Assembly (NCBI GenBank): GCA_949130485.1
Contig: OX422184.1
Location: forward strand, 7,234,655 to 7,298,654
Source of the DNA: Agelas oroides
Lineage: Eukaryota > Porifera > Demospongiae > Agelasida > Agelasidae
Length of the DNA: 64,000 nucleotides
Direction: 5' to 3'
The position numbers and the translations under genes were made by a program. Every line of letters begins with the position of its first letter. The first letter of the stretch is position 1. Under the pieces are notes generated by a model. That model worked only from the letters and a program-made list of their open reading frames with translations. It had not been told where the DNA came from and ran no database searches. Shown here in pieces: positions 1 to 64,000 of this stretch.

Positions 1-41
1 ATCCATTGTGTCTGTCTCTCTCCTAGCACAGCAACCTGGTC

Positions 42-71
42 TAGTGTGTGTGTGTGTGCGTGTGTGTGTGC

Positions 72-111
<40 letters not shown>

Positions 112-214
112 GCATGTGTGCGTGTGTGTGTGCACATGTGCGTGTGTGTGTGCACATGTGCGTGTGTGTGTGCACATGTGCGTGTGTGTGTGCACATGTG
201 CATGTGTGTGTGCA
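42..214. repeat. (GT)n microsatellite with GTGTGCACAT variants
   Basis: Almost pure GT/TG dinucleotides, with a higher-order unit of about 20 bp near 120-205 (GTGCACATGTGCGTGTGT). The cysteine/valine-rich reading frames here are products of the repeat, not genes. A short CCGA tetranucleotide run follows at about 288-311. Confidence 0.95.
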
Positions 215-862
215 TTGGGGGAGATATAATTGGGGCGAGCCTGAGTGGGCCCCACACTAGCGTGGTCTACGGGAACACGTGCATCGACCGACCGACCGAC
301 CGACCGACCAACCAACCGTGTCCGTCCCATTCACGTGATACTGATACGTTGCACGTGCCCACGCTGCCACGCTCATGTCCGTGGTGGTGAATAGTGCAGT
401 GCGTAGTGGTGATAGCTGCAAGACTGAGAACGCCGACGATGGGAAAGCAAAAAGCTGAGACACCCGCACAACAAACTGCGAGGCTGGAATGAGAGAGAGA
501 CCAGCAAACCTCTTCATAGCTACTTGCGCTTCCTTGTTGGTGTCGCCATCCTTGGCTTTCATGTACGTTAGTTTTTCTCGCCGGTCACTTCACACAAACC
601 CCTTTTCACACATTTCTACATAAGCACATGCCCACACCGAATTTTGGACAAGACCACACGTAATGCATACAGACGTGCGCGTGCATAGACGCCACCCTCT
701 CGTTTAGCATGCCATGCCGCACCACGCCGTGCCACAACACAGCTCAGGCTCGTCCCCAGCGATGATCATCTGTCTAGTATTCTAGTGGCCAACTAGCAAC
801 ATAAAAGCAAAGCTAAGCACTGTACCAGAGAACATGGTTTTACGCCATTGGTAAAAACTTAC
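215..862. other. Probable intron of the leucyl-tRNA synthetase gene
   Basis: The splice donor at 862/863 opens an intron that must run leftwards past the window edge, because the next expected block of the enzyme (the conserved DTMDTFVDSSWYY region) is not found here. A 101-codon minus-strand frame at 257-562 does not resemble the enzyme and has no recognised domain. I see no other feature. Confidence 0.5.
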
Positions 863-5448
<4,586 letters not shown>

Positions 5449-5600
5449 CTGTATGGAGGCACGGGAGTCACTACATTCACGGAATTCGCTTTTTTCACAG
5501 CGGTTGCACCCACGTCACGTTGAAGCACGGAAATTATAGATCACGTGATCTTCGTAGTCGTCCGGCCGGCCAGCCCGTGCGCCTTGCGCAACCACTCCCT
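5449..5600. promoter_or_regulatory. Putative 5' region of the synthetase gene
   Basis: Sequence immediately upstream of the LARS2 start codon. It is locally CG-rich (for example CGTCCGGCCGGCC at about 5559). No TATA box or defined element is identifiable; it is called a promoter by position only. Confidence 0.3.
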
Positions 5601-5726
5601 TGTCTGATCTGGAACCAGATCAGAGGAGGTTGGACACGCTTACGGACGTGCACGGAACTCCGTGTCACGTATGGTTTGTAAACATTGCCAGATCAGCGTG
5701 GCGACGGCTCTCGAAGGGCGTTTTTG

Positions 5727-6867
5727 AACAAAGAAGACAGTGGTGATGGGACTCACACCAAAATGATGCACATTCTATATACTTTCTGATGATATCCATA
5801 TTGTTGGTGACATCCCATACAAATTTGAAGCTATACGGCTTTGAAGTCAACTGTTTGTGCAATATCAAAATATGTGGTAAATAGGAGCCCATATCTTCCC
5901 GTCAGATTATGCTATCGTGACAGAACTTGAAGCCCTTTCCATGTACTTTGTGATGATCTCCACACTGTTGGTGACACCCCATACAGATTTGGAGTAATCC
6001 AGCTTTGAAGTTGACTATAATTGTGAAGACATAAATCTGGATAAAACTCAATCACCCATATCTCCTCAACAAAGAAGACAGTGGTGATGGGACTCACACC
6101 AAAATGATGCATATTCTGTGTACTTTCTGGAAATATCAACATTGTTGGTGACACCCCATGAAGGTTTAACAGCTTTGAGGTCAACCATGTTAGTGCAATA
6201 TCCGAATATGGGTAAAATTTAACCACCTGACAGTGTATATCTTCTGAAAAAGAGACGGAAATGATGGGACTCACACCAGATGGCTAAGAAGTCAACTATG
6301 TCTGTGAAACTTTGAACTACCAACATCTTAGCCATAGGCTATGGAGTGAGACTACCAATATCATTGAGGACAGTGCATGCATGATGCATGAGACTTAACC
6401 TAATCTACGAATTTCTATGTGATATTCACCAGAATGCATTCATGTGTAAACCTACTGCATCAAACCATGTTCTAATGAAATGACCTCATTCATAGGCCTT
6501 CCCTGCCTCCAGCATATTACCACAGACCTTCTCCATTTGGTAAACGTTTGATGTAGCTAGAGAAGGTATGAGAATGAGAGACTATTAATAGTGTCGCCAT
6601 TGAAGTGGAATCATCGATATCAGTTATATTATCACTTTCACATTGTTGGCTATACTTAAGTAGATAATATCTACTTTCAAAAATAAATGGGACATCACCA
6701 CTATGAGTAGGTATCATCAGAAAGTACATTGGAAAGGGCTTCATTTTGGTGCACGTTCTGTCACAATAGCATAATCTGACCGGAAGATATGAGCTCCTAA
6801 ATTGGAGTCTATTTTCACATTTCCCAAATCTTGTCAACTTTCAAAGCTCCAAAACCAATGGGGGTGT
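5727..6867. repeat. Degenerate repeats of about 150-200 bp
   Basis: The phrase AAGAAGACAGTGGTGATGGG with ACTCACACCAAAATGATGCA recurs (about 5730, 6067, diverged at 6245). The segment with AGATTATGCTATCGTGACAG (about 5905) returns inverted at about 6760-6785. This is the internal, apparently non-coding body of the surrounding inverted-arm repeat. Open frames here overlap the repeat units and lack domains. Confidence 0.6.
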
Positions 6868-7014
6868 TGTAATGGTCACCAAGAGAGAACGTGCCGTATC
6901 TTTAATAATACATAATCAATCACTGCACACGTGCACAACCATGAATAATATTATAACAGTTAATTGACAATGAGTAATAGTTAGTTAATGGATGTGATAG
7001 TTCCCATCATTACA
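6868..7014 (-). repeat. 3' LTR of the Gypsy element
   Basis: 147 bp. Shares GAGAGAACGTGCCGTATCTT and ATGGATGTGATAGTTCCCAT with the other LTR. It has an 8-bp extra block (GGTCACCA) near its left edge and lacks the roughly 40-bp insertion of the right LTR. Confidence 0.88.
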
Positions 7015-7029
7015 TCTCCCCTTCCATGG

Positions 7030-8458
7030 AAGTAATGTCAGAGACGCGGGGTGTACAGCTTAGCATAGCTGTATGGATGTGCAGTTTTCCGTTGTGATCG
7101 ACGCAGTGTAACTGAGGGTGCTGGTTCGTATTCTTGGTTTGTGCTTTCCTCTTGGGTCTGCTTTTGCTCTTGTTCGTATCTCTCCTCTTCCTCGTCGCTT
7201 GATCCACCATCATCAAAGCCTGGTTCGGTCTGACGTTCACTATGTGTACGTGTTGGTCGGAGGTGTCGACGGTTTCTACGGTAAGTCTGGCCATCTGGAG
7301 TGATGATCAGGTATGATCTGGGAAGTTTGGTATTGGCCAAGATCGTGGCTGGCAGCCACAAGCGACCTTTTTGAAAGCTCACTGTGTCTCCTTGTTTTAG
7401 TGGTATGAGTGGCTGAGAGTGCTTGTCGTAGTGATACTTGGTTGGCCCGTTGTTTGGTAAGCTCTGACTGTACTTGCGACGGAGGAATAGTTTTTGGAAG
7501 GAGAAGTTTGTGTGCGGTAGGTAGCAGGGTTCGGGTGCGTCTTCCCATTAACCTTTGTACAGGGGATCCCAGCAGACTGTCTGTTGGTGTGTTGCGAAAC
7601 TCAAGCAAGGCAAGCTGGAAGTCACATTTTCCAGCTTGGGATTTGTGGAGGAGTTTGAACAGCTTTTTCAACTTTCCCGTTTGATTGGGGGTAGTGTGGG
7701 CTGCTAGGCTGGTGATCAAACTGGTACTGTATCAAGAACTGGTCGAATTGGTGGTTGGAGAACTGAGGGACGTTGTCTGATACGAGTATATTTGGTATTC
7801 CATGTCTTGCAAATTGGGACTTGCAAATTTCGATCACGTGTTCGCTAGTGGTTTGCCTTAGTCTGTCTGCTTCAATGAAGTTGGAGTAGTAATCCACCAT
7901 GATGAGATAGTGCTGCCCTTCAATGAAGTTGGAGCAGTAATCCACCATGATGAGATAGTGCTGCCCTTCAATGAAGTTGGAGCAGTAATCCACCATGATG
8001 AGATAGTGCTGCCCTTCAATGAAGTTGGAGTAGTAATCCACCATGATGAGATAGTGCTGCCCTTCAATGAAGTTGGAGTAGTAATCCACCATGATGAGAT
8101 AGTGCTGCCCTTCAAACTCACACAGGTCTATTCCAACTTTCTCCCATGGCCTTTCGGGTACGGGATGAGGTAGGAGGGGCTCCCTAGGATTGTTCCGCTT
8201 GTAGGTGGAGCAAGTAGTGCAATTGTTGATGAGGTCTTTGATCTCTGCATTCATTCCGGGCCAGAAGATAATATCTCGTGCTCGCCGTTTGCATCTGTCA
8301 ACTCCGAGGTGTGAAGTTTCAGCATGGTTGTGCGCATGGAGGTACAATGACTCTACTTCCTTTGAAAAGGATGCCGTGGTGGTAGGTGATCTCATCGCGG
8401 TAGCTCCAAAAGGGTTGAGCTCCAATTGGAACATTCGATTTCTTTTCTGGCCATCCAT
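7030..8458 (-). pseudogene. Gypsy integrase remnant with internal repeat expansion
   Basis: Shows the HHCC zinc-binding end (HNHAETSHLGVDRC...CTTC), the first catalytic Asp region (GIDLCEFEG), the second (VSDNVPQFS, with Val where Gly is usual) and the Glu region (PHYPQSNGKVEKA). A frameshift follows at about 7680 and another at about 7440, then a C-terminal GPY/F-like stretch (PRSYLIITPDGQTYRR) to 7038. Between the first and second catalytic blocks a 16-residue segment is repeated five times, which would disrupt the catalytic fold. Confidence 0.87.
7871..8117 (-). repeat. 48-bp tandem repeat x5 inside integrase
   Basis: Units begin at 7871, 7919, 7967, 8015 and 8063 and are nearly identical (one Tyr/Cys variant). 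Each encodes EGQHYLIMVDYYSNFI or its Cys variant and keeps the reading frame. This segment normally occurs once, around the first integrase catalytic strand. Confidence 0.97.
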
Positions 8459-8639
8459 TCTGGACAGTGTGTACGAGATCGGTGAGTGCCAGGTCTGCCT
8501 TTGTGCTCTGTTTGAATTCTTCCAGTTTGGCTTCAGTGATAGGTATTCAGGGTATGGAGGATGTTGATGTCGTACTCTTGGTACTCTAAATCATCTGCCA
8601 GGTCCGGGAGAGGTGATCTGGAGAGAGTGTCAGTGACAA

Positions 8640-9665
8640 GTAACTCCTTGCCGGGTTTATATGAGACCTGTATGGCGTATCTTTGAACAGACATGATCAT
8701 TCATTGGAGACGGGCAGGTGCAGCATGTATGGGTTTGCGTAGGATAGACTCAAGAGGTTTGTGGTCTGTCTCGACGGAAACGTGAGGTAGTTCATATATG
8801 TAGTCTTGCAATTTGTGGCATCCGAATACGATGGCGAGCATTTCTTTTTCTATTTGTGCATAATTCTGCTGTGCTGGTGTGAGAGACTTGGAGGCGTATG
8901 CTACGGGGTGGTCATCTTGGAGTAGGACTGCGCCCATACCTTTTGAGCTGGCGTCAACAGAGATTGTGGTTGGTTTTGATTGGTCAAAGTACTTGAGACT
9001 TGGGTGGTTTGTCGCCATGTCCTTCAGTTGGTTGAGGGCTTGCATTTGCTGTGTGTCCCAATGCCATTCAGTGTTCTTCTCAAGAAGGACCCTGAGGGGA
9101 GCCAAGATCTCGGAGTGGTTGGGGATAAACTTTGAGAGATAAGTTGCCATACCTAGGAATCTTTGGAGCTCCTCCTTGTTTGTGGGGCTTCTCATGTCTC
9201 TGATGGCTTGGACCTTTCTTGGGTCGGGTTTGATTCCTTGCTCACTTCTGTTTGATCTGGCTTTTATCCTTGTTCAGTTTGAGGTTTCGTGATTGGGCAC
9301 ATTGGAGTCTGGTGTCGTGTTCTTCCTCACTGGCTTTTATCCCACATGAGTATGTCATCTACGACGACTTCGACTCCTTCGATGTCCTCGAATATCTCGG
9401 ACATAATGGTTTGGAAGATGTCTTGTGCTGAGCAGATGCCGAAGGGTAGTCTTTTGAACATATATCGACCAAATGGGGTGTTGAATGTGCATAGTTTGCA
9501 GCTTTCACGGTCTAGTTTGACCTGCCAGAATCCAGAACTGGCATCGAGAACTGAGAAGTATTTGGCGTTGGGCATTCGAGCCACTATCTCTTCGACTGTT
9601 CTCATGGGGTAGTACTCACGTTTGATGGCTCTGTTTAGGTCACGGGGGTCTATGCAGATGCGGAG
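8640..9665 (-). pseudogene. Gypsy reverse transcriptase and RNase H remnants
   Basis: 9327-9665 holds the RT fingers/palm, including LPFGICSAQ and a VVVDDIL catalytic block. A stop and frame disruption follow at about 9200-9330. 8701-9195 then continues the thumb and the RNase H-like region (SVDASSKGMGAVL, YASKSLTPAQQNYAQIEKEM, ETDHKPLESI). A TGA at about 8698 breaks the frame again inside RNase H. Family assignment is secure; the reading frame is not functional. Confidence 0.87.
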
Positions 9666-11078
9666 TTACCCATTCTTCTTTATGACAGTCACCATGGAGT
9701 TGACCCAGTCAGTGGGTTCATACACTCGTTTGATCACATCCAGGCGTTCCATGCGTTCTAGCTCCTTCTTCACTTTTGACCGGATTGTTACTGGGACTTT
9801 TCGAGGTGGGTGGATTACAGGTTTGCAGTTCGGGCCCAGTTCAATGTGGTGTGTAACTTCGGTGATGCAACCAAGGCCATGGAAGGTGTCAGCGTATTGG
9901 TTCAGTGCGTCGTTTGTTAGCACTTCTATGCGTTTTATCAGCTGCATCTCTACGCAGGTGTGTATGTCAGACACGTTGTTAATGACCTCGAATTCGACTG
10001 GCCAGTACTTGCCTTTGTATTCGCATAGCAGGGTGGTCCTGCCAATGGAGTTGAGTCTGTATCCTCCGAATGCGACGAGTCTGGATTTGGAGCTGTGTAG
10101 TGGTTGTTGGCTCAGTTGGTGGTAGGTTTTTGATGACATTACGTTGCACTGAGCACCGGTGTCGATCTTGAACCTGGCGTTGTGTGAGTTTATTTTGATG
10201 GTGACATTCCAGTCCTTTTTGTTCTTTCCTTCGACGGTGGCAATTAGCATGTCATCTTCACTTGACTCATCTTGGTTGAGCTCTTGTATTTGTGGGGGCC
10301 TGGCTTGTGTTTTCAATCGGCATACTTTGGCAAAATGATTTCGACGGCCGCATTTACGACAGTTGACTCCATAGGCGGGACATCCTTGTTGAGGGTGGTG
10401 CCGCCCACCGCAGTAACCACATTGTGTTGATTTGGTTGGTTCTGCTTGTGGGTGTGGTTTGTTGGCAGTTCGGCGTTGCGTCCTCTTTACGAGCTCCACT
10501 TCTTTGTCATCAATATCGGTTGTTGTGTGTTGATTTGTTGCCGACATTAGTTTCATCTGGGTGGACGTGGCTTCGTCAGTATGGCATATATCTAGGGCTC
10601 CTGCCAGTGTGAGGTCTGCTTTCTTGAGTAAACGAGACCTTGTTTTGTCGTTGATGATACCGCACACGAAGCGGTCTCTTATTAGGCTTTCGGTGAGGTC
10701 CCCGAACTCGCATGTCTTGGCTTTGCCACGTAGATCTGTTACGTATTCGTCAATAGTTTCACCTGGTTTTTGGTTCTGTGTGTTGAATACGTGTCGTTCC
10801 CATGTGATGTTCTTTCGTGGGATGCAGTAAGCTTCAAATTTCTCTAGTAGCTTGTCTAGCTTCTGGGCGTCGCCCTCGTTCTCGAAGGTTAGCGTGTTGA
10901 ATACGTCCAGGGCGTCGGGCCCCGCGAGGTGAAGGAAAATGGCGGACTTGACCTCATCACTGGCAGCTGTCTTGCCCGTGGCCGTCATGTATATCGTGAA
11001 GCGTTGTTTCCATCTCCGCCATTTCTCGGCGAGGTTTCCGTGTAGTACAAGTGCCTCTGGTTGTTGAAGTTGTTCCAT
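9666..11078 (-). pseudogene. Gypsy gag-protease (5' part of polyprotein)
   Basis: The frame opens at ATG 11078, overlapping the end of the primer-binding site, and runs to a TAA at 9666-9668. In order it shows a gag/capsid region; two Cys/His clusters (CGYCGGRHHPQQGC and CRKCGRRNHFAKVC, the second a typical zinc knuckle); an aspartic protease site (IDTGAQCNVM); and the start of reverse transcriptase (HPPRKVPVTIRSKVKKEL...). The TAA interrupts RT where a lysine codon is expected, since homology resumes in the same frame immediately after it. Confidence 0.88.
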
Positions 11079-11094
11079 CCCACCTCTGACACCA

Positions 11095-11277
11095 TGTAAT
11101 GAGAGAACGTGCCGTATCTTTAATAATACATAATCAATCACTGCACACCAGTGTTGTTTTAGTATAGGGTTTGTGCTTTTAATTATTGCACACATATACA
11201 ACCATGAATAATATTATAACAGTTAATTGACAATGAGTAATAGTTAGTTAATGGATGTGATAGTTCCCATCATTACA
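11095..11277 (-). repeat. 5' LTR of the Gypsy element
   Basis: 183 bp, adjacent to the primer-binding site and gag start. It carries an internal insertion (around 11150-11192) absent from the partner LTR. Confidence 0.88.
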
Positions 11278-11650
11278 GGCGTCACCCCCACAAATGCACA
11301 TCACTGGAATCATCCGTCTTTCTACTTCCATCCAACGCAAGTCCGAGCTCCATAGCCCGTTGCGTTACTGTGGAGCTACAACTGCTCAAAGTACCGTCCT
11401 CCAGGTCATGTTAATCACGCTCTGGGTTTAACTCACTCTTGCTGCGAAGTTTTGACTCCCCAGCGCCACAGATACACAGGAGCAGTAGGGTCCCATCTCA
11501 ATTATCCGCAAACCAAGTATGATGCTCGTACATGTTCTAGTTCCCGTAGAAAAACGCACTTCGAGAGCCGTCGCCACGCTGATTTGCTAGCCATACGTGA
11601 CACGGAGTTCCGTGCACGCCCGTAAGCGTGTACCTCCTCTAGTCTGGAAC
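11278..11650. repeat. Inner arm and end of the inverted-arm repeat
   Basis: 11440-11575 is the reverse complement of 21896-22050 (shared ATGGGACCCTACTGCTCCTG and GTATCTGTGGCGCTGGGGAG). 11576-11650 is the TIR-like arm also seen at 5610 and 20314. This was the insertion target of the transposon at 11651. Confidence 0.7.
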
Positions 11651-11726
11651 TAGCCTCGTCCCAGGCCCCGCCCAAAAATTGGGGAAAGGGCCTGGTAACA
11701 CCTCCCGTATGTGCCGAGTCAGCATA
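11651..11726 (+). repeat. Left terminal inverted repeat of transposon copy A
   Basis: About 70 bp matching the right end in inverted orientation (19816-19886 plus 20307-20313 around a nested element). It contains the subterminal hairpin CCAGGCCCC...GGGGAAAGGGCCTGG. The right end has an 8-bp extra block (AAAAATTC region) before CCCGTATG. Confidence 0.88.
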
Positions 11727-11730
11727 TTAC

Positions 11731-11771
11731 CATAGATAATAGAGACTCGTTACGAGTCTCTATTATCTATG
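11731..11771. repeat. Perfect 41-bp palindrome
   Basis: Two 20-nt arms (CATAGATAATAGAGACTCGT and its exact complement) around a single T. It lies just inside the left end of copy A and is absent from the right end, so it is a later insertion or a hairpin-type mini-element. Confidence 0.95.
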
Positions 11772-11997
11772 ATATTACGCAACTCATCCTAATAATCACA
11801 TTCCAACGTCATAACGTTGCGTCGCGTGGCAAGTGAGCTATGGCGTCGCCGTCCTGCAGAGTGTGTGGAAAGTCCTTGCCAAGAAGTGATCAGAGGCGAG
11901 TCCTGGGAGGCGAAAGTAGCAGCTTATCAAGCGCAAATGCTACCGAGTTTCTGAAATTTGTGGGCACTTCTATAGTTGAGAGCGCTCATGGTTTGTA

Positions 11998-12439
11998 CAC
12001 TGTAAAAATTTTTGGGTTGTTTCAACCTGTTAAGGGTTGTCTGAGTTGCACACATGTACAGAGGAGTAATAATAATTCTATAAATATCACATTTCAAACA
12101 AATAAGCAATTTGTTCAACAAAATGTAAGAAATTAGCTTGCTTGGATGTGACATACCATATAAATGTGAACCACAATTGAGCAATTTGTTCAAGAAATTG
12201 GCATGTGACGTTACAAATTTGTTCCTTCCTATGTAATGTCACATCAAAGCATAGCTCGATTTCTTGAACAAATTGCTCAATTTGTCCTTACTATCTAGTA
12301 TGTCCTATCAAAGCAGGCTAATTATGTATAATTTGTTCAACAAATTTCTCAGTGATAGTTCAGCATTACTCCTACATACATGTGTGCAACTCAGACAACC
12401 CTATAAACTGGTTGAAACAACCCAAATTTTTTTACAGTG
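11998..12439. mobile_element. Tc1/mariner-type MITE in transposase exon 1
   Basis: 442 bp with long inverted repeats starting CACTGTAAAAA(A/T)TTT and a TA duplication on both sides (11996-11997, 12440-12441). Inner repeats of GAACAAATTGCTCAATTG also pair, so most of it can fold. It interrupts the coding sequence after SAHGL. Confidence 0.88.
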
Positions 12440-12617
12440 TATGCCGTCAACCATGCTTCGCTTCGCTGGAAAGGGACGCAAAAGTTTGCTTGGCCTCAAA
12501 AGCACCGTGAACACCCTGAGAGCTCAACTGAGTCTGACTCCTGTCAGCATAGCGATCACAGTTCTAAGTCAGGAACCGCCGAGTCTGCAGCTTGAAACTG
12601 CAGCTACCTCATCTTGC

Positions 12618-12800
12618 CCTATGGGTGGAGGTGATGCGGGTCCTGTGGGTGGAGGTCCTGTCGGTGGTGATATGGGTCCTGTCGGTGGAGGTGATACGGG
12701 CCTTGTGGATGGAGGTGATGCAGGTCCTGTGGATGGAGATGATACAGGTCCTGTGGATGGAAGTGATACAGAACCTATGGATGGAGGTGATGTGCATCCT
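12618..12800 (+). repeat. In-frame coding minisatellite in the transposase gene
   Basis: Degenerate units of about 24 bp encoding Gly/Asp/Pro-rich repeats (GGDAGPV-like, later DGDDTGPVD). They form a flexible acidic linker between the N-terminal Cys region and the body of the putative transposase. Confidence 0.85.
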
Positions 12801-13603
12801 GTGAATACGGGCGCTGCAGCTGGAGATGATATTGTTGGTGGAAGGTTTACACCAAGGCCTAAAGCAAAGAGGTCGCTTAGCTATGGAACTCCCCAAAGCA
12901 CAAAGAAGGCACTTCCACTAAAGGTACTCTATATTAAGAGTCAAGAAGTGTTAGATTTAGTAGTAGTGTGTACGTAATGTAACGGTAAGTGTATCCTTTT
13001 GTTGCAGGTGATCGTTGGCTCCCACAGAAAGACTTCAGTATATCGAGTGCGAACACCATACAAGAAGATTGTGAAATGCATCCGCTATAGGGATCCTAGC
13101 ATGCTTGCTCGCTCTGTGCTCAAAGTACCTGCATTAAGTGATGCAACCAAGAAAGAAGTCACAAAAATTGTGCGTAAAGAAAGTGCCCTATTGTGCACCA
13201 AAACATCTCTTTTGAGGGTAATGTCCATTGAAGACCTTCTGCGATTCAGATGGAGTACATTTGCAAGAGAAGCTGAGAAGCATGCACCAACCCTAACAGC
13301 AATTGTTGCTGCTATAGTGGAACCCACCACCAAGTTTCGTCGCAAGAGGCCGAGTAGACTAGCAGCAGTTGGAACAGGCCTGTCAATCCTCTTGCGTGAG
13401 AAATGTCACTCGTTATGCCTGCCACAGACATTGAACTCAGTTGCTATGTATGCAGGACATGCTCCTAAGCAGGTGAGTAGTCAACGCTCCAAATTTGGAA
13501 GTTGATTTATTTGCAGTTTTGGTGCTAATTAGCCTGGTTGTTTGGCCATTTAAGACAGAAGCTAACTTTTATTATCACACTGTAGCCCATTCCCAAACTG
13601 CAC

Positions 13604-14238
13604 TAGCCTCGTACCCAGGCCGTTAATTAGGAAAAACGGCCTGGCAACTTCTCCGAGTTCAAACTGTTGACTTCCGCTGCACTGGAGTTGTCAGTACCAA
13701 TCAGATTTCAGAACGCTTCACGTGACAGTTGTGCAGAATTTTAATTGCGTCATAAATGCATCACAGTATTAATATACCCGTCCCGTGGTACCGCTAGCGC
13801 TTGGAATGACGCTTTTGTTCGAACTCCTTCCGTTGACTTGTGTGCAACAACTACAGTGCCTGCGGACAAAACGGATTCTTTATGAAAAAGGACCAGTTCG
13901 AGAGTAGCAGTGTCAGGTACTAGTTTAGTACTTACTGTCAGTCGGACACATCGACATCGGTGAGCAAGAGCGAGTCTACTGCAAGCAGTTCGTCTACAGA
14001 TGACAAGTAAGACAGTAACCATCCAATATAAGCCTGTAACGAGTCTACTGGCAACAACAACGCGCTTGCACAATTACGAACAGTCACGTGGCTACGATTA
14101 AATATCACATGCATTATCCAATATTCATGGCTTGTATGGGTGCAGCTGTAATCTTTTTCACGTCACATCCGTATACAGTTTGAACCCGGGTAAGTTGCCA
14201 GGCCGTTTTTCCTAATTAACGGCCTGGGTACGAGGCTA
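13604..14238. mobile_element. Non-autonomous TAGCCTCG element in intron 3 of the transposase
   Basis: 635 bp. Inverted ends of about 60 bp (TAGCCTCGTACCCAGGCCGT...) with the hairpin CCAGGCCGTT/AACGGCCTGG. Perfect 9-bp duplication AAACTGCAC (13595-13603 and 14239-14247). It shares ends and duplication length with the host transposon but encodes no recognisable protein; a 107-codon minus frame inside has no domain. Confidence 0.93.
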
Positions 14239-16927
14239 AAACTGCACAGGAATGACCTATAGGAACGATGCTAAGTATATACTATGTTGTTTTTGTTCTG
14301 TTCTCATGTAGCTGTTTCGCAGATTTCAGGCCATTGGAGTTTGTTTATCGCACTTTAGAACGCTTAAGGCTGTCAAGAAGCTTGGAATTGACTATGACAA
14401 ACCTGTCAGGCAGTGGAAGAAAGCATTTGAACCAAAGCAAACATCAGGTGATCATTCCCGCGAATCTGCCATAAACTTGCTGCAAGAGTCGGTGGCTATG
14501 GTACATGATGATTCAGAGTGCAGTGACTCTGCTGTTGATGAATTGGATGAGGACAAACCAATGAACAGTGAGAGTGATGAGAGAGAATGGGAGGCAATGG
14601 AAGCTCACAAGACACTTGGATCCAGCACAGATGTGACACCTGACCCTGACAATCCCTTGTGTACCTACACCATTGTTGGTGACAATGTGGACAAAAACAT
14701 TAAACCAAGGGATATGCGAATGGACAAACAAGTAACATCAATGCATGCTTTTCACATGTATGCAACAAAAGACCGTGTGGATGCATCTAGCCTTCCTGAT
14801 GACAGACCTGTACGAGACCTTGAAGCCGTCCCCATTTCAACCTTTATGCCCTCAGTTGGTGACAGTATAGTTCTGCGAGAGAACTATGTTACCCTTGTCT
14901 CTAGAGTGCTGGTGAAGCATCTGAAATACTTCTCCTTTTTCACTAAGTGTGTTCCAGAACACATCGAACATGAACATTCAGCTGAAATGGCCAAGAAGTC
15001 TGAAATTGTAAGTATCACATTTAACTGCTGGTATTGATGCATTTAGTAGCTTGTTAGACTTCAATTGTTAATCTAAATTTCTCTATGTGTTAGGTACCAC
15101 TGGGTGTGCTGCTCAAGAACGAGAATGAAATAGATGGAATGGTCGACATAATGACTCACCTTCACAACTATGTCCCAAAGGCCAACATCCCAAGTGACAC
15201 AGAGAAGTTAATAACAATACCTTTCTGTGGAGACCAGCTTACGTGCTCAAGAGTAAGATCGTCCCAAGGTGTCCGTCGGACGTCTGATTCTCCATCAGAA
15301 GGCCTGATTGGCTTGACAGCTTATCCTGCTGATTGGCATGCAAAAATGAATGTGTATGAGGTAAGGTGGAGTAGGTACCTCTGACCCCACCAGAGGTTAC
15401 AAAAGGTGTAAATGAAGCTTTTCTGATACCTCAAGAAGGTGCAAATGAAGTGTACCAAACTCTTGACCATTGTTAATATGGAAAACTAGGTTTGACCAAT
15501 ATATTCAGTGTATGCATGCCTCATGCCAGTAATAAACAGGTGGTGGACTGAGATCTCTCTGATTGCTCAGTAAAAAAACCCACACTGCACATTTTTGAAG
15601 GTCTTATGAGTAATGTTATTTTACAAGTGGTGATTCATGATTAGGGCTTTTGCTATTTCCTTGCAACAGATTATGTGGAAGAGGCTGTTCCAAGGCACCT
15701 CTAGTGCTGAAAGTGGCACCATATTCCAGTTGAGAAACCTGATCTTCCGGCGAAACATTCACAAGGATGTGACGAAAAACATGAATGCTACTGAAGATTT
15801 TTTTGAGGCAATTGTCACCTGCTACATTATTGCAGCCGCAATGCATTTTTGTGCAATGCGATCCTCAAATGATACACCACAAGCGAATGCTTTTCCTGAA
15901 GACATTGTCCACAGGTCAGTACCCGAACGCACGAAATGTTTGCGAGACAAAGTTGCACAACTTGTTGACAGATATGTCCTTTTGTCAGATTTGTCTCCTC
16001 TTGTGCAAAGTGCCGAAGGCAGACCAAAAGAGCAAAACCAAGCACAAGGTATTCCTTCAAAAGAGTTTGCAACCTCAAGAAAGCGGCCCAGAGAGCACAT
16101 GGACAACCCTCATCTGCAAAGAATTGCCACTGACCACAGTTATATCAGTCAGCAGTTGGAACTCCCTACAAAGAGAAGGCGCCTTCCTGAATATCTTGCC
16201 AACCATTCAGACACACCCCATGCAAGTGACAAGCAGCAACGGTTAGCGCCTGATGGAGTTCTCAACTATTCATCTTCAGTTCTAATGCTGGAATTGAGAG
16301 ATGCCATACGAGAAGGTGATGGGCCACGAATCATTCGATGTTGGAAAATCATGATGATCTATTTTAAGTATGCAAATCATGCTAACTACGCACGGGAGGC
16401 GTTTCGAATGCTGGCAGGTGTGTACGCTCTTGGAACCCCTCGACTTGTACACCAGCTCATGTGGGCAAGGGTTGTAAACATACACAGAGGATTGGGCCAC
16501 AACATATCGCTTGACCTCCACATGGAGCACATGAACAAAAAATTGAGAATGTGTAGGAAGTTTGGGAGCAAATGTTTGTGAAAAAATCCTGGTTCAATCA
16601 GGGAAGTCACTTAAGGGAATTATGGACGTTTGCAACCACTTCAATGACATTTGTCAGCTTGAACCACTTTCCAGCCGTCACACCATCGCCAGCTCCATGA
16701 AGGACATTGACACAGTATTGCAAGAACTATTGAAGTCCAGGGTATTTGACTACATACCTGGACGGAAACAGAAATATTTTCCATCAATTAAGCCAAATGT
16801 GTTTCAGGAGATCAATGTCGAAAATTACATCAAGTATCTTGCAAGTCAGAAACGACAACTGAAAGCAGAATTAACTTATAGTAAGCTTCATGCTCAACCC
16901 TAACCATGACATACATCTTCGTTTTGA

Positions 16928-18678
16928 TTATTCTGTACACTTAATATCTTGAATAATGCTAAGAATGTATTCTGCAACACCTACTGATACAACACCCAAC
17001 TGTAACAAGTGTGATACACTTGCTATGGTAGCTGCCTGCTTTCCAATTTTTTTGATTAATGAATTGGGGAGGCATGTTACAATCTCCTTGCCAAACATAA
17101 GAGGAGTATCCTCACAAAGGGAGCCCCGATAATGAGTGACTTTCTCGATCACAGTTTGCTGCTGTGCCCCTGTAAGTACAGGATGTAGATTGTCAAGCTC
17201 TTTTGCTTCCAATTCAATGGGTGGGGTTGGTTTAGGTTGAACACAATCAGAGCATAAGCATGTACAAGTGCATACATCACAACAAAAGTGGGTAGGTTTA
17301 GGCTGGTCAAAATGGGGACTGTCTTCAAATGCACTCATCAGAAGTTTTCGTCGACAAACTGACTCATTGGTGCAGTAAATCCTCATTTCTTCAGAAATGA
17401 CATGACTACCATCCATCTTCTTTCGCGATAATTCTTTCTTTGAGTAGTATAAAATAGCGAAAAAAATTTTTCCATCACGTCCACACCTTCCTGATTCTTG
17501 CATATATGCATCTATGGAGTCTGAACAGCCCCAGTGTACACTGTAGCATATATTCGGTGCATTAACCCCCATACCAAATGCTATAGTAGCCACCAAAAAT
17601 CTTATTTTTCCATCTGGGCTTGCAAATGATTCCAGGATTTGGTCTTTGATCGATGTTGAAGTGCAAGCTGTATACATTTCGCAGAGGCGGTTCTGCACAG
17701 TTCGTTCAGCATCGGGCGGATCATACATGGAATTGTGCTGGAGCAAATGGGAAGCTACAAGGGAGTACACCTCATCACAAGCGGAGTATGTCGGACAGAA
17801 CGCAACACATGTATGGGCTTTGGTTTTTCGCTGGATCATGTCATTGAGGAAAGGTAGGAAAGCTACCACAGGTTCACTGGGTTTTTCATACACCTGATAG
17901 CATATGTTGACCCTGTTCGGGAGCTGGCATACAATCAAGTATTTGTCCTTCATGTTCAGATTGACCATAATATGTTCACGAGTACGAATGCTTGCAGTTG
18001 CTGTGAGTGCCATAATATTTGTATATGGTGGAATAATTGATCGGACTTCAGCAATGTTCGCATATTCTTGTCGAAACTCATGGCCCCTAAGTAAGTATAA
18101 AGATCTAACATCACAACATATTAAACAGTCAAATTATTGCAAACTCACCATTTCTCCACACAGTGAGCTTCATCAATTATCACTCCCACGAGATTTTCTT
18201 GGTACACAGTTGACTGCAACACTTGCCGCCAATGCAATAAGGTTAGCATTGACTCTGGGATGATGTAAACTAGCTGGCATTCTCCATTATTCACTCTTGC
18301 TACTGCATTGGCATCAATACTTACAAACTCACAGTTCAGTCCTCGAGAATTGAAGCAAGACACTTGATCTTTCATCAATGACAGTAATGGACTTACGATC
18401 ACTACAATGGATTGGCTCTGTGACTCACTGACTTCTCCACCGCTTCTGAGGGCATCAAACACCCAAGGAAGGCAAGCATAGCACAACGACTTGCCGCTAC
18501 CAGTAGGAAGGGAGACAAAAACATCTTTCCCTCTGACGAACGCAGTCACAGCGTCTTTCTGTTCCGTGGTAGGAGCATCATAGCCCAGCCTTCTAACTGC
18601 TGCTTTAACAGCAGCGTTAACATCCTCTAGCTTAGCTTCGATATCAAGTCGGGGAATCGTTACAACTTCCGACGCCAT
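16928..18678 (-). CDS. RecQ-like superfamily II DNA helicase of the transposon, copy A
   Basis: Two exons: 18149-18678 and 16928-18086 (GTGAGT donor, TTAG acceptor, split Trp codon), about 562 residues with no internal stop. Motifs in order: Q-motif-like TTEQKDAV, I LPTGSGKS, Ia SPLLSLMKDQ, II DEAHC, III ALTATA, IV CVAFCPT, V VATIAFGMGVNAPN, VI QESGRCGRDG, then a RecQ-type zinc region (CRRKLL ... HFCCDVC). The start was taken at 18678 (MASEVV); an in-frame ATG at 18777 would add 33 residues. It should be an ATP-dependent 3'-5' DNA unwinding enzyme acting with the convergent transposase gene. The intact frame, against a damaged partner, suggests a fairly recent insertion. Confidence 0.9.
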
Positions 18679-18794
18679 GATCGCTTCCACGCGGTACGCT
18701 GTAAGGAATGTTACTAGGGTGACACTTGGTGTCAATCCTCGCTCAGCTTGATCTTGTGCTCCAAAGTGACGTGTCATTGATTGAAATTCATTGC

Positions 18795-18839
18795 TAGCCT
18801 CGTACCAAGGCTCCTGGGAGGAGCCTGGGTACGAGGCTA
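18795..18839. mobile_element. 45-bp minimal TAGCCTCG element
   Basis: Consists of little more than the two ends (TAGCCTCGTACCAAGGCTCC and its near complement) and folds into one hairpin. Perfect 9-bp duplication ATTCATTGC at 18786-18794 and 18840-18848. Located just upstream of the helicase gene. Confidence 0.93.
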
Positions 18840-18867
18840 ATTCATTGCTTGAGTAATTTTGAAATTC

Positions 18868-19206
18868 AGTGAGCGAGTTATCAGATGCACCATGCAGATG
18901 AACTCAGGGGGTGAGATTGGACATGCTATTCAGCCTTGCACACACACATGCACCAATTGAGTGATAAGATAAAAGAAAATAAGTGATCATAATGTACAGT
19001 GAGTTATCAGACTGTACCATGTAGATGAACTCAGGGAGTGAGATTGGACATGATTCCGATATACACCAATTGAGTGGTAAGATAAATGAAAATAAGTGAT
19101 CATAATGTATAGTGAGTTATCAGACTGCACCATGCAGATAAACTCAGGGAGTGAGGTTGGACATGATTCAGGCTTGCACACACACATGCAACAATTGAGT
19201 GGTGAG
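18868..19206. repeat. Tandem repeat of about 115-130 bp (3 copies)
   Basis: Each unit contains GAGTTATCAGA, CACCATGCAGATGAACTCAG (variants), GTGAGATTGGACATG and AATAAGTGATCATAATGTA. Lies between the helicase gene and the right end of copy A. Confidence 0.9.
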
Positions 19207-19475
19207 ATACAGATGTAGAGTTATTTACATTTACCAGTGAAATGGTATTAAATCTTACCGTGAAATAAGGTAGTGAAGGCTTTTCTTTATTGCTTGGCTA
19301 CTCAATTCCATACCTTGTTGCATGCATGAAGCTGCCAGCTGCGCTGCGATGACACGTCGTGTGCACGTGCTATGGGATGGGCAACCATGGCAAGTACATG
19401 TAGATCTAGGACTATTATAGTCTACGAGCACTTGAAAAATAACACCTACTGAGCTGTAGCACTGAGCCAAAGCAG

Positions 19476-19740
19476 AGCTAAAGTATTTACCTACCCTACT
19501 AGCACGTACCAAGAGTTTGAAGCCAAACCGTTGCAGTAGAGAGCCACTAGAGCCACTAGTCCAAAAGTGTCCATGGACCACCACCAAAATCTCAATTGAA
19601 CGAGCTAAAGTATTTTAGCTACCCTACTAGCACGTACCAAGAGTTTGAAGCCAAACCGTTGCACTATAGAGCCACTACAGCCACTAGTCCAAAAGTGTCC
19701 GCCATTACCACCACCACCACCAAAATCTCAATTGAACCCG
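19476..19740. repeat. Tandem repeat of about 130 bp (2 copies)
   Basis: Two copies share CTACCCTACTAGCACGTACC, AAGAGTTTGAAGCCAAACCG and AAAATCTCAATTGAAC. A second subterminal tandem array inside copy A; function unknown. Confidence 0.88.
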
Positions 19741-19886
19741 ATTAGAACCTCGCTTCGCTCGGAATAATTGGCAATGGACGAACGTGATTCCTCTACTCCA
19801 AACGAAGACTGCTGACTCGGCACATACGGGAATTTTTGCAGGTGTTACCAGGCCCTTTCCCCAATTTTTGGGCGGGGCCTGGGGAC

Positions 19887-20301
19887 GTATGGCACGCCAC
19901 ACATAACAAAATTATGAAGTCGACTTCAACTTGGCAAGTCGTTATATTGCGGCTTGCCAAGTACGTCATCTTTACGTCATCTAATGTTCTATATTGGTGC
20001 GTTAAAGTCATAGTAATGTTGGTACGTTAAAGACAGTTCAGTGCACCGCAGTCGTCAGCAGTGGCTTGTAGCTGAATGGTTAGGGCCTAGTCTTACAGTT
20101 AGGGTTAGGGTTAGGGTTAGGGCCAGGGAATGGGGTTCTTCCCTTTTTTTTCTGTGGTACTTCCCTTCTTTTTTTTTTTCTGTGTTAAAATACCATGACA
20201 ACGTACTTGGCAAGTCGCAATATAACGACATGGAAGTCGCAATATAACAACTTGATAAGTTGAAGTCGACTTCATAATTTTGTTATGTGTGGCGTGCCAT
20301 A
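19887..20301. mobile_element. Foldback element with telomere-like repeats, nested in the right end of copy A
   Basis: 415 bp. Inverted ends TATGGCACGCCACACATAAC / AAAATTATGAAGTCGACTTC. Flanked by GGGAC (19882-19886 and 20302-20306). Excising it restores the end of copy A. It contains four TTAGGG units (20099-20122) and, at about 20069, TAGCTGAATGGTTAGGGC, which resembles a tRNA D-arm/A-box. Confidence 0.82.
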
Positions 20302-20313
20302 GGGACTAGGCTA

Positions 20314-20419
20314 GTCTGGAACCAGAGGAGGTTAGACACGCTTACGGACGTGCACGGAACTCCGTGTCACGTATGGTTAGTAAACATTGCCAGATCAGCG
20401 TGGCGACGGCTCTCGAAGT
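20314..20419 (+). repeat. Third copy of the inverted-arm repeat end
   Basis: Continues the repeat interrupted by copy A (GTGCACGGAACTCCGTGTCA ... GCGACGGCTCTCGAAG). It resumes at 21910 after the nested element. Confidence 0.75.
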
Positions 20420-21909
20420 ACTAGCCATTAGAAAGAGAAGGTTACCTTCGTTAAAATGAACCCCTTCCGCTCCGCGGTATTGCGACGAGCTCGAAAGATA
20501 TTGATACGCGCATGCGCTATGAAAGCTGAACACCATCATACACTTGAGCTGGCTCTCTAAGTAGCAAGAGATGGGAGTTGGCTGAAAGTCTGGGCCTTTC
20601 CCTACACCATGAATCTACGGGAACGAAACATCTGACAGCACTTTTAGGCTGATGATCATGACACAGCCCATCTTGGAATTATGAACCTTTGAACTTTTGA
20701 ACCTAATTCTGCAAGCATGCCCAAGTCACGGAGTCTTAGTCTCTGCACCTCCAGACGAGGAAAGATGTGTTTGCAGTTGAAGGTCCCCTTCTACTGGTAT
20801 TTCCCCCTGGAATATATAACCACAACATCAACCTTCCTCCTGGGATCAAAATGGAGCCAATATTTAATTGCTATGCATTAGTGTGCTGCAATGCCTCTTC
20901 ATCATCCTACGTATAGAGATGTAATTGAAGAGAAGTGTGTGCCTTTTCATGAAGAACAATGGGGTTCAAACTGCTTCTCATGTGGTATGATGCTAATATC
21001 TACGTAGGAGTGTACGACAAGATTGATGTAACTACTGCAATACCAACATTTCACAATTTTCTTTCTTCATTGCATCACAGAGCAGCTGTTTGTACCTGCA
21101 TGTTTTTTTTTTTGTTTTTTTTTTTTTTTGAAACTGACCATGAAGGAAAAGAGTGATACAGCAGGTCCCAATAGCTCAAAGCTAATACTAAGGGCTCACG
21201 AAATAAAAAGCGGAAAAGGGCTAAGACAAGTGCAATAACTTAAGTGCACAGGAAATTATTTTAAATACACTTTAAATTGTCCAACAGAGTCATGGTGTAC
21301 ATAATTTGCTGGTAAACTGTTCCACAGCCTAGTGAATAAGCTGCTGTTTTGGTGAAAGGTACAACAAGTTGACTAGAATGGGAAACTCTAGTATTGGAAG
21401 AAGTATTAAAACAAAAGAACTGGGGGGGGGCAGTACAATAGACCATTTAAAACTTCAAAGGTCATTAGAAGCTTGAAATATGAGCGTCTGCAGGTAAGTG
21501 CGGGGAGTTGGAATTGGCTATTGAGCTCTTCTGCGTGGACTCTCCATGATCGAGAGGCCATCCTCAGTGTGAATGTCTGGACGGACTCCAGCAAATGCTG
21601 ATCTTTCTTCAATCATGTTCTCATTCATGTCTGTAAATACCTGTGCATGCATGGTTGTACACTGAACAGAAAGCTAGTTTTAGTTACAGTTCTCTTCACT
21701 ACCCAGGTGTTCACTTAACGGTTAAACTTCACAATTGTTTAGCTACATTTTGCTTGTTTCATATCACTTTAGTCCCGTACTGCAGGCTGTCTATGGCCAC
21801 TCCTCCAACCACGGCGCCGGCAGAGTTCAACTCCCAACGGATCGGAACATACATTGGACAACCAAGGGTTAATTTTGTCGAGGGTAACCTTCTCTCTCTA
21901 ATGGCTAGT
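20420..21909. mobile_element. hAT-like non-autonomous element
   Basis: 1,490 bp. Ends ACTAGCCATTAGAAAGAGAA(GGTTACC) and, inverted, ACTAGCCATTAGAGAGAGAA(GGTTACC). Perfect 8-bp duplication CTCGAAGT (20412-20419, 21910-21917). Interior: T-rich tracts at 21103-21130 and no recognisable transposase. The 8-bp duplication suggests hAT but is not proof. Confidence 0.8.
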
Positions 21910-22093
21910 CTCGAAGTGCGTTTTTTGTACTTGTCCTGTCGCGGGAACTAAAACCTGTAGGAGGATCATACTCGGTTCACAGATAGTTGAGATGGGACCC
22001 TACTGCTCCTGTGTATCTGTGGCGCTGGGGAGTCAAAACTTCGCTGTAGAACAGTTAGCTGGATGCCTTGCCAAGCAAAGCAAAAGTCTCCAT
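21910..22093 (+). repeat. Continuation of the inverted-arm repeat
   Basis: Inverted copy of 11410-11575 (shared ATGGGACCCTACTGCTCCTG). It ends in a phrase (GTAGAACAGTTAGCTGGATG) that recurs at 24000-24053. Confidence 0.7.
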
Positions 22094-24600
22094 CCTGGGG
22101 CAACAGACCTGTGTTGGAGTGGCATGTATATTATAAAAGTTTGGTTGAAGAGAATGATAACATTCTTGGAGGTGTCTACATGCACTATACTAAATGCAGA
22201 TCATTAGCCTTGATCACAGGCTCTTGTATTAGCAGAGAAAGAGGGAGCCTGGTAAACACTGTTTGCATGCATATGCACAGTTGTAGGATTTCTTGGAGTC
22301 TGTAAAATGTCCTTCGTTACACTATTGAACTTTGTGATTCACTTGATACTTCCAAATAAAATCCTGTCGCCTACATTTTGGTAATTGTTACTGTAGTACA
22401 AGCACCCAAGCTTGTGAAACAAATGCTAACAGTTGGCTGGGCATCTTGCCAAGTTAGTTGAGGTCAAAATGCACTGCAGCACTCAACCCTGCAAGACAAA
22501 ATCTAGTACGAAAAGACTGGGTTCTAGCTGCAAACCAGGTTTTTCTAGGATTTTGAGTTTGAGGAGGAAGCTGTATGAAGTGTTGTCTTTAGGGGGGTCT
22601 GGGGGCATGCCACCCAAGAAGATTTTAGGTCCTCCAAGATTGATTTTGATGCAATCTGAGAGGTACTAGAACTACAAATATCTCAGGTAGTCCTTTAAAA
22701 TTCTTGGGGAGGAAGCTTCCCCCCACAAAATCCCTCTAGATAGAACCCTGCCAACTGTGCTCATGATGAAGTGATGAAAACACTCAGCCACTGCCTCGAA
22801 ACAAGTTAGTGTCCTGGTAAAATAGGCTTGAATGTATGTTCTAAACAAATTACACTGTCAAAGTGGACATGATACACCAAAGGGTTGAGTACTTGTGCTA
22901 TGGTGAATGTCTCCCCACTCAGCCTCGATAGTTACTTGTATCAGTCATAAACAGCAAATGTACACAGCAATTTATGGTGACCTGCATAGACAACGTATCA
23001 ATACAGGGCCACTAGAATAATGTGTCAGGCTATTGTGTAAAATGCATTTAGGTCTAAAATCAGTTTCCCCATGGGAAAACTGATTTTAGACCTACTTTTA
23101 GCAGTCAGAAGATGCTCTTGTCAAACTTAAAGCAGTTAGCTACACTGCAATATAGATCTACCTCGGTAGTAGTGAGTGTGCATCTGTAAATCTGAGAACA
23201 AGAACTACCCTCAGATTAAAGTTATCTTTTGTTACACAGTTCTATATTATAACATAGGCACTGGAACCAGTATGGCTGGTCAGGCCATGGGTGGATCATT
23301 TCTTCAGCTGACTTGACCAACTTGGTGCTATTGTGTACAATGGCAGAAATGATCAAAAACATATTCCTGATCAAGGCAGCAAATAGTCTTATGCCAAGCC
23401 ATCCAGGCCCCCCATGTGAACAAGGCATGTCCAGCAAAATAAGAATGGAGCACTGATGCAATCACTATTGATTATACACTCTATGATTTTGTTGGCCATC
23501 CAGTATTCGAGTTGGGAAGCATGCTAGTGACGAGAATATTGAATCAAACAACCAGAGGTCAGACATTGTGGAGAAGCGTATATCTTGAGACTGACATCAT
23601 CACTTATAGTCACATTGCCGAAATTCACACTCAAGCTTTGCTTTCAGTGACGCATGTAAATCATACCCATATTTCTCTGCAATGCAAGCAGACACCTCTA
23701 AGAACTTGCTTGTTGAGATGCAAACATTACATGGTCATAGCAAGCAGTCAGGCAGATCAGGTTTAGGCCCGGTCATTTTTCTGCAGACCAAACATGCACA
23801 TCTGCACTTGTAATTAATAATACGTGTAGAGTTGTAGATATAAAAACTAGTAAGCCAGGCCTTCTCCGAAAAGCTAGCCATCACTGGACAGACATCATTG
23901 CTATACTGACACGCATGGACTTGTGCTGAGTTTCATGTCAACTTACGACTTCTGATGCATTGGTACACTGTAAATCTCTACTAAATACCTTAGGAAGAGC
24001 TGTAGAACAGTTAGCTGGATGCCTTGCCAAGCAAAGCAAAAGTCGGCAGCCAAGGTCAAAGTACAACATGCAGTCATGCAGCTCCAGTACGATTGGTTAA
24101 AATGTATTATGAATATTTAATAAGATGACGTAACCGTTTCAAACCGGGTGAACTTAGCCTATCCCGATTCTTATGCAACATAAGATCTAATTTTATGTAA
24201 GAAATTCAATTTCTGATGAATCCAATCTAACGTAAAGTCACAACCTAATTATTTAAGGTTACATAGTATTCGAATAATTACGGTATAACTGTTATTTGAC
24301 ATTTTAAAACAACTCTGAAAGGTTTAGCAAATAAAACTACCTTCGTGGTTAAGTCAGTTGTGTTTCCTACTACCACAGCACTCAAGTGGTTTATAATTTT
24401 TTATCTTTCCACTTTGATGTAATGCCTGTTGTTTTCTTGTGTTTTTTTTCCAAGAAGTAGCCGCAGTGCCAGGTGAGAAAAATGTGGCACATACTAAGGG
24501 TTTGTACTGGCACACCTCATATGTGATAGTTTTGAAGCGAATGAGATTCATACCAGCAATATTTTACCTATATGCTTTGCTGTCACACTAATAAATTAAA
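22094..24600. other. No gene recognised
   Basis: About 2.5 kb without a supported gene. It holds a hairpin (23048-23096), a repeat of 22044-22093 at 24000-24053, and an AT-rich fragment at 24105-24175 whose TTCAAACCGGGTGAACTTAG is inverted at about 63336-63366, probably one transposon family. Confidence 0.5.
23048..23096. repeat. Near-perfect hairpin
   Basis: Arms of about 22 nt (TTAGGTCTAAAATCAGTTT and complement) around CCCCATGGG. Probably a mini foldback element. Confidence 0.85.
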
Positions 24601-24639
24601 GTGGCAACAGCCAACATATACTGTGTCTCTATATACATG

Positions 24640-24830
24640 TTAGAAACCTCAGTGAGGTATCTATGTGTAATGGAAGTCTGACAGCACAGCCCAAGGGCTT
24701 CCATACATTTCAATACTGAAACTAAGGTTTCTAACCTATGGTGTGGTTTTGTGGCAGGTTTTTTAATGGGTTGGGATACTTAATTAGTTCAAAGGGAATT
24801 GTTTAAGTATGTCTTACACAGCTGAGCAGA
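24640..24830. mobile_element. Deletion derivative of the Crypton-associated repeat
   Basis: 24640-24740 is a palindrome (GTTAGAAACC...GGTTTCTAAC) matching 35682-35787. 24741-24830 matches 37103-37180 (TTGTGGCAGGTTT, TTCAAAGGGAATTG, AAGTATGTCT). The two blocks that are 1.3 kb apart around the recombinase gene are adjacent here. Confidence 0.7.
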
Positions 24831-25269
24831 TGTCACTAAAAGTAAATGTTGATTCAGGAGCTTGTGTGCCAAACTACTGTACATTTGTGGTTCCACGTGT
24901 TGTCAGACAATACAGCTGCTTGAAAATTCCGCAGCTATTAGTGCAATTTAGTATAAAACCCAAGTAAAGTTAATGTGTATGCTAGTTGGATGCTCTTTCA
25001 TGGCAGTTAATAAGCTCCTCAAACCTGCACAAAAGTTCTATGAGCTAAAGGAAATCACCACTGTCACTCATCACTTTCCCCATATATTGATTGGTTTGAA
25101 TTTTAAGTGAATAGCATGCATGCCACTGTGGTGTGTCTACATGGAATGCATTTTCGTCATTTACAGAATTCTTCATTGCAAAACTTACCTTGTTGTGCAG
25201 TGTGTGAAGTATCTTAGATGTGTCTCATTTATTACGTAAACAAATTTTTTATCGGAAATCTTTATGATC

Positions 25270-26060
25270 TGGCACCTGTACCAAACTCCTGTGATAACCA
25301 CAGCCCTCCCCCACAGCTACCCATGCTAACCCCCATTTGATACTCACCAACCTTCCCAAACTAGCACCACACCCTGCTTTTCTGGCATACTTATAGGTCT
25401 CTCCAAACTGATGCTATACTCCTGCCCTGCAGTAGTACCCACAGGTTTCCTTGTACATATTTGTGGCGTCCACAGATCTCCCCAAACTAGCAACATACAA
25501 TGGCTATGCTGTGGCACTTGCAGATTTCTCCAAACTAATACCATATACTCTGGCTCTACTGTGGTATCCACAGATCTCCTTGAATTAACACCATACTCCT
25601 TTGCTGTGGTAAAAACAGGTCTCCACTAGCACCTATGCCAACCCCCATCTTTGGATGTTGTGGTAACCAGAGGCCTCCTCCAAATAATATCATCCTCATC
25701 TGTTGGTATACCCACAAGTTTTCACTACACTCTGGTGTGATACCTACAGGTCTCCCTCAACTAACACCATATCCTTGCTCTGCTGTAATGCCTACAAGTC
25801 CCTCTGAACTAACACCATGCCCCTGCTGTACTGCGATACTCACAAGTTTCCTGGAACTAACACCACAGCCATGCAGTGGTACCTACAGACCCCTCTCCTC
25901 TGACATCACACCCTTGCCCAGCTGTGGTACCGACAGGCCTCCCCTCTAACATCAAACTCTTGCTCTACTGTTCTATACCCACAGGCTTTCCCTCTAACAT
26001 CAAACCCTTGCTCTTCTGTGGTACTCACAGGCTTTCCAAAACTAACTGAGCTGGGTACCC
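25270..26060. repeat. Degenerate minisatellite of about 50-60 bp
   Basis: About 14 diverged units built on CTCC(A/C)AACTA(A/G)CACCATA, a C-rich stretch, CTGTGGTA and CCACAGGT. Long frames on both strands in this block follow the repeat and are not considered genes. Confidence 0.82.
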
Positions 26061-27265
26061 ACATCCCTACCCCACAAACGTTATGCCTTAATTCTTGTGG
26101 TTTCTTGGGCCCCACCATGACTTTTTCATGTTACCGATTCACACAACATTACCTAGCATACACTTGCACAGTTTCTTATTCTAGTTGTTAGTTGGCTATT
26201 ATTGCCATCATAGAAGAGTACCAGATATTAAACAGTGCCTATACCTGCTCATATTAATGTTGAGAAAGACCACAAAAAAGGCAATGTTTGGTTGATATCT
26301 TAAATGGTTCTGTTACAGATTTGTTTTCTTCTGCAAGTGAGTTCTGCCTTCTCAGCTGCTTTATCCATTTGCCCATCTACAATATGCTGTATAGCCTCCA
26401 TCACAACCATGAGTTTAAACTATTCACTGATAGCACATCAACATGTCATTTAAAGCAACTTAAACGTTCTGTCATATGTAGTTACAGCTCAAATTCAGGA
26501 TCACATACAGTACTCCAAAGTAAAAGTGCTAAGCTTTCAATTATGGAGACTTTTATAGCTGCAGAGCTTGACACACACATCAAATGTGTTTACAAAGTAA
26601 AAGGAATGACTTGACGTTTGTGATGCTTCTCTTAAATTAGTTAAGGTCACATGATATCTCATCCTCACCAATATGTCTACCAACAGTTGCCCCATTCAGA
26701 AAATGAAGTTCAGTGTCCAGATGTAGGGTGAAAGTAGTCTTCACTTGGAAGTTTATGAGGGTAGTCAACAGGCTTCACTCCCAAGCACTGTCAGGAAAAT
26801 CCATAAAAACTAAATTTGTTGGGGGGCAAAAGTGTTTAGCATAGTATAGCCACTTAACTCCAAGTTAACAAGATTTACTGGAAAGATGGCTTTGAGATCA
26901 GTTAAAGTTTGTCTGACTTTTCCTGGAATAAGAACCTTCCTAGAGGGTATGAAAGCACTTTTGTGTGGAAACAGTAACTTTCAGCCATTTTAGTGACGTG
27001 TCCTGGGTGGTTTTCAGCCATTTTAGTGATATGTCATGGGTGGGCGTTCGTTTTGTGATATCATTAACCACAATGCGTGGCTAGGTTAACAGTATGACTG
27101 CTGTCTTTATTGATCTGCGTTCACTAGCTGTAGGGGCCAAGTATGAAATCTTAGAGTGCACGTTACTAAATTTGCGCAGAGCAATTTGATTCTGAGGACT
27201 CACTTCCTGGTACTCCCCTGAAGACCAGTATTTTTTTGAGCATATCTCCCAAAAAACAGTAACTA
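26061..27265. other. No gene recognised
   Basis: A 108-codon plus-strand frame at 26288-26614 has no recognisable domain and no evident splice context. Otherwise nothing is seen. Confidence 0.4.
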
Positions 27266-27374
27266 ACCGCCCCATCCATTTGAGCCATAAATGCCCCACC
27301 CATTTAAGCCATAAATGCCCCACCCATTTAAGCCATAAAATGCCCCATCCATTTAAGCCATAAATGCCCCATCC
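27266..27374. repeat. 26-bp tandem repeat (about 4 copies)
   Basis: Units of AATGCCCCA(C/T)CCATTTAAGCCAT, one copy with an extra A. The Trp/Gly/His-rich minus-strand frame is a shadow. Confidence 0.93.
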
Positions 27375-27874
27375 CCATCTCCTTTTATGTTTTAACTTCA
27401 CACTTTATGTATGTGTGAAATTTTGAACATCGATGTGCCAGTGGTGTTGGTGCTCCCCCACTCGACACACAACTGCTGGGTGATCAAGGAAGGAAGTTGA
27501 CTTGCTACGTTGTCCACGAAGCCTAGTTAATCAAACTTCTAGCCAATACTTGGTTCGAATATGAGAAATAGTAACTGGCTGATAGTTTGTTGGAATCATA
27601 GTGCACATCTGTGACATTGCAAATTTTCTGTGATGTCATAATGGCTCTTCAAGTATGGCAAGTATATAGAGAAGCTAAAACTCACAGTGCAGGTCGTGTA
27701 CGTGCAAATAACGATGATTTGTACCGTTACATGTGTAAATGATAGGAGGGCTTTACCATATATTTTGAAGTATCAAAATTTTCATGTCTTGCCTGGGAGC
27801 ACTGTATATGTACTGTATCTGTGAAAGAACTATTTCACTGTGCTGTACTAATTATAGAGTACTCCCTTCAACAG

Positions 27875-27958
27875 CCTTGGACTCAATGGAATCACAGATG
27901 TGGGTGCTGTTGCACTAGCCGATGCTCTGCAAGTGAACCAGAGTTTGACAACACTGAA
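27875..27958 (+). CDS. LRR exon 1 (type A)
   Basis: 84-bp internal exon: acceptor TTCAACAG, donor GTAAGTAAC, 1 nt + 27 codons + 2 nt. It encodes one ribonuclease-inhibitor/NLR-type leucine-rich repeat beginning LGLNGITDVGAVALADAL and ending SLTTL. First of seven such exons on this strand. The next exon joins in phase (AA|C gives Asn, the usual LRR Asn). No NACHT, CARD or other N-terminal domain exon was seen upstream in the window, so the parent gene is unresolved: an NLR, an LRR-only gene or an exon relic. Confidence 0.85.
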
Positions 27959-28124
27959 GTAAGTAACTAGTGCATGACCTACTAAGAATAATGCAAAGTT
28001 GTGCTAATGCATGCAAATAAGGTTAAGGCATATTGGTGCAAAAGCATGCATCATAAAAAAAACCTATTTTCCAGCTATCTATGTATACTGTAAGCTCCTG
28101 AAAATACGCCCCCCTTTTTGCACA

Positions 28125-28500
28125 CTACTTTGAGGTAAAGTTGGGGGGGGGGGAGACTGCAAGAGCTTGAATATTCAATTTGTTTAGTGCATACATTCCC
28201 TCGCTCCGTTCTTTGCAATCCTCAATATGTGTCAGGTCAACAATCACGATGACTGTTGCGGCTTTCCAGAAGAACAGCAACTTCGCTGAACGCGTACAAC
28301 ACCAAATCAGTGGCACTTTTGTTAATACTAAGCTGAGTGCCATCAAAGCAACTTGCATTGTCAGTGGTGACAGGGGACAACCCTGCGTAAGCTCGCTTCC
28401 CAATGCGAGCAACAAAAGCCTTGGCCTTCAAGGAGAGACCTTGATCAATCCACTCTTCCCTTGATCTGTTGTGTATGGAGGTATGTATGATGACCATCCC
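28125..28500 (-). other. Unrecognised open frames
   Basis: Two overlapping minus-strand frames of 86-96 codons (one with REEWIDQGLSLKAKAFVAR). No domain was recognised. They lie in an intron of the LRR series and may be a transposon remnant. I cannot support a function. Confidence 0.2.
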
Positions 28501-29021
28501 GCTGTATGGTTGTGAGAACTGGATTGTATCAGAGAAGCTGCTGTGATTACATGCTTCAACTTTGGATATAACACACCCTTTCTGATAGAATGTGATGAGT
28601 TAAATATTTAATGAAGCAGCAATGACATGAAATTGGTCACACAATTTATAGTTTGTTTTTCTACATAGGACAGCAAAATGTAGATATACCAATACAGTGT
28701 TCTAGATGCACGACATGGTAACTAACAAAAAGTACATGTTGCTAAGCCCTCTCCCTCTGGACAAGAATGAGTAACTTCCTAGCATTTTCAGTCATGTATG
28801 TTTAAAAGTCACTGAAAGTGGAAGTGTAGTGTATCCAAACTCAAAATATCAATGGACAATAGTTGCTGGCATACAAAGTGATGATCGAACAAAGTTCCCT
28901 GCACACTTGGGTGTTTCTAATCGCTGGAATGGAATATGGAATGGAACGGTAAATGTACATAGTTATAGTTAACTCGTGTAGCTGATGTTGTCCTTCAAGG
29001 TTGAGCTAGCTACTATCTGTC

Positions 29022-29683
29022 CAGTGGCGGATCTAGAAATTTAGAAAGGGGGGTTCAGTCACCGGCGCGCAAAGCGCGCCGGAAAATTTATTGGGTTGCC
29101 TCGCCCACTTTCGGTCACGTGAACGTATTCATACCAAAATATAGCTGGAAGGCCGAACCGAGGGGTCCGTCACATAAGAAATCTCGTACACTGTCAGACA
29201 GTGTTGTTTTAGTTAACTATAACTATAACTAAATACATTTTAGTATGGCCTTTTTAAAATTTAGTTAACCAAAACTACAACTAACTAAAATTTTTTGCTA
29301 AGCTGGGAACTATAACTAAAATATCCAAGAACATGCAAAAAGAAACCTGTCGGCAGAAATCCAAACTGAAGTCCAGAAATCCACTGTGAAATCCGAAATC
29401 CACGTGAAATCCAGTGGATTTCGAAATCTCGTACGCCGAGGCGCGCCGTGGCGGACCCCTCGGGCCGAACTGAATATCTCGAAGCAACTCTAGGCCTAGT
29501 CAAACGTCTGGAGATCAGTAAGGAACTGATACGTGAGTGTGTAACTGTGCCTTGTTGTTGTTGCTGCATGCCATTGCTGCATAATCATTTGATGGACTCG
29601 TGCAGTTATGTACGCAAATACATTACTAGCCGCCAAAGGGGGGTGCATTTGCACCCCCCTTACCCCCCCTAAATCCGCCACTG
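29022..29683. mobile_element. MITE with CAGTGGCGGAT ends
   Basis: 662 bp. Ends CAGTGGCGGATCTAGAAATT and, inverted, CAGTGGCGGATTTAG. Flanked by CTGTC on both sides (29017-29021 and 29684-29688). Interior has ATCCAC/GTGGAT repeats and no protein. Superfamily uncertain. Confidence 0.78.
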
Positions 29684-30442
29684 CTGTCTAGGGCTCTTAT
29701 CTCACCCCAGAGGCTGTATAAGTCCAGTGCATGTTGGCATTCTTCCTTGTCTGGTATCATGACATCACGGTCAGAACTCGGGGTCCCAGGAGACCAGCTA
29801 CAGTACCATACATAGGAGCCACGCTTACTACTGTTAAGAAAGGCTGTTACTAAGGTTGTGAGACCTAGGAGTGATCGAGGATCGAGGTGCACAGACAAAG
29901 ACTGAAGCAAAGAGACTGAGGATTGAGCACTAATTTCTGCCATCAAGCACATTCAAGTTTGTCTACGAAGACTATGATAGTCTTGCGAAGCCGAACCCTT
30001 GTTTTTCGTTCAAGAGTATGGCTTTGCAAGACTACAATAACAAAGCATCTGATGATGAGCCAGCAATGGTACCATGCTAGGCATGATGGTGGGCAATGCC
30101 GTAGTTGCTCATAAATGGGATAACAGCCCTAGAGGTACACTAGGTAGTTCAACATAGACTGAGAAGCGCCAGTTACACGAGTTAGCTGCAACTGTGTATG
30201 TTCACTGTTCCATTCCATTTTCCATTCCATCGTTCCGTTCCATATTCCAGTCCAGCGATTAGAGACGCCCTGCACACTTCCACAAGCAACAAAGGCTATA
30301 GCAGTGTGGCCTTCATGCATGGCTAGTGCTTTGTTTTGGAAACTGCGCTTCCATTATGATGATTGATCTAATTTAGTAAAAGCTGTTGGGTTTTGTCCTG
30401 AATCTAATCCAGGTTCTAGATTTGATTGATGGTTCGTACATA

Positions 30443-30932
30443 CCATAGTCTCACGAAAAGAGCGCCCACTCTCGAAAGAGCGACCACCCCCTACTTTTGA
30501 TCCAATTTCCTGTATAGGGTCAAAGTTTGCTGGAATGAGCGCCCACCCTGGAGGACTGCATGTGTAGAGTTTGAGAAGCACATCCTCAATCGCTGCACAT
30601 CTGTGGTAAGAAATTTTGTGTTATACTTCACCAAAGGTTTCTACAAGGCAGCTTTGTGTAGACAAACATAGCTAATGCGGCGTGCACCGCAAGTTAAACT
30701 ATGCTCATGTGGTGCCGTTCAGAGTGTTGTGTGCCATCAGGACTTGACTTTGAAGCTGCTGGTGGCTCCGCTGTACGTTATTGTTTGTCCAATTATTTGC
30801 TTCGAGGGTATTGAGTTGCTGTAAACATGACATGGGTGCTCTTTTGTGGAAGCACTCGAAAAATTACCCACACCCCTCTTTGGAGGACTTGTAAGGTGCT
30901 CTGCCCATGGGCGCTCTTTCGTAAAGCTACGG
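30443..30932. mobile_element. MITE with CC(A/G)TAGTCTYRCGAAA ends, copy 1
   Basis: 490 bp between TA dinucleotides. Left end CCATAGTCTCACGAAAAGAG (CGCCCAC); the right end inverted reads CCGTAGCTTTACGAAAGAGC. The block GTTCAGAGTGTTGTGTGCCA recurs in the element at 51760 and, diverged, near 47417. Confidence 0.8.
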
Positions 30933-31018
30933 TACTTGTGTCTTGAGGAACAAAATAACTATTAGGGAAATTTTGTACATATGTGTTCATTCTTTGTATG
31001 AATTGTTTTTCACTGCAG

Positions 31019-31102
31019 CCTGTACAGCACTGGCATGACCATCATTGGAGTCAAATCCATGGCCAGAGCTTTGCAATGGAACAGCTCATTAAAAGAGCTG
31101 AA
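31019..31102 (+). CDS. LRR exon 2 (type B)
   Basis: 84-bp exon: acceptor TTTTTCACTGCAG, donor GTATGT. Encodes one LRR beginning LYSTGMTIIGVKSMARAL and ending SLKEL. Type B exons start LYxTG and end (E/K)EL, and have GTATGT donors; type A exons start LG/LK/FG and have GTAAG donors. Same phase as exon 1. Confidence 0.85.
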
Positions 31103-33100
31103 GTATGTTGTAGCTCACAGATTTTCTCAAGTATAGGCTTCATCTTTTCAGGGCTAATAACTTTGTAATCTCCAAAACTGCTATTTGGCTATTGTAACAA
31201 GCACAGCAGCCCAGGCCACTTGGGCATTGGCCTGACCACTTTACCTGAAACTGCCATTTTATCTGCACGTGCACAATTATCCAATCCTAGTAACATGGCA
31301 TTGTCGAAGCAATTACTGTTCAGTGTCTAGCTATAACTGACAAGCCTCATTAGCCAGTATAGCTTAAATTTCCAAAGAGGGACTTTGGTAAGCAGGTGGT
31401 TGTAGAAAGAAGTTTCCACTGAGACTGGTTTACTAAGTGGTGTTGGTTATACTACCATGAAAATGATGACAGTGTGTTCTGCCATGTAAGTGTGAAGGCT
31501 TTTCATGTACTGAAGATGCATGATAGAAATGCTAAAGATGTGTTTGTGATGTGAGGATTCCACAATAGAAAGCTGGCCACTATCCCCTTTCGTCTACATG
31601 AAGCTAAGGAGCTGTGGAGAGAGTTTTTTTAAATTTTTTTCAGCAACAAGAAAAGATATTGGCAAGGCTCTTTCAACAGCCCATCCTCAGGAACACAAGT
31701 TCGAAAACCGTCAGTTATTATTGAAGTTCCTTTCAAATCTCTGGTTTTTGGAAAGTTTTGGCAATCAGGGGAGAGGGTACTGAAAATGAAAGCAACTTTA
31801 TTCAACTGCTCAAGTTGCATTGAGAGGATACCCTAATGCCTGTAAGTGGATGATTAAACACACCAACAAGTATACCAGTCACAACGTGTTAAAGGCTATA
31901 CATTGAAGGTGCTAAGTAACATAGCTGCTCGTTTTCACAATTCTTCACTTTACACCATTATGGGTGATGAAACTAGAAACGTATCTAACTGAGAACAAGT
32001 AACAATTGCTCTGAGGAGAGTGGATGATAGTGACTAGTTTGCATTGGAAATTTTTTGGCTTATACACAGTACCAGCTATTGATTCCGACAGTTTCCATCA
32101 TCAATTACGCATTGCTTTGGTTTAAACTTGCCACTACAAAGGCCAGAGGGCAATGTTATAATGGGGGAGCTAACATGAGTGGCTTTAGGAAAGGAGTTGC
32201 AGCCCAACTATGCAAGCAGACACAGTTTTACTCAGTTACAGTCACTCCTTGAATCTTGCTGCAGCTAATGCCATAAAAAAAGTCAAAGGTGATGAACTCA
32301 GCATCTCTTAGCTTGTCAAGTTTTCTCCATACAGAGATATACTCTTTCAAACACTGAAAAGTGAGATTACACCAGACTATCCAGGAATTCACTTAACAAG
32401 GTAGATTGCGCAAGCTGATTCCTTAGATAGCATCTTGTTCATGTTTAACTAAGGAAAATGATTTGGAAACAGTGATAATTTAAGCAGAAGCTTAGCGTAC
32501 TGCTTCTGCAGGCCAGAAAATAGCACATTCAACTGCATAAGGTCTCAGTTTGAACAGGCAGATTATAATACAAGAGTACATTTATGCAGTAAGCCTCACA
32601 CACAAAGCATAGCGTGGCCCAACTATTGTTGATTGGAGCAGACACTGAGGCAATAGCCACTTGACGATCCTTGCGGAGTAGGTGTTGAAAAGCCTTGATC
32701 CTTTTCTTCAGTAAAGTACAGCCCAGAACTGCTGAATGCGAGAGTTTGGTTATGGCAACAGTCACTGACAAACTGCAATACCTGTAAGGCAAGTGCAGAA
32801 ACTGCTGGGCAATGTAGATCCAGCTGCATGTTCACACTGAGCTTGCTCACTTGTTCAGTAGTTTTACCTATATTGTTGAGATCACAAGTGATGAAAGTCG
32901 AGCTGGATGCTCACACTGAGCTTGCTTGTTTAAAACATCAACACAAGTTGCTTGTAGTTGCACTTCTGTCATAAATTATAACAGCTAAGTGCAACACAGC
33001 CCTAAAACCTCTGGGTCCTCAGGCTCTCGATTCTCGGGTTCCTTAGTCCAGTGTTTATAGTGTCCCATCATTTTGTAGCTCTTTGAACTCTCCATCTAGT
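31103..33100. other. Intron-like region, no gene recognised
   Basis: About 2 kb of AT-rich sequence. Minus-strand frames at 32529-32850 have no recognisable domain and I leave them uncalled. Confidence 0.5.
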
Positions 33101-33101
33101 G

Positions 33102-33501
33102 GTAGAGTAAGTTAGCAATTATTGGACGACAGCTATATCCGGACGCTCAAACGCGGAGGGAAAACTGTGTAAACATTTGGCGATACCACAAGACTGTAGC
33201 GGAGGTACGCGGTACCTGGTGTACCAAAAATGACGCCCGCGCATTGTTTCCTGTTGGCGCTAGAAGCGATAGAATGGCTGTCCGAAAAACATCAATATTT
33301 GGAGAAGTGCATCTATTTTCAGACACTTTTGTTTGTGCCTTCTCTGAAGCTGCTTTTGGAGAGTGGGCGTCATTTTTGGTACACCAGGTACCGCGTACCT
33401 CCACTACAGCCTTGCGGTATCGCCGAATGTCTACGCAGTTTTCCCTCCACGTTTGAGTGTCCGAATATACCTGTCGTCCAATGATTGCTACCTTACTCTA
33501 C
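33102..33501. mobile_element. Long-arm foldback element, copy 1
   Basis: About 400 bp with inverted arms of about 130 bp (33102-33240 against 33358-33501): GTAGAGTAAG..., GGCGATACC, GTAGCGGAGGTACGCGGTAC, GGTGTACCAAAAATGACGCC. The inner block GGTGTACCAAAAATG(A/G)CG is shared with the element at 44142. Confidence 0.85.
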
Positions 33502-33885
33502 TGGTTTCATTAAGGGTGGAGTATGCTGTCAGAAGTTATCATCCCTAGAATTCAATTTTCAATACAGACACAGCATTGACATTAAGTGCGGGGCCGACAT
33601 CACAATGTCACTACCAAACTGCAAGCCTCGCTACACTTACATCACACTTATGTTATGCCTACCTTATGATTACCAAGCCCCACTATGCTTTGCTGCACTC
33701 GGTAACAAGAATTTACAGGAACTCCTCTTTAAAGTCATCAAGGGTTAGTAAAGCTTTGAGCATGAGCTGTCCCAGATTCCCTATAGAGATAATAGGCTTT
33801 GCATATCACAGTGATCACCAAACTGACCTGACCACTCCAAGATAGCTTCCTCCAGCCATGTACACGAAGTAAAATAATATTAACA

Positions 33886-34320
33886 ATTACCGTATTTTTT
33901 GGATTAGACTCTGTGGTTACTCTTTTTTTCGTTGCAAAATTTTGTGCAGCTACTATTCAAAGACAGCTACTGTTCAAAGGCAGGGTTTATTTCTTTGAAA
34001 AGCCTGCGCAGACATCAACAACAGCTGGAAAAAGTATGCATGAGTGATACAGTCAAGATCGTTAGACGCTGTCAGTAGTAAGTGCAGCCTCTCAGATCTG
34101 TTGTCATTCATGGAAACAAGTTGCAACACAAACAGACCCAGCGTTAGCCTGGTGACTGTCGTCAGAAATCACTTGCACACGTGTGTGTTTGTTGCATATA
34201 TTAGCTGTGGCTACTATTTGAGGGTGGTGTTTGTTTTGCTCAAAGCTTGCAATTGTGCAGCTACTATTCAAGTGTAGCGACTATTTGAGGGCGGCATCCA
34301 TTCGGCACTAAAGTGATGGT
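33886..34320. mobile_element. Possible MITE (TACCGTATTTTTTGGATTAGA)
   Basis: Internal direct repeats of GCAGCTACTATTCAA and GCTACTATTTGAGGG. The left end resembles other TAC(C/T)GTA-type ends here; the right end is not resolved. Confidence 0.4.
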
Positions 34321-35288
34321 TCATGTGCCAAGCATATGTACTTGATGAAACGCATGCTGATACCAGAGACCCTAGTAGGTGCAGTGTGACTAATCACTAC
34401 ATGTAATCATCTTGGTGGTGTTAGTGGTGGCTAAACTGATAGTACATCCATCATCAGTTTTAATGCAGTGTGTTTAGGAGGTAGTCTCAGATCACTTCAT
34501 GTGGGTTCTACACAAGTAGACAATAAACAACTGAGAGAGTGGAATCATTTGCAGTGTGAAAAGGACGTGGCTACTGCTGTGCTTGGCCAATGGGGATATT
34601 TTGTACACAACTTGGCTTGGAATATGTTATTGTGAAAAGATTTGTGGGGATCTGAGTAGGCATTCACTGGCCCAGAACCCTGACCATTAAAATTTTATTT
34701 ACGACACAAATCTGCACAGAATGACTGCAAGTGCTCTTGGATGAAGTTTGGAGTAAAAAAATGAGAAGGAACTGGTACTGTGGTGTTGAACTGACCTATT
34801 GACTCCAAAATTCCGTGTTTTAAAACCTTTATCTGTGGCAGATTTGCATGTTTTCTACAATTTAGCAAAGTTGTTTTAGCGATAGGAAGATGCCACAGAT
34901 GTTTGCTGTAAGCCGTTCCAACTTTCTGACATCTGATTCATACACCATGACTGTAATTAACCACTATTCTTGGCCCAAGGTAAAATATTTTCCAAAAACA
35001 GTCATCTGCTGACTGCAGGGAGAAGTATTCAGACTCAACTAGTTTGTCTTCAGCAGATTTTATGAATGTTAATCTTCAGTAATGTATCATTGTGCTGGAA
35101 TGGCATAACTTGATGATGTAATTATCAAGTCTTTCACTAAACCAGGTAGCCTTTGTGGTAACCAGCAATACCACACTGTTGCAATAACATTAGTATATTG
35201 AAGTAAGTAGGTTTCCTACTTTATATAAATTTCCAATGTGCACGATACTTTCAGGGATCTTGTACTAACTCTGAAATCTTTTCAACAG
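34321..35288. other. Intron-like region, nothing seen
   Basis: AT-rich sequence between two LRR exons with no supported feature. Confidence 0.5.
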
Positions 35289-35372
35289 TCTGAAATGGAA
35301 TATTATTGGGGACAGTGGTACCACTACACTTACTGATGCTGTAAAAGTTAACCAGACCTTGACAACACTGAA
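35289..35372 (+). CDS. LRR exon 3 (type A)
   Basis: 84-bp exon: acceptor TTTTCAACAG, donor GTAAGTAAT. LRR beginning LKWNIIGDSGTTTLTDAV and ending TLTTL. The intron start (ATGCATGACCTACT) matches the introns after type A exons 1 and 5. Confidence 0.85.
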
Positions 35373-35681
35373 GTAAGTAATCATGCATGACCTACTGATA
35401 GTACACATCTACGCACAAGTATCACATTTGGCAATGTGTGATGTCAAACATGAAGGCCATAGACCTAACTGGCTTGATGTCATGCTGTACCAATATTTGC
35501 CATGTAGCATGACATCCCATACTACCCCCGTAACTATGATACAAACAAATTAGCTAGCTATTTTGCCACTTGTGCATTTTCTTCATGGTGTGCTATGGTG
35601 TGCTTTGTTTTCACATTCTGTACACACTACAGAGGAGAGTGAGTACAAGGAAAGTAACCATCTAACCAATAGGCTAAATAT

Positions 35682-37180
35682 AGGTTAGAAACCGCAGTGA
35701 GGTATCTACGTGTATTGGAAGTCCGAGGGCATAGCCCGAGGGCTTCCATACACGTAGATACCAAAACTAAGGTTTCTAACCTATTTAGACAAACTATTAG
35801 CATGCTTATACGACCAATCATATCTCTTGTATACATCATGTGACTAGCCTAGGTTGTGGCGCGTGTTGGTTCAGTTCTTGGCTTCATTCAGTTGGCTCGA
35901 GGATGATGGCGTCTGGGCTATGGGTCGGAGATGTACCTCCAGAGTTGGCGGAGGTGTCTGTGGGCGAACTCGCTTCCTTAGATGACGAGTCGTTTTGGAA
36001 GTTAGCAGCATCGCAAATCGATGACCATGAGTTCGATTCGTTCGACGTCGACGATGGGTGTTGGCGCGAAGCATCGCAGCAGACTGCAAGTATCGTGGAT
36101 GATGGCGAAGAAAAGAGCGCCTCATCTCGTTTTGCTAAACCCAAGACAATGGAAAATTTGCAACGAATTGTTGACAGTGCCGAACCGGCAAAGACAAAGA
36201 CAAGAAACTGGCCGTACGTACGTGGATAAGTCGGAGACTAGCCAGGATCCAAGCAGCACAACCAAACAATGAAATGTCACCAAGGTTGACAATGTCGAAG
36301 TCCGAACTGTGCAAATGGTTGTCGTTCTTTGTGGTGGAGGTGCGCAGGCAGGATAGTAAGCGCTATCCAGGAACCACATTGCACGGGATACTCTGTGGCA
36401 TTCAGCGCCATGTACAAAAGCAGAAGCCTAGAGAGACTATTGACTTTTTCAGCGATCCGGGGTTCAAGTTTCTGAGGGATGTTCTTGATGCACAAATGAA
36501 GGATCTGTGTTCGCATGGTGTCAGAAGTAGTAAGAAGCAAGCTGAACCTATCTCGGAGGAGGAAGAAAATCGTCTATGGGAGCTTGGACTTCTGGGCGAT
36601 CTGGATGCACAGACGTTACTGGATACAATAGTATGGATGTGTGGTCTGTATTTTGCATTACACAGTGGGGTGGAGCATCGGAACCTTCGTCCTGACCAGA
36701 TTAAGCAGTTTGAAGCCCCTGGCTCGCCTGCATACCTTCTGCACAACCAGTGATGCAGCCCCAAAGTTCTCCAGTGCAGCAACCTATCGTTCCACAGCAT
36801 CCAGTCCTTCCACAGCATCCAGTCCTGAATATTCAAGGTGTTCCTCAGTAGTTATCAACTATCGGTGAATTTGAAATTACCTGTGGGTGCATGGTCTTGA
36901 ACTTACCTGCTAGTAATGTGGTCATTTGAACTTACTGCATTCAAACGTACCTGCTGGTGATGTTGTAATTACTGCATTTGAGAAGTTGTGATGCTGTAAT
37001 TTGATACTGGCTGCTCATTACATTGTTTCCTCAAGTACCAATTTCCTGAGTTTAGATACCTGGTATGTGCTGTTAGATACCTGACATGTGCTGTTAGATA
37101 CCTGATGTGGTCTTGTGGCAGGTTTCTCATGGGTTTGGGTACTTCATTACTTCAAAGGGAATTATTCATAAGTATGTCTA
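35682..37180. mobile_element. Crypton-like element (partial)
   Basis: Starts with a 105-bp palindrome (GTTAGAAACC...GGTTTCTAAC, loop GGGCATAGCCCGAGGG). It carries a broken tyrosine-recombinase-like gene and ends with a block shared with 24741-24830. The true ends and duplication are not established. Confidence 0.6.
35903..36753 (+). pseudogene. Crypton/DUF3504-like recombinase gene, frameshifted and truncated
   Basis: Starts at ATG 35903 or 35906 (MASGLWVGDVPPELAEV). An acidic N-terminal region is followed by FAKPKTMENLQRIVDSAEP and KTRNW, typical of the DUF3504 (Crypton-derived, ZMYM/QRICH1-like) core-binding entry. A 1-nt loss at about 36209 shifts the frame. After it come WISRRLARIQAA, MSKSELCKWLSFFVVEVRR, GTTLHGILCGIQRH, QAEPISEEEENRLWELGLLG and FALHSGVEHRNLRPDQI. 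The frame then ends, before the distal catalytic HxxR/Tyr region, so the gene is doubly broken. Family call is strong; this is not a working enzyme. Confidence 0.85.
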
Positions 37181-38272
37181 ATACTCTTTATACGCGAGAG
37201 ACGCATAAAGGCGTCAGCAATTTACATGCGTTAAGTGACGAATCATAAAGGCATCATGGCTACAGCTAAGTGTTATCACAGCCCAAGGCGAATAGCTACA
37301 AGCTTCGTATCCAGTCTGTGGTTAGGTTGCCCCCCCCACAAATACAAGTGGGTTGGTCCAGAAGGCCTCAATGGGTGGAGCATAATGAATGCTGGAAGCC
37401 CGAGTTGTCATCCATCGCTTCGATCGTAAAAACGACTTATTGGGCACGTTTTCTTTTCAACGCCAATAAGCAGAAGCACAACACCAACTACGGAGGTACA
37501 GCGGCCCTTGGGGTTCAAGACAGTTCTGGAGCTAGCTGCGCCATGTTATCAATGAGAGAAGCCAAAAGACGGTACACACACGGATCTTTTGTAACCGGTT
37601 ACACATTACTTCAGAAAAGTACCCAGGCTTAAAAGAACCTCGTAGAGCTTTTCTTCATTCCTTCTTTTATTTTTTAGAGCTTCATTGGACTTACTTGAGC
37701 CTTTAAAACTTGAAAAAAAACTTTATAAAGTTGCCTTCACGCGAGGTTAATTTAGTTTTAAGACTGATTGGATTCCATTCAATTTCGCCTATATTGGGTT
37801 AAGGTTCTAGATTAGACTCAATGATGACATTAGTACCCAGTATTACTCAGTTGTTGCCCAGTCTATCTGGAAAGAGCAAAAACACCACTGCAGAACTTCA
37901 AAAAACTAGAGGTCTTCAGAGAAGACATACCCCGCGCAATTTCATTTTTTCCCAGACAGACAGACGGACAAAACCGATTACGCACGCAGGGTAATGAAGC
38001 CAGTGGGGATATGGTGTCAATTGATAAACTCTGTGCTAATCAGTAAATAACAATCTAGGCAGATAAGGCCCTCACTGCTGAAGCACACCAGCATATTACT
38101 AGCATTGGAGCATATCATAATCTTGATTGAATCATGAACCCTATGCCTGACAAACTCCAGTGTATTTTGCATCTATAATCATATGACTATATCACAGTCC
38201 ATAGTTAAGCTCCATTAACAACAGTGAAATAAAAGTGTTGCAACATGTTTTTCTTGTACATGTAAACAGTGC
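37181..38272. other. No gene recognised
   Basis: A 120-codon frame at 37270-37632 shows no domain. A short CAGACAGACAGACGGAC run is at 37956-37970. Possibly more of the Crypton-like element. Confidence 0.4.
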
Positions 38273-38450
38273 AAAAAGTGTAATAGCTCCCTGATTGGTT
38301 GAAAAACAGACTATCAATAGTGAAAAAGTGTAATAGCTCCCTGATTGGTTGAAAAACAGACTATCAATAGTGAAAAAGTGTAATAGCTCTCTGATTGGTT
38401 GAAAGACAGACTGTCAACAGTGCATAAGTGTAATAGCTCACTGATTGGTC
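38273..38450. repeat. 50-bp tandem repeat (about 3.6 copies)
   Basis: Units start at 38273, 38323, 38373 and 38423 (AAAAAGTGTAATAGCTCC, CTGATTGGTTGAAAAACAGA, CTATCAATAGTG). The first two are identical. Confidence 0.96.
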
Positions 38451-38629
38451 AGTGACTTGTAAGTACCAACAATTTGCTGTAAACTATCTGATGTACTATA
38501 AACTTGTAAACTTGTAAGTAACAACAATTTGCTGTAAGTGTACTGTAAACTTGTATACCATAAACTTGCCTTTCTCATACATACTCCTTATTGTAGTGTA
38601 CTGTCAACTTGGCAAGGTTTATGATTAGC

Positions 38630-38780
38630 AATCAATAGCATGTTTTCTCGTACAATTTGGGATTAATAGCACTCATGATTGGCATAATTGCACTCGGCTT
38701 CCCCTGGTGCAATTAATAGCCATTCACTTGTGCTATTAATCCCAAATTGCACTCGAAACCATGCTATTAATTATACCTAT
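38630..38780. mobile_element. Foldback MITE
   Basis: Inverted arms: TAGCATG...CAATTTGGGATTAATAGCAC against GTGCTATTAATCCCAAATTG...CATGCTATTAA. Non-coding. Confidence 0.82.
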
Positions 38781-39235
38781 CATATCAAACAAACCAATAA
38801 GCTTACATAAAACCAGTGATAGAGTAATATTCTACATACAAAAAGTATTCTTGTAACTGTCAGTGCTAGTTGAATGAACAACCGTTCCTGTCAATTTTAT
38901 ATTCATCATTATTATCCAGTTGATATTTCTACAACAGTATTTTCCTATTCCCGTGCCGTGCAATATCACACGATATTGCATGGGTAGTTATTGCACGGGT
39001 ATATAGTTATTGCACGGACTCTGAGGCTATATATGCGCGATATCCTAGCAACCAGCGTGCGCTTTAATCAGAACCAATGCGTTCGAACGGCGAGTTACTC
39101 GGGACTTTGTGTGAGAAGAGACACGACGCTGTTGTGGTAATGGATAATCAATACTTTATTACACTCGTTAGCGGATATGCACGCTAACTCGTGTAATAAG
39201 GTATATATATATTATTGTAAATCCTGTCTATGTAA

Positions 39236-39420
39236 TAGCCTCCCTGGGGGGTGGTCGTTTTACACATTGGTGTTGGGCGTAGCCCGACACCAATGTGCAA
39301 GACCACACCCCAGGGAGGGATATAACTATTATATAACCTGTTACCTAGGCAACATCACTGTACAAGAGAGATATGGGCAACATTCTTAGATGTTGCCTGG
39401 GTAACGGGTTATATATATGA
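39236..39420. mobile_element. Palindromic element, copy 1
   Basis: CTCCCTGGGG...GGTGTTGGGCGTAGCCCGACACC...CCCCAGGGAG, then ATATAACTATTATATAACCT and GTTACCTAGGCAACATCACT with an inverted GTTGCC(T/C)(G/A)GGTAA. The same layout occurs at 43137-43312. Confidence 0.75.
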
Positions 39421-39514
39421 TTATGATGTCTAATCCATATTGCCTTGTTTCCAGGCTCCTGACCATTTTAATCCATACACAAATATGAAATACATTTTGA
39501 TGGCCTTTTTCTAG

Positions 39515-39585
39515 CCTCGTTCCCAGGCCTCCCCCTTCTGTTTGCGTTCACAATAATACACGGGAGTGGAAGACCGGGCTAGCCT
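39515..39585. mobile_element. Solo TAGCCTCG end fragment
   Basis: TAGCCTCGTTCCCAGGCC followed by non-matching sequence. No partner end or duplication found nearby. Confidence 0.6.
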
Positions 39586-40308
39586 TCTTCTGCATTGGGC
39601 GTGATTTGTGTAAATAGTGTGTAACTAGTTTATCTAAGTAGCTGATCACTGCTAGGTAAGCTATTTGTACTTGTTTGAAGCTGTTCAAGTGTGGCTATAC
39701 TCTTAACTTACCAGCACTTCGAAAACGGTGCTAATTTTCCCGCTACTTACCTACAGCCCTGACAGTTTCAGCTGATTTCCAAGTTATTTGGAGGTAGCAC
39801 TTCTGCCTTAAGTGAAAACTGGAGGCTGTTTGCTCCCTTCATTCGAGAAGAAGCTTTGTGTTTGGCAGCCCTTGTCAAAATTCACGATCACTCATGCACT
39901 AGTACCGCCCCTTCCTGTCTTTTCCAAGTAGCGATGTAAGTGGAACGGTGTGGCCAGACTTATTACTACTCAATAGGCAGAGATTTACCCTGCAGTCTTG
40001 TTTGGGTTTGCAATTCGGTGTGGTAGGCACTTGTTTGTATCGCGTGCATATACATGTGCTCATTGCAGTGAGCGGTAGGTACACACATGGATAGGTATAT
40101 TCTCATCGTGACCAGAGGGTTAAATAAGCTGAAAATGACACATTCAAAGTATTGTTGCCAAGGAAGATTGCAGATTACGTAATTGTGATTGACATTATCA
40201 CTCACTCTCACTGTACTGATTGTCTCTTGTCCATTGGGCTTCCTGGCAGTTTTTGAGCTGCATGAAATGTGTTGAATCACTGCATAATTATAATGTTCCT
40301 CCTTGCAG

Positions 40309-40392
40309 CCTCTACAACACGAGTCTGACTTCCAAAGCAGCCCTAGCCATGGCTGGAGCATTGAAAGAAAACAACTTCTTGGAAGAACTGAA
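40309..40392 (+). CDS. LRR exon 4 (type B)
   Basis: 84-bp exon: acceptor CCTCCTTGCAG, donor GTATGT. LRR beginning LYNTSLTSKAALAMAGAL and ending FLEEL. Closest in type to exons 2 and 6; same phase as all others. Confidence 0.86.
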
Positions 40393-40525
40393 GTATGTCT
40401 GATGCTCTACAGAACACACAGATTAGAAACTGCACCCCAAGATACTTGAATTCTTCCTTTTGCGTATTGGGGTAGTCTTACATACTGTAACATTTATTGC
40501 CGAGCGCCTTAGCGCAAGGCTACTA

Positions 40526-41261
40526 CAGTGGAACCCCTCTATAGCGGACACCATCCGGGAATGAAGTTTTGGCCTTAATAGAGGGGTGTCCCTATCTCAG
40601 GGTTTTTTTTCATAAATGGATGATGCAATTCTTGTCGCCTCTTCTGAGTATCCTCTGCTATCAAGGAATGTTTGAACAGCTTCAAGTGAAGGTATAGCAT
40701 CTAGAGAAGCACGTTTAAGCCTTGGGAGTGGGGCTAACTCCAGTGAAATGCGCACTTACCTACTGGCTTATTGCACCGCTGCACATTCATTCTCATGCCT
40801 TCACAGTTCTGCATGGTAACGACGCTTCTTTACAGCATGGTCGACGCCTCTCATGTAAAGCTAGCTTGGTGTTGTTAGTGCCTACACAACTCGTACAGAT
40901 AGCTGTAGCATGCCCATAGATAACTGGTGCACGTGCAGTGTGTCGGCAAAGAACAAAGCATTCCAGCCGTAAAATATTTCCAGTGCGGGTCCCTGAGTCC
41001 GTGAGTCCGCGGGTCCGCAGTCCATTAGGCCGCTTTTTCGTTAAAAAGTGGGTGGAGCTGGCCGTAGCGTGAGGTCATTTTGTAGTGATGGGCATCATTT
41101 GGGGCCGAAAATGTGGCCGTAATACGGAGTAGAGAGGTGGCCGCGAAGCAGGGGTTTCTTAAGTACTATTCTAAATAGCGACGCAGTCGGGACCAAGGTG
41201 AGTGTCCGCCATAGACAGGGTGGCAGCTCATCAGAGGTGGTCGTTAAGAGGGGTTCCACTG
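40526..41261. mobile_element. Tc1/mariner/pogo-type MITE
   Basis: 736 bp. Ends CAGTGGAACCCCTCTATAGC and, inverted, CAGTGGAACCCCTCTTAACG, with TA on both sides (40524-40525, 41262-41263). Inner TIRs include GCGGACACC/GGTGTCC. No transposase frame. Confidence 0.85.
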
Positions 41262-41415
41262 TAATCTTGCAGTGCGTGTTCTCGGTTGGCGGGGTGTGGC
41301 TTTGACTTCCGTCCCGCTTTAGGAATGCAATTGAAGGTGTGGCTTGTGCGCAAACATCCGTCCCGCTTAGGAATGCAATTAAAATATCCTGTTGACAAAA
41401 ACTTGTGTACACTTA

Positions 41416-41812
41416 GGCCACTCCAATACAATTCATTGTTTCTCATCACCCGCCCGCCTCCTCTGGAGACATCCGCTTCCCAAACATATTACCTCATTAT
41501 TCATGTCTGCGGAACTCGTTTCCAGACTACTTGAAGTCTGGGGGAAAACTGGGCATGCGCTGTTTGCTGCGCACAACATTTCCGGTAGTTTATTGAGTAT
41601 TCAGGGCCAGTACGGTTTACACGTGTTCGACGTTCAGCGTGCTGAGCAAGACAATGGTGTTCTTGCGTGCAAATCATTGTTGTGACACAACCAGGAAGTG
41701 TTGTAATAATTGTTTTGACATGTACAAGTGTAAGTGACTTACTAATGATATTGACCGCCCGCCCGCATCCTGGAGCATCTACCGTGGTGATGAGAATCAT
41801 ATTGGAGTGGCC
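41416..41812. mobile_element. PIF/Harbinger-type MITE
   Basis: 397 bp. Ends GGCCACTCCAATA, with long similar arms (CATCACCCGCCCGC). 3-bp duplication TTA (41413-41415, 41813-41815). The TWA duplication and GGCC start point to PIF/Harbinger. Confidence 0.85.
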
Positions 41813-41876
41813 TTACATAAGTTTATCGTTCTCAGCGCTGTAGCGGCGCTAGCGGTCTCATTGTCGCGACGTCAAA

Positions 41877-42206
41877 ATGGCGAAAATTGTGATAGGAGTG
41901 AGGAAGGAAGAGTTAGGAGCCTGGCGCGAAAACGGAAGAGAAGACAGAGCGCAAATGCAGCCACAGCGCCGTGAAGTCCGCGTTGAGAACGATGAGTACG
42001 AGAGAGAGCAGCAGCAGCGCCTAGCGAAGCAAATAAAGTGCGTGGTCGTCTTGAGAAACGACCATATCTTCGCGTTCTGTGCGGTTCAAAAACGCGCTCA
42101 CATTCTCGAACTCTTTCAACGTTTTACGTACGCTTTGCCTTCCTTCTCACACTTTTTGCACTTCGTTGCACATGCATTAGTCTCGTCCCCAGACCCCACC
42201 CTCTAA
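41877..42206 (+). CDS. Hypothetical charged open frame (possible first exon)
   Basis: Starts at ATG 41877 and gives a charged, Arg/Glu/Gln-rich stretch (REEREQQQRL-like, about residues 38-58). It ends by reading into the MITE at 42178, whose TIR supplies the last residues SSPDPTL. No domain was recognised. It could be a first exon whose real end is earlier, or a transposon leader; I assign no function. Confidence 0.25.
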   Translation: MAKIVIGVRKEELGAWRENGREDRAQMQPQRREVRVENDEYEREQQQRLAKQIKCVVVLRNDHIFAFCAVQKRAHILELFQRFTYALPSFSHFLHFVAHALVSSPDPTL

Positions 42207-42500
42207 CGAGGAGAAACGGTCTGGTGAACCAAGTCGAATTTCTTGGGCTAGCGCACACTTTTGCGACAATGTAACCTAGCAACGATCAAAACATTTTGCG
42301 GCCAACCCGCTCAAAAAAGGTACGGATACTCGAATGGAGATGAACAAATTTTACTGTTGTAAGGGAAGTGCAACGTAATAATTACCGATCTCGCAATCTC
42401 ATTGGTCATTACCCGTTTTGGGTAATAAGCCCAAGAAATTCGACTTCGTTCACCAGACCGTTTCTCGCCGGGAGGCGCGCGCGGGCGGGGCACGAGACTA
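42178..42500. mobile_element. Non-autonomous TAGTCTCG element
   Basis: 323 bp. Ends TAGTCTCGTCCCCAGACC and, inverted, TAGTCTCGTGCCCCGCCCGC. Perfect 9-bp duplication CACATGCAT (42169-42177 and 42501-42509). The left hairpin is CCAGACC...GGTCTGG. Confidence 0.92.
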
Positions 42501-42558
42501 CACATGCATGATCGAAAAGCATGTGCCACGCCTACTAACTAATCCACACGTGTTGGTT

Positions 42559-43083
42559 CTGTCACGGAAATTTTGGTCCAGCGAAAATTTTGGTCCAAGG
42601 GACCAAAATTCCGGAAAATTTGGTCTGCCGGACTATTATTTTCAGAAAATATTGGTCCGCATGTGGAATAATGGTCCGAGTGCAAATACTTCGGTGTAAG
42701 CACTTCAATGACACAAGTTTGTGTCAAAGTGTCTGTATAGTATCAGAAAGCCTGAAGAAATAGTTTGGTAAGCAAAATAAGTTGCTGGAGCTTCTGAATT
42801 CATGCAAATAGCAGGTGGTATGTTTTAATTAGAACGATAGCATGGCTGACTTGGCTTGCCACTACAACAGCTTAGTTTTGTTTGGGACTTCTCCAGGTGC
42901 GTTGAAAGTTACCTAGGCTTACCCTTCGTTGATTTGCTGTCGCTTTATATTCTCTTGTTTGAGAAAAAGGTCTTAAATGAGTGTCTTCAACCCGGACCGA
43001 TTTTTCAAGGGGCAGACAATATTTTCCAGCAAAAATTTTGGTCCGGGGGACCAAAATTTCCAGGACCAAAATTCCTGTGACAG
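42559..43083. mobile_element. MITE with CTGTCAC ends and GGTCCAAGGGACC palindromes
   Basis: About 525 bp. Left end CTGTCACGGAAATTTTGGTC; right end inverted CTGTCACAGGAATTTTGGTC. It contains palindromic ATTTTGGTCC/GGACCAAAAT pairs at both ends. Flanking dinucleotide TT on both sides. Confidence 0.75.
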
Positions 43084-43136
43084 TTCAAAGGTCATGGAGA
43101 TGCGCGTGAGGCATACACTGCGAATACATACACCTA

Positions 43137-43312
43137 GTATCCCTTCCTGAGGGGTGGTCATTTTACAAATTACATCATTGTGCAAGTCCATGCCCCCAGA
43201 GAGGGATATAACTATTATAAAACCTGTTACCTAGGCAACATCACTGTAGAAGAGAGATATGAGCAAGATTCTTTTATGTTGCCCAGGTAATGGGTTATAT
43301 ATTGTAAAAGTG
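43137..43312. mobile_element. Palindromic element, copy 2
   Basis: Diverged copy of 39236-39420 (GTTACCTAGGCAACATCACT, GAGAGATATGAGCAA, GTTGCCCAGGTAATGGGTTA). Confidence 0.75.
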
Positions 43313-43319
43313 TTGTGTG

Positions 43320-44130
43320 CCCACCTTGCTGCAAATAATAGAAGTTGCACTATTTATTACTAAATGGATGGCACAGGTGTGACATACATAACTGTATGTA
43401 ATGTGTAGTACTTGCATGTATGCTGTGAGCAAACATATATCACATACCAGTATACTGATGCATCTGCCATAGAGCTGCAGAAGGTCTTTTAACTGTTCAC
43501 CAATTGCTCTACACTGGATAGTATTTTTTGGAAAGTCATTTTACCTATTCAGCTCCTTTATTGCCTGCATGTAGGTATGTTTGTCCATATCTAATTCTGA
43601 TGAAGTGAATCATAGAATGGGCTGCAATTAATGACTACAAATGGTATTGTATAGTAGTTAAGCAATGCCAGCAAACTATGGTACCGTGAACTTGGAAGCA
43701 TAAATTCTATTTCGAAACTGTGGATTTTAGAGGCGCCGATAACGTGGGGTACTTATCATCATGGGGGTACCATACCACTGGGTTAAATATACAGCAGTTG
43801 TGATGCCATGGTACCGACAAGGCTACAGCTAGAGTGGGCTGCTTGACTAGTGTGCGCTTACGAACGAACCTACTGCTGCCAATCTTCGGCATAGCTGTTG
43901 ACCGAAAATGGCTGCATGACCAACCGCAGCTCACTGTACAACGTCGTCGACATTGGGGTAATCGTCCAGATTGTAGTCAGCTGCTATGCATGAAGTAGTA
44001 TCTCCTCAATGGTACCCAGGCTCCAGTAATGCTGCTGCTGCTCCTGGGACAGCTAGCTACTGCTATCTACGTTTAGTCTTCGATGAAACTCCGCCCACAG
44101 ACCAGTCATCGGCTGATGGGTACTAATATT
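43320..44130. other. Intron-like region, nothing seen
   Basis: No supported gene or repeat. Confidence 0.5.
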
Positions 44131-44141
44131 CATTCACATTG

Positions 44142-44780
44142 GTAGAGTAATTATGCAAGCTTCGGACACCAAGTAAATTCGGACACTGTTACACAGAGAT
44201 GGACAGTCCCAAAGATGAGGCAATTCCGCTGGACTGTAGAGGAGGTTTGCAAACTTCGGTGTACCAAAAATGGCGGCCGCACATTGTTTGCTGTTCAGAT
44301 GAACAGCAAACAGTGAATAAATTGACAATCGGATGAATTTGCTTTTATTTCAGACAGTGATATCTATGTAGCAACGACACAGCAAAAAAGGCGAGATATC
44401 ACTATTTTCTCCCTAGCAAAGTTTAACCCCAGTTGATGTCCAGCAGCGCCCCAAAGTGCTCAAAGTAGCTCTGGTGACCATAATCGGTTGTGGAATGGAG
44501 GAGTCTTGGGGCACTGTATTGATGCATAAAACATCTTCAGGGAAGGCATAGACATTGCTGTCTGAAATAGAAGCGAGTTCATCTGATTATCAATTTATTC
44601 GGATGGGTAACTTTCTTCCTTGTATAGCGCAAACAGGAAACAATGTGTGGCCTCCTTTTTTGGTATGCTGAAGTTTACAAACCTCTACAGTCCAGCAGAG
44701 CAGTCTTTGCAAATGTTCATCTCTGCATAAGAGCGTTCGAATTTACCTGGTGTCCAAAGCTCACACATTCACTTTACTAC
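44142..44780. mobile_element. Long-arm foldback element, copy 2
   Basis: About 640 bp with arms of about 160 bp (GTAGAGTAA..., TTCGGACACC, CTGTAGAGGAGGTTTG, GGTGTACCAAAAATGGCGGC). The core is shared with 33102-33501. A second inner inverted pair covers 44310-44370/44560-44610 (TGAATAAATTGACAATCGGA). Confidence 0.83.
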
Positions 44781-44956
44781 TATTCAGGAAATGGGTAGCA
44801 GCAGTTTTGATAGGTACTTATATTCACAGAATATTTGGGTACTTATACTCCTGAGTTTACAGTATGCTGCTATTTCATTGGAGTGATTGAACAATAAGAA
44901 CTGTTTAACCATTATTTTTATGTATGTAGTAATTAAGCTGAGTTGACATTTCATTT

Positions 44957-45333
44957 AACTGTAATCTCCCAAAAATAGGCCCACCCTTGAAAATAAGCCA
45001 ACCCCCCTTTTCAAATGAAGCTATTGCAAAGGGTGCTTTTCTCTTGAAAGTATACCTACCTATTTAGGCAGTAGTAATAACAACAAATGGTGCCTGCCTT
45101 CATTGTTAGTCCCTCCTCTTGCATAGTACTGCTTCCTCGATGCTTCTTGCATAACTGCATGTACTGCATAAGCAAGCACATGAGAAGAGAGGCATTGCAG
45201 AATCATTGCATGCATACATAAATAGGGCTAGACTAACTGCATGTGAGGTGGACATATTTTTGAAGTATCACTACTCTTAAAAATACACCCACCCCCACTT
45301 AAGTTCATGAGCGTATTTTGAGAGATTATGGTA
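44957..45333. mobile_element. MITE with (A)CTGTAATCTCCCAAAAATA ends
   Basis: Inverted ends ACTGTAATCTCCCAAAAATA and ACCATAATCTCTCAAAATAC, each followed by a CCCACCC block. Resembles the family at 30443. Another fragment is at about 28090-28130. Confidence 0.65.
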
Positions 45334-45680
45334 GTATTGGTGGCCACATAATCGAACGGTGTCTTAATTTTATTTGGACTGATTGGTGCATGCAGCAATA
45401 CTATGTTTGTAGATAAAAATATGGGTTATAAATTAGTGGGATCTGTACATGTACTATCCCCTAAAAACTTTGTTTCACCATTTTTAAGTGTGCCATAAAT
45501 GAAAGTGCAACAGAATTCTAGCTTGTACTCAAGTGAAGTTCACCTTTAGAACCATGATCATCTATTTCCTCTCATGTAAGTAATTGGACATGTTAAAATA
45601 ATCAAATTTTACAAGTTTCTTTTACACCTGGGTTACAAATGCACATGTTTACAATGTTTTACTATTTCATCCTTCAACAG

Positions 45681-45764
45681 TCTTGGATTCAACAGAATTG
45701 GAGATGAGGGTGCCATTGCACTGGCTGATGCACTGCAAGCAAACCACAGCTTAACAATACTGAA
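45681..45764 (+). CDS. LRR exon 5 (type A)
   Basis: 84-bp exon: acceptor ATCCTTCAACAG, donor GTAAGC. LRR beginning LGFNRIGDEGAIALADAL and ending SLTIL, the best match to the RNI/NLR consensus in the series. The intron start (GCATGACCTACTAA) matches that after exon 1. Confidence 0.88.
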
Positions 45765-46319
45765 GTAAGCATTTCAGCAATGCATGACCTACTAACAAAC
45801 TTTGTGCAATGTTACTTGCATCATAAACAAGGTTACATGGATTTTGTGGTGTGTTGGAAACAGCGTATTTAGGAACATAATGAAGCAAATGTACCTATGC
45901 AAGCAAAAGAGTCACACAGTTGGATTACACTGCAGCAATAATTTATTGACTGATTTGGGGGGATAACCAGTACCTATGCACGTACATAGGTAGTGGTGAT
46001 GCCTGTGCAGTACAGGAATGCATTATCATCAGATGTAGCTGCTAGTGTGTAATGTTAATACGAGCCTGAGTGAACCCACCAAGGGTGGAATTGTATTGAG
46101 GCCATGTGCTGCGTGTTCAGTTTGTTTTCTGGAGGATTTAAATTCTCAATTTCGCAGAACAAACTGGATTCACACTGAAATAAATATGTTTATGTACTGC
46201 ACCCCACTATTTAGCACCATGGATAGCTTTAACCCACACGCATAAGTTTACACTAGAAACCAGAAGCCAAGCTGACTTCAAAGGTTGTTTGGTTAAGCTC
46301 CAGCTGCATGTGTTTTATG

Positions 46320-47160
46320 ATCTGTGCAAATTCTGAGCCAGCTACGCCCCAGTTTTCCTAGTAAAGTGTCCAGGTCCTATTCTTTGATAGGGCTGCAGGG
46401 CACACATGATAAGGCAAGTTTTTCATCAAACGAAGCAGGTCACTGCCACTGGCTGACAGGGATAGTGGCAGCTTCTCCTCATATTTCGCATGTCCATTGG
46501 GCCCATGTCCTGCCGAAATGACTTCTCTTCCTGGTGAACTGTGGGTCGTGTCTCTGTTGGCATGAGATCTGCCAAGTTTACTTCCAGGAGCATCTCTAGT
46601 GCCCGTAGAATCTTCTCCTCCTGTTCCATTTCCCAGAACCACACCAACACAATCATCTGATGGCACAAACGGAGGTGCCATAGGCTGAATTCGAGTAACT
46701 TCTACGTAGGCTGGTCAGGGTAGCGAGTTCCTGCAGCAGTTCCTCACGGAGTTCCTGCTTCAGCGACTTTTTCTGCTTACCAATCTTGGCAACATAAAAA
46801 ACATTTCAGCCCAGCTATGGACTCTTGTTCATCTTTAATCCCCTTCACGGAGTCCAAGTCTCCCTTGATGGCATTGATGTATATGTTGGTCTCTTTCTGC
46901 TTTAATGCAATGCCATCCACCCACTGAGCTTGCTGCTGGATCAGAAACTGCGCTGTTTGTTCTACTGTAGAGAGCTGCCATCTGCTCCTCCATCCTGGTT
47001 GCTACTTGAGTGCTCATTGCAGATCTCTCTTCTGACACCAAATTGTACTGTTTCCAGTGAGTTAGTTTGGGCAGTGTAGGGAGAAGCTGGCTCGTGGAGC
47101 CTGACTTTCAGCAGCTAATTTAATAGAGACTCAAATACATGGTACAAATCATGGCTTTCT
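46320..47160 (-). pseudogene. Possible LTR-retrotransposon leader/gag remnant
   Basis: On the minus strand TTTGGTGTCAGAAGAGAG at about 47043-47026 resembles the Gypsy primer-binding site. A frame follows with MSTQVATRMEEQMAALYSR (about 47017 downwards), then further broken frames to about 46350. No zinc knuckle, protease or RT is visible, and a partner LTR was not found. Low confidence. Confidence 0.3.
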
Positions 47161-49140
47161 ATACACACACAAAGGTCAGGGCTGGCTCCCTTTAGACAGA
47201 AATATGCCAGGTGCAGAATGATAAGACAGTGATTGACACCATAAGAAGCACAAACATTTAAAGACAATAGAATCTTGTAAGACTGTTAAAATGCAAAAGC
47301 TAATGGTATTTGATCCATTTCAGTACCAAGGGGAGGAGGCTTTGTGTAGGTGGGCATAGCTACTAAGATTCATCTGCACTCACCAGCTACATCATGCTTA
47401 CGGTGGCAGGCATGTTGCTGTTCAGAGTGTTGCATGCCATCAGGATTTGGCTAGTTGTACATTATTGCTCATCCAATAACTTGGGGTAAACTCCAGCAGG
47501 TGTACTGATTCAATGCATTGAGTTACTGTAAACATATATGAGTGCATGAACAATCAACAAACCACATTTCCATAAAAAATGCTTATACGTCATTATGTAA
47601 AGTCACCCACTGTGCAGGACTTGTTTCAGCCAATACAAGGCCTCATCAGCTGTGCTGTGGTGACCGGGAGATGGGAACTACCATCTTATGCACAAAATGC
47701 AGTCAGGTGGGTGGCCTTATCCAAAAGGTTGGTAGAAGCTCCTCGAAGGCATTGTCTCTTCATGCAGCTGTCTTTCATTCAAACTTGTAATCGCCACGTG
47801 TTATTGATACGCAAAGGCATGCATGTGTACGCATATGGAAGCACTGGAGGTAAATGGACAAGGCCTGATTTGAGTGGGGCATAAGTTAGATGGAAAAATT
47901 TTAAAGCCATGCATGCATAGCAAATGTAAGGCAAACAGTGTGTGCTTAAGCGTTGTGCGTGCATAAGTATGCCGAGTTAAGTGTGGTGACTGCATGTGTC
48001 AAGCTGTGTTAAACATAAGGCAAGGCAATGCACTTAGTAATGATATTCTTCAGGCACCTGTCATACTTCTGTAAAGTCCAGGGGTAACGATGCACAAAGG
48101 TCTTGTAGGTGCACAAAGGTCTTGTGGTATACATATCCTTGTCTAAGTAATCTGGTTGTGAGTACGTAGTGTAGATCTGTAACATATCTTCAAATGTGGA
48201 ACTACGAAATTACTATTTTGTATGCTGGTTTTGAGGGTATGTTGCTATTCATGTGTGGAAAATGCAATTTCCTTGTAAAACATGGGAATACTTGGAAGAG
48301 TGCCCACAATTATCGTAAAATGCTCCATCCATGCGTGCTCTTTCACGAGACTATGGTATTAACTTCCCAATGCAAGATTCAATGCACCATTGTTTAAGTC
48401 AAAGCTAGTAGGGTGAGCAGGCAAGTGTATGCAGTGGATCAATACCTCTGTGGTGCATGCAATAGACCACGAGTTGATACTGGCAGAAGTGGGCTGAAGG
48501 CGCAGGAAAAAGGTTCCACATGAATGAATAGCCAGGCTAATCTGAGGGTATGATGCACTTACTCAGGTGTATTAAGGCTCGGCTCCATTTGTTAATGGCC
48601 CACAGTTTTCAACTAAGACAGAAGCAATACCTTCAAATAGCTAAAAATCGGTACTGGGCCTGTCTTGTGAGAGTATTTGAATGCAGCAGCAATTTTACGT
48701 CATCGTTAATTACCCGTGACAGCTGTTGCACAATCAGCATTACCACTCTGAGGTTGGGGTGTCGGGTGGGGGTTGACAAAAATATAGCCATCTTTTGCAC
48801 ACTATCTCTGCACATGAAAGTACTATACAGAGTTCTAATCTTCACTGAAGTGAAAATACATCCGTGGATTCATATGGCTTCACATTTGACCACACCTACC
48901 CATCTCGTAATGCTTCCTAGCCACTGAGAGTGCCATTGTTGCGGGTACTTTACTGGCAAAGGAGGATGTGTTAGACTTTGCATGAAGGTTTAGCACAATA
49001 TCATTTGATTTTGGGAATATAAAAACTACTTACAGTTTCCCAGGACTGACAAAAGAAACCTTCTTGGGGGTGTGGTGAAGGTAAATTTTGTCTGCCTTAA
49101 ACACTATAGAAGCCTGTTGCCGATTTCCCAAAATAAAATT
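47161..49140. other. Intron-like region, no gene recognised
   Basis: A diverged copy of part of the 30443 MITE lies at about 47405-47530 (GTTCAGAGTGTTGCATGCCA). The frame at 48550-48927 lacks any domain. A short direct repeat (GTGCACAAAGGTCTTGTGG) is at 48088/48110. Confidence 0.45.
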
Positions 49141-49142
49141 GT

Positions 49143-49811
49143 GGTCTCGTTCCCAGGCTCTCCCCACGCGCGAATGAAAAATCGAAAGGAAAAGGGAGAG
49201 CCTGGTAAAATTTGTCACGTGAGAACGTCATAGGTAGAGAGAACTTAATTACAAGTGGGCGAACAAATGAACTCGCCCCCATTGCTCTGGTATCCCGTCT
49301 GTACTTCCACCACTACCAGAACAAGCAAGCTAGTGCGGTCATCCACCATTCCTGGCTACTCGTTCGGTTACGAAAGCTTTATGGCCGACAGAGCAGGACT
49401 AGGCAGCACTACGCTACATTGCCAGGCAGTACGGCAAGCTATGGTAAGGGTAAGTGTTTTCAGAGCGTACATTTGCAAATCATGCTAACTTACTCACCTA
49501 CCTAGGCAAACTGACCGGAGAATGGCTTTCAAGGCGCTATTAAACACCAAGGCAACCCTTTTCTAGCAAGTCTTCTTGGCCCTTATTGTTCGGAAAAAAC
49601 TGCCAGATCGGGCTCCTACTAAAACTGTTGATTATCGATTGATTTGCAATTACGTGCGTGGGCACAGCGACGATTTGCCTACGCTCAATTAAGTCCTCTC
49701 TACCCTTCTCTCTACCCCTACATCACTCACGTGATAAATTATCCCAGGCCCTCTTCTGCTTTTCCGTACTGCATGCAACGCAAAGCTGGGTGGGGCCTGG
49801 GAACGAGGCTA
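49143..49811. mobile_element. TAGCCTCG-family pair of ends, no target duplication
   Basis: Left TGGTCTCGTTCCCAGGCTCT with hairpin partner GAGAGCCTGG. Right end inverted: TAGCCTCGTTCCCAGGCCCC with GGGCCTGG. Both are followed by a TTTGTCACGTGAG/TTTATCACGTGAG block. The flanks (ATAAAATTG and GGTACCTTC) do not match, so this is an eroded or chimeric element. Confidence 0.6.
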
Positions 49812-50490
49812 GGTACCTTCTTCCAGGGAGCAAAAACAGACTCCAGTGACAGCTGCAAAAACTCCTCCTCGACATCACCATTGTCATTTCTACACTAACT
49901 GTGCCACACTCACGGTCCTGAGACAAGATTCAACAGTGAACGAAGGCTACCTTTGATTAACATAAACTATGCATCCCAAAGAACTATCACAGTTCCAACT
50001 GTGGATCACAAAAGCAAGTGCAAGAGACAGGTACCTCACATCGCAACTGCGAGGTCACTTCCGTGAACGAAAGTTAGATTATCATAATCTCTCCGTTTTG
50101 CACAAAATCAGCCATGCCTTAACGCTTTAAACACTGAATTTTTTCACTTGAGATTAGTTTTAGCCTAAACATGCCTTTAATGCACCGTATCTCCATTTCT
50201 GTCAAAGCTCTGACTCCAAAACTGAACTCGTGACCTTAACCACGCCCACTCATTAACAAGCATGCAATGGTCAGCACTCTCGATTGGCAAACACCCGCTT
50301 AGAGCCCAAGAAACCTTCCCTGCCTGAAATGAACCCCCAGAAAGGTGAGAGTAGCATTTTCTAAGCCTGCTCATGCAGCCAGGCTGAGAATTGGCCCACC
50401 CAGTGCCAACCATGGTCCTTTTACAGCCAAGCCTAGCAGCTGCCATGTGCACAGCACCCTGCGGGTGACTCCACCCACCTCCCCCTGTCC

Positions 50491-50783
50491 TAGTCTCGTG
50501 CCCAGACCCAACCCTCTCACGAGGAAAGGGTCTGGTGTCACAAGCCTGAATCCTTGGGCTTGCAGAAGTGTTGAAGCCTTGCAATTGTTAGTGTAGAATT
50601 ATCATAACACGCTTTGAGCGGTCTGATTGAAGTACTTGTTCTCGCTTCCGCATTATTCCAATAAACGCTGCTCTGCAACTTCATTGGCCGCTCCAAGCTT
50701 CTGGAGCTAGCCCAAGCATTCCAACTTGTGACACCAGGCCCCTTCTCCTCGCGTGAGCTGGGTGGGGTCTGGGCACGAGACTA
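50491..50783. mobile_element. Non-autonomous TAGTCTCG element
   Basis: 293 bp. Ends TAGTCTCGTGCCCAGACCC on both sides. Perfect 9-bp duplication CCCCTGTCC (50482-50490, 50784-50792). Arms continue with TGTCACAAG...CTTGGGCT. Non-coding. Confidence 0.93.
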
Positions 50784-51479
50784 CCCCTGTCCCACCCTTT
50801 CTGCTGACGCAGAACCTGCGCAGTGCGCAGTATGACGTTATCAAAAGTGTACTATAGGGTTTAAAGGGTTAATTAATACACCTGAGTACCTCAAAATAAA
50901 ACCTACACCATCCTCATCCCTCATAACAACTCTAAAAGATAGTTTTCCTATTTTACATGTTCTAAATATAAAATCACTGCTGTGTATTGGTCGCACTATA
51001 TACAGTGCTTCAGGCTAAAGATGTGTGTACAGTGTAAGGAGGCGAAGGCATGCCTTGCTGTTCATGATAGATAAACTCCTGTCTGGTTCCTCCTTTGGTG
51101 CTAAAACGTGTTTTGAGCAAGCCTCGTGACAAAGCTTTTTAGCCTAAAATTTGTTTGATGGCATCGTGCTCACCGTACTGACAAACAACCGGCTTGTAGT
51201 AATATCAAGTACATGCATGTCTTGCTATTCATGATAGAGCTGCCAAATAAAACTTGTGTCTCTCCTTGTCTGAGAAGTGTGGTGTTAAAACTTTCAGGCT
51301 AAATATAACACTAAGTCATCAACATGGCATTTTTTTAGGTAGGGCAGCCTGAACTCAAGCAATTTGGGGTACTGTTTATACTTGAGGTCAATGTGTATAT
51401 TGTACCATGTGATTCAAAATATTGTGGGGGTTGAGATGTGTATTTGTCATTTGTGTGAAACTTTTTTTTTTCACTACAG

Positions 51480-51540
51480 CCTGTACGACACTGGTCTAAC
51501 TTCCACTGGAGCCATAGCCATGTTGTGGGCTAAAAGGGAT
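51480..51540 (+). pseudogene. LRR exon 6 (type B), shortened
   Basis: Acceptor TTTTTCACTACAG. Begins LYDTGLTSTGAIAM like type B exons but then diverges (LWAKRD) and meets a GTAAGT after only 61 bp. It ends in phase 0 instead of the usual phase and lacks the (E)EL half. Splicing it in would break the reading frame, so it looks decayed or skipped. Confidence 0.75.
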
Positions 51541-52314
51541 GTAAGTCAGTTTGTCCACCTCGAGTACTTTAACTCCTTGGTTACACTTACCACCATTCAG
51601 GGTACCACTTTTTAAAGGGTAAAGAGGTAACACATCAGTAATCAATACATATTACAATAACTGAGTTATTGCACTCGCACATTATACTGCTAGGAAGTTG
51701 TGGGTTTTCATTTGAATAATCTGTGCAACCACCTAGCAATGTGGACAGATAATCAAGTACCGTAGTCTTGCGAAAGGGCGCCCATGGGTGAACCGAAGCA
51801 CCTTACAAGTGTGCCAAAGGGGGGGGCACTCTTTCGAGTGTCTCTGCATTTAACAAAAAAGCACCTATGTCATGTTTACAGCGACTCAATGCCCTCAAAG
51901 TAAGTAATTGGACAAGCACCAAACAGCGGAACCACCAGCAGCATTGAAGTCCAGTCCTGACGGCACGCAACACTCTGAACGGCACGATGTCACCGTGAGC
52001 ATAGTGTAGCTTGCCGCGGCTGCACACCATATTAGCTATGTCTGTGTAATGCCGCTGGTCAGCAAGCACGTCAAATATGGCTTTTTACTGGCCTTCAGAC
52101 AAGAGATCAAAAGATGCACTTCATACTGACACACATACACATCCTCACTAAAATCAGGTGAGTGTGATAATTACATGCCATTACATAAGAATTACATAAC
52201 AAGTTTATAAAAAGCAACAATGAATTCAGGGTTCAGTCTCACAGTCTTACACTACCCGCCTCCTTGAAATATTCACTCGCCCTCGAGTGAGTCAAAAGTT
52301 CTTAGTCAACAGAT

Positions 52315-53195
52315 CTACTCCTTAGGTTGTATATAGTTATGAGAAGGATTCGAGTTCAAAGTTGACTTTAGTGGGCTGCTCAAAGTTACTCTCTCCTGAT
52401 GTTTACCTCTGTTACGTGGTCCCAACCATGAAATGTTTGGAAGGGCATCAGAGCACTTAGTGACTCTTTCCATGTACATAAGCGATTCGTCGGGCTTGTC
52501 CACTGGCCGAACAGAGACATTATTATCTACGACTCGATAAGGCCCATAGTATGGGAGAGCCAACTTTCTTTGTTTTCCCGTGGTCTCGCTTGGCATAAAA
52601 AACATGACCCAGTCTCCCATTTTCAATGGAATGACTCTTGCTTTCTTATTATGCTGGACCTGGTGTCTCTTTTGGGGAAGAGCAATGTTGGTCTGAGCAG
52701 TTTTCCATGCTTCAGTCAGCCCAAGTGTCACTTCTGAACGATAATTGTCAATATCCACTTTGTACGGCGATAACGGTTGACTTAGAGCAGTTTCTGTAGG
52801 ACAACGTGCATCTCTCCCATACAGGAGGAAAAAGGGAGATTCACTACTGGAGTCATGGGGCTTGATGCAGTAAGCGAACAATAACTGTTGAAGGTACCTG
52901 TCCCAGTCATTCCCGAACTTGTGAGCATGTTTCGCAATCATTGCTCAAATTATACGGTTCACATTCTCAACAAGTCCATCAGTCTGAGGGTGACTGGCTG
53001 TGGTATTCACCTTTTTCATGCCCAATAGCTCACACAAGTCCATCACCAGGGATGACAATAAATTGGCTCCCACGATCAGAGGAGTTCAGCAGGCACACCG
53101 TGCCTACAAACAATGTGGTCAATTAGAACTCTAACAATAGTCTCACTCGTCTGATCGGCTGTGGGATACGTCAGATAATCAATGAAGACCACAAT
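52315..53195 (-). pseudogene. Gypsy integrase C-terminal fragment
   Basis: Starts in the catalytic core (VVFIDYLT, second Asp region near SDRGSQF, Glu region HPQTDGLVENVNR) with stops and a frame break. From 52941 it is open: KFGNDWDRYLQQLLFAY, SPFFLLYGRDARCPTE, a GPY/F-like LPYYGPYRV and a basic tail to 52315. Typical Ty3/Gypsy integrase. Confidence 0.88.
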
Positions 53196-53620
53196 GTATC
53201 AGTTTCCTTGTGCGGTCTGTGGCATCTCCTTTAGTAGAGAGATTATTTCATCTTTCATGGACAACTCCTTCAAGTGCCTATCCTTCATCTCCTCACGCAC
53301 TGACTCTTTAACACGCGAGGCGTTCAGTTCCGTGTCGCGGCGACACTCCTCCAACTCCCAGCGGGCTTCGTCAAGGTCCTCCTGAAGGTCAGCAATTTCC
53401 GCTTCTGCGGTTTCCAGAACCTTGCACATCCGTTCTCACTCAGCGCGCTCCTGGCTGGCCTGTTCCTGAGAGGCCTCCAGCTCTTCTCTCAGAGCGGCAT
53501 CTTCAAGCTCGTCTCGATCTCGTTCTTTTGCCACAGCTTGAGCTTCTTTCAGTTTTCGCTGTAGCTCTTCGATCTGCTGCTGTAGTTCTGCTTTCGTCGC
53601 ACCTCTTTTCGGCATTTCGC
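53196..53620 (-). pseudogene. Gypsy gag-like coiled-coil fragment
   Basis: Begins MPKRGATKAELQQQIEEL at about 53615. Strong heptad-like Glu/Leu/Arg pattern, a TGA at about 53437, then the same frame continues (KVLETAEAEIADLQ, DEARWELEECRR) to about 53199. Likely the N-terminal gag segment of the deleted element. Confidence 0.65.
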
Positions 53621-54479
53621 TACTTCTCCTGTTCAGTCTCGGCAAGATACCTCCAAATGTAATGCTGCTGATCGGCAAGCGCGTCAAATATGGCTTTTTA
53701 CTGGTCTTCAGACAAGAGATCAAAAGATGCACTTCATACTGACACACATACATGTGCTCACTAAAATCAAGTGAGTGTGATAATTACATGCCATTACATA
53801 AGAATTACATAACAAGTTTATAAAAAGCAACAATGAGTTCAAGGTTCAGTCTCACAGTCTTACATCCGTCTACACAAACATGCCTTGTAGTAATCTTCGG
53901 TAAAGTATTACATGAAGTTTCTTACCTCAGATATGCATAGCGCTGGAGGCTGTGCTTCTAGAATTCCACTCGAAGCTCACTCCAGGGTAGGCACTCATTC
54001 GAGTAAACGACCCTATACAGGAAATTGGGCTAAAAGTGGAGGGTGGGCACTTTTTTCGTGAGTGGGCACTCTTTAGCGAGACTACAGTATGTACATTAGC
54101 AGCTGGCCAGAGGCATTGGATATACAGCTGCGTGTATTATCATATGGTTGCAAGTGCCAATATTTACCATGTAGCATAAGCGCCATACAACTTGTAGCAT
54201 GGAAACCGTACTACCATTGGTAACTATAACAAAAGACATAGTTGCCTACTTATCTACCTACACATGTACTTGTACGTTATTTCTTCATGGCATGTTATGG
54301 TTCCACTTTGGATAACTCATGGATGACGGTGGCACACAGCATTTGTCAGTTGTTGCCTGCTATTAATTTGTACCATGGATGCTTTGTGTTTTAAAAGAAA
54401 AAACAAAACGATTTATTGAGAAAAGTTTTGGATACAGTGGCACATGACATGGCACAGTCAAGGAGAGGCTTGGGAAAAG

Positions 54480-54790
54480 GGGGGGGGGGGGTGCGTGAGG
54501 TGCAGGCTCAGTTATTTAACATGCTCCAGACCTGACAGTCAGACCTTAACCTGGTGAAAGTCATTGAGAAGAAAGGTGAGAAATAAAGATGAGAAAGAGG
54601 GGAAAAAATAACAGTGACTCAGGGAGGGACTCGAACCCGCAACCTGGCGCGAAGCGCAAGGCACAGGCTCAGTTATTTAACATGCTCCAGACCTGACAGT
54701 AAGGCCTTAACCTGGTCAAAGTCATTGAGAAAGAAAAGAAAAAGAAAGAAAATTGAGAAATAAAGATGAGAAAGAAACGGGAAATAATGA
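54480..54790 (-). repeat. Two tandem copies of a tRNA-like SINE candidate
   Basis: Copies at about 54505-54655 and 54668-54790 share GCTCAGTTATTTAACATGCT and CCAGACCTGACAGT. On the minus strand, 54630-54643 reads GGGTTCGAGTCCC, a match to the RNA polymerase III B-box consensus, preceded by CGCGCCAGGTTGC. A Pol III A-box was not placed with confidence. Confidence 0.5.
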
Positions 54791-55748
54791 AATTATCATC
54801 TCGTCCACATTCAAGTACCTTTTTTAGTCCTGTGGCTATAGCCCCCCCTTCCCCCCTTGCTTTGGTAGGCACAGCCTATATTGCCAATGATAGCAAACGA
54901 CGATGAAAGTATCATCTCGTCCACATTCAAATACCTTAATTTATTAGTCCTGTGGTGAGGGTCCAAATTTCCAAAGCTTACCAAAGACAATTTAATCAAA
55001 GCTTTCATGACGCACATGGGAGGACCGAAATCTCATCGCCAGCCGTGGGTGCCAGCAATACATCAACACTCAAGTATATATAATTCCTTGGTGCTTTGTC
55101 AAGGGTCTAAGCTCATGAGCAGCTTTACCAAATGCAAAGCATTTCAAAAACGACTATTACTTGGAGTTCCTGTGCTTTATGCAGTAGGGCAAAATATCTC
55201 ATCGATGTCAAGTAGCTACCAGTCTTGTGTGCTTTGATGAACTCATCAATGTTTGAGTACCATTCCTGGGTACTTTGATGACTCATCAACAATTTATTGC
55301 CATTCATGAGGGTCCAAGCTAAGAAGTTGTGTTTACAAAGATGATATTTGTAGGGATTTTTGTGCTTCGGACAGGCGGGAAGACACACCCTTCCCACTCT
55401 CTTCTATGCGCATAGCAACCCACCTATGCATACTCCATCACCATGTACCAGCCCCCCTTTTTTGCAATCCTGAACCACCCCTATAACAGTGCCAATATTA
55501 TTGGCATGCCAGCACCTTAGATATATTCGTGGGCATGCTACAAGAGTTCTAGATAACAAGCAAAAGTTTGGTTATTAGCTTTACTCATGAAATTATAGCT
55601 TTTTTGCTTAATAACCCAACTCTCGGGGTTTTACTTACAGTGCTCCAAGCAAACAGGGTACATGTGGATAATTTTTGGGATGAGAAGTTATAACTACTCC
55701 ACAATATCCAGATGCAGGAAACTATTTCTGTAACACTTGCTTTAACAG

Positions 55749-55832
55749 TTTTGGATTTGACGGAATTGGAGACAACGGTGCAACTGCAATGGCTGATGCT
55801 CTGCAAGAAAACAAGGGCTTGAGAACACTGAA
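55749..55832 (+). CDS. LRR exon 7 (type A)
   Basis: 84-bp exon: acceptor TTGCTTTAACAG, donor GTAAGTAAC. LRR beginning FGFDGIGDNGATAMADAL and ending GLRTL. Last of the series; no eighth exon or C-terminal exon was found between here and 64000. Confidence 0.85.
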
Positions 55833-57398
55833 GTAAGTAACCATCCAGCAAAGTTGGATAGTTTTGGAGAATATGCATGAGGTATTCTAAGTGAAAACCA
55901 CAAGAGCAAAGGTGCTATGCTATGATTAATTTAGTGCAGTTTTGTGCAGCAAATGATTCTGGCTAGTACTGGGGCAAATTTTCCAGTGATTGCCGATTCG
56001 GTGATGGCTCTTCTATCTCTTTCCCATTTCCAACATTAACCTACCAATCTGTTTGATTTGCCAAGTCCAGCAAGTTGATCGTGTAGATTCATTTTAGTGT
56101 CAGGGGTAAGTTTGACTGAATACTATAAGGTAACCTCATTTTCCAATTGTACATATTTGCTGATTGCTTACAGTAAATGGTGAGAAGGCCTGGGAGTGAG
56201 TTGTTGAATAACCTCAGAAGCATACCTTAATCGTTGTAGGCTTATAACTTGGTGCAAGTCAGGTTCAACTTTTGTGTGCCTTGGTTGGCCAACAAGAGAC
56301 TTGCTACTGACGATTCCAATCACTGACACAGTGCATAAATGTAATAGCTACAATGATATGTTTTACTCAGTGCATGTCTATTGATAGTTTTGAATTTATT
56401 TTAGTGTATACACTTTGCCTTTTATTTCTGAACTCATGATGCTTTGATCCATGATTAAAGAGTTACCTAAGGTTTTAGTACACTAGATGTTTCCAGCTGT
56501 ACTGCCCTCTGCCTCATTGATGATTTATACTAGGTGTATGCATGCACAGAGCAAGCTTCGTGCACACAAGGCACATATATATAGGCATTGTCAAAGACTG
56601 AGGAGGACAGAGCTCAGGGCATGAATGAAGAGTGGCGGAGTGTGCCCTTGAGGAGTTTCCAGACATTAGTGAGGTGTTCCATCCTTCACCTAATGCCAAA
56701 ATGGCATGGAGTAGTAACATCACTATCGCTGTCTTTTTGTTTCACTCTGTTTTCCCCTTTGCCTTCACTCCCTTAGTGTTGCAAGGCATTTGACTCCACT
56801 CTCCTAGCCCCTTGGACTCTACTTCCTTGAGCTTCGGTTTTTCTCTCCACTCTGTCTAACTCTCTGCTTTTGCTTTGTTGGTGCTGGCATGCACTCTGCT
56901 GATCCCTGTATGAAGCAGTGAGACTGCTTGAGCCACTGCATGCAGCACTGGGGACATATTGCATTCATAAGCAGGACAGATATTTGCGTAATGGATGTTA
57001 GTAATTATAAACCCACACCCCATCAACCAAGAAGAGACACTGCAAAATTACTATAGCCTCATACGAAAGATGCTGAATCATCCTGGGGCGAGCCTGAGCG
57101 AGTAGCAAATTGCATTTGGAATGCCCACATAGACGTGCAGCTATTCGTCCAGCCAGATTACTATGGCTACACGGCTTCACAGTCAAACCATGAGCTATCA
57201 GGGGAATCCCTCCTATGTGTGAGCGGTCATGCCAGGCGTGTACCTGAAGCCAGCGTACATCGAGTCCTGCTGTCTGTCACTCGCAGCCTGCCTAGTCACG
57301 CGATCGTCAGACTCATACCATAGTTCGGAAAGCAAGGTACCATGCGTGCTGCCAATACATTCAATTAACTTGAATCGTCTTCGCTCTCGCTCTCTTTC
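55833..57398. other. No gene recognised
   Basis: Intron-like or intergenic sequence after the last LRR exon. Frames at 56514-57323 on both strands have no domains. Confidence 0.5.
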
Positions 57399-57791
57399 AC
57401 GGCGACCCTGCAGTCTGGCAGTAGCCCTTCACGCTCGTTCTCTCGGCTTAGCATTGGCGCCGGAAGCACTTCGAATTTGGGGGGGGGGGGGGGGGCACAG
57501 TTGCATGCCGAGTAGCGCGGTATGAGATAGTCGGGTCGCGAAGGTCGGGTTACACCTGACTAGGTAGGGGAGGGGTGCGGGAGGGGGGGTACCCCCCTCC
57601 CGCGCAAAGCTCAGTAGCTCAGAGAGTGTACAGAATGGCCGCGAGACTACAGGAAGCTAACCCACTTCTTCCATTCGTAACCTGGTAACGTTACAAGGCG
57701 TGTACTGTTTACCTCCTGTCACTTGCTGTCTCTTTTTCTTGGCTGCAGGTAGCTAGGGTTCGGCTCTGGCTCTCTCAAGAATGCGCGTGCC
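57399..57791. repeat. 0.39-kb direct duplication, copy 1
   Basis: Nearly identical to 57991-58380 (ACGGCGACCCTGCAGTCTGG through CTCTCAA(G/A)AATGCGCGTGCC). Main differences are G-tract length and a TACC/TTCC change. Contains two C-run/G-run palindromes (GGGGGGGTACCCCCC). Confidence 0.95.
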
Positions 57792-57856
57792 TGGCAAGTT
57801 CGATACGATACTCAATTAAGCTCACGTGATGCATTTAGGCAGCACGAGGTAGCAAC

Positions 57857-57955
57857 ATGGCGACTAAAGTGCACACACAAAGCGTTGTTTGGAGGTACTT
57901 TTCCAAAAAGAGCGAGAAAGAAGCCGTTTGTGATACATGCGGTGTGAAGTTGTGA
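57857..57955 (+). pseudogene. zf-BED remnant (hAT-type transposase N-terminus)
   Basis: A 32-codon frame from ATG 57857. VVWRYF, then CDTCGVKL, matches the first half of a BED zinc finger (aromatic pair plus CxxC). A TGA follows immediately and the His half is missing. It lies in the 199-bp spacer between the two copies of the 0.39-kb duplication. Confidence 0.6.
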
Positions 57956-57990
57956 AAGCTAGAAGAAGTAACATTAACCCTTTATACCCG

Positions 57991-58380
57991 ACGGCGACCC
58001 TGCAGTCTGGCAGTAGCCCTTCACGCTCGTTCTCTCGGCTTAGCATTGGCGCCGGAAGCACTTCGAATTTGGGGGGGGGGGGGGCACAGTTGCATGCCGA
58101 GTAGCGCGGTATGAGATAGTCGGGTCGCGAAGGTCGGGTTACACCTGACTAGGTAGGGGAGGGGTGCGGGAGGGGGGGTTCCCCCCTCCCGCGCAAAGCT
58201 CAGTAGCTCAGAGAGTGTACAGAATGGCCGCGAGACTACAGGAAGCTAACCCACTTCTTCCATTCGTAACCTGGTAACGTTACAAGGCGTGTACTGTTTA
58301 CCTCCTGTCACTTGCTGTCTCTTTTTCTTGGCTGCAGGTAGCTAGGGTTCGGCTCTGGCTCTCTCAAAAATGCGCGTGCC
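57991..58380. repeat. 0.39-kb direct duplication, copy 2
   Basis: Partner of 57399-57791, offset about 592 bp. It is followed by a C-rich run (CCCCGGCCCCCCGC). Confidence 0.95.
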
Positions 58381-58705
58381 CCCCGGCCCCCCGCTTCCGT
58401 CGCCTATATATGCTTAGCTGAAGTACACTGAAGTACACGTCGGTGTGGATATTCAATCATCGTGAAATGTGCTCATTTAAAATTTACGGTAAGTGGTCGG
58501 TCCAACGCGTGGGGGTTCACTAGCCTCGTCCCCAGGCTCTCTCCTCAAAAACGGGGGGGAGGAGAGAGCCTGGTAACATCCGCGGCAAAAGCTGTCGACT
58601 TCCGGCGCGTCATCATTCATGTGATCAACCAAGGACACTCCCACTTTAGTAATAGATGTCATGTGATTTAATAATCTGTCGTGTATTGAGCGAGCAAGCT
58701 GCAAG

Positions 58706-60124
58706 ATGCAGAGTGTTGAGGGAGCAATATCTTACGGAACAAAGCGACTATCGATCGAGCAGTTGAACGGCAAGCAAAGAGAGGCGGTGGTGAGTTTTGT
58801 GGAAGGGAAGGACGTGTTTGTGAGTCTACCAACGGGCTTCGGGAAGTCAATCTGTTTCCAGATCTTGCCGTTTGTTCTAGACTATATGAACAGTCCATCA
58901 CCTGGTAGTTGACAAGTACATCGCGTTGATAGTCGAGCCCACGGCTGCCATCATGCGTGATCAAGTATCAAGACTGCTGTCCGTCGGTATATCAGCCGCT
59001 TTTATAAACCACGAGCAGAACGACACCAACATAAAGCAGGCTGTTGTGCAAGGAAAATACAAGTTTGTGTATATATCCCCGGAATCGCTGTCACTTCCAA
59101 GATTCAGGGAGATGCTGTATTCAGACCGGTACCAAGAAAAGCTTGCTGTGTTTGCTGTTGATGAAGCACACTGTATTCTAAGTTGGTAAGTCATACCGGC
59201 TGCATGAAGTTCGTACAGTAGCTCTTATTTCGGTATAGGACTTAGCCTTCAGTTTATATTTACATAAGCTAATTTGTATCTGGTTTCAGGGCCAACTTCC
59301 AGAAGTTTCAGCAGCTAGGAGAAATACGTGCTGTTGTCAGTGCAAGGGCAATGGCATTGACAGCCACATGCACAAAAGAGAACCAACATGCGATCATGGC
59401 TGACTTGTGCATGAATGATGCTGTCATTATCACACATAGTGCTGATCGGCCCAACATTTTCTTTCAGGTGCAAGAAATGCCTGGTAATTTTGATCAGTGG
59501 ATGTCGTTCTTGGAAGATGATGTTGAAGTAGTAAAAACACTGGGTATTACAGTTGACAGGAAAATCATCTACTGTCGTTCGATTGAAATGGCATGTCAGC
59601 TATATGAGTACTACGACGAGCTGTTGGAAGAAAGTGCCTATCATGACCCAAATGGTAACCTAGTACCATCAAATAGAATTATTGCCATGTTTCATTCTGA
59701 TTCGGCACCATCTGTCAAGACTGCAGTGACTGCTAGCTTAGCTGATCCAAATGGGATTGTACGACTTGTGTTTGCAACACAATCACTAAGTATGGGGATT
59801 CACTGCCTCAACATAAGAGAAGTAATACATTGGGGTGTGCCAAGAACACTTGAAGATTACTATCAAGAATGTGGTCGGGCTGGACGAGATAACTTGCCTG
59901 CAAGGGCAACTTTGTTGTTTGCAGCTCGTCAGCTGTCAGAGTCTTTCTGTAATACATCTGTTATCGAGTATTGTACTAGTGCAGTATGTCATCGCAGAAA
60001 ACTCCTTACATACTTTCAGTGTACTGATTATAATATCACTCCCTGTTTGCCTAATGTCTGTTGTAATGTATGCCATCCCAAACATTCCACAAATAGAGCA
60101 TTAATGATCAATATTAATAAGTGA
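58706..60124 (+). pseudogene. RecQ-like helicase of the transposon, copy B
   Basis: Exons 58706-59185 and 59290-60124 (donor GTAAGT, acceptor TTTCAG, the same split-Trp intron position as copy A). Motifs: I LPTGFGKS, Ia VEPTAAIMRDQ, II DEAHC, III ALTATC, IV KIIYCRS, V FATQSLSMGIHCLN, VI QECGRAGRD, then a zinc region CHRRKLL...CCNVC. A single-nucleotide shift at about 58906 breaks the frame between motifs I and Ia. It is shorter than copy A after the zinc region. Otherwise open, so decay is mild or the shift is a sequencing error. Confidence 0.86.
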
Positions 60125-60203
60125 TAATGACATTAATCCCATTCATCTATGATAGTCATACTACTGTGAGGATTCACTTGCATGTGTAGCAGTTTCATGC
60201 TGA

Positions 60204-62690
60204 TTATGCTGTGATCGCTTCAATTCTTTGTTCTGAGTTTTTGAAAGTTTGTATCCATTTTTCAAACTTTTTCTTGTCAATACTGTTGAGGTGGTTCCGA
60301 GAAAATGATGGGAAATTGAAATGAGATCCTTCTGCTCCAAATACTTTGTACTTGCTGTAGAGTGCTTCGACCATTGTATTTTCATCTTTTGTTGAACTCT
60401 TTGTAGTATGGTGGACTGCTTGTGGTGAGATGTTCGTGACTTTATCAAACCTGTCAATAGCCTCATTCAGTGTTGAGAGGGCCATTCCAGTGCAGATAAT
60501 AGTTGATGAAGCAACATTTCCTCCAGCAGTAGCCAAGTGCTGCTTGAATGCACGATTCCAGTGTTCCATTCCAAGGTCACAGGAAATGTTCTTCCCTGGT
60601 TTGTATTAATGAAACGGCACCACTTCAGACGATGCGCACCTCGCTCAGTCAACAATGCTGATGCTTCAGCAATCAGTCTAACACTCTCTGCTGCATAGTT
60701 GGTATGCCCAGTAGTTCTGAAATGTAGTAACAGTAGCTTCCAAATAGTAAGCATTCGTTCTCCATCTCCTTCATGGACAGCATCATTGAATTCTTCTACA
60801 AGTAGCAAATCTGCCATAAATGAACAGGCATAGTTGTGAATGCCATGCCTGCTAGCATCTGAATCTTGAGTTGTGTTTTTTGTGGAGCTGAGATCAAACA
60901 GGAGGGATGGCATCACATACTCATCTACAAATTTACCTATCGTGGTGGACAGGTATTGCCAATGTGGTGCTGTAGACTGTGTCATAGATAAAAGGTGAGG
61001 CCATGCATGCTTAATTGGTTTCTCATTTTATCTTGCATACCAAAATAGTGCATTGCTGCTGCTGTCACGTGAGCTTTGGCAACAGAATGGAACAAATCTT
61101 CTAGCTCATTCATCTCCTTTGACACGTCCTTCGAGATGTTATGACGCTTGATGAGACATCGTAGGTGCCAAAGAGTTCCACCATCAGTTATTGATTTGCC
61201 ATTGAAGTATCGGTTAAAGATAACCTTCAAAAAAGGAAAATGCATATGATAGTACATGTAGTATTTTCAAAGTCAACAGTGACACATAATTATACATTCG
61301 TTATCTATGATTGGTTTTAAGTAAATTTGTCAGCAGTTTCAGTGAACTTGTTAATTAGATAAAAGCAAGGCAATACCATCAGCATACGTACCTCAAAGAG
61401 GCACATCTTTGTATGCCAATCTTCAATAACTGGCAGCAAACCTTCCAGCCTCTCAACAGCAGTAGCTGAATCTTGTCGATGACGTTTTGCACTTCTGGCT
61501 CGTGCACAGGTCAGCTGGTCACCACCAAACAAGTAATTCACCGCAATGTCTCTTGAAGAACCAACAGACTTGGTTGGAACGTATTGGTGTAAGTTCTCCA
61601 TGATTTCAATCATTTCACCATTGATGTTCTCGTTCTTGAGAATCACACCAAGTGGGAGCTGTAACTGGAAACATTAACACTATCACAAAATGCTGCATGG
61701 TAGTTACTGCTATAAAATAGTTGTAGTAACCTACCACGACTGATGACTGAGCCATTTCTCTTGAGTATTCATGTAGAATGTGATCTGGTACAGCTTCAGA
61801 CATGAACTGGAATGCAGACAACTCAGCCACAACAATGCGAGACACTAAAACTATCAAGTCGCTGCGCAATCGTTTGTAGTCAGAGCTTGATAGAACAAAA
61901 TCAGAAGTGCTGAGGTTACTTACAAGCTGCTGTGGCCTTGAGTCATTAAGATGTGCAGTTCTTACTCGGTCTTGAACTGCAATGGTGTGGAAGAAGTGAT
62001 ACTGCTGATTTGGGTTGTCAAGGCGCATATCTCGGACTTTGATTGTAAGGTCAAGATTATCTCCCACCAGCTTCCAATTTTTCTCCACCAGTGTTGTACC
62101 TGAGTAAGTTTTAAACCATATAAGTCAAAATGAATTACTACTGTCAGAGGGTAAGTAACAGCACCTGTGTCTGAAGGGGAAGTGTTGTCCTGATCTTGTG
62201 AGGACTGGCTTGAACAATCGGATGGCACACTTGAAGTCACCTCATCAACATTGCTTGCCATGTCATCTTGTGTGGAAGAGGTGGTGATAGCATTTACTTC
62301 AGGCTTTTCTCTTCAGTGGATGATTTCCACCTCCTAAGCAGTACGTCATGATTTCCTGCCAGCCTGTCAATTACTCTCAGTGTATGTTGGTGTGAAAGGC
62401 AAATTCCCAGCTTGTTGAGGCGAGTATAAGTCTGTAAAAAGATGTGATTAAAATGTAGTAAAACACGTATTAGTGCATGTACGTCATACCTGAGAGCTAA
62501 CATGTCCAGCATTCAGGACTAGTGAAATCATAGTCTGAACAGCTGATAACTGCTTGTTTCGGGACTTCAGCAAAATGGCAGCAGCCATGCCAAGAGCAGG
62601 AACACACTTTGGAGAAGGAGATTCTGCCTTTCTAGTCCACTGCCTATCAGCAGCTGGCACAAGGACAGCATGCTCAGGTGTGTTAAGGAC
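60204..62690 (-). pseudogene. DUF6589-like putative transposase, copy B
   Basis: Exon-like blocks (minus): 62490-62690, about 62165-62431, 61735-62099, 61392-61664 and 60204-61224, with intron positions mostly matching copy A. Conserved blocks: VGDNLDLTIKVRDMR, GGDQLTCARARS, LPVIEDWHTKM, MNELEDLFHSVAKAHVTAAA, HEGDGERM, NISCDLGMEHWNR, and a C-terminal KKKFEKWIQTF. At least three 1-nt shifts (about 62300, 61035 and 60600), mostly in short homopolymers. An element inserted at 62691 cuts its 5' part. Confidence 0.78.
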
Positions 62691-63101
62691 TAGTCTCGTG
62701 CCCAGACAACTTTTCGCCGAGCGGGAAAGTAGTCTGGTGAACTGCCTACACCGTTTTGGTTCCAATATTTTGAAACTACCGTGACATCACGTCAACTGGA
62801 TTGTAAATTCAAAAGCGCTCTAGTAAACAGCAAACTCCTAGACAGCCTACTCGTGCTCCTTTCGATAGATACAATAGCCTAGTCTACTCACGGCAGCTAG
62901 GGTTGCCCGATCAATGTCCATTTCGCTAGTAGATCGTTGGCACGCAATGTGGAATGCAATCTTCGATGACGTCAAGCATTAAATTAGAAAAGAACAATGC
63001 GCCAGCATTCCGGCGCACTTGAACGAAAACGGAATAGGCAGTTCACCAGACCCTTTTTTCCGGCGGGCGCGCGCGAAAAATGCGGTCTGGGAACGAGACT
63101 A
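62691..63101. mobile_element. Non-autonomous TAGTCTCG element inside copy B
   Basis: 411 bp. Ends TAGTCTCGTGCCCAGAC and, inverted, TAGTCTCGTTCCCAGACC. Perfect 9-bp duplication GTTAAGGAC (62682-62690, 63102-63110). Each end has a CCAGAC...GTCTGG hairpin followed by TGAAC(T)GCC. Read on the minus strand, the right end gives TSLVPRPHF. Confidence 0.94.
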
Positions 63102-63110
63102 GTTAAGGAC

Positions 63111-64000
63111 TGGGTCAGAAAAGGGCCCTCATTAAGATATGCGAAGATATTGTTTTGTGAATAACTCCACTTCAATACCCAAGATAGGTTATTTGATCTC
63201 CCTAGTATTTAAATCTCCCGGTTCTAATATGGCCCCACCCACTTTTGGGATCACGTGATCTATTGTCTTTGGAATTGGGTCGCTAGACGCGTTTGCTGAA
63301 AGGCGGTTATTGTACAGACTAGCAATGGCTTTCGGGATATGCTAAATTCACCCGGTTTGAAACCTTATGAATAATTTATCAGTACGTTTAACCCCGTTGA
63401 TACGAGTAAGCAAATGTCATGAAGAAAGCTATATCAGTCACAGAACGAGATTCACTTGCCATGTGTTGGTCTTCTCCATCTGCTACAATACTGGCACTGA
63501 GATAGCAGGTAAGGCTGTTGAGGGAGGTGCTTGGAAATGGCCATTTTGAAGCCTCTGGGCATGGAATGGATCAGCTGGCTATACATATCCTGTCTATACA
63601 TATTACTTTGCACGACCTGCACTATGGGAATTTGTAAAAACGATGGTGCACACTACAGAAACACAACATAAGTACCAGGCAAAGTTCAATTTGAGCTTGT
63701 GAATAGCAAGCCTGCCCCAAGTTGTAATGAGAGATCTTGTGACATTGTCATAGTCTTGCCGGACTTTATTGCGGACAGCAGTGAACCTGCATAAAATTAC
63801 ATAAGGCCACCCCAAGTTGTACTTCTGTTTCTGCTCCTCCATTCTGGAGCATTTCAGAATTCCTGTATAATGAGCATGTGCAGAAGCAGTGCTCACTGGA
63901 ATTTAAAGGGACTTCTGTGCAGGTGTTTATCTTATATTTCCAGCCTACCTGCTTTAAAGCGTTCACCTATAGAGCGTTTTCATCACGTGAACAAATTCCG
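63111..64000. other. No gene recognised
   Basis: 63125-63180 might still belong to the interrupted exon of copy B but no frame joins convincingly. The block at 63325-63366 (TTCGGGATATGC...CACCCGGTTTGAAAC) is an inverted copy of 24140-24170. The rest shows nothing. Confidence 0.4.

Follow-up and report, generated by a model that had tools for sequence, protein, structure and literature searches.

A probable AcademH-type transposon carrying DUF6589 and RecQ-like helicase genes in the sponge Agelas oroides

Results

Ends and nested insertions

Two convergent genes, one for a DUF6589 protein (a putative transposase, forward strand) and one for a RecQ-like helicase (reverse strand), lie at 11651-20313 of the window, the 64,000-nucleotide stretch of the Agelas oroides genome that we analysed. 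The matching ends and the perfect 9-bp duplication of the original prediction were both recovered. The target-site duplications (TSDs) at 11642-11650 and 20314-20322 each read GTCTGGAAC exactly. The left terminal inverted repeat (TIR; 11651-11724, forward strand) has a TAGCC end, TAGCCTCGTCCCAGGCCCC, and pairs with 19810-19883. The right TIR (19810-20313, reverse strand) is split by a nested MITE; read inward, it consists of TAGCCTAGTCCC, the MITE and then the remaining TIR. The inner TIR arms (11660-11703 and 19840-19883, 44 nt) and the further arms (11703-11724 and 19810-19831, 22 nt) are both 100% identical.

The core of the element is about 6.1 kb, and the remainder consists of nested insertions, for which a second copy (L009, 6 Mb from the window copy) and a further locus, L010, served for comparison. 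A palindromic insertion of about 48 bp (11730-11777) is absent from L009, and a MITE with CACTGTAAAAA ends and TA flanks in transposase exon 1 (11998-12437) is absent from L009 and L010. A TAGCC-ended non-autonomous element of 635 bp (13604-14238; TSD AAACTGCAC) is intronic. Upstream of the helicase start is a repeat of about 1.05 kb (18711-19763) that is absent from L009 and has other copies (L004-L008); within it is a 45-bp TAGCC palindrome (18795-18839; TSD ATTCATTGC). The MITE in the right TIR (19887-20301) has GGGAC flanks.

The transposase and helicase genes

We identified five coding exons of the transposase, all on the forward strand (no exon 2 is claimed). Exon 1 (11840-12923) encodes a Cys-containing N-terminus and a Gly/Asp-rich repeat stretch, and is interrupted by the MITE; in L009 it is uninterrupted. 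The next coding exon, labelled exon 3 (13008-13472), is an open frame between splice-like sites. Exon 4 (14312-15007) has a GDNVD motif, recognised by motif pattern, exon 5 (15094-15360) a GDQLT motif and exon 6 (15670-16903) a DLHMEHMN motif. The DUF6589 assignment was upheld by Pfam, which places PF20231 in exons 5 and 6 (E 9e-12 and 2.4e-17) above the curated cut-off. The frame is broken by the MITE, by a 2-bp length difference in exon 1 and by a 2-bp deletion near 16542, the last placed by alignment with L009 and L010, and it is broken in L009 as well. The predicted convergence, with stops 24 bp apart, is correct in position (16901-16903 on the forward strand, 16930-16928 on the reverse); the transposase stop lies in a shifted frame, since the deletion puts the downstream part of 14312-16903 in another frame.

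The transposase is probably of DDE type, with the candidate acidic motifs GDN(V/L)D, GDQLT and DLxMEHxN. All three occur in both window elements (the second is described below) and in L009, L010, L125, L126, L130, L132 and L134; the same patterns found only the first motif in L129 and none in L123, L124, L127, L128, L131, L133 and L135. A Foldseek search of the predicted exon 6 model against PDB gave no match at E <= 0.001, and so lends no support to the RNase H fold that marks DDE transposases. A search with joined exons 3-6 gave no match, and exon 6 alone as query retrieved 90 relatives. Pattern scans (A1) of viral and genome contigs gave 8 and 100 pattern matches, respectively, none of them a relative.

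The helicase frame is open, as predicted, and encodes 562 amino acids in two exons with no internal stop. Exon 1 (18149-18678, reverse strand; start codon 18678-18676) encodes the DEAD/DEAH domain (PF00270, E 3.9e-18), and exon 2 (16928-18086, reverse strand, including the stop) the Helicase_C (PF00271, 3.6e-13) and RecQ zinc-binding (RecQ_Zn_bind, 1.8e-5) domains. The Pfam search gave no match to RQC or HRDC domains. The frame is also open in L009. Between the window copy and L009, dN/dS is 0.32 for the helicase and 0.08-0.33 for the transposase exons (0.08 for exon 3). Both genes were under past purifying selection. In a helicase tree of 47 chosen rows (45 of 120 listed database hits and two genome copies), 31 rows including the window helicase split from 16 classical RecQ rows with support 100/100.

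Empty sites and insertion targets

Two paralogous sites, L137 (C2:12851870-12852110) and L138 (C2:13086790-13087030), run without a gap through the insertion point and are 81-82% identical across the joined flanks. They are probably copies of one another. The absence of a gap means that their length corresponds to one 9-bp unit, so the borders expected of empty sites agree in length; only 4 of the 9 bases at that unit equal GTCTGGAAC. A further paralogue (L136, 83-84% identical) is 8 bp shorter at the insertion point. Neither of the outcomes that the original prediction named as evidence against it, differing borders at empty sites and copies whose two genes do not share TIRs, turned up: the paralogous sites agree in length with the borders, and both genes lie between one TIR pair in the window copy and between like TIRs in L009. 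L009 itself has no matching TSD at its two flanks.

The sequences on either side of 11651-20313 form an inverted repeat, a palindrome that represents the paired-TIR derivative of a different transposon (TIRs of about 97 bp). Insertion into hairpin tips was considered and rejected: over 64 distinct exact-TSD insertions, flank pairing by position resembled that of shuffled partners. The 64 sites are 66 minus repeats, with the window element excluded; 52 of 80 anchored loci had no exact-TSD element in the fetched stretch. Five of the 64 have at least four consecutive pairs near the TSD (1.4 in shuffles), a weak excess that 38 of 3000 shuffles reach and on which we build nothing. There is a weak target dyad, with C at -3 in 41/64, G at +3 in 33/64 and C at TSD position 9 in 36/60.

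A second element and genome-wide pairs

A second, diverged AcademH-like element in the window has a left end with a hairpin (58521-58573, forward strand; 15-bp stem, z -4.83), a helicase gene (58708-60124, forward strand; Helicase_C E 2.5e-9, and tblastn) with a frame shift near 58900, and a convergent DUF6589 transposase gene (60204-62650, reverse strand; PF20231 E 1e-17, and tblastn). Its right end was sought to about window position 68346 and not found. The helicase intron falls in the same codon as in the first element, a position also common, by match starts, to L125, L126, L130 and L132. An Rfam search of the window gave no matches.

Across the genome, a helicase lies within 6 kb of 36 of 83 DUF6589 clusters, and all 36 pairs are convergent (none divergent or tandem). 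Among fetched DUF6589 loci, tblastn found a convergent helicase in 11 of 12, five of them outside the 36, which lowers the number of clusters with no helicase within 6 kb from 47 to 42 of 83. No DUF6589 gene was found near 20 of 56 helicase clusters, some of which have long frames and are perhaps host RecQs.

Family ends and short palindromes

The TAGCC terminus has about 46,400 matches in the genome (8 for the control). TSDs in the family are 9 bp, rarely 10 bp; at 30 loci of the 635-bp relative, 24 are exact at 9 bp and 3 at 10 bp, 2 have one mismatch and 1 locus has none. The left end of the window element contains a subterminal hairpin (11661-11695, forward strand; stem 11661-11668 and 11688-11695) with a DNA folding energy of -12.6 kcal/mol (z -3.2; 0/200 shuffles as good). 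Of 20 distinct ends from long elements with exact TSDs (49 elements, 48 found by TSD and the window element added by hand), 16 have a hairpin near nucleotide 12. The stem sequence varies and pairing is kept, with at least 8 of 10 pairs in those 16 ends, compared with 31.8% of cross pairs and 3% of shuffled ones.

Stem covariation was counted in 39 of 65 distinct long ends (26 without a CTGG arm in range were omitted, and the end of the window element was anchored with an offset of one base). Position 5 is paired in 30 (20.8 shuffled), position 7 in 33 (20.3 shuffled) and position 8 in 25 (13.2 shuffled, four pair types), and 0 of 2000 shuffles reach the pairing seen at these positions. The outer stem core, CCAGRC / GYCTGG, is nearly constant among family ends, and the inter-arm distance ranges from about 20 to 53 nt.

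Short palindromes (minis) of 32-68 bp have 284 exact examples genome-wide (control 0). Among 34 examined, the flanking repeat is exact at 9 bp in 14 and at 8 bp in 6, has 1-2 mismatches in 7 and more in 7. Of the distinct minis, 8/39 match a long end at >=0.75 (L110 is to be discounted, as it matches its own neighbourhood).

Discussion

We think it likely, from sequence comparison, that 11651-20313 represents an AcademH-type cut-and-paste element in which a convergent DUF6589 transposase, probably of DDE type, is paired with a RecQ-like SF2 helicase that would aid the ends or repair. This reading follows from the shared ends, the 9-bp TSD, the empty sites, the repeated unit, the convergent order, the past purifying selection and the paired subterminal arms. 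Weighing against it are the empty PDB search with the exon 6 model, the DUF6589 clusters with no helicase nearby and the unmatched flanks of L009. The original prediction of a complete element of a helicase-bearing Academ lineage agrees with the TSD length, the helicase and the Pfam domains, and the ends are intact; "complete" overstates the coding state, given the nested insertions and a transposase frame broken relative to L009. Thus, the window copy appears to be a dead or dying one with intact ends. The transposase would cut at TAGCC and, in joining the ends to the target, use a 9-bp stagger; the helicase may open the hairpin-bearing ends, or unwind DNA in strand transfer or gap repair. 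We infer that the helicase has such a role, and the two genes would then travel together. Mobilisation in trans may account for the thousands of short TAGCC elements, and most of the 32-68 bp palindromes would be what is left of longer elements after shortening in place.

It is quite improbable that the helicase is only a passenger, derived from a host RecQ gene captured long ago, with no part in moving the element. The clusters of either gene that lack the other would suit a passenger, as would the movement of short TAGCC elements that carry no helicase, but non-autonomous copies can use a helicase in trans. Moreover, convergent order is kept in every detected pair, the helicase clade is separate from classical RecQ, and the helicase, at its dN/dS of 0.32, remains open in both copies, neither of which has an unbroken transposase. 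The covarying end hairpins offer a concrete, testable reason for a helicase in a cut-and-paste transposon.

A bolder proposal, which we regard as unlikely, is that the family ends are recognised by their DNA hairpins: a lead of 11 nt (TAGYCTCGTNC) would precede a paired stem of free sequence, the element's own RecQ helicase would open the DNA to let the hairpins form for cleavage, and the tiny palindromes would be scars of this process. If true, the element would be an example in eukaryotes of a DDE-type cut-and-paste transposon whose ends are read by structure. The subterminal pairs could instead be palindromic double-stranded binding sites for a dimeric transposase, with hairpins never forming, a serious possibility to which we give somewhat less than even weight; the near-constant outer core is as expected of a protein site, but the inter-arm distance varies and bases of the stem outside the core covary. 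It is doubtful that the minis themselves transpose as tiny elements, as opposed to having been made in place. Their abundance over the control and the exact 8- or 9-bp repeats at 20/34 would fit, and among the 50 listed of 284 a few are one base apart and three pairs are identical; however, those 50 comprise 47 different sequences, and a spreading mini-element is expected to leave many identical copies.

Comparison with known systems

AcademH is a lineage of the Academ superfamily, reportedly described by Kojima in 2020. Kolobok elements have a TTAA target duplication. Placement in another helicase-bearing superfamily, KolobokH or Helitron, is very improbable: both are listed as helicase-bearing transposons in an excerpt of PMC10799480, but the TSD here is the 9-bp GTCTGGAAC with no TTAA, and Pfam gave DUF6589, not Helitron_like_N or PIF1. 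From DUF6589 and the original prediction, the transposase may be of Academ type. Compared by published description only, the element resembles AcademH in its 9-bp TSD and its DEAD and Helicase_C helicase; 9-10 bp TSDs and a helicase are given in a passage of PMC10045372, and the two domains are named in that excerpt of PMC10799480. AcademX, of the same superfamily, has a 3-4 bp TSD and a nuclease in place of the helicase (same passage of PMC10045372), unlike the window element with its 9-bp TSD; no nuclease families were among the Pfam matches of the latter.

Like the RecQ helicases BLM, RecQ1, RecQ5 and WRN, the window helicase has DEAH, motif VI and zinc-binding regions, and its best PDB match by sequence is BLM (1.4e-43); unlike them, it falls in a separate clade from classical RecQ rows. 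Convergence of the two genes and covariation in the end hairpins are described from this genome only, where convergent transposase-helicase pairs number in the dozens, related ends in the tens of thousands and short remnants in the hundreds. No mention of DUF6589 by name was found in the literature searched. Annotated in Pfam as a family of unknown function, DUF6589 (PF20231) is here linked to a transposon whose target duplication has been measured, and tied to its end structure.

Borders and composition of the element

The original prediction of two convergent spliced genes within matching ends and a perfect 9-bp duplication is upheld. GTCTGGAAC flanks 11651-20313 in two exact copies, the terminal inverted repeats (TIRs) match each other, and the stop codons of the transposase gene (plus strand) and the helicase gene (minus strand) lie 24 bp apart. 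The element sits at the center of a palindrome of two abutting TIRs of ~97 bp (11558-11650 and 20323-20419) that belong to another transposon and elsewhere occur in pairs ~2.5-2.9 kb apart. Because this flanking sequence recurs in the genome, paralogous empty sites were available. In two of them (L137 and L138 on contig C2, 81-82% identical and probably copies of one another) the alignment across the junction is gapless, and therefore of the length expected for one 9-bp unit, at which only 4 of 9 bases equal the target site duplication (TSD). A third (L136 on C18, 83-84% identical) is 8 bp shorter at the insertion point. The predicted borders are thus correct, as judged from diverged paralogues rather than alleles.

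It had been considered that other copies might not hold both genes within the same TIRs. A second copy (L009, C2:13500207-13506313) has both between the same kind of ends, with none of the nested insertions of the window copy; its flanks do not match each other as a TSD, and a nearby duplicate (L010) contains a run of N. Therefore, the core element is ~6.1 kb, and nested insertions account for most of the remaining length (8.7 kb in total). MITEs interrupt transposase exon 1 and the right TIR, an intron holds a 635-bp TAGCC element, a ~1.05-kb repeat lies upstream of the helicase, and a ~48-bp palindrome is also present. Just upstream of the transposon, minus-strand open frames at 7622-11210 with integrase and RNase H matches (and an aspartyl protease below cut-off) are read from sequence as an LTR-type retroelement. 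An open frame at 36175-36750 has QRICH1 and DUF3504 domains.

Coding capacity and ancestry of the two genes

The helicase is encoded by two exons (562 aa, frame open), with Pfam matches to DEAD, Helicase_C and RecQ_Zn_bind. The exon-1 MITE breaks the transposase frame and, compared with L009, exon 1 also differs in length by 2 bp and 2 bp are deleted near 16542; the L009 gene has different lesions of its own. The description of the transposon as complete holds for its ends only. Between the window copy and L009, dN/dS is 0.32 for the helicase and 0.08, 0.33, 0.18 and 0.10 for transposase exons 3, 4, 5 and 6 (core), respectively, so selection acted on both proteins during the spread of the element. 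By eye, database protein P0123 is nearly identical to L009 exon 6, as is P0002 to L009 helicase exon 2, and their contigs are equal in size. Exon 6 is unbroken in P0123, so less damaged copies exist.

Two transposase exons match the DUF6589 profile (E 9e-12 and 2.4e-17), as predicted. Invariant columns among exon-6 relatives (53 of 90) include D, EGD and a D...EH-N motif. GDN(V/L)D, GDQLT and DLx(M/N)EHxN occur together in both window elements and in L009, L010, L125, L126, L130, L132 and L134; L129 has the first pattern only, and the search found none of the three in L123, L124, L127, L128, L131, L133 or L135. The acids of these motifs are candidate catalytic residues. An AlphaFold model of exon 6 of a relative (P0124, pLDDT 81) consists mainly of helices, with a pair of short strands directly before the conserved MEHxN helix. 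Because a PDB search with this model returned no match at E ≤ 0.001, an RNase H fold is only inferred.

The best-scoring named relatives of the helicase are from a sponge, followed by corals and a mussel. In an arbitrarily rooted tree of 47 chosen rows, it and 30 others (including Ephydatia, Oculina, Porites, Paramuricea and Mytilus proteins) are split, with support of 100/100, from 16 RecQ rows of bacterial, plant, fungal and other origin. Contig sizes of 3664690, 3205 and 2920 bp each appear in both the helicase and transposase hit lists, a possible sign that the two genes also move as a pair elsewhere; the 2920-bp case is weak because its helicase (P0039) groups with classical RecQs.

Convergent pairs in the host genome

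The host genome (259 Mb, 141 contigs) contains at least 118 DUF6589 matches and at least 96 helicase matches; 14 control genomes contain no DUF6589 matches. Clustering by strand (gaps <4 kb) gave 83 DUF6589 and 56 helicase clusters. A helicase lies within 6 kb of 36 of the 83, convergent in all 36; the other 47 have none within this distance, and 20 of the 56 helicase clusters have no DUF6589 nearby. Direct tblastn located a convergent helicase at 11 of the 12 best DUF6589 loci, five of them outside the 36. Convergent order is thus conserved, although some pairs are not independent, as L125/L126, L127/L128 and L131/L133 appear to be duplicates. Three equal-score DUF6589 matches (C2:19766780, C17:3662260, C18:6756821) each lie in an open frame of 1913 aa, have no helicase detected nearby and probably represent recent copies from a different DUF6589 lineage.

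A second, diverged AcademH-like pair (58521-63101 and beyond) lies ~38 kb from the first element. It has a TIR and hairpin at 58521 and convergent genes for a helicase (58708-60124, plus strand), whose intron interrupts the same codon as in the first element, and a transposase (60204 to about 62650, minus strand). A search for its right end, extending to about position 68346, found none.

Paired ends and short relatives

In many families, CCAGRC follows the 11-nt lead; beyond it come a stem of variable sequence, a loop and a second, matching arm with GYCTGG at its end. Folding places the stem start at nucleotide 12, shifted to 11 by a missing base in the window element, with z-scores of -0.98 to -4.83 for eight strands, two of which are identical ends of one element and one of which (L009) contained flanking sequence. 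Of 65 distinct ends, 39 have an arm; in these, bases at stem positions 5, 7 and 8 pair in 30, 33 and 25 cases, compared to 20.8, 20.3 and 13.2 with shuffled partners, and the real counts were reached in 0 of 2000 shuffles; these arms were picked for good pairing and the counts treat families as unrelated. Because of that selection, controls in a test of 20 distinct ends, from long elements with exact TSDs, search anew each time: 16 of the 20 pair with the sequence downstream of them at 8 or more of 10 positions, compared to 31.8% with that of other families and 3% with shuffled sequence. The paired arms could instead serve as the binding site of a dimer, but their spacing ranges from about 20 to 53 nt. 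In the proposed pathway, a DDE transposase would cleave at TAGCC and join with a 9-bp stagger at a weakly symmetric target, the helicase may work at the ends or during repair, and short elements may be mobilized in trans.

With up to two mismatches, TAGCCTCGTACCCAGGC has 22,761 matches on one genome strand and 23,655 on the other (reversed control, 2 and 6). Of 30 copies of the 635-bp family fetched from 40 full-length scored (one being the window's own), 24 have an exact 9-bp TSD, three an exact 10-bp TSD, two a TSD with one mismatch and one none. TAGTC-ended short elements at 42178-42500, 50491-50783 and 62691-63101, with exact 9-bp TSDs (CACATGCAT, CCCCTGTCC and GTTAAGGAC), form a sister family with A-T instead of G-C at stem position 5.

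Elements of 32-68 bp account for 34 of 80 loci anchored on the exact terminus. A genome-wide scan allowing 34-64 bp gave 284 with perfect arms of 17 bp and none in the control; of 50 listed, 47 are distinct by eye, some by one base, so these palindromes look made in place. They may arise when the sequence between the GCCTGG repeats of the left hairpin and right TIR is deleted, as could happen if gap repair aborts. Of 39 distinct palindromes, eight match the end of a long element at ≥0.75, one being an artefact. A looser pattern gave 321; by eye, six of 50 listed are identical copies of one 45-mer, the one within the 1.05-kb repeat. The shortest of these 50 is 32 bp, although 24 bp (to 54 bp) was permitted, possibly a minimum protected length of ends.

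Relationship to AcademH

Searches on AcademH, on DUF6589, on Academ and on hairpins, helicases and TSDs together returned no report of such ends in the titles or opening lines of abstracts listed (Kojima 2020 was outside their scope), and a search for DUF6589 found no paper. AcademH is an already described lineage. Published descriptions give its TSD as 9 or 10 bp, with a suggested link between TSD length and the helicase (PMC10045372), and name its domains as Helicase_C and DEAD (PMC10799480). The window element shares the 9-bp TSD and a DEAD and Helicase_C helicase with AcademH as described there (PMC10045372, PMC10799480), and by comparison with these descriptions it is probably a member of the AcademH lineage.
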